A DNA stretch of 64,000 nt. Source: Mariniflexile litorale. GTDB taxonomy: Bacteria > Bacteroidota > Bacteroidia > Flavobacteriales > Flavobacteriaceae. Made by a program: the position numbers and the translations under genes. The stretch lies in contig NZ_CP155618.1 in NCBI RefSeq assembly GCF_031128465.2, forward strand, positions 3,958,501 to 4,022,500, given 5' to 3'. Below the pieces are notes generated by a model. That model did no database searches. It was not told where the DNA came from and saw only the letters and a list, made by a program, of their open reading frames with translations. The stretch's first letter is position 1; each line of letters starts with the position of its first letter. Positions 1-64,000 of this stretch are shown here, in pieces.

Positions 1-731
1 TTAAACGCGGCATTGCTTACGTGAATGTACCTACTACCCTATTATCTATGGTAGATGCCTCGGTTGGTGGTAAAACAGGTGTCGATTTGGGCCATTTAAA
101 AAATCAAATAGGTGTGATAAGCAACCCCGATTTAGTTCTTATAGATACTCATTTTTTAAGCACATTACCACAAAACCAAATGCGTTCTGGCTTAGCCGAA
201 ATGCTAAAGCATGGATTAATTAGTGATGAAAATTATTGGAATAAATTTCAAGATTTGTCAAAACTTTCTTTAGATGATTTAGACGATTTAATTTATGAAT
301 CGGTAATGATTAAAAAGAATGTAGTTGAAATCGATCCCTTAGAAAACAACCTTCGTAAAACCTTAAATTTTGGCCACACCCTCGGTCATGCTATAGAATC
401 ACATTTTTTAAGCAACCCTAATAAAACAACGTTACTCCATGGTGAAGCCATTATTATTGGTATGATTTTAGCTGCTTATATTTCTACGGAATTAGCTGGG
501 TTTCCAAAACAAGTGGCCCATCATATTAAAACCCTGTTTGTGGATTATTACGGTAAAATAAATATTGAGCCATCTGAATATCCAACCATTATTGAATTAC
601 TTAAATATGATAAAAAAAACAATCATGGTAATATCAACTTTGTGCTACTAGAAACTATTGGAAAACCAAGAATAGATTGTTTGGTTGATGATAAAATCAT
701 TATAGATGCCTTCGAATTTTATGCCTCATAA
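1..731 (+). CDS. aroB: 3-dehydroquinate synthase, 3' part
   Basis: Second step of the shikimate pathway: DAHP to 3-dehydroquinate, NAD- and metal-dependent, cytosolic. The frame is already open at the window edge (codons from base 3 read KRGIAYVNVP), so the true start lies upstream and about the first third is missing. Visible family motifs are PTTLLSMVDASVGGKTGVD (NAD/substrate loop), GLAEMLKHG, and the metal-binding LNFGHTLGHAIE and LLHGEA segments. The GTG at 21 is internal, not a start. The gene is a housekeeping flank of the polysaccharide locus, 47 bp upstream of the CpsB-like gene. Family assignment is firm. Confidence 0.95.
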   Translation, partial: KRGIAYVNVPTTLLSMVDASVGGKTGVDLGHLKNQIGVISNPDLVLIDTHFLSTLPQNQMRSGLAEMLKHGLISDENYWNKFQDLSKLSLDDLDDLIYESVMIKKNVVEIDPLENNLRKTLNFGHTLGHAIESHFLSNPNKTTLLHGEAIIIGMILAAYISTELAGFPKQVAHHIKTLFVDYYGKINIEPSEYPTIIELLKYDKKNNHGNINFVLLETIGKPRIDCLVDDKIIIDAFEFYAS

Positions 732-778
732 GCATAAACTCATTTTAACACTAACTTTTTAATTGGTTCAATTTTGTA

Positions 779-1525
779 ATGCTACATTTTTTTTCTAAAA
801 AATACTTTTTACAGGATTTACTTGAAGGCTTTGTAGATATTCATAATCACATACTTCCAGGGATAGACGACGGTGCAAAAAGCGTTGAAGAATCTATTGA
901 TTTAATTAAAAGACTTAAAGAATTAGGGGTTAGGCAATTTATCCCTACCCCACATATTATGCAGGATTTTTATCCGAATACCGACGAAACTATTGGGAAT
1001 GCCTATGAATTATTATTAGAAAGTTTAAATACAAACGTATTAAGTACTATTTCAATAAATCCAGCTGCTGAATACATGCTGGACACCACATTTGAAAAAT
1101 TATTGGAAGAAGGGAATCTTTTTACCTTAAAAGGAAGCTATGTACTTATTGAAATGTCTTATTTTCAGCCTCCTATTAATTTAGAATTTCTTATTTTTAA
1201 AATTAAAACCAAAGGTTATTTACCTGTTTTAGCGCATCCAGAACGTTATACATTTTACCACAACAACCTTCAATATTACGACAAGTTAAAACAATTAGGA
1301 TGCTTTTTTCAGCTTAACTTATTGTCATTAAGTGACTATTATGGTACTAGTGTGGAAAAAATAGCGAACTATTTAATTGAAAGGAATCTTATTGATTTTG
1401 TTGGTACGGATACGCACCATACCACCCACATCGAAACACTCTCAAACTTAGTTTTAAATAAAAAAACTTCAAAGAAAGTAGCGTATTTAATTAATAATAC
1501 AAATACGACATTTTCAGTTATTTAA
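779..1525 (+). CDS. CpsB/CapC (YwqE)-type tyrosine-protein phosphatase, PHP fold
   Basis: Manganese-type PHP phosphatase that in characterised systems dephosphorylates the tyrosine-rich tail of a Wzc/CpsD autokinase and so cycles polysaccharide polymerisation. At 248 aa it has normal length. Metal ligands are visible: DIHNHILPGIDDG (His22, His24, Asp30/31), PTPHI (His59), LAHPERY and GTDTHHT near the C-terminus. It converges on the autokinase gene and the two stop-codon ends overlap by 8 bp, which fits the kinase being its substrate. No signal peptide. Cognate pairing is inferred from position. Confidence 0.9.
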   Translation: MLHFFSKKYFLQDLLEGFVDIHNHILPGIDDGAKSVEESIDLIKRLKELGVRQFIPTPHIMQDFYPNTDETIGNAYELLLESLNTNVLSTISINPAAEYMLDTTFEKLLEEGNLFTLKGSYVLIEMSYFQPPINLEFLIFKIKTKGYLPVLAHPERYTFYHNNLQYYDKLKQLGCFFQLNLLSLSDYYGTSVEKIANYLIERNLIDFVGTDTHHTTHIETLSNLVLNKKTSKKVAYLINNTNTTFSVI

Positions 1526-3899
1526 AAATTTTCTTTAAAAAACTGTTCTTTTCTGGAGCTCCATAATACCCATATTTAGCACCATAGCCAAAGTTTGCTT
1601 GACTCACGTCGTTTACAACCAACATCATACCATTTAATTTTTTGGAAGCATGAAGTTCTTTTGCAAAGTTTAGAACTTGCTTTTCGGTATAACCTGCTCG
1701 AGTTAAATATATAGTATGTCCTGCGTATTGGCTAATTAATAAGGTGTCCGTTACTAACATAGCAGGTGCCGTATCTACAATAACGATGTCGTATTGGTTA
1801 GAGGCATAATCAAATAACTCTTTAATTCTACCACTCATTAATAACTCTGCAGGGTTAGGTGGTACTTTTCCTGAAAGTAAAATATCTATTTTTATATCAT
1901 TAATAGTATAGGTATTAATTGTTTCCCCTACTAAAATAGATTTATCAACTAAATATTCGGTCAATCCAACTCCTGAATTATTAGGCTTAATTTGATTTTT
2001 AATTGCTGAATGTATTTGTGGATTTCTAATATCCGCACCAATTAATAATACACGTTTATTTGTATTCGCTAGGGTAAGTGCCGTATTAATACTGAAAAAA
2101 GATTTGCCTTCCCCATTAATAGTTGAGGTTACAAAAACAACATTTTCGTAATTTTCTACATTTCTACCACGTCTTACATAATCGAAATTAGTTCTTACAA
2201 TTCTAAAAGACTCAGACAAAATAGATCTGTCATTCTTTTCTATTAATAGCTTTTCTGCTTTTCTAGCATTCACTTTAGGAATTTCACCTAAAACAGTAAT
2301 GTTTTTAATTTCTTTCTCTAAATCTTCTTTATTGTGAATTTTGGCGTCTAATAAGTCTCTTAAATAAATTATTCCAAAAGGAATGATTAACCCCAAAAAT
2401 AATGAAGCTAGATACATCATTTTTTTATTGGGAGATATCGGCGATCCAGAGTAATACGCTTCATCCAATATTTTTAAATTAGGTGCTGTGGATGTTAATG
2501 TAATAGCAGCCTCTTCCCTTTTTTGTAATAAATAAAGGTATAAGGATTCTTTAATACCTTGTTTTCGTTCTATACCTCTCAATTTACTTTCTTGTCCAGG
2601 TACAGAAAATATCTTTGAATTAATCTTACTTAATTGATTTTCAAGACTATTAATTTGAATGTTTAAGGTTTTTTTAGAGTTATTGATACTTTGCCCTAAA
2701 CTTTGTTTAATACTGCTTAAGGTTTGATCTAATTCTACAACCACCGTATTTTTCTCTCCGGCACTTTTTAATAAACGTTCTCTACTGGCTAATAGCTCGT
2801 TATATTTTGAAGAAAGCGCGCTTATGGAAGGATCTCCCATGCCTAAATTAGAAGGGATGGGTTTTAAAGATCCAGAAGTCTCTAATGATTCATTCATGTA
2901 ATTCAGTAAACGCAGCTGAGTTTTACTATCCGTAAGTGCTTGTTCATTTAATACACTTGAATTTAAAAACTGACCTGCTTCCGAACTTACATCTGTTAAC
3001 TTATTACCGGTTTTAAACCGCACAATGCTGTCATCTACATTTACCAGATCGGAAGCTATAAGTTGCACACGCGAGTCAATAAAGTCTGCTGTATTTTTAG
3101 AGCGAATATTTTTTAATTGCGTGGTATAAATATCATATTCATAAATTATACCATCAATAATGTCGGTTGCTTTTTGAGGTATGGGGTCTGTAAAATAAAT
3201 ATCTAATATTTTTGAAGAACTAGACGATTGATAAACCTCAATTTTATTTCTTAACTCATTTGCCATAGAACTTACAGGGCTCACTTTAACCCTATAGTTA
3301 TTTCCTATTAAGTTATGAGTGTTTTTATTTTTAGGAGTTACTACGAAACTTCCAAAATAAGTTGAAATATTCTCACCAAATGATTTAATGATAGGTTCAT
3401 CTGTTTCATTAACTCTATATTCAAAACTAGTATCAGTATTAATATCTATAAAAAAATTAAAATCAACAGCATTGAATAAAGAATCAGTAACAATAAAACT
3501 AACATCAATAGGCGCATTTTTATAAAGCTCTAATTCTAAAACAAGACCTTGAGTAAAATATTGCACATTTAAATTAAGAGATTTTACAACACTCTCTACA
3601 ACGCGCTTCGACTTTATAACCAAAATTTCATCCTCCACTTCTGCATTGGTACTATTTACAGGAGATAAATCACTCAAAGCAGCCAAAGGAGATGTCTGGT
3701 CGTTCTCACTAATTAACATGATTTTAGCAGTAGCAGAATACTGAGGTGTTGTATATCTTAAGTAAAAATAAACAGCTACTAAACAAAGAAAACAACTTAA
3801 AACAAACCATTTCCATTGTTTAAAATACAAAGAAAGCATTTTCTTTAAATTAAAAGAATTGGAAGTTTCTATTTTTGAAATATTATTTATATCCATCAT
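1518..3899 (-). CDS. wzc: polysaccharide co-polymerase / tyrosine autokinase (Wzc type)
   Basis: Inner-membrane BY-kinase that controls chain length and export of a Wzy-type polysaccharide. The 793-aa protein has a Wzz-like N-terminus with TM1 at about 32-48, a long periplasmic coiled-coil region (about 260-470), TM2 at about 494-514, then a cytoplasmic kinase. Walker A is STINGEGKSF (Lys599), Walker A' is LLIGADIRNP (Asp623) and Walker B is IVIVDTAPA (about 705). The tail carries a tyrosine cluster (Tyr772, 776, 778, 779), the usual autophosphorylation site. It follows the Wza-like gene by 6 bp in a four-gene minus-strand operon. Confidence 0.95.
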   Translation of the reverse strand: MMDINNISKIETSNSFNLKKMLSLYFKQWKWFVLSCFLCLVAVYFYLRYTTPQYSATAKIMLISENDQTSPLAALSDLSPVNSTNAEVEDEILVIKSKRVVESVVKSLNLNVQYFTQGLVLELELYKNAPIDVSFIVTDSLFNAVDFNFFIDINTDTSFEYRVNETDEPIIKSFGENISTYFGSFVVTPKNKNTHNLIGNNYRVKVSPVSSMANELRNKIEVYQSSSSSKILDIYFTDPIPQKATDIIDGIIYEYDIYTTQLKNIRSKNTADFIDSRVQLIASDLVNVDDSIVRFKTGNKLTDVSSEAGQFLNSSVLNEQALTDSKTQLRLLNYMNESLETSGSLKPIPSNLGMGDPSISALSSKYNELLASRERLLKSAGEKNTVVVELDQTLSSIKQSLGQSINNSKKTLNIQINSLENQLSKINSKIFSVPGQESKLRGIERKQGIKESLYLYLLQKREEAAITLTSTAPNLKILDEAYYSGSPISPNKKMMYLASLFLGLIIPFGIIYLRDLLDAKIHNKEDLEKEIKNITVLGEIPKVNARKAEKLLIEKNDRSILSESFRIVRTNFDYVRRGRNVENYENVVFVTSTINGEGKSFFSINTALTLANTNKRVLLIGADIRNPQIHSAIKNQIKPNNSGVGLTEYLVDKSILVGETINTYTINDIKIDILLSGKVPPNPAELLMSGRIKELFDYASNQYDIVIVDTAPAMLVTDTLLISQYAGHTIYLTRAGYTEKQVLNFAKELHASKKLNGMMLVVNDVSQANFGYGAKYGYYGAPEKNSFLKKIFK

Positions 3900-3905
3900 G
3901 AGTAA

Positions 3906-4679
3906 CTAATTTCTTGTAACAAAAATAAGAGTGGTTGTTAAAATAAAAGAGGTAATACTAATAATGGTGCCAACTCTAGAATCTCCAGAAGCATTACTTA
4001 TAGATGAATTATTAGGTTCAACGTACACATAATCATTCTGTGTTAAATAATACACAGGGGAGTTAAAAACTTCTTTGTTGGTTAAATCGACACGTGTATA
4101 GGTTTTGGTGCCATTAAAGTCTCTAACAACTAATATATTATCTCTTCGTCCTTTAATTGTTAAATCACCAGCCATCCCTAGGGCCTCAAGTATGGAAACA
4201 CGTTCACCAGATACTGGATAAACCCCTGGGCTTCTCACTTCTCCAGCCACTGTAATTCTAAAATTTAATACTCTAATAATAACTACGGGATCTTTAAGCA
4301 GTTGACCTTCAGAAAATTTCTTTTTAAAAAGTTCTTTCGCCTCCTCGGTAGTGAGCCCAACCAATTTAACCTTGCCTAAAATAGGATAATCGATGTTACC
4401 ATCCACATCTATTAAATAATCTATCAATTGACCACTCGAGCCCGTTTCAATCATTAAATTATAGGGCTTGGTAACCGTGGGATCCATTGTAGAAACGTAA
4501 ACACTAACAATATCGCCTACTTTTAATTTGGCTTTAAAGGTTTCGGTGTCTACGATAGTTTCAAAATCTTTTGCGTTTTGAAAATAAACAATGTCTCGTT
4601 TTGTTGAACATGATGTTAATACTAAAACAGCAGTATACAACAAAATAAACATTTTTTTTCTTAAAATGGAAAGTATCAT
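3906..4679 (-). CDS. wza: Wza-type polysaccharide export lipoprotein
   Basis: Outer-membrane secretin-like export protein of the BexD/CtrA/VexA family. The N-terminus has RKK, a hydrophobic stretch and the lipobox LVLTSC (Cys24), so it is a lipoprotein. A PES domain (AKLKVGDIVSVYVST, about 50-140) is followed by a SLBB domain (ITVAGEVRSPGVYPVSGE, about 142-200). The last 20 residues are hydrophobic (TIISITSFILTTTLIFV), like the C-terminal helix of Wza that lines the outer-membrane pore. At 257 aa it is shorter than E. coli Wza (about 380), as is common in Bacteroidota. A start at the internal Met10 (base 4652) is possible but would lose the basic n-region. Confidence 0.9.
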   Translation of the reverse strand: MILSILRKKMFILLYTAVLVLTSCSTKRDIVYFQNAKDFETIVDTETFKAKLKVGDIVSVYVSTMDPTVTKPYNLMIETGSSGQLIDYLIDVDGNIDYPILGKVKLVGLTTEEAKELFKKKFSEGQLLKDPVVIIRVLNFRITVAGEVRSPGVYPVSGERVSILEALGMAGDLTIKGRRDNILVVRDFNGTKTYTRVDLTNKEVFNSPVYYLTQNDYVYVEPNNSSISNASGDSRVGTIISITSFILTTTLIFVTRN

Positions 4680-4720
4680 TTGTAAAATTATTTGGGGGAA
4701 AATACTAAATTTTTGCTCGA

Positions 4721-6661
4721 TTATATGTTGCCGTATGTTTTGTCCGTTTTATCATGCAAAATGTTTTTCACTTTTTTATAGATTTGAACTTTTTTATCAA
4801 AGCGTTCGTAATCAGAATTATTAGATTTATATTCAGGTATCAATCGTTTCATTTTCAAAACGATATTATTGTTTTGGAAACGGTTGGTGATACATAATTC
4901 TTCTATCTCCGATTTTACAGAAGCATAGTCCAGTTCTCTTGTTTTACTTATCATTATTTTTTTATGGTAAGTAGACAAGGTATTCTCTCCATTTGCTAAT
5001 AGTTCTTCATAAAGTTTTTCACCAGGGCGTAAACCTGTTATTTTAATATCAATATCTTCCGGAAAGTTAAGTCCAGAAAGTTTGATCATGTTTTTAGCTA
5101 AATCGTAAATTTTAACCGACTCGCCCATGTCAAAAATAAATATTTCACCACCTTTCCCCATAGTTCCCGCCTCTAAAACCAGTTGTGCAGCTTCTGGAAT
5201 GGTCATAAAGTACCTCGTAATATCTTGATGTGTTAAGGTTAATGGCCCTCCATTTTCAATTTGTTTCTTAAACAAAGGGATAACAGAACCGTTTGAACCC
5301 AATACATTACCAAAACGCGTGGTAATAAACTTGGTTTTACTTTCTTTTTGTAAACAGCTAATATACATTTCGGCCATACGTTTGGTGGCCCCCATTACAC
5401 TCGTTGGGTTTACTGCTTTATCAGTAGAAATAAAAACAAATTTCTTAACGTTATAACGGGATGATGTATCCGCTAAAAGCTTTGTACCATTCACATTAAT
5501 TTTAATAGCTTCATAAGGTGATTTTTCCATTAAAGGCACATGCTTATAGGCTGCTGCATGAAACACCATGGTAGGTTTGTATTCTTGAAAAATACTATCC
5601 ATTCTTAAACCATCTCTAATATCGGCCACAATAGCCGTAAAATGGCGCTTCCCATCACGTATTAAATCTTGTTGTACATCATATAATCCAGACTCCGCTT
5701 GATCAACTAATATTAATTCTTTAACATCAAAATTAGCCAATTGTTTAACTAACTCACTACCTATAGAACCTGCAGCACCAGTAATTAACACCGTTTCTCC
5801 TTTAAATTCATTTAAAAGGTTTGGGTTATCTATTTGAATGGGTGCGCGACCTAAAAGATCCTCAATTTGTACTTGCTTGATTTGGCGAACATTTAACTCC
5901 CCATTAATCCAACTTTCAATAGGTGGCACTTTAGTAATCTTAACCGTTAAACTTACTAAACTAAGTAAACTGTCTTTAGTAATGTTTTCAGATGTTATTA
6001 TTATCTCATCTATATTATTAGAATCTATATAAGCTTGATCAATTTTATTTTTGTTAAGAATGGAAATACCATTAATAGATTTCCCGTTTTTTCTAGAATT
6101 ATCATCAATAAACCCAACAACATGAAACTTTTCTTTAACGTTGCTAATTAAAGCATTATAAGTAACAATCCCAGAATCTCCAGCGCCATAAATAAGCACT
6201 TTTTTGGATGCGATGTATCTGCATTTCAAATGATTATAACCCATTTTAAAAACCAGTCTGCTAGAAATCAATAACACAAAACTTAACAAAGCATGCATGG
6301 TTAATATGGATAATGGTATGGTAAACCCTTCCATAAAGTCTAACTCTTTATTTACGAGTACAAATAATACCGTTAAAATAGACATTAAAGCAACCGCTTT
6401 AAATAAATTAACCACGTCGGTAAACCCAGTATGTCTTATAACACTTTTAAAAGATCCAAAAACGAAAAAGCTAATAGAAGCAACAATCAGGATAAAAGGT
6501 ATTTGAAATAAGAACTGGTTAAAATCAAAATTTAAAGTAAAATTAAACCTTATAAAGTAAGAAGCACAAAAGGTTATCAGTACGATTGCTAAATCAATTG
6601 CAAAAACCAACCATTTTGAGGCGTATTTTTGTGAGAGATAGATGAAGTAATTGTTTATCAT
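4721..6661 (-). CDS. membrane UDP-GlcNAc 4,6-dehydratase (PglF/WbpM/FlaA1-like)
   Basis: Extended SDR enzyme predicted to convert UDP-GlcNAc to the UDP-4-keto-6-deoxy sugar, precursor of Qui2NAc4N-type residues. The 646-aa protein has four predicted TM helices in the first 140 residues, a CoA-binding-like Rossmann segment (YGAGDSGIVTYNAL, about 157) and a catalytic SDR domain starting at VLITGAAGSIGSEL (about 290). The active site reads STDKAVNPTSVMGATKRMAE: a Met replaces the usual Tyr of SxYxxxK, typical of large WbpM-like dehydratases. It overlaps the aminotransferase gene by 4 bp, so the two should act in sequence. An exact epimer product cannot be read from sequence. Confidence 0.9.
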   Translation of the reverse strand: MINNYFIYLSQKYASKWLVFAIDLAIVLITFCASYFIRFNFTLNFDFNQFLFQIPFILIVASISFFVFGSFKSVIRHTGFTDVVNLFKAVALMSILTVLFVLVNKELDFMEGFTIPLSILTMHALLSFVLLISSRLVFKMGYNHLKCRYIASKKVLIYGAGDSGIVTYNALISNVKEKFHVVGFIDDNSRKNGKSINGISILNKNKIDQAYIDSNNIDEIIITSENITKDSLLSLVSLTVKITKVPPIESWINGELNVRQIKQVQIEDLLGRAPIQIDNPNLLNEFKGETVLITGAAGSIGSELVKQLANFDVKELILVDQAESGLYDVQQDLIRDGKRHFTAIVADIRDGLRMDSIFQEYKPTMVFHAAAYKHVPLMEKSPYEAIKINVNGTKLLADTSSRYNVKKFVFISTDKAVNPTSVMGATKRMAEMYISCLQKESKTKFITTRFGNVLGSNGSVIPLFKKQIENGGPLTLTHQDITRYFMTIPEAAQLVLEAGTMGKGGEIFIFDMGESVKIYDLAKNMIKLSGLNFPEDIDIKITGLRPGEKLYEELLANGENTLSTYHKKIMISKTRELDYASVKSEIEELCITNRFQNNNIVLKMKRLIPEYKSNNSDYERFDKKVQIYKKVKNILHDKTDKTYGNI

Positions 6662-7788
6662 AGGTTTGGGGTTTTTAATATAATGTCTAGTATTCTATTC
6701 AAATCGTCTTGACTTAAATTAGATCCGCTTGGTAAACACAGTCCTTTGTTAAAAAGTGTTTCCGAGGTTCCATCTGTAAAGTGCAAACAGTCTTTAAAAA
6801 CAGGTTGCATATGCATAGGTTTCCATAAAGGTCTTGACTCAATATCTTCTTTTAAAAGATTCAGTCTTATTGCTTCTCGTAATTCAAATGAATTGGTTGT
6901 AATACAAGTAAGCCATCTATTAGAATAAAAACCTTCTGGTTCTTCTAAAAATGAAATAGAAGAATGGTTCGATAAATGCGTTTTGTAAAAATTATAATTA
7001 GCTCTTCTAGCATCTACGTGCTTATCCAACACTTCCATTTGCCCACGACCTATCCCAGCCAACACATTGCTCATTCTATAATTAAATCCAACAGATGAAT
7101 GTTCGTAATGAGGAGCGTTGTCTCTGGCTTGCGTCGCTAAAAAAACAGCTTGGTTCTTTAACTCTAAATGGTGAGTTACAAGAGCACCACCACCCGATGT
7201 GGTAATTATTTTATTACCATTAAAAGACAATATACCAATATCCGAAAGTGTTCCACAAGCGGTATTGTAATAGCTACTTCCTAAAGCTTCAGCACTATCT
7301 TCTACTACTGGAATATCGTATTTTTTTGCAATAGCATTAATCTGCTTTGCTTTATAGGGCATACCGTATAAATGAACCGCTATAATAGCTTTTGGTTTTT
7401 TATTCTTTTCAATACGATCTATAATAGCAATTTCAAGTAATTCAGGAGACATGTTCCATGTGTCCGACTCACTATCAATAAAAACAGGTGTGGCGCCTTG
7501 GTAAATAATAGGATTTGCAGAGGCTGAAAAAGTAAAACTTTGGCATAATACTTCATCCCCTTTTGAAACACCCAATAATTGAAGTGCTAAATGTATTGCT
7601 GCCGTTCCCGAACTTAATACAGCTACATGAGAATCATTTCCTAAATAATTTTGGATATCCGCTTCAAAACCATCTACATTGGGGCCTAATGGAGCTATCC
7701 AATTGGTATCGAAGGCTTCATTCACAAATTTTTGTTCAGAGCCACCCATATGAGGTGAGGATAAGTATATTTTGGTTTTGGTCAACAT
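6658..7788 (-). CDS. PLP-dependent sugar aminotransferase (DegT family, PglE-like)
   Basis: Predicted to aminate C4 of the UDP-4-keto-6-deoxy-GlcNAc made by the overlapping dehydratase, giving UDP-Qui2NAc4N or an epimer. The 376-aa protein opens with the PglE/PseC-like IYLSSPHMGGSEQKFV. It then has the cofactor-binding SSGTAAIHLAL, the EDSAEALGS motif and the PLP lysine in SFNGNKIITTSGGGA. It is the first gene of the minus-strand export operon, with a 4-bp overlap into the dehydratase. The upstream region carries a near-consensus AATTTTTG at about 7831-7838 (minus). A C3 aminotransferase role is less likely because the partner is a UDP-GlcNAc dehydratase. Confidence 0.88.
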   Translation of the reverse strand: MLTKTKIYLSSPHMGGSEQKFVNEAFDTNWIAPLGPNVDGFEADIQNYLGNDSHVAVLSSGTAAIHLALQLLGVSKGDEVLCQSFTFSASANPIIYQGATPVFIDSESDTWNMSPELLEIAIIDRIEKNKKPKAIIAVHLYGMPYKAKQINAIAKKYDIPVVEDSAEALGSSYYNTACGTLSDIGILSFNGNKIITTSGGGALVTHHLELKNQAVFLATQARDNAPHYEHSSVGFNYRMSNVLAGIGRGQMEVLDKHVDARRANYNFYKTHLSNHSSISFLEEPEGFYSNRWLTCITTNSFELREAIRLNLLKEDIESRPLWKPMHMQPVFKDCLHFTDGTSETLFNKGLCLPSGSNLSQDDLNRILDIILKTPNL

Positions 7789-8296
7789 TTTAAATTTAAT
7801 TCAATAAAATTATAATCGTATTAAGAAGTCAAAAATTAGCGTATAAAGTTTGCTTTAGTGTAAACTAAAGTTGTTATAAAATCTATCTGCTTTTTTTGAT
7901 TAGTACTTCTTTGATACATAAAACAAAATTTTAAAATTATTAGCTTAATTATAACTGTTACTAAATGTTTTTAATTTTCTATCCAAATAGATAGATTAAA
8001 ATTGAGAGTTTAAAAATATATTTAGTTTCATTTTTACAATTAAATTAATGATGCTATTAATCAATTCAATTTTGTAATTTATGGTGTAAATCTAGTAATT
8101 GTTTTTAATCAAAAAGCTAAGAATTAAGTTAATTCGCTAAAAGAGTAATTAAAATCGGTTAACTACATTTTAATATTTCATTCACAGTAAAACTTGGCAT
8201 ATAATCGATATGTAATTATGTAATCCTAACTAAAACAGGCCATAAAATAATCACATTTCACCATCCACAACCCCATATAACTCATAACTATCATAA

Positions 8297-8322
8297 GTCA
8301 TTCTGAGCCTATCGAAGATCTC
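8297..8322. repeat. intergenic REP-like fragment (GTCATTCTGAG...TCGAAGATCTC)
   Basis: The segment GTCATTCTGAGCCTATCGAA followed by GATCTC resembles the recurrent GTCATTCTGAGCG..TCGAAGAATCTC element I remember from intergenic regions of many Bacteroidota. Only one copy is visible in the window, so its repeat nature is from memory and not shown here. Confidence 0.4.
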
Positions 8323-8383
8323 ATTAAGCACTCCCTCCTATTAACCTCCAACTTCTAATTTTTTACTTTTAATATTTAATATT

Positions 8384-8404
8384 CAACTTTCAACTTTCAA
8401 CTTT
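8384..8404. repeat. three tandem CAACTTT heptamers
   Basis: Three exact copies of CAACTTT (8384-8390, 8391-8397, 8398-8404), continuing into a run of A. Non-coding and upstream of the epimerase promoter. It may be a simple slippage product. Confidence 0.75.
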
Positions 8405-8458
8405 CAAAAAAACCGACTTTCATCGGAAAAATCAATACATATGTATAATAGTTAAGGC

Positions 8459-8485
8459 TTGTTAATATATTTTTTACAATATTTG
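8459..8485 (+). promoter_or_regulatory. candidate promoter for the sugar-nucleotide gene block
   Basis: TTG (8459-8461), 16 bp, then AATATTTG (8478-8485), one mismatch from the Bacteroidota -7 consensus TAnnTTTG. It is about 30 bp upstream of the epimerase ATG at 8515, a sensible leader length. Confidence 0.5.
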
Positions 8486-8514
8486 CGCTGCTGTTAATCA
8501 TACCAAATCTAAAA

Positions 8515-9516
8515 ATGACTGAGCAACAACTAAAAACATTAAGTAATAAGAAGATTCTTATTACCGGAGGTGCTGGTTTTATAGGCTCAAACCTATGTGA
8601 AACCTTGCTTAACCATCATATAGAAGTAGTTTGTTTAGATAATTTTTCTACAGGAAAAACACAAAATATTCAACCTTTCTTAAAAAACAACCTGTTTACA
8701 CTTATTAAAGGTGATATTAGAAACCTAGAGGATTGTAAAACAGCTTGTATACATGTGGATTATGTATTACATGAAGCAGCGTTGGGTTCTGTACCACGTT
8801 CTATAAACGACCCCATCACCACTAACGAGGTGAATGTTTCTGGGTTTTTAAACATGCTCGTGGCCGCTAGAGATGCTGGAGTAAGCCGTTTTGTTTACGC
8901 AGCAAGCTCCTCCACCTACGGAGATCACGAAGGCTTACCTAAAGTGGAGGAAACCATTGGTAAACCCTTATCTCCTTATGCCATCACGAAATATGTTAAT
9001 GAATTATATGCGGATATTTTCCATACCACTTACCATTTTGATACCATTGGTTTACGGTATTTTAATGTGTTTGGTAAACGCCAAGACCCCAACGGGGCTT
9101 ACGCTGCAGTAATTCCTAAATTCGTACAACAATTTATAAACCACGAGTCGCCATTAATTAATGGAGATGGGAGTTATTCTAGAGACTTTACTTATATAGA
9201 TAATGTGGTGCAAATGAATATAAATGCATTAACTACCACCAATACAGAAGCCTTAAATACCGTTTACAACGTGGCGTGTGGAGAAAGAACAAGCTTACTA
9301 GAATTGGCTAATTTGTTAAAAACTTATTTATCAGAATTTGACGAGACTATTAAAAATATAAACATAGAATACGGTGCCAACCGGTTGGGAGACATCCCCC
9401 ACTCTTTAGCATCTATTAACAAAGCTAAAAACTTATTAAATTACCATCCCAAATACAATATAAAAACAGGACTTAAAGAAGCTGTGAAATGGTATTGGAA
9501 AAACAATAAAATATAA
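8515..9516 (+). CDS. wbpP: UDP-GlcNAc 4-epimerase (WbpP/TviC type)
   Basis: Cytosolic extended SDR predicted to interconvert UDP-GlcNAc and UDP-GalNAc. The 333-aa protein has the NAD-binding [14 protein letters not shown] at about 15, the WbpP-like [16 protein letters not shown], and the catalytic [12 protein letters not shown] with YAITKYVNE (Tyr-x3-Lys). This series is characteristic of the WbpP/TviC branch rather than GalE. It is followed at once by two nucleotide-sugar dehydrogenases. With the TviB-like one it would form the UDP-GalNAcA pathway of Vi-type polysaccharides. The stop overlaps the next start in TAATG. Confidence 0.85.
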
Positions 9517-10898
9517 TGAAATCAATAAAAAATATTTGCTGCATAGGCGCAGGGTATGTAGGTGGCCCAACCATGGCTATCATTGCTAAAAAAAACCCAC
9601 ACATTAAAGTTACTATCGTAGATATCAATGCCGAACGCATTGCTGCTTGGAACGATAAAGATCTATCTAAATTACCCATTTATGAACCGGGTTTAGCCGA
9701 AATTGTAAGCGAAATAAGAGATAAAAACCTTTTCTTTTCTACAGATATAAATAAAGCAATATCCGAATCTGAAATGATTTTTATTTCAGTCAATACCCCT
9801 ACCAAAACCTACGGGAAAGGGAAAGGCATGGCGGCCGATTTGAAATATATTGAGCTTTGTGCTAGAAATATAGCCGAAGTAGCGAAATCAAATAAAATTG
9901 TAGTAGAAAAATCAACCCTGCCTGTTAGAACCGCAGAGGCCATTAAAAGCATTCTACACAATACCGGTAATGGGGTGCAATTCGATATCTTATCCAATCC
10001 GGAATTTTTGGCTGAAGGCACAGCTATTGAAGATTTATTGAACCCAGACCGTGTTTTAATTGGAGGCGAATCTGAAGATGCCATTGCATGCCTTGCTAAT
10101 ATTTATGGCAGTTGGGTATCGCAAGATCGAATTTTAAGAACCAATTTATGGTCGTCTGAATTGTCAAAATTAACTGCAAATGCCTTTCTAGCACAGCGTA
10201 TTTCGTCCATCAATGCCATTTCCGAACTTTGCGAACATACAGGAGCTAATGTAAAAGAGGTTTCTAAAGCTATTGGATTTGACTCGCGAATAGGGTCAAA
10301 ATTCTTAAACGCTTCCGTGGGGTTTGGCGGCTCTTGCTTTCAAAAAGATATTTTAAACTTAGTATACATAGCGAGATCATACAATTTACATCAAGTGGCT
10401 GATTATTGGGAACAAGTTATTATCATGAACGACCATCAAAAAAGACGTTTTTCGGATAGGTTAATAAAAACATTATACAACACCGTTTCTGGAAAGAAAA
10501 TTGCTTTTTTAGGATGGGCTTTTAAAAAGGACACCAACGATACTAGAGAATCAGCGGCTATTTATGTAGCAGATCATTTACTTAGTGAACAGGCCTATAT
10601 TTCAGTATACGACCCTAAAGTATCTGATGTAAAAATTCAAAGCGATTTAAATTATCTAAACACCAGATCTGAAGCAGAAAACCTAGAATACGTAAATCCC
10701 GTTACCTCCCCTTATGAAGCTTTAAAAGAGGCACATGCGGTAACTATTATGACCGAATGGGATGAATTTAAAACCTATAATTGGGAAGAAATTTATGCAA
10801 ACATGAAAAAACCGGCATTTATTTTTGATGGTCGAAATATTTTAGATAAATCTGAAATGGAAAAAATAGGTTTTGAATATTATGCGATAGGACAATAA
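9516..10898 (+). CDS. ugd: UDP-glucose 6-dehydrogenase, long (eukaryote-like) form
   Basis: NAD-dependent double oxidation of UDP-glucose to UDP-glucuronate in the cytosol. The 460-aa protein has an N-terminal Rossmann motif [16 protein letters not shown] and the substrate segment [20 protein letters not shown]. It also carries [13 protein letters not shown], the catalytic cysteine in [15 protein letters not shown], and [20 protein letters not shown]. The AGYVGGPT start, GKGKG insert and GGSCFQKD are hallmarks of the animal-like UGDH branch found in Bacteroidota, longer than typical bacterial Ugd (about 390 aa). It shares the A of TAATG with the epimerase gene. Its product would feed the UDP-GlcA 4-epimerase at 13336. 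Confidence 0.92.
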
Positions 10899-10902
10899 AT
10901 TA

Positions 10903-12219
10903 ATGAGTCAAAACGAAAAAATAGCGGTTATTGGTTTGGGGTATGTAGGCTTGCCTCTCGCCCGCTTATTTGCTACAAAATACCCTGTATTAGGTTTTGA
11001 TATTAATCCAAATCGAGTGGATCAGTTACAAATAGGTAAAGATGCAACGCTTGAAATTGAAGAAAAAATATTAAAAGCTGTCTTAAAACAGGAAAACGAT
11101 GCGCAAATAGGTTTATACTGTTCTTCAAACCAAGAGGATCTAAAAGACTGCAATGTATATATTGTTACAGTACCTACCCCTATAGATAAGAATAACAGAC
11201 CAAACATGCAGGCTTTATATATGGCTAGTAAAATGATTGGAAGTGTTATTACAAAAGGTAATATGGTTGTTTTTGAATCGACGGTTTATCCAGGTGCAAC
11301 GGAAGAAGATTGTATCCCCATTATTGAAAAAGCCAGTGGTTTAGTATACAACAAAGATTTTTTTGCAGGCTATTCCCCCGAACGGATCAACCCAGGTGAT
11401 AAAGAGCATACCGTCGATACTATTTTAAAAATAACTTCAGGATCCACACCCGAAATAGCCAATAAAATAGACAAACTCTATAGTTCGGTAATTACGGCAG
11501 GTACCTATAAAGCACCTTCTATAAAAGTAGCCGAAGCAGCGAAGGTTATTGAAAATTCACAACGCGATATCAACATTGCCTTCGTTAATGAATTGGCTAA
11601 GATTTTTAATTTGATGGACCTTGATACCCATGCGGTTTTGGAAGCTGCAGGTACCAAATGGAACTTTTTACCTTTTAAACCGGGTTTAGTAGGCGGGCAT
11701 TGTATAGGGGTCGACCCCTATTACTTAGCGCAAAAAGCACAAGAACTAGGGTACCATCCAGAAATCATATTAGCGGGACGTCGTGTGAATGATAGTATGG
11801 GGCAATATGTAGCCATGCAAGTCATCAAACTCATGCTTCAAAAAGACATCAAAATTAAAGGAGCAAATATCTTAATACTGGGTATAACCTTTAAGGAAAA
11901 TTGTCCCGATGTACGTAATACAAGAGTCATAGACATTATTGAGGAATTACAAGGTTTCGGTGTTAACCTCACGATGGTCGATCCTTGGGCAAACCCTGAA
12001 GAAGTCAAGCATGCGTATGGCTTAACAACAACAACTCATCTCCCTCTTTTGAATCGCTCTGGTTCCGTTGAAGAACAGGAATACAAATTCGATGCTGTGG
12101 TACTTGCTGTAGCACACCAAGAATTTTTAAAATTAAACCTAAAGACTTTATTAAACACCAACGGTGTATTGTATGATGTTAAGGGGTTTATTAAAGAAAA
12201 AGTAGATGGTAAATTATAA
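10903..12219 (+). CDS. tviB: UDP-N-acetylhexosamine 6-dehydrogenase (TviB/WbpO-like)
   Basis: Predicted to oxidise UDP-GlcNAc or UDP-GalNAc at C6 to the uronic acid. The 438-aa protein has the Rossmann motif [55 protein letters not shown] and the catalytic cysteine in [15 protein letters not shown]. The [10 protein letters not shown] and [10 protein letters not shown] motifs separate this N-acetylhexosamine branch from UDP-glucose dehydrogenases. It lies 4 bp after ugd and close to the WbpP-type epimerase, the pair used for UDP-GalNAcA in Vi antigen. Which substrate is oxidised first cannot be told from sequence. Confidence 0.87.
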
Positions 12220-12234
12220 TCTAACAAAAATATT

Positions 12235-13281
12235 ATGAGAATTTTAATAACAGGAGGTGCTGGGTTTATTGGATCACATGTAGTGAGACTATTTGTTAAT
12301 AAATATCCTAATTATCAGATTTTTAATCTGGATGCACTTACCTATGCTGGTAATTTAGAAAATTTAAACGATTTAAATAGTTCTAAAAATTATACATTTA
12401 TAAAAGGAGACATCACAGATGAAGGATTTATAAACAGTATTTTTCAACAACATCAATTTGATGCTGTTATTCATTTAGCTGCAGAATCTCATGTAGATAG
12501 ATCTATAACAGATCCTTTAGCTTTTGCCAAAACCAATATTATGGGAACCATGATATTATTAAATGCTTTTAAAAACTTATGGAAAAACAATTGGGACAGC
12601 AAGCTATTTTATCATGTTAGTACAGATGAAGTATATGGAACTTTAGGCAAAAGTGGTTTTTTTATAGAAAGCACTCCTTACGACCCCAATTCCCCCTATT
12701 CTGCTTCAAAAGCCAGTTCAGACCATTTTGTAAGAGCCTATGGAGAAACGTATGGTCTCCCTTATGTTATTTCCAATTGTTCTAACAATTATGGACCTAA
12801 TCAATTTCCAGAAAAACTCATTCCTCTATTTATAAATAACATCATACAAAACAAATCGTTGCCAGTGTATGGTGATGGTAATTACACCAGAGATTGGTTA
12901 TATGTTATAGACCATGCCATAGCTATCGATTTAGTCTTTCATAAAGGAAAAAATAACGAAACATATAATATTGGCGGTTTTAATGAATGGAAAAACTTAG
13001 AATTAGTTAAATTGCTTTGTCAAAAGATGGATGATAAATTAGGTAGAGCCGCGGGAACTTCAGAAAAACTTATAACTTTTATAAAAGATAGACCGGGGCA
13101 CGATTTACGATATGCCATAGATGCAACAAAAATAAATAAAGATTTAGGTTGGAGTCCAAGTGTAACGTTTGAACAAGGTTTATCTAAAACCATAGACTGG
13201 TATTTGAATAATACCGATTGGTTAAATAATGTTACTTCTGGCGAATATCTAAAATATTATAAAAACATGTATTTAAATTAA
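12235..13281 (+). CDS. rfbB: dTDP-glucose 4,6-dehydratase
   Basis: Cytosolic NAD-dependent SDR making dTDP-4-keto-6-deoxyglucose. The 348-aa protein has [18 protein letters not shown], the family-specific LDALTYAGNLENL, HLAAESHVDRSI, the catalytic VSTDEVYGTLG (Asp-Glu pair) and YSASKASSDHFVRAY (Tyr-x3-Lys), then NNYGPNQFPEKLIPL. The substrate comes from the RfbA-like enzyme at 14683. No rmlC or rmlD for dTDP-rhamnose is present. The product should therefore go to the FdtA/FdtB/FdtC-like branch at 15546-18006. Confidence 0.95.
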   Translation: MRILITGGAGFIGSHVVRLFVNKYPNYQIFNLDALTYAGNLENLNDLNSSKNYTFIKGDITDEGFINSIFQQHQFDAVIHLAAESHVDRSITDPLAFAKTNIMGTMILLNAFKNLWKNNWDSKLFYHVSTDEVYGTLGKSGFFIESTPYDPNSPYSASKASSDHFVRAYGETYGLPYVISNCSNNYGPNQFPEKLIPLFINNIIQNKSLPVYGDGNYTRDWLYVIDHAIAIDLVFHKGKNNETYNIGGFNEWKNLELVKLLCQKMDDKLGRAAGTSEKLITFIKDRPGHDLRYAIDATKINKDLGWSPSVTFEQGLSKTIDWYLNNTDWLNNVTSGEYLKYYKNMYLN

Positions 13282-13335
13282 ACGATAACTCATCACTATA
13301 ACATAAGTTATACAAAATTAATTAAACTTCATTAA

Positions 13336-14391
13336 ATGACGAATCAATCTAATAATTCAGTAAAAAAAACCGTTCTCGTTACAGGTGCTGCCGGTTTTAT
13401 AGGATTTCATTTGGCTAAAAAATTATTATCAGAAGGCCATTCTGTTATTGGTCTTGACAATATTAACGACTATTATGATATAAATTTAAAATATGCTAGG
13501 TTACTAGAGCTCGGAATAGAAAAAAATGAAGCCGAAACATATAATAATCTTTGTAATAGTAAAACGCACAATTCTTTTTCGTTTATTAAAATGAACATTG
13601 AAGATAGAGAAGCGCTTCCTATACTGTTTAAAAATCAAGATATCCACATCGTTTGTAATTTGGCAGCGCAGGCAGGTGTTAGATACAGTATTGAAAACCC
13701 CGAAGCTTATGTTGATAGCAATGTTACTGGGTTTCTAAACATATTGGAGTGTTGTAGGCATCATAACATCAAACATTTGGTATATGCCAGTAGCTCTAGT
13801 GTTTATGGTCTTAACAAAAAAATTCCTTTTTCAACAGATGATAATGTAGATAACCCTATCAGTTTATATGCTGCCACTAAAAAAAGTAATGAACTTATGG
13901 CACATACCTATAGTCATTTATTTAAAATTCCAACTACTGGCTTACGGTTTTTTACGGTGTATGGGCCATGGGGTCGACCTGATATGGCTTTATTTTTATT
14001 TACAGATGCTATTTCAAAAAACAAGCCTATAAAAGTTTTTAATAATGGGCAAATGGAAAGAGATTTTACCTATGTTGATGATATCGTTGAAGGTGTTACA
14101 CGCATTATAAATAAAGAAACAGCCGAAAGAATTCAATCTAATAAATTTTATAAAATTTACAACATAGGGAACAATAATTCGGTAAAACTTTTAGATTTCA
14201 TTAAAGAGATTGAAATTAATATGGGAAAAGAAGCCGAAAAATTAATGCTTCCTATGCAACCTGGAGATGTTGAAAGAACTTGGGCTAATGTGGATGATTT
14301 AATTAAAGATTATGATTACAGGCCTAATACATCTATTAAAAATGGGGTGAAAAATTTCGTTCAATGGTATAATAAATACTACAATTCGTAG
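13336..14391 (+). CDS. UDP-glucuronate 4-epimerase (CapI/LspL-like)
   Basis: Predicted to interconvert UDP-GlcA and UDP-GalA. The 351-aa SDR has VLVTGAAGFIGFHLAKKLL, the family-typical GLDNINDYYDINLKYARL, NLAAQAGVRYSIENPEAYV, YASSSSVYG with YAATKKSNELMAH (Tyr-x3-Lys), and the signature GLRFFTVYGPWGRPDMALF. It lies 54 bp after rfbB and ends the first block of sugar genes. The precursor would come from the UDP-glucose dehydrogenase at 9516, so the polymer probably holds galacturonic and/or glucuronic acid. Confidence 0.9.
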   Translation: MTNQSNNSVKKTVLVTGAAGFIGFHLAKKLLSEGHSVIGLDNINDYYDINLKYARLLELGIEKNEAETYNNLCNSKTHNSFSFIKMNIEDREALPILFKNQDIHIVCNLAAQAGVRYSIENPEAYVDSNVTGFLNILECCRHHNIKHLVYASSSSVYGLNKKIPFSTDDNVDNPISLYAATKKSNELMAHTYSHLFKIPTTGLRFFTVYGPWGRPDMALFLFTDAISKNKPIKVFNNGQMERDFTYVDDIVEGVTRIINKETAERIQSNKFYKIYNIGNNNSVKLLDFIKEIEINMGKEAEKLMLPMQPGDVERTWANVDDLIKDYDYRPNTSIKNGVKNFVQWYNKYYNS

Positions 14392-14445
14392 AAGGTTTCT
14401 ACTAAAATGGATTTCATCGTAAAAAGGGATAGCTTAATATGATTA

Positions 14446-14478
14446 TTTGTTCTTATTAAATTTATTTTATCATATTTG
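14446..14478 (+). promoter_or_regulatory. candidate promoter upstream of rfbA block
   Basis: TTTG (14446-14449), 21 bp, then CATATTTG (14471-14478), one base off TAnnTTTG. It shares ATATTTGCGC with the promoter-like site near 8480. It is the best candidate in the 291-bp gap 14392-14682, though the implied leader of about 200 nt is long. Nothing else is recognised in the gap. Confidence 0.35.
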
Positions 14479-14682
14479 CGCCGTAATTTTTTAAGATTTA
14501 TCAAATATTAAATAGTGCTTTTTTTAAAACAATAAATATTATTTAGATATTAATACCAACGGTATATCTGTTTATTTTTTTCGTTTTAATACAAGAGTAA
14601 TTACAAAGTATTTAGTTCAAAATATAAAACTTGATTAATGAATACTCTAATTTATTAATTAATTTGACTTTAATTTAAAAAT

Positions 14683-15546
14683 ATGAAAGGAATTATTTTA
14701 GCAGGTGGATCAGGAACAAGGCTTTACCCATTAACAATATCTGTTAGCAAACAGTTATTACCCGTTTATGATAAGCCCATGATATATTACCCACTATCCG
14801 TTTTAATGTTGGCAGGAATTAAAGATATCCTCATCATCACAACCCCCCATGATCAACATGCTTTTAGGAACCTATTAGGTGACGGGTCGCAAGTAGGCTG
14901 CCGTTTTGAATACGCAGTGCAACCAGAACCAAATGGCTTAGCAGAAGCTTTTATAATTGGTGCCGATTTTATAGGTAAAGATAAAGTAGCATTAGTGTTA
15001 GGGGATAATATTTTTTATGGAAGTGGTTTTGGAAAATTACTTAGAAGTAAAACCAATATAAACGGCGCTTCTATATTCGCATATCCTGTAAATGACCCTG
15101 AACGTTACGGTGTTGTTGAATTTGATAATAACGAAAAAGTAATCAGTATTGAAGAAAAGCCAACAAAGCCAAAATCATCTTATGCTGTACCTGGCCTTTA
15201 TTTCTATGACAATAGAGTGGTTGAATTTGCAAAAAATGTAGAACCATCAGCACGTGGTGAAAAAGAAATAACCACATTAAACCAAATGTATTTGGCTGAA
15301 AATGAACTTGAAGTTGGTATCATGACCCGAGGTATGGCTTGGCTAGATACCGGTACAGTAGATTCTATGGATGATGCCACCGAGTTTGTACGTGTTATGG
15401 AAAAACGTACGGGAACTAAAATTGCCTGTATTGAAGAAATCGCTTATTTACATGGGTATATTAATAAAGAACAAGCTAAAGAAGTGGCAAAAAAGTATGG
15501 TAAAAGTGGTTATGGCGATTACATTTTAAAAGTAATATCAGAATAA
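14683..15546 (+). CDS. rfbA: glucose-1-phosphate thymidylyltransferase
   Basis: Makes dTDP-glucose from dTTP and glucose-1-phosphate, the entry step for dTDP-6-deoxy sugars. The 287-aa protein has the nucleotidyltransferase signature [69 protein letters not shown] and the C-terminal [15 protein letters not shown] with [11 protein letters not shown]. Length and motifs match RmlA throughout. Its stop overlaps the first cupin gene by one base. It heads a tightly packed six-gene run (rfbA, two cupins, FdtC-like, FdtB-like, MBOAT) for one dTDP-amino sugar. Confidence 0.96.
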
Positions 15547-15956
15547 TGGAACAGGTTAAAATAATAAATTTACCAAAAATTTTAGACCCCAGAGGGAATC
15601 TAAGTTTTTTTGAAAACAGTAATCAAATACCATTCAACATCAAAAGAACCTACTGGATCTATGATGTACCTGGTGGAGAAATGCGAGGAAGCCATGCTTT
15701 CAAAACATCTCATGAATTTATCATTGCGCTTTCAGGAAGTTTTGATGTCGTTTTAAACGATGGAAAAAACGAAAAAAAATTCAGTTTAAATAGGTCGTAT
15801 TATGGGCTGTATGTTCCTAACTTATTATGGCGACGTATTGAAAATTTTTCTACCAATTCATTAGCACTCATTGTCTCAAATGTTGCCTATAATGAAAAGG
15901 ACTATATAAGAGATTTTGATGCATTTAAAAAATATAGAGATGAAGTTAAAAGCTAG
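15546..15956 (+). CDS. FdtA-like cupin (WxcM-like C-terminal domain), copy 1, altered active site
   Basis: 136-aa single-domain cupin of the family that isomerises dTDP-4-keto-6-deoxyglucose to the 3-keto form. It has RTYWIYDVPGGEMRGSHAFK and HEFIIALSGSFDVVLNDG, with PNLLWRRIENFS in the C-terminal half. The family usually carries HxH at the metal-free active site. Here the motif is His50-Ala-Phe52, so the second histidine is lost, and the following Q-type position is Glu. It overlaps the next cupin by 17 bp. It may have a different substrate or product epimer, or a non-catalytic or heteromeric role. Fold assignment is firm, activity is not. Confidence 0.8.
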   Translation: MEQVKIINLPKILDPRGNLSFFENSNQIPFNIKRTYWIYDVPGGEMRGSHAFKTSHEFIIALSGSFDVVLNDGKNEKKFSLNRSYYGLYVPNLLWRRIENFSTNSLALIVSNVAYNEKDYIRDFDAFKKYRDEVKS

Positions 15957-16359
15957 TACCGTATACGATTGCTCTGTTATAGATGTTTCTAAAGTTCATA
16001 ATGATGCAGGAAATATTACAGTGGTGGAAAATGGGCATAACATCCCTTTTGAGGTTAAAAGAATCTATTATTTATACGATGTTCCCAGTGGAGAAGCACG
16101 TGGCGGGCATGCCCATTACGAATTAGAACAATTTATTATAGCGGCTAGTGGTAGTTTTGATGTTATTATAGACGACGGCATAAATAAAAAACGGGTGTCT
16201 TTAAATAGACCCAATTTAGCATTGCACATCGTGCCAGGGTTATGGCGCGAACTTGATAACTTTTCATCAGGTTCTATTTGCATGGTTTTAGCATCTCATA
16301 AATATGAAGAGAGCGATTATATTAGAGATTATAATGAATTCATGGAATTAAAAAAATGA
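15940..16359 (+). CDS. fdtA: FdtA-like dTDP-4-keto-6-deoxyglucose 3,4-ketoisomerase, copy 2
   Basis: Cupin with the full family motif YYLYDVPSGEARGGHAHYE (His57 and His59) followed by LEQFIIAASGSFDVIIDDG, so it is the likely catalytic 3,4-ketoisomerase. I chose ATG 15940 (139 aa, MKLKASTVYD), which matches FdtA length. An upstream in-frame ATG at 15916 would reach further into copy 1. It overlaps copy 1 by 17 bp and the acetyltransferase gene by 4 bp. FdtA versus QdtA product (galacto versus gluco 3-keto sugar) cannot be decided by eye. Confidence 0.85.
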   Translation: MKLKASTVYDCSVIDVSKVHNDAGNITVVENGHNIPFEVKRIYYLYDVPSGEARGGHAHYELEQFIIAASGSFDVIIDDGINKKRVSLNRPNLALHIVPGLWRELDNFSSGSICMVLASHKYEESDYIRDYNEFMELKK

Positions 16360-16910
16360 GTGTATTTATCCATAATTTAGCCGATGTACAATCCACGCAT
16401 ATAGGTGATAAAACAACTATATGGCAATTTGTAGTCGTTTTAAAAAATGCAATAATTGGCGAAAACTGCAATATTTGTTCCCATGTTTTTATAGAAAATA
16501 ACGTTGAGATAGGTGATTTTGTCACCATAAAATGTGGTGTTCAAATTTGGGACGGTATTAAAATAAAAGACCGTGTATTTATTGGGCCAAATGTAACCTT
16601 CACAAATGATTTAGCGCCACGATCTAAAGGTGATTTTAAAATCATGGAAACTACTATAAATAAAGGAGCATCTATAGGTGCCAACGCCACCATAATAGCA
16701 GGAAATAATATTGGAGACTATGCCATGGTTGGTGCAGGATCGGTAGTAACAAAAAACATAAGTAATAACGAACTTTGGGTAGGAAATCCCGCTAAACATG
16801 TAGGATACATTACTAACGAAGGAGATATTTTAGATTTAAATTTAGTACATAAAAAATCTAAAGAAAAATATAAATGGAACAAAACCAATTTAATTAAAGC
16901 AGATGATTAA
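16356..16910 (+). CDS. fdtC: sugar N-acetyltransferase, left-handed beta-helix (FdtC-like)
   Basis: 184-aa trimeric hexapeptide-repeat acyltransferase predicted to N-acetylate the 3-amino group of dTDP-Fuc3N or Qui3N. The N-terminus [21 protein letters not shown] is typical of the WbpD/FdtC/QdtC group. Repeats run from about 14 to 150 with an inserted loop carrying [13 protein letters not shown], and the tail has [13 protein letters not shown] overlaps the cupin stop (ATGA) and the 3' end overlaps the aminotransferase by 8 bp, so translational coupling is likely. It is also the only obvious soluble sugar N-acetyltransferase of this type in the locus. Confidence 0.85.
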
Positions 16911-18006
16911 ATTTTTAGACTTACAAAAAATAAACCAACAGTATCAGGAAGAATTAAAACAAGCAGCTGCTAGAGTAATAGATTCTGGTTGGTATTTATT
17001 AGGCAGCGAAACTGAATTATTTGAAACTAATTATGCAGCATTTTGTGGCAGTAAATTCGCATTAGGGGTAGCGAACGGTTTAGATGCCTTACGTCTTATC
17101 TTTAAAGCGTATATCGAGTTAGGCATCATGCAAAAAGGTGATGAAGTTATCATTCCTGCAAATACATACATCGCATCCGTATTAGCGGTCACTGATAATG
17201 GTTTGGTACCCGTTTTAGTAGAACCCAACATAACTACTTATAACTTAGATACTACAAAAATAGAGCAGGCCATCACCTCTAAAACCAAAGCCATTTTAAC
17301 AGTGCATTTATATGGTCAAAATTCTATTGATAACAATATGTTGGCTATCTGTAAAAAGCACAAGTTAAAATTAGTAGAAGACAGTGCGCAATCGCATGGT
17401 GCTACGTTTAAAGGTCAGGTAATGGGCAACATTGGGGATGCTACAGGCCATAGTTTTTACCCTGGTAAAAATTTAGGAGCTTTGGGAGATGCTGGAGCGG
17501 TTACTACAAATGATGAAGCATTATACAACGTTATCAAAGCGCTTGGTAATTATGGGTCTATAAAAAAATATGAAAACAAGTATCAAGGGCTTAACTCTAG
17601 ATTAGACGAAATTCAAGCTGCTTTCTTAAATGTAAAGCTAAAGTATATAGATATAGACATTCAAAACCGTAGAAATGTTGCTAATTATTATTTAGAAAAC
17701 ATCAACAACCCTTTAATAACCCTTCCTACTGTATTAAATCAAGAGGGGCATGTGTGGCATTTATTTGTGGTGAGATTACCCCATCGAGAAATTTTACAAA
17801 ATTACTTATTGGAAAATGGGGTTCAAACCTTAATTCATTACCCCATACCACCCCATAAACAAATGGCATATAACGAATTAAGTCATTTGAATTTGCCTGT
17901 AACTGAAAAAATACATAACGAAGTGTTGAGTTTACCTATCAGTGCTGTATTAACTCAAGAAGAGGTTGAAAAAGTAGTTAAACTTGTAAATAGTTTTAAA
18001 ATTTAA
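16903..18006 (+). CDS. fdtB: dTDP-3-keto-6-deoxyhexose aminotransferase (FdtB/QdtB-like)
   Basis: PLP enzyme of the DegT family that aminates C3. The 367-aa protein begins [18 protein letters not shown] and has [27 protein letters not shown], the [11 protein letters not shown] motif and the PLP lysine in [26 protein letters not shown] and [10 protein letters not shown] are typical of C3 aminotransferases such as FdtB, QdtB and DesV. It completes the set rfbA-rfbB-isomerase-aminotransferase-acetyltransferase for dTDP-Fuc3NAc or dTDP-Qui3NAc. The MBOAT gene follows 12 bp downstream. Confidence 0.9.
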
Positions 18007-18018
18007 AAAAAGAATACC

Positions 18019-19467
18019 ATGCTCTTTAATTCTTTAGATTTTGCTGTTTTCTTACCCATCGTTTTTGTACTCTATTGGTTTGTTCTAAAAAACAACCTAA
18101 AAGCACAAAATGTATTGATAGTGGTTGCTAGCTATATATTTTATGGATGGTGGGACTGGCGTTTTTTATTTTTAATTGCTTTTAGTACCATCTTAGACTT
18201 TTTAATTGGCAGAAAACTTGCTAAGGAAGAGCACCTTCAAAAACGTAAAGTATTATTATGGTGTAGTATTTTTGTTAACTTAGGGTTTTTAGGTTTCTTC
18301 AAATATTATAATTTTTTCTTAGATAATTTTGTTTCAGCATTTTCATTTTTTGGAAACGAGATTCAAGCAAATTCATTAAACATCATACTTCCTGTAGGTA
18401 TTAGTTTCTATACGTTTCAAACATTAAGCTATACCATTGATGTTTACAGAAAAAAACTAGAGCCTAGTAAAGATTTTATGGCCTTTACAGCCTTTGTTTC
18501 CTTCTTCCCGCAATTAGTTGCAGGGCCTATTGAAAGAGCCACAAACCTCCTACCCCAATTTTATAAAAAAAGAACCTTTAATTATAATTTAGCTGTAGAT
18601 GGTTTAAGACAAATTTTATGGGGGCTTTTCAAAAAAATTGTTATTGCCGATAATTGCGCCACCTATGCCAATTTAATTTTCAATAATTCAGACGATTATT
18701 CAGGAAGCACCTTAGTATTAGGGGCTCTATTTTTTACCTTTCAAATTTATGGCGATTTCTCGGGATATTCGGACATCGCTATTGGTACTTCAAGACTATT
18801 TGGTTTTGACTTAAAACAAAACTTTGCATTTCCCTACTTCTCAAGAGATATTGCAGAGTTTTGGAGACGTTGGCACATATCACTCTCTTCATGGTTTAAA
18901 GATTATGTTTACATCCCCCTTGGTGGTAGTAAAGGAGGGACTGCTATGAAAGTAAGAAACACATTCATTATATTTATTGTTAGTGGTTTTTGGCATGGTG
19001 CCAACTGGACATTTATTGTTTGGGGCGCTTTAAATGCCATTTATTTTCTACCCCTATTACTTACTAACAAGAATCGAAACAATATGGAGGTGGTTGCCAA
19101 TCACAGTTTTTTACCAAATATTAAAGAAACTTTTCAAATGCTCCTTACATTTGCTTTAACTATGTTGGCTTGGGTGTTTTTTAGAGCAGACAATGTAGGG
19201 CATGCCTTAAATATCATTTCTGAGATTTTTTCGAAAAGCATTTTAAGTACTCCAAATTTTGAAGGATTTACTAAATCGTTAATAGTTATTCTAATGATTT
19301 TGTTTTTCCTCTCTATCGAATGGCTAGGTAGAAAAGGCTTATTTGCCCTCGAAAAAATAGATATTATTAAATATAAACCACTCCGTTGGGTCTTTTATTT
19401 AATACTAATTGTGGGTATCATTATATTTGGAGGCGACCAACAAGGATTTATTTATTTTCAATTTTAA
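18019..19467 (+). CDS. MBOAT membrane O-acyltransferase 1 (AlgI/DltB-like)
   Basis: 482-aa polytopic inner-membrane protein of the MBOAT family, which passes an acyl group (often acetyl) across the membrane for sugar O-acylation. It has about ten hydrophobic segments, the AlgI-like AEFWRRWHISLSSWFKDY and the active-site histidine in GFWHGANWTFIVWG (His326). It ends in FIYFQF, like the other two MBOATs in the window. The next gene encodes its probable SGNH partner. It is very close in sequence to the MBOAT at 27088 over the central 150 residues. The polymer target is unknown. Confidence 0.92.
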   Translation: MLFNSLDFAVFLPIVFVLYWFVLKNNLKAQNVLIVVASYIFYGWWDWRFLFLIAFSTILDFLIGRKLAKEEHLQKRKVLLWCSIFVNLGFLGFFKYYNFFLDNFVSAFSFFGNEIQANSLNIILPVGISFYTFQTLSYTIDVYRKKLEPSKDFMAFTAFVSFFPQLVAGPIERATNLLPQFYKKRTFNYNLAVDGLRQILWGLFKKIVIADNCATYANLIFNNSDDYSGSTLVLGALFFTFQIYGDFSGYSDIAIGTSRLFGFDLKQNFAFPYFSRDIAEFWRRWHISLSSWFKDYVYIPLGGSKGGTAMKVRNTFIIFIVSGFWHGANWTFIVWGALNAIYFLPLLLTNKNRNNMEVVANHSFLPNIKETFQMLLTFALTMLAWVFFRADNVGHALNIISEIFSKSILSTPNFEGFTKSLIVILMILFFLSIEWLGRKGLFALEKIDIIKYKPLRWVFYLILIVGIIIFGGDQQGFIYFQF

Positions 19468-19478
19468 ATAGAGGCATG

Positions 19479-20456
19479 ATGAAAAAATTTTTACTACAAG
19501 TGCTTGGGTTTATCGCTGTTTTTTTTCTTTTAAATTTTGTCGTGGGCTATTTATATAACATCCCAGTTAAAGAATCTATTAAAAATAAAACCCATAAAAA
19601 TTATTTAAAATACTCAAAAATTCATGATCCAAGTAATAAGTATAATCTTGTTTTTTTAGGTTCTAGTAGAGGCTACACGGCATACAACCCTGTTATTTTT
19701 GATAGTATTTTAAAAACCAAATCCTTTAATATGTGTACGAGTTCACAAAATGTGATAGAATCGTATTATGTTCTTAAAGATATCTTACAACATCAAAAAC
19801 CAACAACAATGGTTTATGAAATGTTTTTACAATCATTTGATACCACCGATGATTATTACCAAATACTTTCTAATGCCTCATTTTTTGAATCCACCCAATT
19901 AAAACAAGACATGATTATAAATGGGTTTGGTTTAACGGGCATATCTAATTACCTTTCTCCCATTCTCTGTAATAAATTATATATTAAAGCAGCCATTATG
20001 GGTTTAATTGCTGGCGGTAATGACACGGCATCAAACAATAAAAAAACAAGTTATTGGGTTGCTGGCTATTTGCATGAGGAAAAAGAAGTAAGTCAACATA
20101 CCATTAATAATTTTGAAAAAATGGTAACTCCTAATAATACCGCGGTTTCAGAAAAAAAGCTAGAGTATTTCAAAAAAATAGTAGCGTTGTGCAAAGAAAA
20201 TAATATAGAGTTGGTATGCGTCAGGTCGCCCTACCCGCCTACGCGCCTACAAAACGAAAAGATTCAAAACTTGAATGCATTGTCTGAATATTTTAAAAAC
20301 CTGTGCCTTCAAAATCAAGTAACTTATTATGATTTTAATACCGTAGAAAATAGAAGTTTTAAATATTTGGATACTGATTTTTCCGATTCTCACCACATGA
20401 ATTATAAAGGTGCAAATAAAATATCTGTTCAGCTATCGGAAATTTTAAAACAATAA
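19479..20456 (+). CDS. SGNH/DltD-like membrane-anchored partner of MBOAT 1
   Basis: About 325 aa with one N-terminal TM helix (FLLQVLGFIAVFFLLNFVV) and an extracytoplasmic SGNH-like domain: nucleophile block LVFLGSSRGYTAYNP and a C-terminal Asp-x-x-His candidate in DSHHMNYKGANK. Such proteins (DltD, AlgX/AlgJ, PatB2-like) complete O-acylation in the periplasm with an MBOAT. I chose the ATG at 19479. A GAGG lies at 19471-19474, and the in-frame ATG at 19476 is too close to it. A longer frame from 19386 would overlap the MBOAT gene by about 80 bp and is rejected. Confidence 0.8.
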   Translation: MKKFLLQVLGFIAVFFLLNFVVGYLYNIPVKESIKNKTHKNYLKYSKIHDPSNKYNLVFLGSSRGYTAYNPVIFDSILKTKSFNMCTSSQNVIESYYVLKDILQHQKPTTMVYEMFLQSFDTTDDYYQILSNASFFESTQLKQDMIINGFGLTGISNYLSPILCNKLYIKAAIMGLIAGGNDTASNNKKTSYWVAGYLHEEKEVSQHTINNFEKMVTPNNTAVSEKKLEYFKKIVALCKENNIELVCVRSPYPPTRLQNEKIQNLNALSEYFKNLCLQNQVTYYDFNTVENRSFKYLDTDFSDSHHMNYKGANKISVQLSEILKQ

Positions 20457-20460
20457 CTAT

Positions 20461-21183
20461 ATGTTGAATAAAATAAATTCAAGCATAGTCTTCTTAACTA
20501 GAAATCCCGTTAGCGCGCCTAAGAGATTATTAAACAAAATAATTTGTAAGTTAAGATCTTGGTATTATTCACGATTAATTGATGAAGGAAATGGTCGTAT
20601 AATTATAACCCAACCATTTTTAAAGTTTAAAATATCAAAAGGAAAATCAGCACATTTGCATATTATAGGCGATTTTAGAGTTATACCTCATATACATGGT
20701 GATTCCATTTCAGTAATACAAATGGCTAATAACTCCACATTAATAATTAAAGGTGATTTTGTAATTGGTAGTGGTGTTAAATTTATGTTAGCTACAAATT
20801 CATTGCTTTCTATTGGTGGGAAAAAAAATGAATCTGACTCTGGAATTACAGCAGACTCCTTAATTATGGTTTATAAAAAAATTTCTATAGGGTATGATTT
20901 TTTATGTGCTTGGAATGTTTTTATTTCTGATTCAGATTGGCATTCTATTGAAGGCCAATATCATCAATCTAATATTGAAATAGGAGATCATACATGGGTA
21001 GCTAATAATTCTAGTATACTAAAAGGCTCTATAATAGGTGCAAATTGCATAATTGCAAGTTATACTAAAATTGTAAAAAAGCAATTTCCCAATAATTGCA
21101 TGATAGCTGGAGCACCGGCAAAAGTAGTTAAAACTGAAATAGCTTGGAGTAGAGACATGAAGCCTGAACAACATAAAAATTAA
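20461..21183 (+). CDS. LbH acyltransferase (capsule/LPS O-acetyltransferase-like)
   Basis: 240-aa protein with left-handed beta-helix repeats in the C-terminal half and the NodL/WcaF-type end motif IAGAPAKVVK. The segment ISDSDWHSIEG followed by IEIGDHTWVANNSSIL matches the acetyl-CoA-binding coil region of sugar acetyltransferases. The first 60 residues are a basic, non-repeat extension. It lies 4 bp after the SGNH gene and shares one base with wzx (TAATG). It could O-acetylate a lipid-linked sugar or N-acetylate a 4-amino sugar, so it is the main rival to the carrier-protein modules for the latter job. Confidence 0.75.
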   Translation: MLNKINSSIVFLTRNPVSAPKRLLNKIICKLRSWYYSRLIDEGNGRIIITQPFLKFKISKGKSAHLHIIGDFRVIPHIHGDSISVIQMANNSTLIIKGDFVIGSGVKFMLATNSLLSIGGKKNESDSGITADSLIMVYKKISIGYDFLCAWNVFISDSDWHSIEGQYHQSNIEIGDHTWVANNSSILKGSIIGANCIIASYTKIVKKQFPNNCMIAGAPAKVVKTEIAWSRDMKPEQHKN

Positions 21184-22661
21184 TGAAAGAACACAAGTCT
21201 TCTTATAGACAAATTATGAAAGCAACCTCTTTATTTGGAGGGGTGCAAGTGTTTAATATTATTATTTCAATAATCAAATCAAAAGCCATTGCTGTCCTGT
21301 TAGGTCCTAAAGGCATGGGAATAGCTAGTTTATTAAGTTCTACAGTCGAGTTAATAAGCTCTTTAACTAATTTTAGACTGGGTAACAGTGCTGTTAAAGA
21401 TATCGCTGCCGCACATACTTCGGGTGATGATAACAAGATTTCTAAAATAATTTCAGTTTTTAGAAAATTAGTATGGGTAACAGGCATCCTGGGTGCCATT
21501 GTTACTATTATATTAGCACCATGGCTTAGTGAGTTTACTTTTGGTAATAACCACTACACTTGGGCATTTGTCTGGATTTCTGTTACCCTGTTACTTAATC
21601 AATTATCAAGCGGCCAGTTAGTATTACTCCAAGGCATGCGCCAGTTAAACTATTTAGCAAAAGCCAATATGGTGGGAGCTGTTGCGGGTTTGTGTATAGC
21701 GGTGCCCATATATTATTTTTATGGAATTGATGGTATTGTACCAACTATGATCATAACCTCCATAGTATCCATGCTCACCTCATGGTATTTTAGTAATAAA
21801 ATTAAAATTAAAACCATACCTGTAAGTAAAAAAGATCTTATAACCGATGGAAAAGGCATGATGCAATTGGGCTTTATGCTTAGTTTAAGTTCGTTAATGA
21901 CGGTGGGAGAATCTTTTTTAGTTCGAAGTTATATTAGCAATACGGGAGGGTTAGAAGATGTTGGTTTATATGGGGCTGGTTTTGCCATCATTGGTACTTA
22001 TGTGGGGCTCATATTTTCGGCCATGGGCACCGATTATTTCCCCAGACTCTCTGGTGTAGCTCATGATAATAAAGAAACTAAGATATTAGTAAATCAACAA
22101 TCAGAAATTGGGGTTTTAATTTTAGCACCTTTACTAACGGTTTTTTTAATATTTATTAATTGGATTGTAATTATATTATACTCAACAAAATTCATCCCTG
22201 TAAACGATATGATTCACTGGGCAGCATTGGGTATGTTTTTTAAAGTGGTTAGTTGGGCAATTGGTTTTATTCTAATAGCCAAAGGAGCTTCTAAGACATT
22301 TTTTTGGAGTGAATTACTTGGAACCAGTTATTTACTTATTCTAAATCTTTTGGGTTATCATTTTTTTGGATTGGAAGGTCTGGGTGTTTCATTTTTTATA
22401 GCATATTTTTTAGTTTTAATCCAAGTATATTTAATTGCAAAATATAAATACCAATTTTCTTTTAATCTGGAATTTTCTAAAATATTTGCAATTCAATTTT
22501 TATTAGCCATTGTCTGTTTTTTAATTTCAAGGTACATGCCATCGCCCTACTCATACATTGCAGGTACTGCTATTATTATTATAACAAGTTGGTACACTTA
22601 TATAGAATTAGATAAACGTCTAGATATTAAAAATATAATAAAAAAATTCACCAAAAAATAA
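21183..22661 (+). CDS. wzx: O-antigen/capsule repeat-unit flippase (Wzx-type)
   Basis: 492-aa polytopic membrane protein (about 12-14 hydrophobic segments) of the PST/MOP flippase family, predicted to flip undecaprenyl-linked repeat units. It opens with YRQIMKATSLFGGVQVFNII and AIAVLLGPKGMGIASLLSS, typical of the WzxE-like O-antigen translocase branch. It also has DVGLYGAGFAIIGTYVGLIF, where Wzx proteins hold conserved residues. No other flippase is visible, so it should serve the whole locus. It starts in the stop of the preceding acetyltransferase gene. Confidence 0.9.
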   Translation: MKEHKSSYRQIMKATSLFGGVQVFNIIISIIKSKAIAVLLGPKGMGIASLLSSTVELISSLTNFRLGNSAVKDIAAAHTSGDDNKISKIISVFRKLVWVTGILGAIVTIILAPWLSEFTFGNNHYTWAFVWISVTLLLNQLSSGQLVLLQGMRQLNYLAKANMVGAVAGLCIAVPIYYFYGIDGIVPTMIITSIVSMLTSWYFSNKIKIKTIPVSKKDLITDGKGMMQLGFMLSLSSLMTVGESFLVRSYISNTGGLEDVGLYGAGFAIIGTYVGLIFSAMGTDYFPRLSGVAHDNKETKILVNQQSEIGVLILAPLLTVFLIFINWIVIILYSTKFIPVNDMIHWAALGMFFKVVSWAIGFILIAKGASKTFFWSELLGTSYLLILNLLGYHFFGLEGLGVSFFIAYFLVLIQVYLIAKYKYQFSFNLEFSKIFAIQFLLAIVCFLISRYMPSPYSYIAGTAIIIITSWYTYIELDKRLDIKNIIKKFTKK

Positions 22662-22672
22662 CATACATACAA

Positions 22673-23587
22673 ATGGTTTTAAAAGATAGTATACCAGATA
22701 CACCAGAACGAAACCCATTGGTATCCCTAATTATATTAACCTATAATTCTGCCGATTTTATTCTTGAAACTTTAGAAAGTGCTAAAGAGCAATCCTATAA
22801 AAACATAGAGCTTATTATTAGTGATGATTGTTCTTCAGACGCGACAACCACTATATGCGAAAATTGGCTGATAGATAATAAACAGTATTTTAAAAACACC
22901 CAACTTATTGTACCAGCATCTAATACCGGAATTCCTGCTAATTGCAACAGGGGCATCAAGGCTTCAAATGGGCAATGGTTAAAATTTTTAGCTGGAGATG
23001 ATGTGTTTTTTCCAAATTGCGTGCAATCTTGTATTGATTTTGTTAATAAACATTCTGAGGTGAAATTTTTGTTTTCCAAAGTGGCATATCTTACAAATGA
23101 TAAAGAATCAAAATATCTTGAAACTAAGACAGATATCGACATGGTTTTTTTCAATTCCACACCTAAAAACCAGTATGATATGTTGGTGAAAGGCGGGGTG
23201 TATGTACCTGCGCCCACCGAATTTTTAAACAAACAAACCCTATTAGAGTTAGGAATGTTCGATGAAGAAATTAAACTTTGTGAAGATTACCCCATGTGGA
23301 TGAAAGCAACCAAAAACAATGTGAAATTATTTTTTATGAGTTCAGAAACAATTTGGTACCGCATACATGAACAAAGTGTTATGAGTTCAAGAAGTCTGCT
23401 TTATGAAAAATCTATGAAAACGGTGTTCTTTAAATACCGTTTTAAATATTTACTAAAAAAACAACCACTCAAAGCTATAAATTTATTTTTTATAAATATC
23501 TCTAGAACAAATCGATTTTGGAGTAAAGCAGTAAACTTATTACTTCCCTCCACGTATATAACCTGGTTTAAAACAAAACTACAATGA
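22673..23587 (+). CDS. family 2 glycosyltransferase (GT-A)
   Basis: 304-aa cytosolic GT2 with the N-terminal NPLVSLIILTYNSADFILETLES, the nucleotide-binding ISDDCSSDAT (Asp pair) and a central WLKFLAGDDVFFPN, which provides the DxD-like GDD. A later CEDYPMWMK block holds the candidate catalytic base (ED). It overlaps the next GT2 by 4 bp (ATGA). It is one of eight glycosyltransferases in the locus. Donor and linkage cannot be inferred from sequence. Confidence 0.87.
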   Translation: MVLKDSIPDTPERNPLVSLIILTYNSADFILETLESAKEQSYKNIELIISDDCSSDATTTICENWLIDNKQYFKNTQLIVPASNTGIPANCNRGIKASNGQWLKFLAGDDVFFPNCVQSCIDFVNKHSEVKFLFSKVAYLTNDKESKYLETKTDIDMVFFNSTPKNQYDMLVKGGVYVPAPTEFLNKQTLLELGMFDEEIKLCEDYPMWMKATKNNVKLFFMSSETIWYRIHEQSVMSSRSLLYEKSMKTVFFKYRFKYLLKKQPLKAINLFFINISRTNRFWSKAVNLLLPSTYITWFKTKLQ

Positions 23588-24582
23588 TTAAACTAAGTAT
23601 TATAGTACCAGTATATAACGTTGAAAAATATATTGAACGTTGTATCAGATCCATTTCAAAACAAGACCTCCCATCACAGGCCTACGAAATTATAATCGTA
23701 AATGATGGATCTACTGATGATTCATTAAACATTATAAATAACGTATCTAAAGAGTATACCAATATTATAGTACATACCCAAGAAAATACGGGTTTAGGAG
23801 GCGCTAGAAATAAAGGGATTACTTTGGCGAAAGGAACCTATATCTGGTTTATAGATTCCGATGATTTTATTGCTGAAAACTGTTTAAATGAATTAGTCAA
23901 TTTCATTGAAACCAAGAGTTTAGATGTTTTAAGTTTCGATTTTAATTGTACCGATGAAGAGGGTAACATAATTAACTGGATCGATTTCAAATTAGACTAT
24001 CAAAACAAACCAGTTGTTTCTGGTGATACATTCTATTTCAATAATTATGTACATAGCTACATTTGGTTATATATCTTCAAAACATCGTTATTCACAACCA
24101 ACCAATTGCGTTTTGAAGAACGCATCAATATGCAAGATTCTGAAATTATGCCCAGGATTATGCATCATGTTAATAAAATAGCGCCTATACATAAGGTGGT
24201 TTACTATTACGTAAATAGAGAAAACTCGTTTATTAACAGTAAAAAAAAGAATGTAAGAAAACGCTATTATGATTCTATTATAAAAGTAAATAGTTTGCTT
24301 AATAGCTTTAAAAATAGCTTACCAAAAGAAGCATTAATTACACAAGGTATTAACAACAAATTAGCAGACATTAATCGCATTCTATTTTTACAATTTATAT
24401 TTAATGATTTTGATAGAGCAACTTTAAAGGACATTCTTAAAAGTTTAAAATCGCATAAACTCTATCCGTTCCCTCCTATTGAAGAAGAAAATAAACTAAA
24501 AAAAATCAATTATAATCTGCTGCGTTTAGTAATTAACAAATTCCCCATAGCAACTAGAAACCTCTATTTAAAATTAAAATGA
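23584..24582 (+). CDS. family 2 glycosyltransferase (GT-A)
   Basis: 332-aa GT2: IIVPVYNVEKYIERCIRSIS, IIVNDGSTDDSLNI, NTGLGGARNKGI and the DxD-like YIWFIDSDDFI. It is closely similar in the first 100 residues, also at DNA level, to the GT2 at 35007 (both start with IIVPVYNVEKYI) and is related to that at 30599. This suggests duplication within locus history. The C-terminal 120 residues are basic and amphipathic, as in GTs that sit on the membrane. It has 4-bp overlaps on both sides, so it is part of one operon. Confidence 0.88.
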   Translation: MIKLSIIVPVYNVEKYIERCIRSISKQDLPSQAYEIIIVNDGSTDDSLNIINNVSKEYTNIIVHTQENTGLGGARNKGITLAKGTYIWFIDSDDFIAENCLNELVNFIETKSLDVLSFDFNCTDEEGNIINWIDFKLDYQNKPVVSGDTFYFNNYVHSYIWLYIFKTSLFTTNQLRFEERINMQDSEIMPRIMHHVNKIAPIHKVVYYYVNRENSFINSKKKNVRKRYYDSIIKVNSLLNSFKNSLPKEALITQGINNKLADINRILFLQFIFNDFDRATLKDILKSLKSHKLYPFPPIEEENKLKKINYNLLRLVINKFPIATRNLYLKLK

Positions 24583-25670
24583 AGTTACTATACATCACCA
24601 ATCAAATTTCGGCTGCTGCAGGCTTAGAACGGGTATTGTCTATAAAAGCAAGTGCACTCGCTGATACTTTGGGTTATGAAGTACATATTATAACATTAAA
24701 CCAAGGCAATCAAGAATTGTTTTATAAATTTAGTGATAAAATAATACATCACGATTTAAATATAAACAACTCTAAAATAGGCTATCTATTTAATTATATA
24801 AAAAAAATAAAAGCAACAGTTAAAGAAATAAATCCAGACGTTATATCGGTGTGCGATGATGGGTTAAAAGGTTTTTATCTACCTATTATTTTAAAAAAAA
24901 AGTACCCCATCATTTATGAAAGGCACGCTTCAAAATACATCTCTTTAAATTCGAAGGGCTGGAAACAAAAATTAAAGTTACAACTGCAATCGAAACTCAT
25001 GCAATGGGGAGCCAAATCTTTCGATGCTTTTATTGTGCTTACAAAAAGCAATGTGAAAGAGTGGAAATTATCAAATATAAGAGTAATTCCAAATCCGTTG
25101 TCTTTTTATCCCAGCGAAACTTCCAGTTTATTAAATAAGAAAGTAATTGCTGTTGGTTCACATTACCATCAAAAAGGCTTTGATATGTTGTTGCATATTT
25201 GGGCCACATTAAGTCCACAGTTTCCCGATTGGGAACTCAATATTTATGGTCAAATAGATACTCAAGAAACCTATTTAAAATTGGCTAAAAAACTTAAAAT
25301 AAACCAACATGTACATTTTCACATGCCCGTTAAAAACATTGGCGATAAGTACCAAGAGGCTTCCATCTATGCCATGACCTCTAGATCTGAAGGTTTTGGT
25401 ATGGTGCTTATTGAAGCCATGGCATATGGTGTGCCTTGTGTATCTTTTGATTGTCCAAGTGGCCCTCGCGACATTATTTCAAATAATAATGATGGTTTTT
25501 TAATACCTCCTGAAAACGAAACACTGTTTGCTGAAAAGTTAAAGTTATTAATGTCCAATAAGCAAACCAGACTAAAAATGGGAGAATGTGCCCGTACAGC
25601 ATCTAAAAACTATTTACCCAACCAAATAATATTACAGTGGGATGCCCTCTTTAAAATGTTAACGAAATAA
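24579..25670 (+). CDS. family 4 glycosyltransferase (GT-B)
   Basis: 363-aa retaining GT4. The C-terminal nucleotide-sugar-binding domain shows AVGSHYHQKGFDMLLHIWA, LNIYGQIDTQETYL and the signature ASIYAMTSRSEGFGMVLIEA (E-x7-E motif), then GVPCVSFDCPSGPRDII. The N-terminal domain begins KLLYITNQISAAAGLERVLS. It ends the run 20461-25670; a 195-bp gap follows, in which I see no gene. Donor sugar unknown. Confidence 0.9.
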   Translation: MKLLYITNQISAAAGLERVLSIKASALADTLGYEVHIITLNQGNQELFYKFSDKIIHHDLNINNSKIGYLFNYIKKIKATVKEINPDVISVCDDGLKGFYLPIILKKKYPIIYERHASKYISLNSKGWKQKLKLQLQSKLMQWGAKSFDAFIVLTKSNVKEWKLSNIRVIPNPLSFYPSETSSLLNKKVIAVGSHYHQKGFDMLLHIWATLSPQFPDWELNIYGQIDTQETYLKLAKKLKINQHVHFHMPVKNIGDKYQEASIYAMTSRSEGFGMVLIEAMAYGVPCVSFDCPSGPRDIISNNNDGFLIPPENETLFAEKLKLLMSNKQTRLKMGECARTASKNYLPNQIILQWDALFKMLTK

Positions 25671-25865
25671 AACAAAAATAAAATAGCACAAAATAATTAA
25701 TACAGGCATTTTTTAGTTTAACGGAAATTACGTGAGTTCATAGATAAAAATATTTTAAAAAATTAATATTCTCTAAGTTCGCACAATCATTCTTCCCTCA
25801 GAATTTTGCATAAACGTATTATTATAAAAACAGCTTATCACTAAAATAAATTCAGAAAAGAAAAC

Positions 25866-27071
25866 ATGAAAAATATCTTGTTAATTCTTCCTTATGGTGG
25901 TGTGGGTGGCATGGAGCGTTTAGCCTTAAATTTTTATAATTTTTATAAAAGTAAAGGTTACCATGTAACAGCATTGAAGTTTTTTAGTTTAGAGTCTGAT
26001 ATTATTAATTTCAATGAGGATGAACTGGCGCTCTCAAAAAAGGATTTATTTGAATTCACCACCGTAGAACGCCTAAAATTTTATTTTTTAGCGCCTATTA
26101 AAATCAGACGCATCATAAAAAAATACAACATAACACATAGCATCTCGTTTGGCGACTTAACCAATGTTTTTAGTGCATTAAGCTTTACTAATGAAAAAAA
26201 AATAGGGAGCATTCATGCGCTTAAAAGTGTCGAGTTAAGTAGTAATAGCATATTTTCTAAAATAACAAAATTTTCTTATAAAACAACCTATAAAAGTTTT
26301 GATAAATTAGTGTGTATCAGTCATGCCATAAAAAAAGATTTGATTGAAAACTGTGGTTACAAGTTTCAAAATAACTTAGAAGTTATTTACAATCCTCATG
26401 ATATGGAGCACATCAAATTAAAGGCTCTAGAACCTATAGAAAATGACATTGAGGTTGAAATTTTTAAAAAGGATGTGATTCTATTCTTGGGTAGGATGTC
26501 TATTCAAAAATCACCATGGCATTTAATTAAAGCCTTTTCACTATTAAAGGAAAGAAACAATACAAATTTAGTTTTTATTGGCGATGGTGATTTCGATGTT
26601 ACAGAGTACGTTAATTTGTTAGTAAAAAAGTATCATTTAGAAAATAATGTGTTCTTTTTGGGTAGAAAAACCAATCCTTATAAATATTTGGCAAAAGCCA
26701 AAGTTTTGGCATTATCATCCCATTATGAAGGGACACCTAATGTTATTGTAGAGGCAATTGCTCTAAATATCCCTGTAGTATCTTCAAACTGCACCCATGG
26801 AATAGCAGAACTTATGAGTATCAACATAGATATAAAAGAATCTAAAGAAAATATTACAGTAGATGGAGGTATAATAACTCCTAATTTATATAAAGGATCT
26901 ATGGGCGTTCCTAATGCAAAATCAGATATTACCGAGGAAGAACTACTGTTTTCTAAAGCACTCATAGAAGTATTACAAAATAAAGAATGGGAAAGTTTAG
27001 TAACACAGAACTCAACACTGTTAACTGAGAAGTTTAATATAAATTTTGTTTGTGATATTTATTTACAATAA
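25866..27071 (+). CDS. family 4 glycosyltransferase (GT-B)
   Basis: 401-aa retaining GT4. It has NILLILPYGGVGGMERLALN in the acceptor domain, ILFLGRMSIQKSPWHLIKAF, LVFIGDGDFDVTEYV and the signature ALSSHYEGTPNVIVEAIA (EGTPNVIVE), then IPVVSSNCTHGIAEL. EGTPNVxxE with xCxxGxxE is common in GT4 enzymes that use UDP-N-acetylhexosamines. It opens a second assembly block after a 195-bp gap and is 16 bp from MBOAT 2. Confidence 0.9.
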   Translation: MKNILLILPYGGVGGMERLALNFYNFYKSKGYHVTALKFFSLESDIINFNEDELALSKKDLFEFTTVERLKFYFLAPIKIRRIIKKYNITHSISFGDLTNVFSALSFTNEKKIGSIHALKSVELSSNSIFSKITKFSYKTTYKSFDKLVCISHAIKKDLIENCGYKFQNNLEVIYNPHDMEHIKLKALEPIENDIEVEIFKKDVILFLGRMSIQKSPWHLIKAFSLLKERNNTNLVFIGDGDFDVTEYVNLLVKKYHLENNVFFLGRKTNPYKYLAKAKVLALSSHYEGTPNVIVEAIALNIPVVSSNCTHGIAELMSINIDIKESKENITVDGGIITPNLYKGSMGVPNAKSDITEEELLFSKALIEVLQNKEWESLVTQNSTLLTEKFNINFVCDIYLQ

Positions 27072-27087
27072 TATATAACTAATAAAG

Positions 27088-28518
27088 ATGCTATTTAATT
27101 CTATTGAATATTTAATATTTCTCCCTGTATCCTTTTTATTGTATTGGTTTGTTTTCAATAAAAAAATAACAGTGCAAAACTTTTTGCTTCTTGCCTTAAG
27201 TTATCTTTTTTATGGTTGGTGGGATTGGCGATTCTTATCATTAATCATTTTTAGTTCAATAATTGACTATACCTGTGGTTTACAAATAGAAAAATCCGCA
27301 TTACAAAAAACAAAAAAATACTGGTTGCTAATTAGTATGATTATCAATTTGGGTTTTTTAGGCATTTTTAAATATTTTAATTTCTTTTCTAAATCTTTAT
27401 CAGAGGCTTTTGAAAGTATAGGTTATTCTTTTGATACTTTAACTCTGGATGTTATATTACCTGTTGGAATAAGTTTTTATACTTTTCAAACCATGAGCTA
27501 TACTATTGATGTTTATAATGGTAAATTAAAACCAACAAAAGACGTTGTAGCTTTTTTTGCTTTTGTTAGTTTTTTTCCTCAATTAGTTGCAGGCCCTATT
27601 GAAAGAGCTACTAATTTATTACCCCAATTTTATACAAAAAGACGATTTGATTATAAAAATGCTTCTGATGGATTAAGACAAATTTTATGGGGGTTATTCA
27701 AAAAGATCGTAATAGCCGATAACTGTGCTATTATTGCCAACCAAGTATTCGATAATAATCAAGATTATAATGCAAGTTCTTTAGCTATTGGTGCTTTATT
27801 TTTTACTTTCCAAATTTATGGTGATTTTTCAGGATATTCTGATATTGCCATAGGAACCTCAAGGTTATTTGGTTTCAATCTCATGCAAAATTTTGCATTC
27901 CCATATTTTTCAAGAGATATTGCAGAGTTTTGGAGGCGATGGCATATTTCCCTTTCAACATGGTTTAGAGACTATGTTTACATTCCTCTTGGTGGCAGTA
28001 AAGGAGGAACGTCCATGAAGATTAGAAATACATTTATCATTTTTATAGTAAGTGGTTTTTGGCATGGTGCCAATTGGACTTTTATTGTTTGGGGAGCACT
28101 TAACGCTTTTTACTTTCTTCCTCTATTACTATTAAACAAAAACAGAAATAATACCAACATAGTTGCTGAAGATAGATTATTTATTAATCTATCTGAACTA
28201 TGCCAAATTGGTTTTACTTTTACCCTTACAGTAATTGCTTGGATCTTTTTTAGAGCTTCATCTGTAACAGATGCTTTATTATACATTAAAGGATTGTTTT
28301 CAAGTACATTGTTTTCTATTCCTTCTGTAGATTTAAAACCTTTAATATATATATTTATTTTAATCTTTTTTGAATGGTTACATCGGAATAAACAACATGG
28401 CTTAGAATTGAATTACATAAATAAATTTTATATCCGTTGGGTCATATATATATTTATTTTTTTAATTATATTATTTTTTGGAGCACAATCTCAATCATTC
28501 ATATATTTTCAATTTTAA
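27088..28518 (+). CDS. MBOAT membrane O-acyltransferase 2
   Basis: 476-aa polytopic MBOAT, same architecture as the protein at 18019. Long identical stretches appear in the core (for example FPYFSRDIAEFWRRWHISLS and GFWHGANWTFIVWGALNA, which holds the active-site His). It ends FIYFQF. The two copies differ mainly in the first 120 residues and the last 130. It is followed after 2 bp by its own SGNH partner. This pair and the first look like a duplicated cassette with diverged ends, perhaps acting on different hydroxyls or sugars. Confidence 0.92.
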   Translation: MLFNSIEYLIFLPVSFLLYWFVFNKKITVQNFLLLALSYLFYGWWDWRFLSLIIFSSIIDYTCGLQIEKSALQKTKKYWLLISMIINLGFLGIFKYFNFFSKSLSEAFESIGYSFDTLTLDVILPVGISFYTFQTMSYTIDVYNGKLKPTKDVVAFFAFVSFFPQLVAGPIERATNLLPQFYTKRRFDYKNASDGLRQILWGLFKKIVIADNCAIIANQVFDNNQDYNASSLAIGALFFTFQIYGDFSGYSDIAIGTSRLFGFNLMQNFAFPYFSRDIAEFWRRWHISLSTWFRDYVYIPLGGSKGGTSMKIRNTFIIFIVSGFWHGANWTFIVWGALNAFYFLPLLLLNKNRNNTNIVAEDRLFINLSELCQIGFTFTLTVIAWIFFRASSVTDALLYIKGLFSSTLFSIPSVDLKPLIYIFILIFFEWLHRNKQHGLELNYINKFYIRWVIYIFIFLIILFFGAQSQSFIYFQF

Positions 28519-28520
28519 GT

Positions 28521-29444
28521 ATGAGAAAATTTATCATTAAGTGTTTTGGTTTTTTTTTAATTGTAATTTTTATTTTATCAATTATACTTGTAGAATATGG
28601 AAGTTATATAGATTTCTTCTATAACAAATTTACAACTCCAAAATCAAAATCATTAATTATTGGAGATAGTCGTGGTTTGCAAGGAATACAACCAAGTATT
28701 ATTAATAAAGAATTAAAAAACTCCAATTTAGAATTACCTATTTTGAATTATAGTTTTACAATAGCCCAAGCACATATTGGAGAATTATATAGGAAAAGCA
28801 TTCTTAAAAAACTAGACCCAAAATCTAAGAATGGGATATTTATAATATCAATCACTCCTTGGATGTTGGGCTCAAAAAAAGAAAACAATAATTATGCTGG
28901 TGAATTTAAAGAAGCAGGTACTCCACCACATAATATGACATTTGTAGATTTAAATCCCAATTTTGAATATTTATTAAAAAACTTAAACTATTTCAATTTT
29001 AAAGGTGTTTTTAAAAAGAATTCAATTTTACATAAAGATGGGTGGTTAGAAGCCAATAATTTACCTAAAGATAGTATTACCTTTAATGCGTGGAAACAAA
29101 CCCAATTAGATATTTTTAATGGTTTTATTAAAGATTATAAGGTTTCTGATTACAGAAAAAAAAGTTTAGATACATTAATTAAAAACCTAAAAGAACATGG
29201 AAAAGTAATTCTTGTAAGAAGCCCAATTGATAAAGAAATGTTAGATTTAGAAAATACTTTTTTTCCCGATTTTAATCTTTTTATTGAAGGAATTAGTGAA
29301 CGTAATAATGCTAAATTTTTGAATTATACTAATAAGTTTTTAAAAATAAAATTTCAAACGTATGATGGTCACCATTTAGATAAATTTGGAGGAGTTGTTT
29401 TTTCAAAATCTATTTGTGATTCCATAATTAATCTAAAATATTAA
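28521..29444 (+). CDS. SGNH-like membrane-anchored partner of MBOAT 2
   Basis: 307 aa from ATG 28521 (MRKFIIKCFGFFLIVIF), with one N-terminal TM helix. The nucleophile block is SLIIGDSRGLQGIQPS and the candidate Asp/His pair is in FQTYDGHHLDKFGG near the C-terminus. It matches the DltD/AlgX-like proteins that pair with MBOATs. The longer in-frame start at 28437 lies within the MBOAT coding end and is rejected. Apart from these motifs it is very different from the partner at 19479, although the MBOATs are near-identical, so acceptor specificity may lie here. Confidence 0.78.
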   Translation: MRKFIIKCFGFFLIVIFILSIILVEYGSYIDFFYNKFTTPKSKSLIIGDSRGLQGIQPSIINKELKNSNLELPILNYSFTIAQAHIGELYRKSILKKLDPKSKNGIFIISITPWMLGSKKENNNYAGEFKEAGTPPHNMTFVDLNPNFEYLLKNLNYFNFKGVFKKNSILHKDGWLEANNLPKDSITFNAWKQTQLDIFNGFIKDYKVSDYRKKSLDTLIKNLKEHGKVILVRSPIDKEMLDLENTFFPDFNLFIEGISERNNAKFLNYTNKFLKIKFQTYDGHHLDKFGGVVFSKSICDSIINLKY

Positions 29445-29508
29445 GTTTAAGCTAAAATTAAGCTTTGATACATTATGTTAACCTCAAAAATATAAAAAAA
29501 ATATTTAC

Positions 29509-30606
29509 ATGATTGATTTTGTACCATTACAATATTATTTCGATATTTTTATAAATATAGTTTTTTTTGTAATTGCTTGTGTGTTATTACATACTTATAC
29601 CTTAACTGGTTTTGAACAACGAATTCGAAATTTAAATAGATTTTTATCTATATTTTTAGTGGTGTTTACAATTATTTATCTAGGTTTAAGACCTGTAAGT
29701 GGTAGATACTTTACTGACATGTCAACTTATGCCGCTGTTTTTGAATGGTACAAAGCAGGAAGACCTTTATATACAGAAGGAGATATTGGTTTTGATGTTT
29801 TCATGTACTTTATGGCAAAGTTTGGGTCCATACACTTTTTTTTCTTTACCTGTATGTTTTTATATGTAATGCCTTTATATTGGGCTTGCAAAATTTGGTT
29901 TCCAAATTTTTATTTATTCGGCTTTCTAATGCTTATTGCTTCTTTTTCTTTTTATACTTATGGTGTTAATGGTATGAGAAATGGTATTGCAACATCTTTA
30001 TTTATTTTAGGGATTGCTTTAAATAAAAGAAAAGTATTTATGATTTTGATTTTGCTTTTATCATTGTCAATGCATCAAAGTATGAAGTTACCCATACTAG
30101 CTTTTATACTAACCTATTTTGTTAACGACACAAAAAAATATTTACTGTTTTGGCTATTCTCCATATTCCTATCTATTGCCATAGGGCCAACTTTAGTGAA
30201 TTTATTTAGTCAATTAGGCTTAGGTGGTGAAAAGCTAAGTGGTTATTTGGCAACAAAACCTAGCGCAGAAGATTATAGCTCTATAGGCTTTAGATATGAT
30301 TTTTTATTATATAGCGCTGCACCAGTATTTGCTGGGTATTATTTTGTGATTAAAAGAAACTTTAACGATGTAATCTATAAACGCATTCTACACACCTATT
30401 TAATTTGCAACGCGATGTGGATTATGGTTATAACAGCTAGCTTTTCTAATAGATTTGCCTATTTATCTTGGTTTTTAATGGGGATTGTTATTATTTACCC
30501 CTATTTAAAAGAAGTTTTTTGGGAAAACCAATTTTACAGAATAGGCATCGTAACATTATTGTATTTCGGTTTTACTTATTTTATGTCTTATATATATTAT
30601 GGATAA
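29509..30606 (+). CDS. wzy: EpsG-like O-antigen/capsule polymerase candidate (Wzy)
   Basis: 365-aa polytopic membrane protein with about ten hydrophobic segments and a large loop starting GRYFTDMSTYAAVFEWYKAG. The R-x-x-x-x-D-xx-Y pattern, FNGxRxGIA-like NGMRNGIATSLFILGIAL and LSLSMHQSMKLPIL (His) are typical of the EpsG family, which includes Wzy-like polymerases. No other polymerase candidate appears in the locus, so this is the likely Wzy. It overlaps the next GT2 by 8 bp. Wzy assignment rests on family and context, not on a known product. Confidence 0.78.
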   Translation: MIDFVPLQYYFDIFINIVFFVIACVLLHTYTLTGFEQRIRNLNRFLSIFLVVFTIIYLGLRPVSGRYFTDMSTYAAVFEWYKAGRPLYTEGDIGFDVFMYFMAKFGSIHFFFFTCMFLYVMPLYWACKIWFPNFYLFGFLMLIASFSFYTYGVNGMRNGIATSLFILGIALNKRKVFMILILLLSLSMHQSMKLPILAFILTYFVNDTKKYLLFWLFSIFLSIAIGPTLVNLFSQLGLGGEKLSGYLATKPSAEDYSSIGFRYDFLLYSAAPVFAGYYFVIKRNFNDVIYKRILHTYLICNAMWIMVITASFSNRFAYLSWFLMGIVIIYPYLKEVFWENQFYRIGIVTLLYFGFTYFMSYIYYG

Positions 30607-31618
30607 TTACATACCTACAAAAAAATTGACAATTATAGTACCTGTTTATAATGTGTCGGCTTATTTAAATACTTGTATAAACAGTATCGCTATACAAGAT
30701 ATTAATAGTAACCAATATGAAATTATAGCTGTTAACGATGGGTCAACTGATGATAGCTTAGCTGTTTTAGAAAACTTACAACTACAATTTTCAAATCTGA
30801 AAATCATTACACAAGAAAATCAAGGTTTGAGTGGAGCTCGTAATACGGGTTTAGATAATGCTTTAGGACACTATATATTATTTGTTGATGCAGATGATTA
30901 TATCTTGCCTAATATGCTTAACAATCTAATTAAAATAGCTAGTACTTATAATACAGATATCTTAGAGTTTGGTGCTGTTGGTATAACACCGGGCAAAAAA
31001 ATAGTATACTCTATGACGGCATCAACACATAATAATGTTTTAACCGGAGAAGAGTATCTATCTAGTATTAATTATATGGGTTCTGCCTGTAATAAATTAT
31101 ATAGTTTTGATTTTTTAAACAAACACAGTCTGCGCTTTTTAGAAAAGGTCTTCATTGAAGATATTGAGTTTAACTCACGTGCTGTGTTTCTTAGCAAGCG
31201 TATTATGGCAATTGACACCATTATAGCACATTTTCTACAGCGTGAAGGGTCTATAACCAGAACAAAGAACTTTGCTAAAAAAGAAAAAATGATTTTTGAT
31301 ATTTTCATAGTATTAAAATCCATCAATGATTTTACAGAAAAAACAGTTACAAAAAACTCAATAGCTTATATACCTTTAAAAAAACGTGTAAATGAATTAG
31401 TTGCCACTATGCTTTTACGTGTTATGAAAGAAACTAAAACAACAAGGATAAAAGATGAAATTATCATAAAGTTAAAAAATGAAAATCTTTACCGTAATAA
31501 ATACAAACCCGATACAAAAACAAAAAAGTGGTTTTTATATTTTGCTTATCAATACAATATATTCTCTTTAAGCTGCAGCTTATTTTCTAATTATAATAAA
31601 TGGTGTTATGAAAAATGA
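30599..31618 (+). CDS. family 2 glycosyltransferase (GT-A)
   Basis: 339-aa GT2: LTIIVPVYNVSAYLNTCINS, IIAVNDGSTDDSLAVL, NQGLSGARNTGLDNA, and YILFVDADDYILP (DxD-like DADD). It is related to the GT2s at 23584 and 35007. A VFIEDIEFNSRAVFL block carries the ED catalytic-base candidate. It overlaps the polymerase gene by 8 bp and the GT14 gene by 11 bp. Specificity is not inferable. Confidence 0.88.
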   Translation: MDNYIPTKKLTIIVPVYNVSAYLNTCINSIAIQDINSNQYEIIAVNDGSTDDSLAVLENLQLQFSNLKIITQENQGLSGARNTGLDNALGHYILFVDADDYILPNMLNNLIKIASTYNTDILEFGAVGITPGKKIVYSMTASTHNNVLTGEEYLSSINYMGSACNKLYSFDFLNKHSLRFLEKVFIEDIEFNSRAVFLSKRIMAIDTIIAHFLQREGSITRTKNFAKKEKMIFDIFIVLKSINDFTEKTVTKNSIAYIPLKKRVNELVATMLLRVMKETKTTRIKDEIIIKLKNENLYRNKYKPDTKTKKWFLYFAYQYNIFSLSCSLFSNYNKWCYEK

Positions 31619-32462
31619 TATAGCTATTATCATACTTGCTCACCACAATCCAGAACAATTATCATTGCTAATAAACCATTTAAAAACTAGTTTTACAGTT
31701 TATGTACAAATTGATAAAAAATCTAAAATTAATATTAGTGAGTTACCTAAAGATATAAATGTAAATTACTATAAAGACATTGAAGTATATTGGGGTGATT
31801 TTAGTTTGGTTAAAAATATGCATGATGTGCTCCTAAAAGCATATTTAAATAAGCATTCACATTATTTATTTATTAGTGGTGATGACTTACCTATAAAATC
31901 CAATCAAAATATTATTAATTTTTTAAACAAAAATAAAAACAGCATATATATGTATGCCAATCCATTACCTATTGCTACATGGGGGTTTAATCAAGGGTTT
32001 GATAGATTAGATAGGTATTGGTATATGAAAATAAAATCAAGAAATTTAGTTAAGGCTTTAAATCGAATATTACTATACACCCAGCGTATATTACTAATTA
32101 AAAGAAAACGTTTTCCTGTAAACTATTTTGCTGGATCACAATGGATAAATTTAACCAATGAATCTGTTCAAATAATTTTTGAATTTTTAGAAAAGAACCC
32201 CCAATATTTAAAAAAATTAAAACATTCAAGAGCTACAGATGAAATATGGGTTCAAACCATTATTATGAATAGTTCACTAAAAAGCCAGGTTGTAAACACC
32301 GACTTACGCTACATCGACTGGGAAACAGGTCCCGAATTCCCTAGAGTTTTAAATGAATTAGATGAAGAAAAGCTATTATCTGCTTCGGCACTATTCGCTC
32401 GTAAATTTAATTACTCAAAAAACAAAGCATTCATTAAAAGTCTTCTCAAGAATTTGAAATAA
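31608..32462 (+). CDS. GT14-type (core-2/I-branching-like) beta-glycosyltransferase
   Basis: 284-aa protein of the family of beta-1,6-N-acetylglucosaminyltransferases and xylosyltransferases. It has IIILAHHNPEQLSLLINHL, VYVQIDKKSKI, the family-typical HYLFISGDDLPIKSNQNII, and NYFAGSQWINLTNESVQII followed by ATDEIWVQTIIMNS. Bacterial members are frequent in capsule loci and transfer to O6 or similar positions, which could make a side branch. Its stop is directly followed by the ATG of the decayed acyltransferase-3 fragment. Donor unknown. Confidence 0.82.
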   Translation: MKNDIAIIILAHHNPEQLSLLINHLKTSFTVYVQIDKKSKINISELPKDINVNYYKDIEVYWGDFSLVKNMHDVLLKAYLNKHSHYLFISGDDLPIKSNQNIINFLNKNKNSIYMYANPLPIATWGFNQGFDRLDRYWYMKIKSRNLVKALNRILLYTQRILLIKRKRFPVNYFAGSQWINLTNESVQIIFEFLEKNPQYLKKLKHSRATDEIWVQTIIMNSSLKSQVVNTDLRYIDWETGPEFPRVLNELDEEKLLSASALFARKFNYSKNKAFIKSLLKNLK

Positions 32463-32573
32463 ATGAAAAATACAATTATTAAAGTAAAGCAATTAAGATT
32501 ATTGGAGTTAGATGCCCTTAGAGGTTTAGCAGCTATTGTAGTTGTAATAATCATTATATTCATACAGAGATAA
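32463..32573 (+). pseudogene. remnant of an acyltransferase-3 (OafA-like) gene, N-terminal 36 codons
   Basis: ATG directly abuts the TAA of the GT14 gene and opens a 36-codon frame with LLELDALRGLAAIVVVIIII, the conserved start of acyltransferase-3 membrane O-acyltransferases (LDxLRGxAAxxVV). A stop follows at once, then a terminator. The remaining 300 or so residues are absent from all nearby frames, so I read it as a 3'-deleted gene. It could still be translated as a short hydrophobic peptide, but no function is suggested. Confidence 0.75.
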
Positions 32574-32595
32574 CCTGAGAAACTTCATACTGTTT

Positions 32596-32640
32596 AATCT
32601 AAAACGCCTTTCAAAATTGAAAGGCGTTTTAGATTTTATT
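32596..32640. terminator. strong bidirectional terminator hairpin
   Basis: Perfect 18-bp inverted repeat (32596-32613 and 32618-32635) with a 4-nt loop AAAT, core AAAACGCCTTTCA, flanked by T-rich DNA on both strands. It separates the plus-strand assembly block from the convergent beta-helix gene and can serve both. Confidence 0.9.
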
Positions 32641-32657
32641 TATATAAATATATTAAC

Positions 32658-34487
32658 TCAATTTAACGTATTATTAGTTGTTATAAAATTTTCAGCTCCA
32701 TCCGTTAAAATAGTCGCATTTGTAATAATATTATTTTTTAAATTAACATTATTACTATTTTTAATCCAAACATACCCTCCTCTATTCCTAGCTATGAATT
32801 TGTTATTGTCAAATATGGAACTTTGAGATTGTGTTGCATTCCAATTGACAGGAGATTTATCAACAGTTATATTATTATCACTAAACATAAAACTACCTGC
32901 AGTAATATTAAACGCAGATATTCCAACACCATCTGTACCGTTTATTATGTTACTCTTAAAAGTAAAGTTTGTTGAATTACTAGGTTGAATACCAACATTA
33001 AAATCCTTAATAGTATTATTACTGACCGTACCAGACTCTCCGTTAGCAATAATTCCAACTCTAAAGCCTGAAATAGAATTGCCTTTAACTTCATAAAAAC
33101 CTTCACTATAGCCAGTTGTAATACCTGCACCTTCTCTATTTTTAGCTGATACTAAAGTGTTATTAATAAATTTGGTACGCCATCCATGGTTAGCACCAAA
33201 ACCTGCATCCGAAAAATTTGATTCAATAACCGTATCTTCACCTGCGTACTCTATAATGCTAGCATTAGAGTTTCCTGTAAACGTACAATTTTTAATTGTT
33301 AGTCGTTGTACTCTAGCATAATATACTAAATTATTGGGATCTTCTCCACCAATAAAAGGTTCAATATCAATTCCTGTTCTTGGTAATACGCCCGCAGAAC
33401 TGTGTATCGTATTTCCATTAGAATCCAATATCTTATCTCCTAAACCTGCATCAGTAATTACACAATTATCTATTGTTGAATCATCTGCATCTGTAACACT
33501 TATATTATTTCGTCTGGAACGAGTCATGGTACAATTTTTAACAACAATATTCTTATTATATTTTGAGCCATTAAACCTATACCCATTAGGGTTACCTAAT
33601 ACAAAAGCATCAGCTGTAGAATCGCTCATATTTACATTATCAACAATGACATTTTCAGAACCAGAAATTTGCAAGAGTACTGGCCATTCATGACTACTTC
33701 TATTTATAGTACCACTAACAATAACTTTATAATCATGCTCCCAACGATCTCCTATTAAATTACCACCTGTAATGGTAACATTGTCACTCTCATATAAACC
33801 TATTAAAATAGAAAATGGCCAATCATTAGGTTGAACTCTAAGAGTAGTTTCATCCGACATAACTAAATTAAAATTCGAATCCAGATGTATAGCATTATTA
33901 GCGAGGTCTTTAGGTGTACCATAAAGTCCGACCGCAAAATAAGCATCCATTTTACCAATTGAAAAAGTAGATACACCCATCAATTTAGTTTGGTCAATGG
34001 TGTTTTGTAAAATAGTTTTATTTTTTAATGCCACGGCATCAGACACTTTACCTTCAACAATACCCCATCTTTTGGGATTGAAATTAAAAGTAGCATCTTT
34101 TAGTTGTGGTTTTGAACCACCTATTACTAAAGTAGAATTTAGTAATTCGCCAGAGATCGTATTTGAACTACCAAAATTAATGGTACCATTAATAATATCT
34201 CCACCTTCATAAATTAGAGTAACACCCGCTGGTAAACTAATGGTTTGTCCATCTAAATCCATCACACAGTTAATAATAACAGTGGCATTAGCAACAGCGT
34301 CTGCTAATTTAAAATCACAAGGGGTATCTATGGAAGCTATAGGATCAGGATCATCTTCATCTTCTGGCACTATAGGTTCTTCTATAACCTCTATAATAGG
34401 TTCGTCTAATAATTCTTCATTGTTGCATGATACTATGGGTAATACTAAAAAAAATAAGAAGTACATAGCTTTAATCATCATTTTCAT
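32658..34487 (-). CDS. right-handed parallel beta-helix lipoprotein
   Basis: About 609 aa from ATG 34487 (MKMMIKAMYF), with a hydrophobic signal and lipobox-like VLPIVSC (Cys21) followed by NNEELLDE, an acidic stretch that in Bacteroidota lipoproteins often goes with surface display. An acidic linker (about 25-55) leads into repeats of the pectate-lyase/NosD type: many short N-rich coils such as VTITGGNLIGDRW, IVKNCTMTRSRRNNISVTD and LTIKNCTFTGNSNASIIEY. It lies convergent to the assembly operon and alone on its strand. It could be a polysaccharide lyase, epimerase or adhesin. No catalytic residues can be named with confidence. An upstream in-frame ATG at 34529 would spoil the signal peptide. 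Confidence 0.8.
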   Translation of the reverse strand: MKMMIKAMYFLFFLVLPIVSCNNEELLDEPIIEVIEEPIVPEDEDDPDPIASIDTPCDFKLADAVANATVIINCVMDLDGQTISLPAGVTLIYEGGDIINGTINFGSSNTISGELLNSTLVIGGSKPQLKDATFNFNPKRWGIVEGKVSDAVALKNKTILQNTIDQTKLMGVSTFSIGKMDAYFAVGLYGTPKDLANNAIHLDSNFNLVMSDETTLRVQPNDWPFSILIGLYESDNVTITGGNLIGDRWEHDYKVIVSGTINRSSHEWPVLLQISGSENVIVDNVNMSDSTADAFVLGNPNGYRFNGSKYNKNIVVKNCTMTRSRRNNISVTDADDSTIDNCVITDAGLGDKILDSNGNTIHSSAGVLPRTGIDIEPFIGGEDPNNLVYYARVQRLTIKNCTFTGNSNASIIEYAGEDTVIESNFSDAGFGANHGWRTKFINNTLVSAKNREGAGITTGYSEGFYEVKGNSISGFRVGIIANGESGTVSNNTIKDFNVGIQPSNSTNFTFKSNIINGTDGVGISAFNITAGSFMFSDNNITVDKSPVNWNATQSQSSIFDNNKFIARNRGGYVWIKNSNNVNLKNNIITNATILTDGAENFITTNNTLN

Positions 34488-35006
34488 AAATTCTCGATTT
34501 TTGGGGAGAGTGTTAATTATTGGTTTCAATATAAAAAACTATTTTATAATTATCGTTTAAGTGATCGTTTTTTTAGATTAAATACTTTTTTACAAAATAA
34601 AAAATCGTTTAAAAGTACATTTATACGATAATCTGTTGTTTACTACCAATATACGTCCAAATCTCAATTATGGATCTTTTTTTTTTTTTAAGTTCCAAAT
34701 ATAAATTTAATAACTTATATATGAACCATCTTGTTGATAATAATTCGTAATTTAATTCCTTATTTCGAACTATTTAGAAACATCTTTAAAAATGACTTAA
34801 TATAAAAAAACAGTCAGTGTCAATAATTTTTTACTTTATTATACGATAAAGAAATTACACATCGTAGTGTTTAGTTACAAAAAAGGTTCTTCAAAGTTAA
34901 AATCAAACATTTCAACTACTTATTTTTAATGGTATAATTAATTAATATAATTTGTGTGCTTTTTAGAATCCTAGAAACTCTCCAATAAAATAATTTAATT
35001 TAAGAC
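34488..35006. other. 519-bp AT-rich non-coding gap with direct repeats
   Basis: Between divergent beta-helix and GT2 genes. It contains a 13-T run (34677-34689) and two exact copies of TTATACGATAA (34621-34631 and 34839-34849). TATAATTTG near 34946-34954 is a weak promoter-like match for the GT2. No ORF with coding character was seen. Confidence 0.65.
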
Positions 35007-36026
35007 ATGTTATTAAGTATAATAGTACCAGTATATAATGTAGAAAAATATATTGCAAGATGTATAGAGAGCTTAATAAATCAAGATATAGACGGTAAGG
35101 ATTATGAAATTATATTGGTAAATGATGACTCCACTGATTCTAGTATTTCAATCGCTAAAGAATATGCGCAACAATACCAACAAATTAAAATTATCAATCA
35201 AAAAAATACGGGTCCAAGTGGTGCTAGAAATAATGGACTAAAAAACAGTAGGGGAACTTATATATATTATATGGATTCTGATGATTATATTGAAAAAAAC
35301 GTGCTTAAAAGTCTACTAGAGCCTGTTTTAAAAAACGATTTAGATTTTTTAGGATTTACTTATACAAGAACCTCAGAGTCCAACTTTAATTTGCATATAA
35401 CATCTAATGATATTTTAAAATATAATAATTTGGAAATTAATGAAGGGTGTTCATTTATTTCTAAAAAGAATTTTAACAACTATATATGGTGGTATATTTT
35501 TAAAAAGGATATTGTTATAGAAAATAATATAGAATTTATAGAGGGTATAATGGTGGAAGATGGTATTTATACTACCGAACTATTGCTTAATTGTAAAAAA
35601 GTGGCTTATATTCCTTTAAGTATTTATAGATATTTTGAAAACACCAATTCTATAATGCGAAATACTTCAAAAACCCACATCGCACGTTTAAATAATGATT
35701 ATAAATTGGTAATTAATAAGTTTACATCCCTTATAGATTTGGCAAAAGAAAATGGAGCGAATAAACAAGCTATAAAAAGGCTAACTACCAGGCAACAATC
35801 TTATATGTTTTTTCTTTTGGTACGATTGGTTAAAGCAAATACCTCATATAAAGAAATTAAGAGCTTAATAAACGAATTTAGATCAAGTAAGGTTTATCCA
35901 TTAAAAGACTTTATTGGAATTGATTATAATTCAAAAAAGGAAAAAACATTAACACATATTTTTAACAATAAAGCACTTTTATATTTCCTAATTACATGTA
36001 ACAATAAATTTAAGTTTATAAAGTAA
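35007..36026 (+). CDS. family 2 glycosyltransferase (GT-A), stand-alone
   Basis: 339-aa GT2: LSIIVPVYNVEKYIARCIES, IILVNDDSTDSSISIA, NTGPSGARNNGLKNS and YIYYMDSDDYIEKNV (DxD-like). The usual NDGS motif reads NDDS here. The 5' end is strikingly like the GT2 at 23584 at DNA level. It stands alone, with long non-coding gaps on both sides, unlike the tightly overlapped GTs upstream. This may reflect later insertion or breakdown of an operon. MVEDGIYTTEL carries the candidate catalytic ED. Confidence 0.86.
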   Translation: MLLSIIVPVYNVEKYIARCIESLINQDIDGKDYEIILVNDDSTDSSISIAKEYAQQYQQIKIINQKNTGPSGARNNGLKNSRGTYIYYMDSDDYIEKNVLKSLLEPVLKNDLDFLGFTYTRTSESNFNLHITSNDILKYNNLEINEGCSFISKKNFNNYIWWYIFKKDIVIENNIEFIEGIMVEDGIYTTELLLNCKKVAYIPLSIYRYFENTNSIMRNTSKTHIARLNNDYKLVINKFTSLIDLAKENGANKQAIKRLTTRQQSYMFFLLVRLVKANTSYKEIKSLINEFRSSKVYPLKDFIGIDYNSKKEKTLTHIFNNKALLYFLITCNNKFKFIK

Positions 36027-36223
36027 CAGCCTTTAACTCTATAAAAATAACCTGTTTAAGCAAATACCACAACTTAACAACGCCCTTCTTATAGGATATA
36101 GCTTCTAAAATATCAAATGGCAAAGACGAATCAATTGCCTATTTTCAATGGAACTCAGGCTCATAAAGTAACGGGAGCGTATGAAAGGAATTTTTTATGA
36201 TGAATAAATAAAAACTCGAGAGA

Positions 36224-36607
36224 CTACTTGTTTAATAGTTTTTCTAAATAAGCAATTTTGTCTTTTTCAGCTTGCACCAGGCGTTCGTATAGTTCTACAA
36301 TTTTTTCAAGTGGGTTTATAGTACAAAGGTAATTGTTGTTATTTGAACTATTATCTTGAAATGTATTGTTCATAATATTAAAAACAGCATCTTCTGAAAA
36401 ATTTTCAATAGCTTCCTTGGTTATTCCCAAAACTTTAGCAACTTGTTCCAATTTAGCATCTTCAATCTTTTCGGACTGCTCAATTTTAGAAACGGCTTGT
36501 TGGCTAATACCCAATTCCTCTGCTAAGGTTTCCTGTTTCATGCCCCTAAGCTCTCTAATACGACTTATTTTTCTGCCGATGTGGTTTGGTTTTGTTGCTG
36601 TTTCCAT
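36224..36607 (-). CDS. XRE-family helix-turn-helix regulator with C-terminal coiled coil
   Basis: 127-aa DNA-binding protein. The HTH_3 domain (about 10-65) reads GRKISRIRELRGMKQETLAE, LGISQQAVSKIEQSEK and LEQVAKVLGITKEAIENF. A low-complexity NSSNNNN linker is followed by a short charged coiled coil, EKIVELYERLVQAEKDKIAYLEK, probably for dimerisation. It is a stand-alone gene in the patchy part of the polysaccharide locus. A perfect TATATTTG lies just upstream (minus strand, 36619-36612), leaving only about 5 nt to the ATG. Target genes unknown. Confidence 0.85.
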   Translation of the reverse strand: METATKPNHIGRKISRIRELRGMKQETLAEELGISQQAVSKIEQSEKIEDAKLEQVAKVLGITKEAIENFSEDAVFNIMNNTFQDNSSNNNNYLCTINPLEKIVELYERLVQAEKDKIAYLEKLLNK

Positions 36608-36783
36608 AATCCAAATATAAGATTTTTTCTAAAAAGTACCATACTTGTAAAAAACAAATTAAAGGTAGTATTATACAAATGGAATGGGTTGGCATTAGAG
36701 CCCAATTAATTTATTAAGTTTCACCTCAAAACTCAAAAGAAGCCCTCTTGCAGCATTTATTTTATAATAATAATCAACTAGTT

Positions 36784-36984
36784 TTAAACGGACCGGCCAT
36801 TAATCATGGTAAAAACATCCTCATAAGGCATGTCCATATAGTCACAGAATTCTTTAATGGTAATAGTGCGCTGAGAAGTGATCCCTTGAGCGTCCTTAAT
36901 GGTACGAACCAATTTACAGGAAAACGTATAACTTTTTCCTAAAATAATGGAAATTTCTTTGGGGTAAATGCATTGTCTATACAT
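36784..36984 (-). CDS. small conserved protein, possibly DNA-binding (excisionase-like fold)
   Basis: 66 aa. It opens MYRQCIYPKEISIILGKSYTFS and continues KEFCDYMDMPYEDVFTMINGR. From memory, similar 65-75-aa proteins beginning with MYxQxIYPKEVAxLLGKS occur in many flavobacteria. The PKEIxxxLGKS segment resembles the recognition start of MerR/excisionase-type helix-turn-helix proteins. It is separated from the XRE gene by 176 bp on the same strand. No partner gene is obvious. Assignment as a real gene rests on this resemblance and on protein-like composition. Confidence 0.5.
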   Translation of the reverse strand: MYRQCIYPKEISIILGKSYTFSCKLVRTIKDAQGITSQRTITIKEFCDYMDMPYEDVFTMINGRSV

Positions 36985-37547
36985 AGGACAAGTAGATTTG
37001 ATGTTATTAAAACACAGTTAGAAGTCATAGATTGGATTTTGCTAAAAATGCTTTAAAAATATTATGAAAAATCATATGCGTAAAATTTTTAACAAAAAAA
37101 CAACTACAAATACTCCTTAAAACAAACGTTTATCGATACCAAATAGAAAAGCGTCACAACCCAACAACTCAACAGCTAAACAATTAAACATTTAAACAAT
37201 TACACCACACCCCCCCCCATAGCCCCTTAGCAGCTCCCCCATAGATACTCCGTAGATACTCCGTAGATAATGTGACTCCGTGTTAAATATGCAGAAAGTG
37301 GTAAAAAGCGAATAAAATAACCACTAGCGACTATTTATATTGTTTTATACCATATACAGCTAAAAACGAATAAAACTCTCAAAAACAGCGTTTTAAACAC
37401 ACCCCTAAACCACCCTAACATACCTTTGAAATGCTTAACAGAAAACCCGTGAATAAAAAGGAGCTCATTTTTATTTATAGAACCCTGTTTGCACAAAAAA
37501 TGAATATAAACCGAGTCTAAACAAACAGACTCCTAAAAATTAAAAAC
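36985..37547. other. 563-bp non-coding gap with tandem repeat and C-tract
   Basis: Contains a low-complexity CAA/TAA-rich stretch (about 37155-37200), nine C in a row (37210-37218) in otherwise AT-rich DNA, an 11-bp tandem repeat, TACCTTTG (37421-37428, perfect -7 match) as a candidate promoter for the 249-aa gene, and a 6-bp-stem hairpin GAGTCT/AGACTC (37513-37518, 37527-37532) just before its start. Confidence 0.6.
37242..37269. repeat. 11-bp tandem repeat TAGATACTCCG, 2.5 copies
   Basis: Two exact copies (37242-37252, 37253-37263) and a six-base partial copy (37264-37269). Non-coding. Confidence 0.85.
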
Positions 37548-38297
37548 ATGGCAAAATTAAAAAGCCTTATTAAAATTGAAGGCACATTAGATGGTATGAC
37601 CTTTTATAAAGGTAAAGAAGGGTATTTAGTACGCACCAAAGGAGGCGTATCAAAAAACAGAATTGAAACCGATCCGGCTTTTATTCGGACACGTGAAAAT
37701 GGACAAGAATTTTCACAAATTTCTAAAAGTGGTAAATTACTACGCTTGGTACTTACCCCTTTAATTTCAGACGTTAAAGACGATACGCTCATAGCCCGAT
37801 TGGTTAAGGTGATGGGGCAAGTTAAAAATGCCGACAGTACATCCACGAGAGGCAATCGGCAAGTAGGTATTGGCTTAGAAACGCTGGAAGGAAAAAACAT
37901 GCTGAAAGGTTTTGATTTCAACGCCAATGCTGGTTTAAATGAGATCCTATTAACAGATTATCTGTTAAATACTGCCACAGGGGAAATCAACATACCCAAC
38001 TTTATACCCTTACAGCAGCTCAACACGCCCAGTGGCGCCACACATGTAAGCATCTTATCAGCCGTTATTAATATCAATTTTATAACGAATGAAAAGACAC
38101 TACAAGCAAGCGCTGAAATAAATGTCCCCATTAATAATACTTCGGTAGCTATAAATGCGACGCCTCCAAGTATGCCTAATGGCACAGGACAAACGGTGTT
38201 CCTGTTTAAAATAAGTTTTTATCAGGAAATTAATGGACTCCAATACGCATTAAACAATGGATCCTTCAACGTTTTACAAATTATAGAAATAATTTAA
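37548..38297 (+). CDS. uncharacterised 249-aa flavobacterial protein
   Basis: I do not know its function. It begins KLKSLIKIEGTLDGMTFYKG and has GYLVRTKGGVSKNRIETDPA, FIRTRENGQEFSQISKSGKL and a C-terminal half rich in beta-type segments. From memory, proteins starting MAKxKGxIKLxGTxxxxTFYK..GGV are frequent in Bacteroidota, often several per genome, without a described role. It has no signal peptide, TM helix or cysteine. A perfect TACCTTTG at 37421-37428 could be its promoter, with a leader of about 110 nt holding a small hairpin. It lies alone between two long gaps inside the polysaccharide locus. Confidence 0.8.
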   Translation: MAKLKSLIKIEGTLDGMTFYKGKEGYLVRTKGGVSKNRIETDPAFIRTRENGQEFSQISKSGKLLRLVLTPLISDVKDDTLIARLVKVMGQVKNADSTSTRGNRQVGIGLETLEGKNMLKGFDFNANAGLNEILLTDYLLNTATGEINIPNFIPLQQLNTPSGATHVSILSAVININFITNEKTLQASAEINVPINNTSVAINATPPSMPNGTGQTVFLFKISFYQEINGLQYALNNGSFNVLQIIEII

Positions 38298-38303
38298 ATA
38301 AAA

Positions 38304-38371
38304 TAAGGGTTTCATAAGTCAATCTGCTAACCGAATCCATTTTCAGTTATCAAAAACGTATGAAACCCTTA
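38304..38371. terminator. 13-bp inverted repeat after the 249-aa gene
   Basis: TAAGGGTTTCATA (38304-38316) and its exact complement TATGAAACCCTTA (38359-38371), separated by 42 nt. It starts 7 nt after the stop. The long spacer is unusual for an intrinsic terminator, so it may be a protein-binding or RNA-structure element. Confidence 0.5.
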
Positions 38372-38491
38372 ATCTATTCCACACCCCCGCCATTATAAGA
38401 CTTCTTTTTCAAGTCCAAACAATCGGCCCATAACACCTCCACACCCAACAACTAAACAACTCCACACCTCCCCACATTCCATATACTTTCC

Positions 38492-38499
38492 TATATTTG
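38492..38499 (+). promoter_or_regulatory. candidate -7 promoter element of the 38538 glycosyltransferase
   Basis: TATATTTG, a perfect TAnnTTTG match, 38 bp before the ATG at 38538. No clear TTG at -33. It would start the last biosynthetic block (38538-46229). Confidence 0.45.
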
Positions 38500-38537
38500 T
38501 TAAAATAATCCAGTATCAAACTTTTTGTTTATATAGA

Positions 38538-39692
38538 ATGAAAAAAAAACTAATTCGTGTAGTCACTGCAGACGTGTCATTTGGTTTAACTCAAGGCCAA
38601 TTAAAATTTCTTTCTGAAACCTTTGAAGTTATAGCAGTGTCTTCCGCAGGAGAGCGACTGGATCTTGTTTTTAAAACGGAAGGCGTTAGAACCCAAGCCA
38701 TTGAAATTAGTAGACCTATTTCTATACTAAACGATGTAAAGTCTTTGTATTCATTATATAAATTCTTTAAAAAAGAATCTCCCGATATTGTACATTCCAT
38801 GACACCCAAAGCGGGTCTTTTAAGTATGGTAGCTGCTTATTTTGCTAAAGTACCTGTACGTATACACACTTTTACAGGGTTGATATTCCCTAGTAAAAAT
38901 GGTTTTTTAAAAAAGTTATTAATAGCAATGGATAAAACCTTATGCCTATGCGCCACTAAAATAATACCAGAGGGTAATGGGGTAAAAAATGATTTAATAA
39001 GCCATAATATAACTTCAAAACCGCTTCACGTTATTGCGAATGGAAATATAAATGGTGTAGACCTCGCATATTACAATTCTAATATTTTTAATGAAAGCTT
39101 TAAGTTAAAACTAAGAGAAGACTTAAAAATACATAAAGACGACTATGTTTTTACATTTGCAGGAAGATTAGTTGGAGATAAAGGAATGAATGAACTAGTA
39201 GCTGCTTTTAATCTAATTAACAGTAACTTAAAAAAAACAAAGTTATTACTAATAGGTAGTTTTGAAGAAGCCTTAGACCCCTTAGAACCAGAAACCAAAA
39301 AACAGATTAAGCTTAATGAAAATATAATAACCACAGGATGGGTGAGCGATGTAAGACCCTATTTTGCTATAGCAAATTGCCTCACCTTCCCCAGTTACCG
39401 CGAAGGATTCCCAAACGTGGTATTACAAGCTTGTGCACTTAAACTCCCTTGTATAGTAACCAACATTAATGGGTCTAACGAAATCATTTCCGAACCCGAA
39501 AACGGCTTAATCATACCTGTTAAAAATACAGAGGCGCTCTATAAAGCTATGGAAAAAATGTATCATTTAAGTACTGAAGCTCATGCTAAAATGGGAGAAA
39601 CATCACAAAACATTATCATCTCAAAATTTGAGCAGCAATTTGTTTGGAACGCGCTGTTGGAAGAATATAAAAACCTCTTAAACCTCCATTAG
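38538..39692 (+). CDS. family 4 glycosyltransferase (PglA/CapM-like)
   Basis: 384-aa GT4. It begins KKLIRVVTADVSFGLTQGQL with the family-typical ISPPRxxx-like SRPISILNDVKSLYSLYKFF and PDIVHSMTPKAGLLSMVAAY, plus HTFTGLIFPSKNG. The donor domain has FTFAGRLVGDKGMNELVAAF and the signature SYREGFPNVVLQACAL (E-G-F-P-N). The PDIVHxHTPKAGLLG-like segment is typical of PglA-type enzymes that add the second sugar on a Pgl-type lipid carrier. That fits the PglC-like initiator at 45606 and the PglE/F-like genes at 4721-7788. Confidence 0.88.
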   Translation: MKKKLIRVVTADVSFGLTQGQLKFLSETFEVIAVSSAGERLDLVFKTEGVRTQAIEISRPISILNDVKSLYSLYKFFKKESPDIVHSMTPKAGLLSMVAAYFAKVPVRIHTFTGLIFPSKNGFLKKLLIAMDKTLCLCATKIIPEGNGVKNDLISHNITSKPLHVIANGNINGVDLAYYNSNIFNESFKLKLREDLKIHKDDYVFTFAGRLVGDKGMNELVAAFNLINSNLKKTKLLLIGSFEEALDPLEPETKKQIKLNENIITTGWVSDVRPYFAIANCLTFPSYREGFPNVVLQACALKLPCIVTNINGSNEIISEPENGLIIPVKNTEALYKAMEKMYHLSTEAHAKMGETSQNIIISKFEQQFVWNALLEEYKNLLNLH

Positions 39693-39832
39693 GATAGGTT
39701 TTTTAAGCAGCCCCTCACCTACTATGAATGCCCAACTATGTTTTTTTGGGGTACCACTAAATCATACATCGTAAAAACCTTCAATATCAACAGATTTAAT
39801 TATTTTGAAAGTGCAAAATATAAATATAGTTA

Positions 39833-39840
39833 TATATTTG
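39833..39840 (+). promoter_or_regulatory. candidate -7 element of the first amino-acyl module
   Basis: TATATTTG (perfect TAnnTTTG), 42 bp before the ATG at 39882, with TTTG at 39804-39807 as a distant -33 candidate (25-bp spacer, longer than usual). The gap 39693-39881 also holds a weak hairpin, AAAAACCT/AGGTTTTT (39669-39676, 39696-39703), over the previous stop. Confidence 0.4.
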
Positions 39841-39881
39841 AGTACTATTTTGACTAGTATGAGATAAAAAGACTATAATAC

Positions 39882-40976
39882 ATGAATCCGAATTTAAAAG
39901 TAGTAGCACTATCAAAAACTGATTTGGTAGAGGCGATTCACAACAATACCTATTGGCAAGATGAAAGAATACTAATGCCAAAAAGTAAAGCCTTATGGTT
40001 AATAAAAAACAATACAATTGAGGATGATGCATATGTTGCTATTATTTGCCTAGAAAACAATGTTATTATTTCCTACCTACTTACCATACCTGATACTATA
40101 CACGTAGTAAATGCTGGTTTAAAAAAAATGTATTGGATGCATGAGTGGTGGGTAGATCATAAATTCCAAGGCAGTATTGTGCCCTCCTACCTCTTTAATC
40201 AAGCTGCTAAAAAATTAAGTAAAAACATTTTAATAGAATCCAATGCAGAAAATTCAGATTCTTTTTTTAACAGTCAGTTTAATACCATACATACCAAAAC
40301 AAGGCATACCATATTCTTTTTATTAGAAAGTACCGTATTAATAAATAGATTTCCTTTTTTAAAATATTTTAAATTTTTGATAACTATTGCAAATAGCACT
40401 TTTGTAAGAGTGTTGAATAGTAGAAACTATAAAAAAACACAAAAATCCTTAGTAGCTGTTCAGTATGAATATTTAAATGAATTGGATCCGGAGGCTTGGA
40501 ATTTTATAGAACCTAGGTGTAAAAATGATTTTACATATAAGACTCAAGAAAACATAAATTGGTATATTGATAATTCCCAATACACACAAACGCCCATTAA
40601 CAAACGATTTAAGTCTGTATTCTCTACTACAGGGTTTAGTAATAATATTCACAACCATTCATTTAAGATAATTAAAAATGGAGAAATTATAGGATTCATA
40701 TCTTATTTATTTAATATGATTGAATTTAATGTAAAATATTTTTTACCAAAAGACGATGCGCATTATGAAATATGCATGGATGCCCTCATGGAGCATTGCT
40801 TAAAAGCGAAAGCAACCTATATCATAACTGATGACACCAAGTTAAGCAACGAAATAAATAAAAAATACACAGCATTATTTACTTATAAAAAAGAGAAAAA
40901 GTCCAGAGTCCATAAAGGAGCGGATGTCGCTTTTAATGAGATTATTTTAACGGACAGAGACGGTAGGTTTCATTAA
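39882..40976 (+). CDS. double-GNAT-like acyltransferase, module A
   Basis: 364 aa, no signal peptide or TM helix. The N-terminal half has a GNAT-like pattern (VAIICLENNVIISYLLTIPD, then KKMYWMHEWWVDHKFQGSIV) and the C-terminal half a second one (IKNGEIIGFISYLF, then YEICMDALMEHCLKAKATYI). This gives a FemX-like two-lobed layout. It is a paralogue of the 364-aa protein at 42717, and both end LTDRDGxF(H/Y). It is followed by an adenylation enzyme and a carrier protein, so it is the best candidate to move the carrier-bound aminoacyl group to a sugar amine or hydroxyl. No close characterised relative is recognised, and GNAT assignment is by pattern only. Confidence 0.65.
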   Translation: MNPNLKVVALSKTDLVEAIHNNTYWQDERILMPKSKALWLIKNNTIEDDAYVAIICLENNVIISYLLTIPDTIHVVNAGLKKMYWMHEWWVDHKFQGSIVPSYLFNQAAKKLSKNILIESNAENSDSFFNSQFNTIHTKTRHTIFFLLESTVLINRFPFLKYFKFLITIANSTFVRVLNSRNYKKTQKSLVAVQYEYLNELDPEAWNFIEPRCKNDFTYKTQENINWYIDNSQYTQTPINKRFKSVFSTTGFSNNIHNHSFKIIKNGEIIGFISYLFNMIEFNVKYFLPKDDAHYEICMDALMEHCLKAKATYIITDDTKLSNEINKKYTALFTYKKEKKSRVHKGADVAFNEIILTDRDGRFH

Positions 40977-40988
40977 TTTTAATTAGGG

Positions 40989-42479
40989 ATGAATATAATA
41001 CAAAACATTTTAAACACTCTCCAAACACACCATACAAAGAATGCTTTTTGTATTAATGATGAATACTTTACATACGAAACGTTTTCAAATAGTATTTCTA
41101 AAATACAAAGTGCTTTACAAAAAAACACAGCTTCAAATAACAAACATATTGGCTTAATTACAAACAACGATTTAGAAACATATGCGGCCATTATAGCCAT
41201 TTGGTTAGAAGGCAAAGCCTATATTCCTTTAAACCCTGATACTCCAAAAAGTAGAAATCTAGAAGTCATTAAGCAAGCTCATGTTCAAACCATAATCGAT
41301 TCTTCAACGTCTTCACAATATATTGAATATGACATTATAAATCCGAATAAGATTGTAGATACAACAGCAAAACCTATTTTAAATAATTATAATGAAGCAA
41401 ATTTAGCCTATATATTTTTTACATCAGGTACTACAGGCACCCCTAAAGGCGTGCAAATAACTCAAAACAATCTCAATTATTTTATTGATGCCTTTCAAGA
41501 TTTAAAGTACCCCATCACGCATACTGACAAATGCCTGCAAATGTTTGATCTCACTTTCGATCTTTCGGTAGTGTCGTTTATGGCGCCGCTAATAAGTGGT
41601 GCTTGCATCTATACAACATCCAACTCGAATATAAAATACCTAGAAGTTTTAAGACTCATTTCAAATTATGATTTGACCTTCACCTTAATGGTACCTTCCA
41701 TACTCCATTCTTTACGCCCTTTTTTCAAAAAAATAAATAACACCAGCATCAGGATAAGCATGTTTTGCGGTGAAGCCTTACACGAGGATATTACTAAAGC
41801 TTGGAGCAGCTGCGTTCCAAATGCTCTAATTGCTAACGTTTACGGCCCTACTGAATGCACCATCTATTGTACAAATTATGTATACCATACAAATAGTAAA
41901 TCTCATAATGGCATCTTATCGGTAGGCAAAGAAATGCTTCATACCAAGACTATAATAGTCGACGAAAATAACATCCCCATACATACCAATGAACCTGGTG
42001 AACTATGCCTTAGTGGTCCACAATTAACCATCGGGTATTTAAACAACGAAGCCATAAATAATAAAGCCTTTTTTTATTTAAAAGAAAATAATAAACAAAC
42101 ACGCTTTTATAAAACCGGCGATCTATGTAAAAAAGATGCAGAAGGCGATATTTTATACTTAGGAAGAATCGATTTTCAAGCTAAAATACAAGGATTTAGA
42201 GTTGAACTCTCTGAAATTGAGTATCATATAAAAAAAACAATCGTTGATGTTAATCTAGTGGCCGTTGTTTTTAAAAACAAGATTAATAATTCGGAAATAG
42301 CATTAGCAATAGAAAGTTCTGAATTTGATACAAAACAGGATATAGAATCCTTAAAAACCAAGTTACCGAGTTACATGATTCCTACAAAAACAATGTTTTT
42401 TAAAACATGGCCTCTAAATGCAAACGGAAAAACGAATAGAAAGGAAATTATAAAATTAGTCGAAGAAAAATATGGATAG
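40989..42479 (+). CDS. amino-acid adenylation enzyme (DltA/NRPS A-domain-like), module A
   Basis: 496-aa stand-alone AMP-forming ligase. Motifs in order: A3 YIFFTSGTTGTPKGV (about 141-155), A4 LTFDLSVVS (Asp191), A5 ANVYGPTECTIYC, GELCLSGPQLTIGYL, A7 RFYKTGDLCKKDAEGD, A8 GRIDFQAKIQGFRVELSEIE, A10 LNANGKTNRKE (catalytic Lys481). The FDxSV aspartate is the residue that pairs with the substrate alpha-amino group in DltA and PheA, so an amino acid substrate is likely. The 3' end overlaps the carrier-protein gene by 8 bp, implying co-translation. The exact amino acid is not predicted. Confidence 0.88.
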   Translation: MNIIQNILNTLQTHHTKNAFCINDEYFTYETFSNSISKIQSALQKNTASNNKHIGLITNNDLETYAAIIAIWLEGKAYIPLNPDTPKSRNLEVIKQAHVQTIIDSSTSSQYIEYDIINPNKIVDTTAKPILNNYNEANLAYIFFTSGTTGTPKGVQITQNNLNYFIDAFQDLKYPITHTDKCLQMFDLTFDLSVVSFMAPLISGACIYTTSNSNIKYLEVLRLISNYDLTFTLMVPSILHSLRPFFKKINNTSIRISMFCGEALHEDITKAWSSCVPNALIANVYGPTECTIYCTNYVYHTNSKSHNGILSVGKEMLHTKTIIVDENNIPIHTNEPGELCLSGPQLTIGYLNNEAINNKAFFYLKENNKQTRFYKTGDLCKKDAEGDILYLGRIDFQAKIQGFRVELSEIEYHIKKTIVDVNLVAVVFKNKINNSEIALAIESSEFDTKQDIESLKTKLPSYMIPTKTMFFKTWPLNANGKTNRKEIIKLVEEKYG

Positions 42480-42711
42480 TACTATACTAGATAAAATTAA
42501 AGTTATTTTCTCCAATGTATTGGAACATAGCGACTTTAACCTTACAGAATCTACAACTACAAAAGATGTGAATGGTTGGGAGTCATCTACACACATGATG
42601 ATTATTACCGAGGTAGAAACAGAATTTGATATAGAATTCGAATTGGATGAGTTATGGAGCATGAAAAATGTTGGTGATTTAGTACGAATTATAGCCTTAA
42701 AAACACAGTAG
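42472..42711 (+). CDS. acyl/peptidyl carrier protein, module A
   Basis: 79-aa acidic four-helix carrier protein. The phosphopantetheine site is in DVNGWESSTHMMII (Ser38), followed by ETEFDIEFELDELWSMKNVGDL, typical helix II-III of ACPs. It would take the aminoacyl group from the adenylation enzyme whose gene it overlaps by 8 bp. No phosphopantetheinyl transferase is in the window, so an enzyme encoded elsewhere must load it. Confidence 0.88.
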   Translation: MDSTILDKIKVIFSNVLEHSDFNLTESTTTKDVNGWESSTHMMIITEVETEFDIEFELDELWSMKNVGDLVRIIALKTQ

Positions 42712-42716
42712 GCCTT

Positions 42717-43811
42717 ATGGGAGACATAAAAATAAAGCACCTTTCTAAAAAAGTTTTGCGTGATTATCTAGATAACAACCAAAATTGGAATAACAAAACG
42801 ACGGCGTTTCCCAAATGTAAAATATCATGGTTACTTAGCAATGATCGAATGAGTGAAGATGATTTTTGCGGTGTTATTGCGGAAGAAGATCAGGAAATCA
42901 TAGGCCTTATTTACATGATACCAGACTTAATTAGAACTCCAAATGATGGTGAAAAAAAACTATATTGGATGATGTATTGGTGGGTGTCTGAAAAATACAA
43001 TGGCAATGTGTTATCTACCTATATCTACAGTGAAGCTTTAAGGATTGTAAAAAATCAAGTGATTGTAAAATCGTATGCAGAAGAGGCTACCAGTTTTTAC
43101 AAAAAAATGCCTTTTAAAACCATAGGCTCTAGAGTTAGATTTACTATTTTTTTTAGTTTAGATCCTAGCATATTACTAGCTAAATTTAAATTCCTTAAAC
43201 CTTTTAAATTCGTATTAATCGGTTTTGATTATCTCATTACAAAAGCACTATACTTATACAATACTTCAAAAATAAAACAGAGCACCAAAAATGTAAAGTA
43301 TGAATATTTAAACTCATTAGACAATCAAGCTTGGGAATTTATAGAGCCATTATGCAAAAACGATTTGGTATACAAAACAAAAGAATATGTAAGTTGGCAA
43401 ATAAATAAACTGCAATACCTACAAACACCTATAAGCAATAAAAACAGCTATACATCTTTAGAAACAGGACTTTCAAGCAACATTGCCATACATAACCTAA
43501 AGGTTTTAAAAGAAAATGAAATAATTGGTTTTATATCTTTTATTGTTAACTATAATGAATTAAATGTTAAATATTTTTTAGTAAAAGAAGCGACAAACTA
43601 TAAGCTGTGTGTAGATGTTTTAATGGAGCATTTTATAACTCTCAAAAAAAAATATATTTTTACCGACGACGTTAAATTAGCCACTACAATAAAACAAAAA
43701 TTTGCTACTATTTTTACACATACAGCAAACAAAAAAGCCCTGGCTCACAAGGATGTAAATTTAAGTTTTGAAATGCAAGACCTAACAGATAGAGATGGTC
43801 ATTTTTACTAG
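42717..43811 (+). CDS. double-GNAT-like acyltransferase, module B
   Basis: 364 aa, collinear paralogue of the protein at 39882. Shared landmarks are KKLYWMMYWWVSEKYNGNVL, YEYLNSLDNQAWEFIEPLCKN, NYKLCVDVLMEHFITLKKKY and the terminal LTDRDGHFY. Each copy has two GNAT-like halves. It is 5 bp after carrier protein A and 15 bp before adenylation enzyme B. Divergence is substantial, so this is not a very recent duplication and the two may use different aminoacyl donors or acceptors. Confidence 0.65.
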   Translation: MGDIKIKHLSKKVLRDYLDNNQNWNNKTTAFPKCKISWLLSNDRMSEDDFCGVIAEEDQEIIGLIYMIPDLIRTPNDGEKKLYWMMYWWVSEKYNGNVLSTYIYSEALRIVKNQVIVKSYAEEATSFYKKMPFKTIGSRVRFTIFFSLDPSILLAKFKFLKPFKFVLIGFDYLITKALYLYNTSKIKQSTKNVKYEYLNSLDNQAWEFIEPLCKNDLVYKTKEYVSWQINKLQYLQTPISNKNSYTSLETGLSSNIAIHNLKVLKENEIIGFISFIVNYNELNVKYFLVKEATNYKLCVDVLMEHFITLKKKYIFTDDVKLATTIKQKFATIFTHTANKKALAHKDVNLSFEMQDLTDRDGHFY

Positions 43812-43826
43812 TTAATTATCTAAGAT

Positions 43827-45329
43827 ATGGAGTTTATTAAAAGCATTTCAGATGCAATTCAGCAAAATCAAGATAAAAATGCCTTCTGCATAAATAAAAC
43901 ATTTTATACTTATAAAGAATTTATTATATGCATTTCAAAAATAAGAGGGCACATAAGAAACAACGTTAAGGAAACCGAAAAACTAATAGGTTTAGTAACC
44001 CATGACGATCTAGAAACTTATGCCAGCATTATAGCGCTTTGGTTAGAAGGTAAAGCCTATGTACCTGTAAACCCCGACGTGCCTATAGATAGAAATATTC
44101 AAATATTAACCCTTACTGAAATCAATTATGTGATAGATTCTTTAGAAACTTCGGCGTTCTCAAACAATTATCACATCATAAAATCAACACCAGCAAACGG
44201 GTCTCAAGTTATAGATTTAGAGCCTGTAAAAACATCAGGAGATGGTATCGCCTACATTTTATTTACGTCTGGCTCTACGGGGCTTCCTAAAGGGGTACCT
44301 ATTACATTTGATAATGTAAATGCCTTAGTAAAAGCTGTAGATGCAGAACCTGAGTTTCAATTAACAACACAAGACCGTTGTTTACAAATGTTTGAATTAA
44401 CCTTTGATTTTTCAGTGGTAACCTACTTATTCCCTATATTAGCAGGAGCTTGCATCTTTACCATCCCAAAAGCAGCCATCAAATATTTTTATATTTTCAA
44501 ACTTATTAAAGAACAAAAGCTCACGGTATTAACAATGGTACCTTCCATAATAAACTACCTACGCCCCTATTTTAAAGAAATTAATGAGCCACATGTAAGG
44601 TATTGTAGTTTTGGTGGTGGCGCTCTCTATAGCGATATAGCAGTAGAATGGAGCAATTGCTTACCGAATTGTAAAATATTCAATTATTACGGGCCTACTG
44701 AATTTACAGTATATAGTGGGTTTTATCCTTATAATAAAGAAACCCACACAAAAGCACATAATGGTATCGTGGCCATAGGAACGCCGCAGTTAGATACTCT
44801 ATACCTGGTGGTGGATGAAAATAATAATGAAACGAAAGTAAATGAAATAGGGGAATTGTGTTTAGCAGGTCCGCAAATAACAAAGGGATACTGGAAAGAT
44901 GAAGAGCGAAATAAAGAACGCTTTTTTTTTAGAAATGAAAAGGGTACATCTATTCGATATTACAAAACGGGCGACCTGTGTTTCAAAGACGCCGTTGGAG
45001 ATTACCTATATGTAGGTAGGGCTGATTTTCAGGTTAAAATAAGAGGCTATAGAGTAGAACTATCAGAAATTGAATTTCATGCCAAAACCATATCGACTAA
45101 AAAGGTTAATATGGTGGCGATAGATCTTGAAAATAACTTAGGTAACGCTGAATTAGGCTTAGCTATAGAATCTGAACCTTTTGAAACCGATGCTATTTTT
45201 GATTACTTAAAAACGAAACTACCTAGTTATATGATTCCTATGCACCAACTATTTCTAAAAGAGTTTCCGCATAGCATAAATGGAAAAATAGATAGAAAAG
45301 AACTACGACAACAATTTAATTTTAAATAA
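43827..45329 (+). CDS. amino-acid adenylation enzyme (DltA/NRPS A-domain-like), module B
   Basis: 500-aa stand-alone adenylation enzyme, paralogue of that at 40989. Motifs: A3 YILFTSGSTGLPKGVPIT (about 143-160), A4 LTFDFSVVTY (Asp194, alpha-amino-binding position kept), A5 FNYYGPTEFTVYSG, GELCLAGPQITKGYW, A7 RYYKTGDLCFKDAVGD, A8 GRADFQVKIRGYRVELSEIE, A10 SINGKIDRKEL (Lys487). Pocket surroundings differ from copy A (for example CSFGGGALYSD versus SMFCGEALHED), which hints at different specificity. A carrier-protein gene follows 2 bp downstream. Confidence 0.88.
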   Translation: MEFIKSISDAIQQNQDKNAFCINKTFYTYKEFIICISKIRGHIRNNVKETEKLIGLVTHDDLETYASIIALWLEGKAYVPVNPDVPIDRNIQILTLTEINYVIDSLETSAFSNNYHIIKSTPANGSQVIDLEPVKTSGDGIAYILFTSGSTGLPKGVPITFDNVNALVKAVDAEPEFQLTTQDRCLQMFELTFDFSVVTYLFPILAGACIFTIPKAAIKYFYIFKLIKEQKLTVLTMVPSIINYLRPYFKEINEPHVRYCSFGGGALYSDIAVEWSNCLPNCKIFNYYGPTEFTVYSGFYPYNKETHTKAHNGIVAIGTPQLDTLYLVVDENNNETKVNEIGELCLAGPQITKGYWKDEERNKERFFFRNEKGTSIRYYKTGDLCFKDAVGDYLYVGRADFQVKIRGYRVELSEIEFHAKTISTKKVNMVAIDLENNLGNAELGLAIESEPFETDAIFDYLKTKLPSYMIPMHQLFLKEFPHSINGKIDRKELRQQFNFK

Positions 45330-45331
45330 TC

Positions 45332-45580
45332 ATGAATAAAGAAGACATTTTAATAAAAATAAGAAAAGCTTTTAGTTCTGTTTTAGAACATGAAAACTTT
45401 CAACTAACCGATCAAACAACAGCTGAGGATGTAGATGGTTGGGAATCTGTAACCCACATGATGATTATTAATGAGATTGAAACTAAATTTGAAATAAAAT
45501 TTGAACTTATGGATTTAATGAGTTTAGAAAATATAGGAGACTTAATAAAGGCAATACAATCAAAAACAGACAACAAATAG
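45332..45580 (+). CDS. acyl/peptidyl carrier protein, module B
   Basis: 82-aa carrier protein with DVDGWESVTHMMII (phosphopantetheine Ser39) and ETKFEIKFELMDLMSLENIGDL. Paralogue of carrier A. Partner of the adenylation enzyme ending 2 bp upstream. It lies 25 bp before the initiating sugar transferase, so modules A and B and the transferase probably form one transcript. Confidence 0.88.
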   Translation: MNKEDILIKIRKAFSSVLEHENFQLTDQTTAEDVDGWESVTHMMIINEIETKFEIKFELMDLMSLENIGDLIKAIQSKTDNK

Positions 45581-45605
45581 TCTCACCAGGCTATCACATA
45601 TAATT

Positions 45606-46229
45606 ATGAATTACAAAAACACATTAAAACCCGTATTAGATTTTATATTAGCATTCACCATATTAACACTGCTAGCTCCCATACTTATTGCAACCACTAT
45701 ATTACTATACTTTTTAAATGATGGTAAACCTTTTTTTTATCAAAGACGTCCTGGTAAAAATGAAAAGATTTTTAACATCATCAAGTTTAAAACCATGAAT
45801 GATAAAACGGATGCCCATGGTAAACTATTACCCGATACGGAGCGTTTAACAAAAATAGGCCAGCTAGTAAGAAAAACATCCATAGATGAAGTACCCCAAC
45901 TTCTAAATGTTTTAAAAGGAGACATGTCTATAGTAGGCCCGCGCCCCTTATTAGTGCAATATTTACCTTACTACACACCCATCGAAAAGAAAAGACATAC
46001 AATGCGACCTGGTATTACCGGATTAGCCCAAGTGAATGGTAGAAATTTTATAGATTGGGATACAAAACTTAAATACGATGTAGAATATGTTGAAAACGCT
46101 TCTTTAAAATTAGATCTAAACATCCTACTAAAAACCATCTACAAAGTAGTGGCTTCCAAAGACGTTTCTGTAGACACCACTAAAGTAGAAACCTACCTGG
46201 ATGTACTAAGGTCAAATAAAAAAAGCTAG
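45606..46229 (+). CDS. initiating phosphoglycosyltransferase (PglC-type, bacterial sugar transferase)
   Basis: 207-aa monotopic membrane enzyme that transfers a sugar-1-phosphate to undecaprenyl phosphate. It has a single re-entrant hydrophobic stretch (about 10-33), FYQRRPGKNEKIFNIIKFKT, the Asp-Glu catalytic pair in TSIDEVPQLLNVLKGDMSIVGP, then RPGITGLAQVNGRNFIDWD. The short form without the WcaJ N-terminal domain matches PglC-like enzymes that prefer UDP-diNAcBac-type sugars. This agrees with the PglE/F-like genes at 4721-7788. It is the last gene of the plus-strand locus. Confidence 0.92.
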   Translation: MNYKNTLKPVLDFILAFTILTLLAPILIATTILLYFLNDGKPFFYQRRPGKNEKIFNIIKFKTMNDKTDAHGKLLPDTERLTKIGQLVRKTSIDEVPQLLNVLKGDMSIVGPRPLLVQYLPYYTPIEKKRHTMRPGITGLAQVNGRNFIDWDTKLKYDVEYVENASLKLDLNILLKTIYKVVASKDVSVDTTKVETYLDVLRSNKKS

Positions 46230-46252
46230 GATTACAAATTAAATGATACGCT

Positions 46253-47353
46253 TTATTTGTTAAACGCATATTTTCTGTAAGATGGAAAAAAACTAATTCT
46301 ACTTTCTTTCTTGGCTTCTACAGATATGCCCTCTTCCGTAACAACATTACTATTAAGCAAACCTTCTAATATCTTGTACATTTTTTTATTAATAATCTTC
46401 CTGCCCGTATAAAAAATTAAATCTTTATCATCGGGAAAGAACGATTTTTTATATTGGTAAAGACTATCCCCGTCGCTTCTACCACCTCCTAGCAAATAGT
46501 ATTCATAATGATGGGCTCTAGCCCATTTTAAAACTTCTATTTTTAAGAAATCATTAGGTCGCATGTTGAAGTATTCTGATAATGTACCACCTAGAAACGA
46601 ATAAAGCGTTTTTCCTGAAATCAATATCAACTCCGTTGAGATGGCTACACCATCTTTAAAAACAATGGCAATCATAAAATTATTACCACTTAACTTTATA
46701 ATATTTTCAAAATATGCCATAGAATAATGGTACTCTTGATCCGCACCTATACGAGACATCGTTTGGTTGTAAATATCATAAAATTGCTTAATATCAGAAC
46801 GAGATAAGTCCTGATATAGAAATTGTATCTTCAAATTTTCTTTGGCACTCTTTCGGTAATTATTTCTAACTTTTTGTTTAAAATTCTGCCACTGAATATC
46901 CGCTTCTTTAATCGCGCCATTCACGTTAGTTAACGTGGGTACTAACTTCCCAGAATAAAAATGAAAATTATGATTCAGACTAAAACGTATAAATTCAGAG
47001 ACCACATCATGCTCTTTATACCAAGCATCCACAAGTTCCCAGAATTTAATAAGATAGCCGCGAGACATGTTTTCATTAAAAAGGGGACCACTATACCCAT
47101 AGGGTGAAATCACATCATAATAGGTTTGATTATTTTTTGAGAAAGGAATTTTTCTAAAGATAATAGGCATTAATATTAAAACCTTACCAGTAGCGTCAAC
47201 TAGTGTGAAATATTTTAAGAGATCACTACTCCCCTCTGAAACATTGGAGAACCAAATTTTATAAAAAGGATTGATAACATCAAAAGACTCTACATACTTA
47301 AGATATAAATTTAAATCCTCGTCATTTACTATTCTATGTACTTTTAACTCCAT
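46253..47353 (-). CDS. FemAB/FemX-like GNAT acyltransferase
   Basis: 366-aa cytosolic protein of the FemAB-like GNAT group, whose founding members add amino acids from aminoacyl-tRNA to peptidoglycan precursors. It has the segment FKQKVRNNYRKSAKENL, RIGADQEYHYSMAYFENII and the C-terminal lobe DGVAISTELILISGKTLYSF, LGGTLSEYFNMRPNDFLKIE, YYLLGGGRSDGDSLYQYKKS. The terminal GGG..D..L..FK block is typical of this group in polysaccharide loci. It lies last in the minus-strand run ATP-grasp, HAD, FemAB, 4 bp after the HAD gene. I infer aminoacylation of a polysaccharide precursor; the donor is unknown. Confidence 0.78.
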   Translation of the reverse strand: MELKVHRIVNDEDLNLYLKYVESFDVINPFYKIWFSNVSEGSSDLLKYFTLVDATGKVLILMPIIFRKIPFSKNNQTYYDVISPYGYSGPLFNENMSRGYLIKFWELVDAWYKEHDVVSEFIRFSLNHNFHFYSGKLVPTLTNVNGAIKEADIQWQNFKQKVRNNYRKSAKENLKIQFLYQDLSRSDIKQFYDIYNQTMSRIGADQEYHYSMAYFENIIKLSGNNFMIAIVFKDGVAISTELILISGKTLYSFLGGTLSEYFNMRPNDFLKIEVLKWARAHHYEYYLLGGGRSDGDSLYQYKKSFFPDDKDLIFYTGRKIINKKMYKILEGLLNSNVVTEEGISVEAKKESRISFFPSYRKYAFNK

Positions 47354-47357
47354 GTAT

Positions 47358-48044
47358 TTAAATTAGTTGCTTAATTAATCCCTCTATTTCAACTAAATCT
47401 TTAATAATATAATGCGGTGCTTCAAAAGTGTCCTTTTTAGAAAACGATTGTTTATGGATATTTTTACCATTATCTAAAAGGCATACAGTATGCCAACCCA
47501 ACTTATTCGGAGCAATAAAATCCTTACGGGTATTATCACCCACATATATATACTGTTTAGAAGTACCGTAGGCATCTACAAAATACTTAAAATTATTAAT
47601 ATGGGGTTTTTCAGAACCAAATTCTTCAGATATAATAACGGCATCAAAATAAGAAGAAAGCCCCAATGCGCTAATCTTGTTTCGTTGCTGTATACTACGC
47701 CCGTCGGTTATTAATCCCATTTTAAATACGTCTCTTTTTAAATTTTCTAACAATTTTTGGATGCTATTCGATAATGAAATATCTGGTTTGTGCTGCCTAT
47801 AAATATTCAGCAAACCTTTAATTTCTACATCTTTAATACGATGCATTTCAAGAATCCCTTCAAAAACATTTAAACCCTTATCATACAAACAAACCATATC
47901 TGAATAAATGAGAGGATATAAGCTGTTGCATGTACTGGCTAAGTATTGCGCTATTTCTTTATAAGCCGATTTTAAAAAATCGATCTCATGATACAAAGTG
48001 TCATCTAAATCGAATACAACTACTAAATTATTCTTTATAATCAT
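47358..48044 (-). CDS. HAD-superfamily hydrolase
   Basis: 228-aa HAD phosphatase-type protein. Motif I is VVVFDLDDTLYHE (nucleophile Asp in DLDDT), motif II is GLITDGRS, the motif III lysine is in SEEFGSEKPHINNFKYF, and motif IV is YVGDNTRKDFIAPNKLG. A helical C1-type cap lies at about 20-95. It overlaps the ATP-grasp gene by 17 bp and precedes the FemAB-like gene by 4 bp, so all three should act together. The substrate is likely a phosphorylated precursor or intermediate of that pathway, by context only. Confidence 0.82.
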   Translation of the reverse strand: MIIKNNLVVVFDLDDTLYHEIDFLKSAYKEIAQYLASTCNSLYPLIYSDMVCLYDKGLNVFEGILEMHRIKDVEIKGLLNIYRQHKPDISLSNSIQKLLENLKRDVFKMGLITDGRSIQQRNKISALGLSSYFDAVIISEEFGSEKPHINNFKYFVDAYGTSKQYIYVGDNTRKDFIAPNKLGWHTVCLLDNGKNIHKQSFSKKDTFEAPHYIIKDLVEIEGLIKQLI

Positions 48045-48993
48045 GAACTAATACTTCGTTATCATACCTAAGCATTAACAAATTGTCTTCCCAAGCATCA
48101 TAGAAAGCAATGTCTTTATTAAAAAGATATTCCTCTATAATCCATTTGGGGTAATTGGCACCTGCGGCATATGCCAAAGGGAACCCGCCTCCAAATCGCG
48201 CATTAATTTCAATACCATATATTTTATCTTTACTCAAATGTTTAAAAAATTGAGCGGTAAGGCAACCTATGGCGCCGTCAATATAACTTAAATGCTCTTT
48301 GATATAATCTACCAAAACATTTCTTTTAGTAATACCTTTATTTACTTCGCCATCCCGTACCTCAATACGTTGTCTTGGCACCACCGATTTTAAATAATGA
48401 TTTTTATCATAATACAAATCACAAGTAAACTCTTCGTACTTAGAATGATCTAAATATTCTAAAAACATCAAGTTTTCATTTTTAAAATGATATTCTGTTA
48501 AATCTTCATGACTATTAATAATAAAAGTATCCACACTTCTACTCCCATTAAAAGGTTTTATAAATAAGGGTAATTTATAATCGTATTTAGAATACTCTTT
48601 GGCTACTTTAATATTATTTTCAATAAAAAAGGAACTCATTTGGCGTTTGTCTCTACAAATATTTATAAAATCATGAGACGCTACTATGGGAGTGATACCG
48701 TTTTTTATTAAAAGCTGTTTATTTTGTGCTAGCAAAAGTAATTCAGTATCAATAGTAGGAATAATGAGTTTGATGTTATTCTGAAGGCATACATTTATAA
48801 GCAAATTTAAATAATCAGAATCTGTAACCAAAGGAAGCTGAAAAGCACCATCGGACACACGGCATGCAGATGATAAACTAATATTAAAATCGGTAGTCAT
48901 AACCTTCCCCTCGGGTATGAGTGTTTTTAGTTCTTTTTGAAAAGCTTTTACTAGAGAAACACGTCTTCCTGCTGATGTAATTAATATATTCAT
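48028..48993 (-). CDS. ATP-grasp carboxylate-amine ligase (PylC/CarB-like)
   Basis: About 321 aa from ATG 48993 (MNILITSAGRRVSLVKAF), which matches the start of ATP-grasp proteins of this type. A longer in-frame start at 49023 adds ten residues without family likeness. It has a pre-ATP-grasp domain (NIKLIIPTIDTELLLLAQNK), ATP-binding lysine in KLPLFIKPFNGSRSV, and the Mg-binding YGIEINARFGGGFPLAYAAG. Such enzymes join a carboxylate to an amine through an acyl phosphate. It is the first gene of the trio with the HAD and FemAB-like proteins. I infer synthesis of an amino-acid conjugate for the polysaccharide; substrates unknown. Confidence 0.82.
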   Translation of the reverse strand: MNILITSAGRRVSLVKAFQKELKTLIPEGKVMTTDFNISLSSACRVSDGAFQLPLVTDSDYLNLLINVCLQNNIKLIIPTIDTELLLLAQNKQLLIKNGITPIVASHDFINICRDKRQMSSFFIENNIKVAKEYSKYDYKLPLFIKPFNGSRSVDTFIINSHEDLTEYHFKNENLMFLEYLDHSKYEEFTCDLYYDKNHYLKSVVPRQRIEVRDGEVNKGITKRNVLVDYIKEHLSYIDGAIGCLTAQFFKHLSKDKIYGIEINARFGGGFPLAYAAGANYPKWIIEEYLFNKDIAFYDAWEDNLLMLRYDNEVLVHDYKE

Positions 48994-49065
48994 TACTATG
49001 TTGTTTTTAGAAACCTGAGACAAACATACGCAAAGAAATTAAATGTAAAAAAATCATACGGCCAT

Positions 49066-50025
49066 TTAAAGTTGTTCATGCTTAATTATATAGTTTGAAA
49101 TTAATTTTGATATGATATTCCGGGCATTATTATTCCAGTGCTTATCATAAATTAATGTAGTAGGTGTTTTAGATTTTTTAAATGCCTCGCCAAAATCAAT
49201 AAATTTAAACTTATGGATATCTAAATAGTTTAGAAATGTCGGAGGGGTAATAGATGCGTCTAAAAGCAAAACAAATCTGTTTTTGTCATAGCCATAGTTT
49301 GTAACTAAACTTTCAAAATTTGCTATATATTCAGTTTCTAATTCATTATAGCGTTTTTTTTCTTTATCTGGGTGAATCAATGAAACACTCTGTTGTTCTT
49401 CAGAAAATAGGTTTTGGGCAAACGCTCTAGGAACATCAAAAAAACCTATATGTTGTAAATAAACTACTAATTTTATTTGTCTTAGCGCTTTATAAGCTGG
49501 AGATTCAAAAATCATCCGGTCTTGCACTACGTGATATTCTCCACGAGTTAAATCATTTTCAAATTTAATACCTAAAAAAACATAATCAATGAAATCAAAC
49601 TGCGCTTTGTATTGCTTTATTAAATGCAGCTGATCAGCCAAATCATAGCCAGCATAGCCATACTCATACACTTCGATGCCTTTTAATTGGTTTTCAATTT
49701 TAGCACCTATAGAATTATAATAATTTTGATGAAAACCTTCTATAAACGAATCCCCCACCAAAGCGAGTTCAACCTTATCTTGGGTAGGATTAAATTCACG
49801 ATATGAATTATAGCCCGAGGTATTAATGTGATACTCCGAAAAATTTTGACGCCTGTTACCTGTTACTGAGAAACCGCTTTGGTTGGGCATCCACTTTTCT
49901 ACACCGTAAGTATCTACATAACGAACCGGGTAATCTTTAGTAAGGTGAAAAACACGCACTAAAACCTCCAAACTTATTACAAGAAGTACGCTATATAGTA
50001 AGATCTTTAAAACTAATTTCTTCAT
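49066..50025 (-). CDS. SGNH-like membrane-anchored partner of MBOAT 3
   Basis: 319 aa with one N-terminal TM helix (LVLKILLYSVLLVISLEVLV), a nucleophile block VELALVGDSFIEGFHQNY (GDS) and an Asp-x-His pair in LIYDKHWNNNARNIIS near the C-terminus, so an extracytoplasmic SGNH-hydrolase fold. It is translated 5 bp after MBOAT 3 on the minus strand. It is not similar in detail to the SGNH proteins at 19479 and 28521. It probably completes O-acylation of the polymer outside the inner membrane. Confidence 0.78.
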   Translation of the reverse strand: MKKLVLKILLYSVLLVISLEVLVRVFHLTKDYPVRYVDTYGVEKWMPNQSGFSVTGNRRQNFSEYHINTSGYNSYREFNPTQDKVELALVGDSFIEGFHQNYYNSIGAKIENQLKGIEVYEYGYAGYDLADQLHLIKQYKAQFDFIDYVFLGIKFENDLTRGEYHVVQDRMIFESPAYKALRQIKLVVYLQHIGFFDVPRAFAQNLFSEEQQSVSLIHPDKEKKRYNELETEYIANFESLVTNYGYDKNRFVLLLDASITPPTFLNYLDIHKFKFIDFGEAFKKSKTPTTLIYDKHWNNNARNIISKLISNYIIKHEQL

Positions 50026-50030
50026 CTGCT

Positions 50031-51482
50031 TTAAAATTGAAAATAAATAAAGGAGCGATCCACATGATTATCATAAAACAATAACATCACCAAGATAACA
50101 ACGGTATACATAACAAAACGAAGCACTTGAGACTTAAACTTAAAGGGTGCACGTTCATCTTTACGGATAATATACTCGTAAACTACAAATAATATCATTA
50201 ATATATAGTAATCAAGCATCCGATACCCCATAGGATGGCTATAAGCTTCATACGAAAAATGGGAAAAGATTCTATCTATAAAACCAAAAGCATCCGTTAT
50301 AGACTCCGATCTAAAAAATATTCTGGAAAAGCTAACAATTGAAAACGTTAACAACACCTGCCCCACTTCTGTTAAACTCGGGAAGACCGTGTGCTCCCCT
50401 ACTACGGTATCTTTATAAATTGCATTTCTACCCATCAAAAATACAGGTATAAACACCAAAGCATGAAAAGCCCCCCAAAAAATAAAGGTCCAATTGGCAC
50501 CATGCCAAAACCCACTCACTAAAAATACAATACAGATATTCCTAACAGCTTTTAACTTACTCACCTGGGACCCTCCTAATGGAATATACAAATAATGCCT
50601 AAACCATGTAGATAACGAGACATGCCAGCGTTGCCAATATTCGGCGACATTTCTAGAAAAATGAGGAAATTTAAAGTTAGACATCAGTTCGATTCCAAAA
50701 AGCTTAGCGGTACCAATGGCAATGTCCGAATAGCCACTAAAATCACCATACACTTGAAAACTAAACATCACCACTCCTAAAATAAGTGTAGAAGCTGGAT
50801 ACTGGGAATAGTTTGTGAAAATATCATCAACCATAGGAGCTAATGCATCTGCAATAACCACTTTTTTAAATAAACCCCAAAGTATAAGCTTTAAACCACT
50901 TACAATTTGATCGTAATTAAAACGCCGTGTATGTAATATTTGAGATAGTAAGTTAGAAGCTCTTTCAATAGGTCCTGCTACTAACTGTGGAAAAAAACTA
51001 ACAAAGGCAGCGAAGGATAGAAAATCGTTTGTAGGTTTTAGCTTTTTGTAATAAACATCAAAAGAATAAGACATGGTTTGAAACGTGTAAAACGATATCC
51101 CTACTGGTAAAATAACTTGAAGCGTCCAAGTACTTTGAACGTGGTAACCCGATAATGCCACCATATCTACCCATGAGTCTACAAAAAAATTATAGTATTT
51201 AAAAAACCCTAATAAGCTTAAATTAAAAACCACACTTACCCAAAGCCAGGATTTGCGTTTGGTTTTTTCTTCTAAACCATCAATTTTTAGGGCTACAAAG
51301 TAATCGACGATGGTGCTTAGTAAAATTAAAGAGAGAAAACGCCAATCCCATAATCCATAGAACACATAACTAGCTACCAAAATTAAAACATTTTGAGCTT
51401 TTAAGTGTTTTTTAAAAACAAACCAATAGAGAGAGAAAACAATAGGAAGAAATATAAAAAATTCTAAAGAATTAAATAGCAT
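50031..51482 (-). CDS. MBOAT membrane O-acyltransferase 3
   Basis: 483-aa polytopic MBOAT with the family pattern FPHFSRNVAEYWQRWHVSLS and active-site His in GFWHGANWTFIFWGAFHAL. It starts MLFNSLEFFIFLPIVFSLYW, like the two plus-strand copies, and ends FIYFQF. It is clearly more diverged than those two are from each other. It is the first gene of the minus-strand run 51482-46253, whose order suggests that O-acylation and the ATP-grasp/FemAB genes are co-expressed. Confidence 0.92.
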   Translation of the reverse strand: MLFNSLEFFIFLPIVFSLYWFVFKKHLKAQNVLILVASYVFYGLWDWRFLSLILLSTIVDYFVALKIDGLEEKTKRKSWLWVSVVFNLSLLGFFKYYNFFVDSWVDMVALSGYHVQSTWTLQVILPVGISFYTFQTMSYSFDVYYKKLKPTNDFLSFAAFVSFFPQLVAGPIERASNLLSQILHTRRFNYDQIVSGLKLILWGLFKKVVIADALAPMVDDIFTNYSQYPASTLILGVVMFSFQVYGDFSGYSDIAIGTAKLFGIELMSNFKFPHFSRNVAEYWQRWHVSLSTWFRHYLYIPLGGSQVSKLKAVRNICIVFLVSGFWHGANWTFIFWGAFHALVFIPVFLMGRNAIYKDTVVGEHTVFPSLTEVGQVLLTFSIVSFSRIFFRSESITDAFGFIDRIFSHFSYEAYSHPMGYRMLDYYILMILFVVYEYIIRKDERAPFKFKSQVLRFVMYTVVILVMLLFYDNHVDRSFIYFQF

Positions 51483-51670
51483 AAAAAAATATAATAATAG
51501 AATTAGAGAGGTATATTTTCACAAACATCTCGCTTTAATAAAAACTCAACAAAAATACCCTTTAAAAGGCTGATTAAATCTTTAACCTACATATTTTGCA
51601 AAAAAATTCTTTTTAATTCTAAAGTTACTTCATCATTTGTATTGTTATATCGTTTTTATATAAATGTCAT

Positions 51671-51704
51671 AAAAAAGCCAGCTTCATAGGAAACTGGCTT
51701 TTTT
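51671..51704 (-). terminator. intrinsic terminator of the Lrp gene
   Basis: 15-bp stem with one mismatch (51671-51685 and 51690-51704), loop ATAG, core AAAAAAGCCAG/CTGGCTTTTTT. It starts about 19 bp past the stop of the minus-strand Lrp-type gene. The rest of the 240-bp gap 51483-51722 is AT-rich and should hold the MBOAT 3 promoter, though no clear TAnnTTTG is seen. Confidence 0.85.
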
Positions 51705-51722
51705 ATAACATTTTGTATTTAA

Positions 51723-52202
51723 CTACATATCATTAAAAATAGAGTGCATTAATCGTTTTTTATCATTGATGCTTTCTTCTAAAGAAATCATAGTTTCGGT
51801 TCTATAAACCCCTTCTATTTCATCTAGCTTAAATATAATTTCCTTAGCATGTTCGGTACTTCGTGCTCTAATTTTACAGAAAATATTAAACTTCCCTGTG
51901 GTTATATGTGCTACTGTTACAAAAGCAATTTCATTAATACGTTCAAGTACAAACTTTGTTTGTGATGTATTATTTAAATATAGGCCCACATATGCGATAA
52001 ATGAATAGCCTAGTTTTTTGTAATCTAACATCAATGAAGAGCCTTTTATAATCCCCTGCTCTTCCATTTTTTTAACACGTACATGAACGGTACCTGCCGA
52101 TATTAGTAATTTTTTTGCGATATCTGTAAACGGAATTCTAGTGTTATCTATTAACATGTCTAGAATTTGATGATCTATATCGTCTAATTTAATTTTCCCC
52201 AT
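51723..52202 (-). CDS. Lrp/AsnC-family transcriptional regulator
   Basis: 159-aa feast/famine regulator: winged HTH IDHQILDMLIDNTRIPFTDI, LISAGTVHVRVKKMEEQGII, then the RAM ligand-binding domain (about 75-145) with IAYVGLYLNNTSQTKFVLER and TGKFNIFCKIRARSTEHAKE. It is about normal length (150-160 aa). It shares the strand with the carboxypeptidase gene upstream (70-bp gap). Ligand and regulon unknown; an amino acid is the family norm. Confidence 0.92.
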   Translation of the reverse strand: MGKIKLDDIDHQILDMLIDNTRIPFTDIAKKLLISAGTVHVRVKKMEEQGIIKGSSLMLDYKKLGYSFIAYVGLYLNNTSQTKFVLERINEIAFVTVAHITTGKFNIFCKIRARSTEHAKEIIFKLDEIEGVYRTETMISLEESINDKKRLMHSIFNDM

Positions 52203-52272
52203 AATTAATTATTCTTAAATATTAATCAAAATTAATACATTTTCACTAATAATTATACATAATCTGCACACT

Positions 52273-53430
52273 TTATTTCACTAATAATGATATTTTCTCA
52301 TTATCTATCATTACGAAATCGATTTCGTTATCAACTTCCAATAATTCACCTTTTAAATTAAAAACAGTCCGTTTATTTGCTTGAATTATTTTATGAGCAT
52401 AAAAAGTATCTAAATTTTCTATCCTTTCTACTTTAGGTATAAAATGAACCTTTTTATCTATTAATTTTTCTTGGTATTGAATGCCAATGTCTGTTATAAT
52501 TTCATTTTCACCCCTAATTATTTTGGCATTTTTTATAATAATATCTAAAAAACATTTCTCATTTTCCGGAATTTTAAGATAAGATTCATAATTAACTCCA
52601 GACACGTCATTTTTTGAAATATAATCTAAAGAAGCGATATAAGCCATATAAATAAACCTTCTGGTCTCTTCTCTCCCATAATCGTTATGATAATGCCCTG
52701 CTTCAAACAAAATAGTTGGGGTGTTTTCACTTTGAAACGTATCTCCAACACAGTTTATATTAAACGCATCATCATACACTCCTACTTGATTAGGAATAAC
52801 CTCTTGTAAAACCTTATTCATAACCCCGATAACTTCCATAGCAACCTTTCTATTAGGTGTTATAGTACAGGCTTCATCTTGAGCTGGTGCTAAAAACGAT
52901 ACAGTTGCAGGCTTATTTGTTTTTCCGACACTAAAAATAGTGCGTTGTCCATGCAGGTTATAGCAATAATGAGGTTTAAAAGCATTAAAAGCATCACGCA
53001 ACACGTTACTTTCGGGTTGAGTTAACTCTTGAGCATCTCTATTTAAATCTACCTGGTTTGCATTAATTCGGGTATATGCTTGTGCTCCATCTGGACTTAA
53101 AATGGGAATTATATATAAAGTACAGTTGTTTAAAATATGATTTACCGAAGAATCGCCGCTTAAAAGAGTGTTTAAGAGATCAAATAAAGCTTTAGTAGTG
53201 GTCGATTCATTGCCATGCATTTGAGACCACATAAGGATGCGTTTGTCGCCACAACCAATTTTAATTCCGTGGATAGGGTTGTTTAAAACAGAGTTTCCAA
53301 TAGTTTCAACATGTAGTTTATAAGACATGTTTTCCAATAAAGGCGCTAAGTGCTTATTAGTAATATAACGGTGATTTAAATCAGGTTCTTTGTATTTTAA
53401 AAACAATGATTTTATGTGTTCTGTTTGCAT
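52273..53430 (-). CDS. M14-family zinc carboxypeptidase
   Basis: 385-aa metallopeptidase domain protein without signal peptide. Zinc ligands appear in MWSQMHGNESTTTKALFDLL (HxxE) and in the YCYNLHGQRTIFSVG segment (His). NANQVDLNRDAQELTQPESN is the family's NRD-type substrate region, and ILFEAGHYHNDYGREETRRF holds the distal Glu/His region. Cytosolic M14 proteins of this size are common in flavobacteria. The upstream region shares palindromic TTTACAnnTGTAAA-like sites with the divergent XRE gene, and a TTG-N16-TACATTTG promoter (53474-53448, minus) lies inside them. Confidence 0.85.
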   Translation of the reverse strand: MQTEHIKSLFLKYKEPDLNHRYITNKHLAPLLENMSYKLHVETIGNSVLNNPIHGIKIGCGDKRILMWSQMHGNESTTTKALFDLLNTLLSGDSSVNHILNNCTLYIIPILSPDGAQAYTRINANQVDLNRDAQELTQPESNVLRDAFNAFKPHYCYNLHGQRTIFSVGKTNKPATVSFLAPAQDEACTITPNRKVAMEVIGVMNKVLQEVIPNQVGVYDDAFNINCVGDTFQSENTPTILFEAGHYHNDYGREETRRFIYMAYIASLDYISKNDVSGVNYESYLKIPENEKCFLDIIIKNAKIIRGENEIITDIGIQYQEKLIDKKVHFIPKVERIENLDTFYAHKIIQANKRTVFNLKGELLEVDNEIDFVMIDNEKISLLVK

Positions 53431-53445
53431 TATAGAAATTTAGAA

Positions 53446-53713
53446 TACAAATGTAAACAATTATGAATTTACAAATGTAAACGAAAAATTACACCTCTTT
53501 GTTTACAATGTTATACGTGTTTAGCCTTGATTTAGTTAACATTGTAAACATGTAATTCATAATACATAAAAAACAATTTAAAACAGCTGTTTTTCAGTGA
53601 TTTACATGACTTAATATAAAGCTTTTATTTAAATTATAAAAATATTTTGTGTTTTTTTACTTTCTATGCCATGAAGTATTATTACATTTGTAAATAATAA
53701 TACATTTGTAACA
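53446..53713. promoter_or_regulatory. cluster of six TTTACAnnTGTAAA-like operator candidates
   Basis: Divergent gap between the M14 and XRE genes. Sites: TACAAATGTAAAC (53446-53458), TTTACAAATGTAAAC (53468-53482, perfect 14-bp palindrome core), GTTTACAATGTTA (53501-53513) and its exact complement TAACATTGTAAAC (53537-53549), TTACATTTGTAA (53682-53693) and TACATTTGTAACA (53701-53713). Several contain TACATTTG, a full TAnnTTTG match. Sites 1 and 2 coincide with the -7 and -33 of a minus-strand M14 promoter. Autorepression by the XRE protein is the simple reading. The rest of the gap is AT-rich. Confidence 0.6.
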
Positions 53714-53719
53714 TTTACA

Positions 53720-54115
53720 ATGATAAACACCGAAGCTTTTACTAAAAGACTCCAGCAAGTAATAGATTATTACAGCGAAACAGCGTCTTCTTTTGCTGAA
53801 AAAATTGGTGTACAACGCTCGAGTATTTCACATATCTTATCTGGTAGAAACAAACCAAGTTTGGAGTTTGTTTTAAAAATAACCCATGCATTTCCAGAAG
53901 TTGAATTGCTATGGTTATTAAATGGCAAAGGCGAATTTCCTTCAACACTTAAAACGATTCAATTAAATACTACAACACCATCTCCTCCGGTTATTGAGAA
54001 AAAAATAGCATCTGAAATAAAACATGAAATCAGGGAGGAAATAAAACAGGATAAAACAATAGAACGCATTGTTATTTTTTATTCTGACGGAAGTTTTAAA
54101 AATTTCCAGAATTAA
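53720..54115 (+). CDS. XRE/Cro-family helix-turn-helix regulator
   Basis: 131-aa DNA-binding protein: HTH at about 6-62 (FTKRLQQVIDYYSETASSFA, IGVQRSSISHILSGRNKPSL), followed by VELLWLLNGKGEFP. The last block is typical of the flavobacterial LWLLxGxGxM type. A charged C-terminal tail follows (EIKHEIREEIKQDKTIER). It is divergent from the M14 gene across 289 bp with repeated palindromic sites, probably its own operators. TACATTTG at 53701-53708 would leave a very short leader; the copy at 53683-53690 gives about 25 nt. Confidence 0.88.
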   Translation: MINTEAFTKRLQQVIDYYSETASSFAEKIGVQRSSISHILSGRNKPSLEFVLKITHAFPEVELLWLLNGKGEFPSTLKTIQLNTTTPSPPVIEKKIASEIKHEIREEIKQDKTIERIVIFYSDGSFKNFQN

Positions 54116-54139
54116 CTAGTTAAGTTTAGTAATTTTGTA

Positions 54140-54529
54140 ATGAAATTTTTTATTATGAAATTATTCTACCTTTTACTTTTATTTAGTTTTTTTAGCTGCT
54201 ACGAAACCACGCGTAATTGTACCGATTATAAAACGGGTACGTATTACAGCGAGGTAACCATCGATGGCGAGTTATTTAAATCAAAATTTAAACGCGACGA
54301 AACATTGCAAATTGAAGTTTATAATAGCAAGACGGATTCGTCTCAATTACGCTGGATAAATAATTGTGAGGTTATTTTTAAAACCATAAACCCTAAAAAT
54401 ATGGCAGAACAAAAAGATATTCATTTGAAAATTTTAACGACTACCGATTCATCTTACACCTATGAATATTCATATGTAGGTGAGACTAAAAAACAAAAAG
54501 GGGTTGCTTATAAAATAGATGCTAATTAA
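54140..54529 (+). CDS. small flavobacterial lipoprotein-like protein of unknown function
   Basis: 129 aa (or 124 aa from the ATG at 54155). It has a hydrophobic signal FYLLLLFSFFSCYETTRNC with a lipobox-like FFSC, then a beta-rich domain: YKTGTYYSEVTIDGEL, RWINNCEVIFKTINPKNMA and SYTYEYSYVGETKKQKG. From memory, close relatives occur in many flavobacteria and are sometimes labelled DNA topoisomerase IV, which the sequence does not support. Its 3' end overlaps the convergent gene by 8 bp. Confidence 0.75.
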   Translation: MKFFIMKLFYLLLLFSFFSCYETTRNCTDYKTGTYYSEVTIDGELFKSKFKRDETLQIEVYNSKTDSSQLRWINNCEVIFKTINPKNMAEQKDIHLKILTTTDSSYTYEYSYVGETKKQKGVAYKIDAN

Positions 54530-55022
54530 AAGGGTATAAAAACGATTCTGCTAAATTAAATTTTAGTTGCTTGTCTTCGGTTATTTCATAGGTTATAAAT
54601 AGTTCACCCCAATAACGTCCATCTGAGAAATCGGCTATAATCCATTTGTGATTCAATAGTTTAACGGTATTAATCATCATGCGCTTGCCTTCTTCAGAAG
54701 CATACGGAATTATAGGGTGCTCGCCTTTTTCTTCGTTCAATTTATAAAGTTCATCTTTTATTAAAAGAACCAACTCCGACACATTATAACCTTGGTTTTC
54801 AAAATAACTCATAGCATCTTCATTTCTTTCTAAATTGAAATGCGATAAATCTAAATTTTCATCTTGTAAAACAGCTACCGAGTCTTTGCATCGTTCTAAC
54901 TGTATTTTGTAACCATCTAGTTTACGGTCCATATCTTCAAAAACACGTTTAGCATTCACATACTGAAATAACACCAGTAATATGGAAAAAACGAATAAAT
55001 ACATAAAAATTTTCTGTCTCAT
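54522..55022 (-). CDS. membrane-anchored coiled-coil protein, function unknown
   Basis: 166 aa with one N-terminal TM helix (IFMYLFVFSILLVLFQYVNA), then a coiled coil (about 30-65: FEDMDRKLDGYKIQLERCKD) and a small C-terminal domain with HKWIIADFSDGRYWGELFI. I recognise no family function. It is 11 bp downstream of the MBL-fold hydrolase gene on the same strand, so probably co-transcribed. Confidence 0.8.
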   Translation of the reverse strand: MRQKIFMYLFVFSILLVLFQYVNAKRVFEDMDRKLDGYKIQLERCKDSVAVLQDENLDLSHFNLERNEDAMSYFENQGYNVSELVLLIKDELYKLNEEKGEHPIIPYASEEGKRMMINTVKLLNHKWIIADFSDGRYWGELFITYEITEDKQLKFNLAESFLYPFN

Positions 55023-55033
55023 TTTTGTAAACT

Positions 55034-55795
55034 TTAAATTGTTATTTGTAAACCATCGTAAGCTAAAAATACATTTTTTGGAAGTAATTTTTCAACGTCA
55101 TCATGAAAGCCTAACATATGACTAATATGTGTTAGGTAAGCCTTTTCTGGTTTTACTTTATTAATAAATTGAAGCGCTTCTTCTAAGTTAAAATGCGATT
55201 GATGTGGTTCTATTCTTAAAGCATTAACTACAAGCACTTTTACATTTTTTATTTTTTCAATTTCTTTTTCTTTCACCGTTTTCATATCGGTTAAATACGC
55301 AAAGTCTTTAAATTTAAAACCAAAAACCTGTAATGTGTCATGTTTACCATTTACAGGAATTACTTCTAAATTATTTAAAATAAAAGGTTTGTTTTTTATT
55401 CGATTGGTAATAACGGAAGGCGCTCCTGGATATTTGTTTTTTGTAGTAAATATATAATCGAATCGTATTTTTAGCGATTTCAAAACCCGTTTGTGTGCAT
55501 AAATAGAAATATCGCCTTGTTTGAAATAAAAAGGACGAATGTCGTCTAAACCCGAGGTATGATCGGAATGTTCGTGGGTGTATAAAACACCATCTACCTT
55601 AGTACACCCAGCACGTAACATTTGATACCTAAAATCCGGTCCGCAATCTACCACATAGGTAAACTCATCCCATTCTACCAATACTGAAACACGTAAACGT
55701 TTATCCTTTTTGTTATTGCTTAAACAAACAGGATGCGTACTTCCTATTATGGGAATACCTTGCGAAGTTCCAGTACCTAAAAATGTTATTTTCAA
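55034..55795 (-). CDS. MBL-fold metal-dependent hydrolase (PhnP-like)
   Basis: 253-aa cytosolic beta-lactamase-fold protein. It starts KITFLGTGTSQGIPIIGS, with metal ligands in YTHEHSDHTSGLDDIRP (HxHxDH), NGKHDTLQVFGFK and AYLTHISHMLGFH near the C-terminus. The GTGTSQGIPxxGC-type start is typical of the PhnP/RNase Z-like branch, a phosphodiesterase fold; the actual substrate in Bacteroidota is unknown. It is first of two genes on its strand. Confidence 0.88.
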   Translation of the reverse strand: MKITFLGTGTSQGIPIIGSTHPVCLSNNKKDKRLRVSVLVEWDEFTYVVDCGPDFRYQMLRAGCTKVDGVLYTHEHSDHTSGLDDIRPFYFKQGDISIYAHKRVLKSLKIRFDYIFTTKNKYPGAPSVITNRIKNKPFILNNLEVIPVNGKHDTLQVFGFKFKDFAYLTDMKTVKEKEIEKIKNVKVLVVNALRIEPHQSHFNLEEALQFINKVKPEKAYLTHISHMLGFHDDVEKLLPKNVFLAYDGLQITI

Positions 55796-56014
55796 AAAAT
55801 TAATATTTACTATTCTTTTAGTTTATTTTCACCTAATCGCTTGTTTTTAAAATTTTTTTTTAGTGAAAACAACCATACTTACAATAATCAATAATTTATT
55901 ATGAACAATTTTATAGAAACAAAAAAATAATTGAGTCATTTTACATGTTCCTTAAAAGGATTCATATCTACCAACAAAATTAGAGTTATTTTTTTATTTG
56001 CTTCTATTATTTGA

Positions 56015-56022
56015 TACCTTTG
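56015..56022 (+). promoter_or_regulatory. candidate -7 element of the 490-aa conserved gene
   Basis: TACCTTTG, perfect TAnnTTTG, 31 bp before the ATG at 56054, with TTG at 55998-56000 as a somewhat close -33. It lies in the 258-bp AT-rich gap 55796-56053, in which no gene is seen. Confidence 0.45.
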
Positions 56023-56053
56023 TTTACATAATTAAAGTAACCCAAACCGTAAC

Positions 56054-57526
56054 ATGGAAATTACCTTAAAGGGAGATAGAGAATTTGAAGAAATTCCATC
56101 ATTAAAAACCAAAGCCCTCCGCATTAACCTAAATGAAAACATTTACGGTACGTTTGCCGAAATTGGAGCAGGACAAGAAACAAGTCGGCATTTCTTTAGA
56201 GCTGGTGGTGCCTCTGGCACTATAGCGAAAGCAATGTCTGCTTATGACAAGGCTTTTAGTGATGCTATTTATGGAGCGGAAGATGATGGTCGCTATGTTA
56301 CAGAACCTCGTTTAAGAAAAATGCTTAACCACGAGATTGATCTTATTGAGAAACGCCTTTCTAGAAAAGATTACCCTAACAAAATGTTTTTCTCTTTTGC
56401 TAATACGGTTACTACCATCGATTTTGCAAAACAGTTTAAAGGTCATGGCTGGATTGGTATCAAATACCAAATAGAACCAAACCAAGAATATAATGACATT
56501 ATTTTGCACATCCGTTTTAAAGAAACTGATGGAAGGCTTCAACAAGAAACACTGGGCGTAATTGGCACTAACTTAATTTATGGTGCTTTTTATAAATACA
56601 ATGAGCCCAAAAAATTACTTCGTTATTTATATGACCATTTAGATAAAGATCAGTTAGAAATTGACACTGTTAATTTTTCTGGACCTTTATTCAAGAATGT
56701 TGATAACCGGTTAATGAGTTTACAATTGGTTAAAAATAACATGACCGATGCGGTTATGTTTGGTCCAGATGGTAAAAACGTATTACCTGCTCGTATATTT
56801 TATAAAAAAAATATTTTAGCTTTTAGAGGTAGCTTTAGACCTGTAACACAAGTAAACATGGATATGTATGAAAACGCATATAAAATGTTTATTGCAGAAA
56901 AAAAAGTAGACCCCGACAACACCGAAGTTGTGTTTGAAATAACTCTTTCTAACTTACGAGCAGAAGGTGAAATAGACGAACAAGATTTCATGGACAGAGC
57001 AGATTTGTTATGCTCTCTAGGACACTCTGTTATGATATCCAACTTCCAGGAATACTATAAGGTTGTTGAGTACTTTTCTAATTACTCAAAAGCCAGAATG
57101 GGTCTTGCTATGGGTGTCAATAATTTGGTAGATATTTTTGATGAAAAATATTACCGTCACTTAAGCGGAGGTATTTTAGAGGCTTTTGGGAAGTTATTCT
57201 TTAAAGATTTGAAAGTTTACTTATACCCTATGATAGATGTTGAGACAGGTGAATTAATAAACAGTGAAAACCTAAAAGTTTATCCGCGTATGAAAGAATT
57301 GTATAAATTCTTTAAATACAACGGAAAAGTTATTGATATTAAAGATTTCGACACCAAATGTTTAACCATATTCTCAAGGGAAATTTTAAACCAAATTAGT
57401 AACGGTGAAAGAGGATGGGAAAATATGTTGCCTGAAGGTGTTGCCGATTTAATTAAAGATTACCGTATGTTTGGCTATACAAGGAAGCCCTTGGTATTAC
57501 CTAAACGAAAGAAATACACCAAATAA
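56054..57526 (+). CDS. conserved 490-aa protein of unknown function
   Basis: Soluble, without signal peptide or TM helix. Landmarks are LNENIYGTFAEIGAGQETSR, FFRAGGASGTIAKAMSAYDK, VTTIDFAKQFKGHGWIGIKY and SNFQEYYKVVEYFSNYSKAR. From memory, orthologues are widespread in Bacteroidota, and also elsewhere, and carry misleading labels (TonB-dependent receptor, nicotinate-nucleotide adenylyltransferase). Neither a beta-barrel nor an HxGH nucleotidyltransferase motif is visible. The strong promoter-like element and clean terminator suggest a well-expressed single-gene unit. Confidence 0.85.
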   Translation: MEITLKGDREFEEIPSLKTKALRINLNENIYGTFAEIGAGQETSRHFFRAGGASGTIAKAMSAYDKAFSDAIYGAEDDGRYVTEPRLRKMLNHEIDLIEKRLSRKDYPNKMFFSFANTVTTIDFAKQFKGHGWIGIKYQIEPNQEYNDIILHIRFKETDGRLQQETLGVIGTNLIYGAFYKYNEPKKLLRYLYDHLDKDQLEIDTVNFSGPLFKNVDNRLMSLQLVKNNMTDAVMFGPDGKNVLPARIFYKKNILAFRGSFRPVTQVNMDMYENAYKMFIAEKKVDPDNTEVVFEITLSNLRAEGEIDEQDFMDRADLLCSLGHSVMISNFQEYYKVVEYFSNYSKARMGLAMGVNNLVDIFDEKYYRHLSGGILEAFGKLFFKDLKVYLYPMIDVETGELINSENLKVYPRMKELYKFFKYNGKVIDIKDFDTKCLTIFSREILNQISNGERGWENMLPEGVADLIKDYRMFGYTRKPLVLPKRKKYTK

Positions 57527-57532
57527 AATTAT

Positions 57533-57568
57533 AAATCCTTCTTAACAAATTTAAGAAGGATTTTTTTT
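57533..57568 (+). terminator. intrinsic terminator of the 490-aa gene
   Basis: 13-bp stem (57533-57545 and 57551-57563), loop CAAAT, core TCCTTCTTAA/TTAAGAAGGA, followed by a run of T. It begins 6 bp after the stop and reaches the end of the convergent bcp gene, which it may also serve. Confidence 0.9.
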
Positions 57569-58019
57569 ACCCTATTATTTGAGAGGCATGTATTTTTGCT
57601 TTTACTGCATCTATAACGCGCTCTACTACACCAGCTTCATCAATTATAAATGTTTTACGATGAATGCCATCAAAGGTACGACCCATAAATTTTTTCGGCC
57701 CCCACACTCCAAACGCTTGAATCATCACTTTATCTGTATCCGCTATTAAAGGATATTGAAAATCATGTTTCTTTTTAAAGTTTGATTGCTTTTTCTGAGT
57801 ATCTGCACTAACTCCTAATATTTCATAACCGGCCTCCGCTAATTCTTTATAATGATCTCTTAAATTACAAGCTTCGATAGTACACGTTGGTGTACTTGCT
57901 GCTGGATAAAAGAATACGACTAACTTTTTTCCTTTATAATCAGATAATTTTATAATGTTTCCTTGTTCATCAAATACTTCAAAATTTGGTACTTGGTCTC
58001 CTTGCTTTAATGTGTTCAT
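57567..58019 (-). CDS. bcp: thiol peroxidase, BCP/PrxQ-type peroxiredoxin
   Basis: 150 aa from ATG 58019 (MNTLKQGDQVPNFEVFD). Upstream in-frame codons to 58058 would overlap the nth start and lack family likeness. Thioredoxin-fold peroxiredoxin with peroxidatic and resolving cysteines five residues apart in ASTPTCTIEACNLRDHYKEL, preceded by VVFFYPAAST, and with AFGVWGPKKFMGRTFDGIHR and a distal arginine. It reduces peroxides with thioredoxin in the cytosol. It is divergent from nth with only 32 bp between the starts. Confidence 0.94.
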   Translation of the reverse strand: MNTLKQGDQVPNFEVFDEQGNIIKLSDYKGKKLVVFFYPAASTPTCTIEACNLRDHYKELAEAGYEILGVSADTQKKQSNFKKKHDFQYPLIADTDKVMIQAFGVWGPKKFMGRTFDGIHRKTFIIDEAGVVERVIDAVKAKIHASQIIG

Positions 58020-58024
58020 AATGT

Positions 58025-58047
58025 TAACTTTGATTTTAACAAAAATA
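58025..58047. promoter_or_regulatory. overlapping divergent promoter elements, bcp/nth
   Basis: In the 32 bp between starts: TAACTTTG on + (58025-58032, toward nth) and TATTTTTG on - (58047-58040, toward bcp), both perfect TAnnTTTG. Each -33 region would lie in or near the other gene's start, so the two promoters may compete. Confidence 0.45.
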
Positions 58048-58051
58048 CAAC

Positions 58052-58717
58052 ATGACAAAGGAAAACAAGGTTAAATTTGTAATAAAAACACTCCAAGAAT
58101 TATATCCAACCATCCCCATTCCATTGGACCATAAAGATCCATATACGCTATTAATAGCTGTTTTAATGTCTGCACAAAGTACAGACGTTCGTGTAAATCA
58201 AATAACGCCTTTATTATTTGAGAAAGCTGATAATCCATACGATATGGTTAAGCTTTCAGTTGAAGAAATTCGAGAAATCATAAAACCAGTCGGACTATCC
58301 CCCATGAAAAGCAAAGGCATTCACGGGCTTTCACAAATTTTAATTGAAAAGTATAACGGCGAAGTGCCTCAAAGTTTCGAAGCTTTAGAAACTTTCCCAG
58401 CCGTGGGACACAAAACAGCCAGTGTAGTCATGTCGCAAGCGTTTGGTGTACCCGCTTTTCCTGTAGACACCCACATACATAGGCTTATGTATCGATGGAA
58501 TTTAAGTAACGGAAAAAATGTGATGCAGACTGAAAAAGATGCCAAACGATTATTTCCTGAAGAACTTTGGAACGATTTGCATCTTCAAATTATTTGGTAT
58601 GGGCGCCAATATTCTCCAGCAAGAGGCTGGGATTTAGAAAAAGACATCATTACAAAAACCATTGGTAGACAATCGGTAATTAATTCCCACCCGCAATCTT
58701 TACTCAACAGGAAGTAA
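58052..58717 (+). CDS. nth: endonuclease III-type DNA glycosylase lacking iron-sulphur cysteines
   Basis: 221-aa base-excision-repair glycosylase/AP lyase. The HhH motif is LETFPAVGHKTASVVMSQAF with the catalytic Lys in GHKTA, and the catalytic Asp is in AFPVDTHIHRLMYR. Upstream ALLIAVLMSAQST-type helix B reads LLIAVLMSAQSTDVRVNQIT. The C-terminal region that in E. coli carries four cysteines for a 4Fe-4S cluster reads YGRQYSPARGWDLEKDIITK, without any cysteine. So it is a cluster-less variant, probably still active. Start at 58052, 32 bp from bcp. Confidence 0.92.
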   Translation: MTKENKVKFVIKTLQELYPTIPIPLDHKDPYTLLIAVLMSAQSTDVRVNQITPLLFEKADNPYDMVKLSVEEIREIIKPVGLSPMKSKGIHGLSQILIEKYNGEVPQSFEALETFPAVGHKTASVVMSQAFGVPAFPVDTHIHRLMYRWNLSNGKNVMQTEKDAKRLFPEELWNDLHLQIIWYGRQYSPARGWDLEKDIITKTIGRQSVINSHPQSLLNRK

Positions 58718-58765
58718 ACAATAACTAATTCTTTTCTTTTGTAAAAAGTAAAGAATATAAAATTA

Positions 58766-58798
58766 AAAAGCCCTAATTAATTAACAATTAGGGCTTTT
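58766..58798. terminator. intrinsic terminator after nth
   Basis: 13-bp perfect stem (58766-58778 and 58786-58798), loop AATTAAC, core AAAAGCCCTAATT/AATTAGGGCTTTT. It sits between nth and the convergent small gene and can serve both strands. Confidence 0.9.
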
Positions 58799-58804
58799 CA
58801 CCAC

Positions 58805-58951
58805 TCAGTTTAAAAGCGCTTCAAACTTGATTTTATTACAACTTATAACACTTAAAGCTTTGGAGTAATTTAAAATAAAATTAACCGTTTCTTGTCTCGG
58901 TTCACGTTCGTTCAATTTTTTAATAGAATTTTCAGAGTAAAGTTTTGCCAT
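58805..58951 (-). CDS. 48-aa conserved small protein downstream of a sigma factor gene
   Basis: Short frame: MAKLYSENSIKKLNEREPRQ, ETVNFILNYSKALSVI, CNKIKFEALLN. It ends at TGA 7 nt before the terminator and starts 57 bp after the sigma factor stop, on the same strand. From memory, similar 45-50-aa proteins with KLYxExxIKxLxxxxPRxETxxFxLxYSKAL follow this sigma gene in other flavobacteria. Conserved charge pattern and position support a real gene; function unknown. Confidence 0.6.
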   Translation of the reverse strand: MAKLYSENSIKKLNEREPRQETVNFILNYSKALSVISCNKIKFEALLN

Positions 58952-59008
58952 TTTAATAATTTAAGGTTTAATTTAAGTTATTAACGTGGTTAATCTTACT
59001 TTATTGTA

Positions 59009-59593
59009 CTAATTAGTTAAAATTATATTATGCTTCTCAATAATTTTTCTAAGATTAATTAATGCATAACGCATTCGCCCTAGTGCAGTATTAATACTTA
59101 CACCTGTTTTATCTGAAATCTCTTTAAAACTTAAGTCTTCATAGATGCGCATCAACAACACTTCTTTTTGGTCTTCTGGAAGCTCCTCAACCAAACGTCT
59201 TACATCGGTTTCTACTTGTTCTTTTATAAGACTATTTTCGGCATTTAAACTCGTGTCGCTTAACACAGAAAAAATATTAAACTCATCGGTATTGGCAAAT
59301 TTGGGCATTCTATTATTCTTTCTAAAAAAGTCAATCACCAAGTTATGAGAAATACGCATTACCCACGGCAAAAATTTACCTTCTTCATTGTAAGCACCTC
59401 TTTTAAGGGTACGAATTACTTTAATAAAAGTGTCCTGAAAAATATCTTCAGCTACATCTCTATCATATACTTTCGAATAAATAAAACTGTAAATTTTTTG
59501 TTTATGCCTGTTAATAAGAATTTCTAAAGCACTTTCGTCGCCTTTAATATACCTACTCACTAGGGCTGAATCTTGTATAAGTTCGTGTTGCAT
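59009..59593 (-). CDS. RNA polymerase sigma factor, sigma-70/ECF type
   Basis: 194 aa from ATG 59593 (MQHELIQDSALVSRYIKGDE). An upstream in-frame ATG at 59611 adds six residues of no likeness. Region 2 is ALEILINRHKQKIYSFIYSK with YDRDVAEDIFQDTFIKVIRT, and region 4 is EVLLMRIYEDLSFKEISDKT with SINTALGRMRYALINLR. No regions 1 or 3, so an ECF-type factor. No anti-sigma gene is adjacent; instead a 48-aa protein follows. It is divergent from uvrA across a 236-bp gap. Confidence 0.93.
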   Translation of the reverse strand: MQHELIQDSALVSRYIKGDESALEILINRHKQKIYSFIYSKVYDRDVAEDIFQDTFIKVIRTLKRGAYNEEGKFLPWVMRISHNLVIDFFRKNNRMPKFANTDEFNIFSVLSDTSLNAENSLIKEQVETDVRRLVEELPEDQKEVLLMRIYEDLSFKEISDKTGVSINTALGRMRYALINLRKIIEKHNIILTN

Positions 59594-59798
59594 AATTATT
59601 ACTTTTAGCACAAAGATTTAGTTTCTTTGCTTGGGGTTATTTGTTTAAAAGTAATATTCTGCTATAGGCGAGAGTTATTTAAAGTATTGATTGATAGAGT
59701 CAAATATAACAACAATCATTCCAGAAAAACAAGATTTTATCCGTTTTTTTAACTTTTATTTAAAGTATTAGGCATTTTTTAGCTTGCTATACTTATAG

Positions 59799-59806
59799 TA
59801 TCTTTG
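59799..59806 (+). promoter_or_regulatory. candidate -7 element of uvrA
   Basis: TATCTTTG, perfect TAnnTTTG, 23 bp before the ATG at 59830. TTG at 59784-59786 is the nearest -33 candidate with a short spacer. The gap 59594-59829 shows no gene. Confidence 0.45.
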
Positions 59807-59829
59807 CGAAATTATTCCTTTAAAAGCAT

Positions 59830-62613
59830 ATGAGCATTAATATTTCTGAAGTAAACCCAAAAGAAAATATCATAATTAAAGGTGCAAAATTGCACAATTT
59901 AAAAAATATTGATGTAGTGATCCCAAGAAATAAACTGGTGGTTATTACAGGTTTATCGGGTTCTGGGAAATCCAGTTTAGCATTCGACACTTTATATGCT
60001 GAAGGTCAAAGACGGTATGTAGAAAGTTTATCGAGTTATGCACGACAGTTTTTAGGCCGATTAAACAAACCTAAAGTAGATTATATTAAAGGTATTGCGC
60101 CAGCCATAGCTATTGAGCAGAAAGTGAATTCTACCAATCCGCGTTCTACGGTTGGTACCACTACTGAAATTTACGACTATTTAAAATTATTATTTGCCAG
60201 AATTGGAAAAACCTATTCGCCTGTTTCGGGTGTGGAAGTAAAAAAAGAAACGGTTTCGGACGTTTTATCCTATTTAAAGACATTTAATGAAGGTGAAAAA
60301 CTCCTCCTCCTTGCTCCTATTCATTTAGAAGAAGGTCGTACTATGGAAGACAAACTTAAAGTTTTACACCAACAAGGTTATGCCAGAATTAAAGTAAATA
60401 AAGAGGTTGTTAGAATTGATGAGATGAGTACTTTTAATAAAAAGGACCGCATTTTATTAGTTGTAGATCGTATTATTTATAAAGATGAAGAAGATTTTCA
60501 AAACAGACTTGCAGATGCTATTCAAACAGCCTTTTTTGAAGGTAAAGGTGAATGTATTATTGAAACCTTAGCGGATAGCAAACAACGTTTATTTAGTAAT
60601 AAATTTGAAACGGATGGTATTGTCTTTTTAGAACCAAACGTACATTTATTCAGTTTTAACAACCCGTATGGTGCCTGCCCAAAATGTGAAGGCTACGGTG
60701 ATATTATTGGGATTGATGAAGATTTAGTAATTCCAAACACTGGACTTTCAGTGTACGAAAATGCTATTTTTTCTTGGCGAGGTGAAAGCATGAGTTGGTA
60801 CCGAGATCAATTGGTTAACAACTCACATAAATTCGATTTCCCCATACATAAGCCTTATTTTGAATTAACTGATACCCAAAAGCAACTTATTTGGGATGGA
60901 AATAAACATTTTGAAGGGTTAAATTCATTCTTTTCGGAATTAGAGTCCAAAGCCTATAAAATTCAAAACCGTGTCATGCTGTCGCGCTATCGCGGAAAAA
61001 CCAAATGTAAAGCATGTCATGGCAAGCGCTTACGCATCGAAGCCAATTACGTTAAAATTGGCGGAGCAACTATTACCGATTTAGTTGAAATGCCTTTGAA
61101 TAAATTGGCAAGCTTCTTCAATCAATTAGAACTAAACGATTATGATACTCAAATAGCGCATAGATTATTAAAAGAAATTAACAATCGATTGGCGTTTCTT
61201 GCCAATGTGGGCTTAGATTATTTAACATTGAATAGAAAATCAAACACCTTATCTGGTGGTGAAAGTCAACGTATAAACCTTGCAACTTCTTTAGGCAGTA
61301 GTTTAGTAGGTTCTATGTATATTTTAGATGAACCAAGTATCGGTTTACATCCCAAAGATACGGAGCGTTTAATAGTTGTTCTAAAACAATTACGCGATTT
61401 AGGAAACACAGTTATTGTAGTTGAACACGATGAAGATATTATGAAAGCTGCCGACAATATTATAGATATTGGTCCTGAAGCAGGGACTTTTGGAGGTCAT
61501 GTGGTGGCTTGCGGTTCGTATAACGACATACTGGCCTCAAGCTCTTTAACAGCACAGTATTTAAATGAAACTTTAAAGATTGAAGTTCCAAAAACCCGAA
61601 GAACCTCAAAATACTATGTAGATATTATTGGTGCTCGCGAAAATAACTTAAAAAACATCGATGTCCGTTTTCCTTTAGAAATGCTCACGGTTATTACCGG
61701 TGTTTCTGGTAGTGGAAAAAGTACTCTGGTTAAAAAAATATTGTTCCCAGCACTTCAAAAAAAACTTACTGATTTTTCTGATAAACCAGGTCAATTTACA
61801 GCTTTAGAAGGTCATTTTAGCAATATAAAACATATTGAATTTGTAGACCAAAACCCTATTGGAAGGTCGTCACGTTCCAACCCGGTTACATATATTAAAG
61901 CTTATGATGATATTCGAGCATTGTTTTCAAATCAAAAATTAAGCAAACTCCGAAACTACCAAGCAAAGCATTTTTCTTTTAATGTAGATGGCGGACGCTG
62001 TGATACTTGTAAAGGTGAAGGTGAAGTAACCATTGAAATGCAATTTATGGCAGATGTTCATCTAGAATGCGAAACCTGTAAAGGAAAACGCTTTAAAAAA
62101 GAAGTGCTAGAAGTTACATTTGCCAATAAAAACATTGATGATATCTTAAACCTAACCATAGATGATGCTATTACTTTTTTTGAAGGAAATGAGCAAACTA
62201 AAATTAAAAACAAATTACAACCTTTACAAGATGTTGGATTGGGTTATGTTACTTTAGGGCAAAGCTCGTCTACACTTTCTGGAGGCGAAGCTCAGCGTAT
62301 TAAATTAGCTTCCTTTTTGGGAAAAGGTACAAATAAAGACAAAGCGCTTTTTATTTTTGACGAACCTACAACAGGCTTGCATTTTCATGATATTCAAAAA
62401 CTTCTAAAATCTTTTAATGCGCTTATTGAAAAAGGGCATTCTATTATTGTTGTAGAACACAATATAGATCTTATTAAATGCGCCGATTATATTATCGATT
62501 TAGGTCCGAATGGTGGTGAAACTGGTGGAAATCTGGTTGCCACAGGAACGCCAGAAGCTATAGTAAAAGTTAAAGCTTCAGAAATTGGTAGTTATTTGGC
62601 AGACAAATTATAA
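59830..62613 (+). CDS. uvrA: excinuclease ABC subunit A
   Basis: DNA-damage-recognition ATPase of nucleotide excision repair. The 927-aa protein has the full two-ABC layout: Walker A1 ITGLSGSGKSSLAFDTLYAE (about 40), zinc-ligand pairs CPKCEGYGD and CKACHGKRL, signature LSGGESQRINLA with Walker B YILDEPSIGLHP. The second half has Walker A2 VSGSGKSTLVKKILFP, zinc module CDTCKGEGEV and CETCKGKRF, signature LSGGEAQRIKLA and FIFDEPTTGLHF. Length matches bacterial UvrA (about 940). Single-gene unit with its own promoter-like element and terminator hairpin. Confidence 0.98.
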   Translation: MSINISEVNPKENIIIKGAKLHNLKNIDVVIPRNKLVVITGLSGSGKSSLAFDTLYAEGQRRYVESLSSYARQFLGRLNKPKVDYIKGIAPAIAIEQKVNSTNPRSTVGTTTEIYDYLKLLFARIGKTYSPVSGVEVKKETVSDVLSYLKTFNEGEKLLLLAPIHLEEGRTMEDKLKVLHQQGYARIKVNKEVVRIDEMSTFNKKDRILLVVDRIIYKDEEDFQNRLADAIQTAFFEGKGECIIETLADSKQRLFSNKFETDGIVFLEPNVHLFSFNNPYGACPKCEGYGDIIGIDEDLVIPNTGLSVYENAIFSWRGESMSWYRDQLVNNSHKFDFPIHKPYFELTDTQKQLIWDGNKHFEGLNSFFSELESKAYKIQNRVMLSRYRGKTKCKACHGKRLRIEANYVKIGGATITDLVEMPLNKLASFFNQLELNDYDTQIAHRLLKEINNRLAFLANVGLDYLTLNRKSNTLSGGESQRINLATSLGSSLVGSMYILDEPSIGLHPKDTERLIVVLKQLRDLGNTVIVVEHDEDIMKAADNIIDIGPEAGTFGGHVVACGSYNDILASSSLTAQYLNETLKIEVPKTRRTSKYYVDIIGARENNLKNIDVRFPLEMLTVITGVSGSGKSTLVKKILFPALQKKLTDFSDKPGQFTALEGHFSNIKHIEFVDQNPIGRSSRSNPVTYIKAYDDIRALFSNQKLSKLRNYQAKHFSFNVDGGRCDTCKGEGEVTIEMQFMADVHLECETCKGKRFKKEVLEVTFANKNIDDILNLTIDDAITFFEGNEQTKIKNKLQPLQDVGLGYVTLGQSSSTLSGGEAQRIKLASFLGKGTNKDKALFIFDEPTTGLHFHDIQKLLKSFNALIEKGHSIIVVEHNIDLIKCADYIIDLGPNGGETGGNLVATGTPEAIVKVKASEIGSYLADKL

Positions 62614-62626
62614 CATCAGTATTTAT

Positions 62627-62662
62627 AAGGCATAAATGTTAGTTAACTAAGATTTATGCCTT
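62627..62662. terminator. hairpin between uvrA and menD
   Basis: 11-bp perfect stem AAGGCATAAAT/ATTTATGCCTT (62627-62637 and 62652-62662) with a 14-nt loop, between convergent genes. The T-tract is weak, so termination efficiency is uncertain. Confidence 0.7.
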
Positions 62663-62669
62663 GTAAAAC

Positions 62670-64000
62670 TTATTTTAAATATTCGAAATACTGTAGAAGT
62701 ATTTCATCATTAAGATCTTTGGGTGTAAATATTTCTAATAACTTAGGACGATCGTCTTCAATAAAAAATTCCTTTAAATAATATTCTAAAGGTTTTTCTT
62801 TTGAAACACTTTTATAAGTAAGACCATACATTCTGCAAAGGTGTCTTGCATCTAAATTATGAGTCGTTTCAAAATAAGTTTCAAAATTTTTGGTGTTTTT
62901 ATGTCCTGGAAGAATTCTAAAAATTCCCCCTCCTCGATTATTTATAACAATAATTCTAAAGTTTTTAGGAATGTAGTTATTCCAAAGTGCATTACTATCG
63001 TATAGAAAACTTAAATCGCCTGTTATTAAAGTTGTAGGTTTATCATTCACCACTGCACATCCTATAGCGGTTGATGTACTACCATCGATACCACTCGTGC
63101 CTCTATTACAAAATACAGTGTTGTTTTTGTTTATATTGAACAACTGTGAATATCGTATGGCCGAACTATTCCCTATTTGTAAAATATGATTATTTGGTAT
63201 GCTTTTAAACAACATATCAAAGACCTTTAAATCGGTAAAAGGAATGGAGTTTAAATACTCATTATGCTTTTCTAAACGCTTGTTTTTTACCGCCGTCCAA
63301 TGTGCGTTGTAATTACTTTTTACATAATGGGTGATTTTGGGTAAAAACACTGAAAAAAACTGATTTGGCGTAACATCTATATGATTACTTAAACAGAAAA
63401 ATGTATCGTTAGCCATTTTTTCATCAACATGCCAATGGTATTTTGGTTGAAATTTACGTAAAAGTGTTTTTATTTTTTTAGAAACAATTAAACCGCCAAA
63501 CGTTAGTAGAATTTCTGGTTGAAGTGCCTTTTTCTCTTCTTCTGTTAAAGGTGCAATAATTTGATCGATAGACGGGAAAAAGCTTTCATGGTATAAATTT
63601 GATGTTGATTCGGTAAACACCATCACGCTATCATCTTCGGCTAATTCATTTAACCATTTTTGCTCAATCTCATTCGGATGATTAACCCCTACAAGTATCA
63701 TTTTCTTTGAAGTCGAATTCCAGTCTTCTAAACACTCATTAAGCACATAATCTTCAATAGTCTTTGTTTTTAATGCTGGCTTTTGGGCTTTGGGATTAAC
63801 TCGTAATTTTTCAACAGTTTCATAAAGCGGTTCATCAAAAGGGATATTAATATGAACAGGACCATTTTTAATTAACGCAAAATTTAATGCTTCATTTATT
63901 TCCTCTTCATTATGTGTTTGAATATCTTTTTGTAATCCTAGAAAACGTTCCAGCTTGCCTTCTAAATTCTTTAACATAGGAAGCTCTTCGTTTTCTGGAA
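62670..64000 (-). CDS. menD: MenD, SEPHCHC synthase of menaquinone synthesis, C-terminal part
   Basis: Thiamine-diphosphate enzyme joining 2-oxoglutarate and isochorismate. The frame stays open to the window edge (upstream codons read PENEELP before the internal Met at 63977), so about the first 100-120 residues lie outside. Motifs: GPVHINIPFDEPLYE, LQIGNSSAIRYSQLF, NRGTSGIDGSTSTAIGCAVV, the ThDP-binding GDLSFLYDSNALWN and NNRGGGIFRILPGH. These are diagnostic for MenD rather than other ThDP enzymes. It points to menaquinone respiration, as usual in Bacteroidota. Confidence 0.95.
   Translation of the reverse strand, partial: PENEELPMLKNLEGKLERFLGLQKDIQTHNEEEINEALNFALIKNGPVHINIPFDEPLYETVEKLRVNPKAQKPALKTKTIEDYVLNECLEDWNSTSKKMILVGVNHPNEIEQKWLNELAEDDSVMVFTESTSNLYHESFFPSIDQIIAPLTEEEKKALQPEILLTFGGLIVSKKIKTLLRKFQPKYHWHVDEKMANDTFFCLSNHIDVTPNQFFSVFLPKITHYVKSNYNAHWTAVKNKRLEKHNEYLNSIPFTDLKVFDMLFKSIPNNHILQIGNSSAIRYSQLFNINKNNTVFCNRGTSGIDGSTSTAIGCAVVNDKPTTLITGDLSFLYDSNALWNNYIPKNFRIIVINNRGGGIFRILPGHKNTKNFETYFETTHNLDARHLCRMYGLTYKSVSKEKPLEYYLKEFFIEDDRPKLLEIFTPKDLNDEILLQYFEYLK

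What the first reader, a model, noticed from the sequence alone, without database searches (positions are those of the whole stretch)
39882..45580. Duplicated adenylation / carrier protein / double-GNAT modules in a polysaccharide locus
Two collinear three-gene sets (39882-42711 and 42717-45580) have the same order: 364-aa two-lobed GNAT-like protein, stand-alone DltA-like adenylation enzyme, carrier protein. Both adenylation enzymes keep the A4 aspartate (Asp191, Asp194) that binds an alpha-amino group in DltA/PheA, and both carriers keep the phosphopantetheine serine (Ser38, Ser39). This predicts ACP-dependent transfer of two amino acids (or one dipeptide in two steps) onto sugars, unlike Dlt, where an MBOAT does the transfer. 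I know of no described system with this exact architecture.
Basis: partly seen in the sequence, partly recalled or inferred. Interest (0 to 1): 0.85.

Follow-up and report, generated by a model that had tools for sequence, protein, structure and literature searches.

The report
Amino-acid capping cassette for surface sugar
A marine bacterium carries two side-by-side three-gene cassettes that appear to activate an amino acid, hold it on a small carrier protein and attach it to an amino sugar of its surface polysaccharide; this would be a new way to vary a sugar decoration already known from related bacteria.

Summary
In detail: 39882-45580 has two contiguous acyltransferase / adenylation enzyme / carrier sets, 41, 47 and 59% identical. 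The triad is not unique: of 38 loci compared, all from the window's family or order, 33 carry one copy. The window and one other genome carry doubles, and both doubles pair two adenylation pocket classes. One relative has FkbH instead of the adenylation enzyme; another keeps acyltransferase plus carrier and has a Dlt-like run a few kb away. So the acyltransferase probably takes its acyl group from the carrier. The missing context is bacillosamine: the window also encodes PglF-, PglE- and PglC-like enzymes, the last directly after the second triad, and the genome's only PglD_N domain is inside the PglF gene. I read the triads as R-group cassettes that put amino acids on the 4-amine of UDP-Qui2NAc4NH2, a variant of the carrier/PglD-type route predicted for Flavobacterium psychrophilum. 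The first adenylation enzyme has a DltA-like pocket with the D-Ala-selecting cysteine.

The parts
39882..40976 (+). GN1: GNAT-type acyltransferase, copy 1 (364 aa)
   Evidence: 41% to GN2; groups with L106 at 100/99; C-terminus DGRFH-end as in the family
40989..42479 (+). AD1: stand-alone adenylation enzyme, DltA-like pocket DLVSMCVIYK
   Evidence: PF00501 193 bits; pocket read from an alignment with a DltA
42472..42711 (+). CP1: carrier protein, phosphopantetheine Ser38
   Evidence: PF00550 20.1 bits, cut-off 20.8; Ser kept in 39 of 39
42717..43811 (+). GN2: GNAT-type acyltransferase, copy 2 (364 aa)
   Evidence: PF00583 E 1e-5; 70% to L019
43827..45329 (+). AD2: stand-alone adenylation enzyme, pocket DFVSSGYVYK (the family's commonest class)
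   Evidence: PF00501 191 bits; pocket class
45332..45580 (+). CP2: carrier protein, phosphopantetheine Ser39
   Evidence: PF00550 27.8 bits
45606..46229 (+). PglC-like phosphoglycosyl transferase, starting 26 bases after CP2
   Evidence: best solved match 8e37, diacetylbacillosaminyl-1-phosphate transferase, E 5e-67
6658..7788 (-). PglE-like aminotransferase (UDP-Qui2NAc4NH2 formation, predicted)
   Evidence: best solved matches 1o61 and 4ztc, E 2e-99 and 1e-98
4721..6661 (-). PglF-like UDP-GlcNAc 4,6-dehydratase; holds the genome's only PglD_N match
   Evidence: best solved match WlaL 5bju, E 4e-97
38538..39692 (+). GT4 glycosyltransferase just upstream
   Evidence: Glycos_transf_1; a gene of this GT4 group found in 30 of 38 loci
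46253..47353 (-). FemX/FemAB-like protein, conserved neighbour
   Evidence: PF13480 and PF02388; found in 35 of 38 loci

Best explanation
Each triad is an R-group cassette for a bacillosamine-type sugar. The adenylation enzyme activates one amino acid with ATP and loads it onto its carrier. The GNAT-type protein moves the aminoacyl group from the carrier to an amino group of a nucleotide sugar in the cytoplasm, most likely the 4-amine of UDP-Qui2NAc4NH2 made by the PglF and PglE homologues at the left of the same locus. The adjacent PglC-like enzyme would then pass the decorated phosphosugar to the lipid carrier to start the repeat unit. AD1 most likely uses D-alanine; AD2 uses a different amino acid that I cannot name. 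With two triads and no PglD_N protein other than PglF, the strain probably makes a two-layer group (aminoacyl on aminoacyl) or two alternative groups. Shown: gene content, homology, synteny, pocket classes, exchanged partners. Inferred: the chemistry, the acceptor, the amino acids, the order of action.
For: Contiguous GN-AD-CP in 33 of 38 loci, double in 2. GN with FkbH and a carrier in place of the adenylation enzyme (L114), and GN directly beside a carrier with no adenylation enzyme next to it (L109): the constant partner of GN is the carrier. A sugar transferase of the same group as the window's PglC-like one in 34 of 38 loci, within 0.65 kb in 29; only the window's was checked against solved PglC. 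PglF, PglE and PglC homologues in the window. The only PglD_N match of this genome lies inside the PglF ORF. A DegT aminotransferase match of 288-321 bits (the window's PglE: 294) lies within 45 kb on the same contig in 17 of 22 GN-positive genomes. AD1 keeps the Leu and the Cys of the D-Ala pocket of DltA (passages of PMC8972799 and PMC4176424); in the tree its next relative after L106 is the adenylation enzyme of a Dlt-like run. O-polysaccharides of Flavobacterium psychrophilum and Flexibacter maritimus carry Qui2NAc4N with unusual 4-N-acyl groups (PMC3210612 passages).
Against: No structure, no biochemistry. The PglE/PglF pair is 32 kb from the triads, on the other strand; I ran no control on GN-negative genomes, and the DegT genes of the other genomes were not checked to be PglE. 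Two hexapeptide proteins of the window (16356-16910, 53 bits, and 20461-21183, 21 bits, against my PglD profile) could do PglD's work. The window also holds an Fdt-type 3-amino sugar pathway that could supply the acceptor, although FdtA matches occur in only 8 of 22 GN-positive genomes and share a contig with GN only in the window's genome, G771 and G121, where they are about 0.8 Mb apart. In the same genus, L050 has the triad among housekeeping-type genes. MBOAT genes are seen near 29 of 38 triads and lie 67 and 26 bases upstream of GN in L111 and L113. Cys at the pocket position occurs in 8 of 43 enzymes read, among them Segatella, L066 and L067 enzymes of unknown substrate.
Confidence: 0.57

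Rival explanations
1. The aminoacyl group goes onto a different amine, such as the 3-amine of a dTDP-Qui3N or Fuc3N sugar made by the Fdt genes at 14683-18006, with the two triads serving two different sugars.
For: RmlA-type, two FdtA, a hexapeptide transferase and a DegT aminotransferase are in the window. N-acetyl-D-alanyl groups on Qui3N and Qui4N are known in marine polysaccharides (PMC3210612 passages).
Against: FdtA is found in only 8 of 22 GN-positive genomes and is rarely near GN. The Fdt genes have a hexapeptide transferase of their own. The usual neighbour is the PglC-like group.
Confidence: 0.2
2. The system works like Dlt: the carriers feed one of the MBOAT proteins, which transfer D-alanine or another amino acid as an ester, and the GNAT protein does something else.
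For: Three MBOAT genes are in the window; partners at 19386 and 49066 have GDSL matches (the first under its cut-off), the one at 28437 has none. Two of the three MBOATs were scored against DltB: 145 and 149 bits. L109 has an A-CP-MBOAT run. In L111 and L113 an MBOAT lies 67 and 26 bases upstream of GN.
Against: GN is the gene that accompanies the carrier in every locus of the set. In 26 of the 29 loci with an MBOAT it is 1 kb or more from the triad. The window MBOATs score far under the DltB cut-off of 375. The MBOAT of L111 and L113 sits beside the same 159-aa regulator and 381/385-aa genes as in other loci, so it looks like the fixed flank of the region.
Confidence: 0.15
3. The adenylation enzymes load hydroxy or other non-amino acids, so the R groups are ordinary hydroxyacyl groups.
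For: Reported R groups in related bacteria are hydroxyacyl (dihydroxyhexanoyl, hydroxyglutaryl).
Against: The FDxS aspartate that holds the amino group is kept in every pocket read, 43 of 43 sequences.
Confidence: 0.08

Closest known systems
Flavobacterium psychrophilum O-polysaccharide R-group genes (wfpB-wfpG with pglE/pglF; PMC6519341, passages and abstract)
   Same: UDP-Qui2NAc4NH2 from PglF/PglE, a dedicated carrier protein, an N-acyltransferase acting before a PglC homologue, variable R group between strains
   Different: There the acyl group is predicted to be built by ketoacyl synthases and a reductase and moved by a PglD homologue; here an adenylation enzyme loads the carrier and a GNAT-type enzyme is the predicted transferase
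Dlt system (DltA, DltC, DltB, DltD)
   Same: Stand-alone adenylation enzyme plus carrier; AD1 pocket resembles DltA including the D-Ala-selecting Cys
   Different: No MBOAT/DltD in the window's unit; predicted amide to a cytoplasmic sugar instead of an ester outside the membrane; DltA equivalog cut-off not met
Segatella copri DSM 18205 plasmid capsule locus (L054)
   Same: Adenylation enzyme (39% to AD1) and carrier in a polysaccharide locus
   Different: The next gene is an AAC(3)-type protein and an alanine racemase follows; the record gives no function for the set
Lincosamide synthetase type assembly (LmbC, LmbN carrier, LmbD; recalled, no call)
   Same: Adenylation enzyme, carrier and separate enzyme join an amino acid to an amino sugar
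   Different: Antibiotic pathway with an unrelated condensing enzyme

Membership tests
Qui2NAc4NR R-group cassette (F. psychrophilum type) | PglF and PglE homologues making UDP-Qui2NAc4NH2 | tested here: met
   Solved-structure matches, E 4e-97 and 2e-99; activity inferred
Qui2NAc4NR R-group cassette (F. psychrophilum type) | PglC-type phosphoglycosyl transferase in the unit | tested here: met
   45606-46229, best match 8e37
Qui2NAc4NR R-group cassette (F. psychrophilum type) | Dedicated carrier protein | tested here: met
   Two carriers with conserved Ser
Qui2NAc4NR R-group cassette (F. psychrophilum type) | PglD-type acyltransferase moving the R group | tested here: not met
   Only PglD_N match of the genome is inside the PglF ORF; GNAT-type protein instead. 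Hexapeptide proteins without PglD_N exist in the window
Qui2NAc4NR R-group cassette (F. psychrophilum type) | Qui2NAc4NR in the polymer | not testable with these tools
   Needs polysaccharide chemistry
Dlt | DltA equivalog score | tested here: not met
   TIGR01734 264 and 249 bits, cut-off 559.85
Dlt | DltB-type MBOAT directly following A and carrier | tested here: not met
   None in the window unit; of the 38 loci seen only at L109, with an MBOAT just upstream of GN in L111 and L113
Amino-acid adenylation enzymes | AMP-binding fold with core motifs and FDxS Asp | tested here: met
   PF00501 193 and 191 bits; alignment. TIGR01733 subfamily cut-off missed (308 and 288 against 317.4)
GNAT | GNAT domain match over the curated cut-off | tested here: met
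   GN2 PF00583 26.3 bits, cut-off 20.7; GN1 none on its own
Two-lobed GNAT (NMT-like) | Second GNAT lobe | tested here: inconclusive
   hhalign of halves 3%; weak NMT matches in 3 of 29 and 1 of 15
FemX/FemAB | Profile similarity to FemX | tested here: not met
   hhalign 0.2% against the neighbouring FemX family; fold not compared

The most novel reading that the evidence does not exclude
The two triads act in sequence to build a dipeptide on the 4-amine of a nucleotide-linked bacillosamine, without ribosome, tRNA or condensation domain: the first GNAT adds D-alanine and the second adds another amino acid to its free amine. The GNAT enzymes use carrier thioesters instead of CoA and their own C-terminal carboxylate as the base, as N-myristoyltransferase does.
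Probability: 0.22. Interest if true: 0.8.

Novelty: new variant of a known kind. Interest (0 to 1): 0.62.

Why it matters
Aminoacylated amino sugars such as N-acetyl-D-alanyl Qui3N and Qui4N are reported in marine bacterial polysaccharides (PMC3210612 passages). In nine paper searches that bear on it, of which I saw listings and, for two papers, passages, I met no described enzyme set for adding the amino acid; that library lacks most subscription papers. This cassette gives a concrete, testable three-protein answer. It also suggests a modular logic: loading enzyme (adenylation or FkbH), carrier and transferase appear to be exchanged between loci, which would let bacteria diversify surface antigens one cassette at a time.

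Tried and rejected
Recent tandem duplication was rejected: each copy has a closer relative in another genome (GN1/AD1 with L106, GN2 with L019). Loss of the CoA loop of GNAT motif A as proof of carrier use was downgraded: its central position is Val or Ile in 39 of 39 carrier-clade rows, but only 1 of 4 carrier-less distant relatives has the canonical Gly (L114 left out as misaligned; the 39 include L049, whose cut contig shows no carrier). FemX relationship of GN was not supported by profile comparison. The Fdt sugar as the general acceptor was rejected as a family-wide rule. Naming the amino acids of pocket classes DFVSSGYVYK and DATSIGHVCK was not attempted, as I know no matching code. GN has no solved relative by sequence. 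No relatives in viral contigs. One Pfam search was wasted repeating known proteins. In counts I dropped adenylation hits under 400 bits and, PglD hits under 150 bits and GT4 and MBOAT hits under 300.

Full report
What is there. The window is part of a 4.5 Mb genome held as one contig. The sets are 41, 47 and 59% identical. They are the only two GN matches in the genome at E 0.001.

How widespread. A scan of genome contigs with the GN alignment gave 25 relatives from 77 pattern matches, all titled as Flavobacteriaceae genera or as an unnamed member of that family or order. In sampled genomes of the family, 11 of 199 (GN2 query) and 24 of 397 (GN1 query) had a match; a few are weak. Across the phylum, 5 of 395 matched, two of them strongly. 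So the cassette is sporadic, as expected for a variable surface-polysaccharide gene. Of 38 loci compared, 33 have one contiguous GN-AD-CP triad, two have a double, one (L109) has GN-CP with the adenylation enzyme 5.6 kb away, one (L114) has GN, FkbH and a carrier, and one contig is cut (FkbH by Pfam).

The double is not a recent duplication. GN1 and AD1 group with L106 (100/99 and 100/100), while GN2 groups with L019 (100/100) and AD2 sits in the large class. The second double, L107, has two GN-AD pairs and one carrier. In both doubles the two adenylation enzymes belong to different pocket classes: DLVSMCVIYK with DFVSSGYVYK in the window, DATSIGHVCK with DFVSSGYVYK in L107.

Pockets. I read ten pocket positions from an alignment that includes an annotated DltA (L057); the position list follows the PheA scheme, which I recalled. 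AD1 and L106 read DLVSMCVIYK, the DltA DLMSVCTVAK, L109 and one L066 enzyme DLMSLCVIFK. The main class reads DFVSSGYVYK (23 of 43) and another DATSIGHVCK (5 of 43). In DltA the D-Ala methyl group sits in a cavity of Leu, Met and Cys, and the Cys selects the D form (PMC8972799 and PMC4176424, passages read). AD1 keeps Leu and Cys and has Val for Met. The L109 enzyme lies in a run A-CP-MBOAT, and its MBOAT scores 185 bits against DltB, under the cut-off of 375. A Segatella capsule locus with a related enzyme carries an alanine racemase. D-alanine for AD1 is thus a reasonable but unproven guess. The same GN lineage (GN2 and L019) sits beside different pockets (DFVSSGYVYK and DMVSSAYIYK), and L108 has a GN of another clade with the main pocket class; this suggests that GN recognises the sugar while AD sets the amino acid.

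The acyltransferase. The N-terminal part is GNAT-like: PF00583 in 22 of 29 and 6 of 15 members at E 0.1 (the 15 include four carrier-less relatives). The C-terminal part could not be tied to GNAT. A striking feature is the C-terminus: DGx[FY]x and then the stop, in 39 of 40 carrier-clade rows (L114 differs), with a related [DE]GD-type ending in the four distant carrier-less relatives. Weak matches to the N-myristoyltransferase family suggest the same trick as that enzyme, a catalytic C-terminal carboxylate; that mechanism is recalled and its transfer to GN is inference.

The acceptor. The window's 4721-6661, 6658-7788 and 45606-46229 products have their best solved matches in WlaL, the aminotransferases 1o61 and 4ztc, and the diacetylbacillosaminyl-1-phosphate transferase; that WlaL is PglF and that 1o61 and 4ztc are C. 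jejuni PglE-type enzymes is recalled. Sugar transferases of the window PglC-like group lie within 0.65 kb of the triad in 29 of 38 loci and within the fetched stretch in 34. Of 38 loci, 25 have a PglD-like gene and 7 more a formyltransferase-like gene, four of these by weak matches. Six have neither: the window, L034, L049 (cut), L050, L112 and L114. The window's genome has no PglD_N match outside the PglF ORF, though two hexapeptide proteins in the window resemble my PglD profile weakly. In F. psychrophilum the same sugar, Qui2NAc4NR, is predicted to get its R group from a dedicated carrier by a PglD homologue before a PglC homologue acts (PMC6519341, passages and abstract). Flexibacter maritimus has hydroxyglutaryl at this position (PMC3210612, passages). 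The simplest reading is that the triads fill the PglD role with amino acids.

One or two layers. Two-layer N-acyl groups on amino sugars are known, such as N-acetyl-D-alanyl and N-(hydroxybutyryl)-alanyl (PMC3210612, passages). Relatives with one triad usually carry an acetyl- or formyltransferase-like gene near it, which could cap the amino acid; the window carries a second triad instead. L107, however, has both a double and a PglD, and L034 and L112 have one triad and neither. A dipeptide is therefore possible but not favoured strongly over two alternative groups or two acceptors.

Against the reading. No structure or assay. PglE/PglF are 32 kb away. G583 has the triad among housekeeping-type genes (L050). 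The Fdt pathway and the MBOAT genes in the same window are alternative partners, and in L111 and L113 an MBOAT lies directly upstream of GN. The count of nearby DegT aminotransferases (17 of 22 within 45 kb) has no GN-negative control, and only the window's one was checked against solved structures.

Verdict. A real, conserved and, as far as my searches reach, undescribed variant of carrier-fed N-acylation of bacillosamine-type sugars, in which an adenylation enzyme and a GNAT-type transferase replace the fatty-acid-type enzymes and PglD.

Noticed in passing
46253-49023 (-): FemX-like, HAD phosphatase and PylC-like ATP-grasp genes next to the module; by profile and start sequence the same block appears in L065, L106 and L112, and L019 has the FemX and ATP-grasp genes. 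It may add a further amino acid or peptide.
   Followed up: partly
18019-20456, 27088-29444, 49066-51482: Three MBOAT genes, each with a neighbour of SGNH-partner size; two of the neighbours have GDSL matches (one under its cut-off), the third none.
   Followed up: partly
15546-16359: Two adjacent FdtA-type ketoisomerase genes; also paired in G583 and G771. Could give both Qui3N and Fuc3N.
   Followed up: partly
L109 13575-17714 (-): Dlt-like run (adenylation, carrier, MBOAT, 322-aa protein without family match) in a polysaccharide locus of a genome of the window's family.
   Followed up: partly
L114 8001-11037 (-): GN homologue beside FkbH and a carrier: predicted glyceryl-type group instead of an amino acid (FkbH chemistry recalled).
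   Followed up: partly
L066 4676-9360 and L067 3517-9847 (-): Adenylation enzymes beside single-domain GNATs and a carrier (with FkbH in L067) in another family of the phylum; surroundings not clearly polysaccharide.
   Followed up: partly
L054 1-13836: Segatella capsule locus with phosphonate genes (aepX, aepY), adenylation enzyme, carrier, AAC(3)-type protein and alanine racemase.
   Followed up: no
L050 9992-12854: Triad in a named Mariniflexile genome stranded among housekeeping-type genes, with no sugar transferase, GT4, FemX or MBOAT in the 21 kb held.
   Followed up: no
L107 4868-6130 (-): Ornithine/DAP-type PLP decarboxylase near the second double module.
   Followed up: no
L106 11224-12285, L112 6840-7916, L065 10822-11871, L019 13001-14062: A shared roughly 350-aa protein near the triad; no Pfam match in L106 and L065, and no NCBIfam or solved-structure match in L106.
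   Followed up: partly
37548-38297 (+): 249-aa ORF with no Pfam or NCBIfam match.
   Followed up: no
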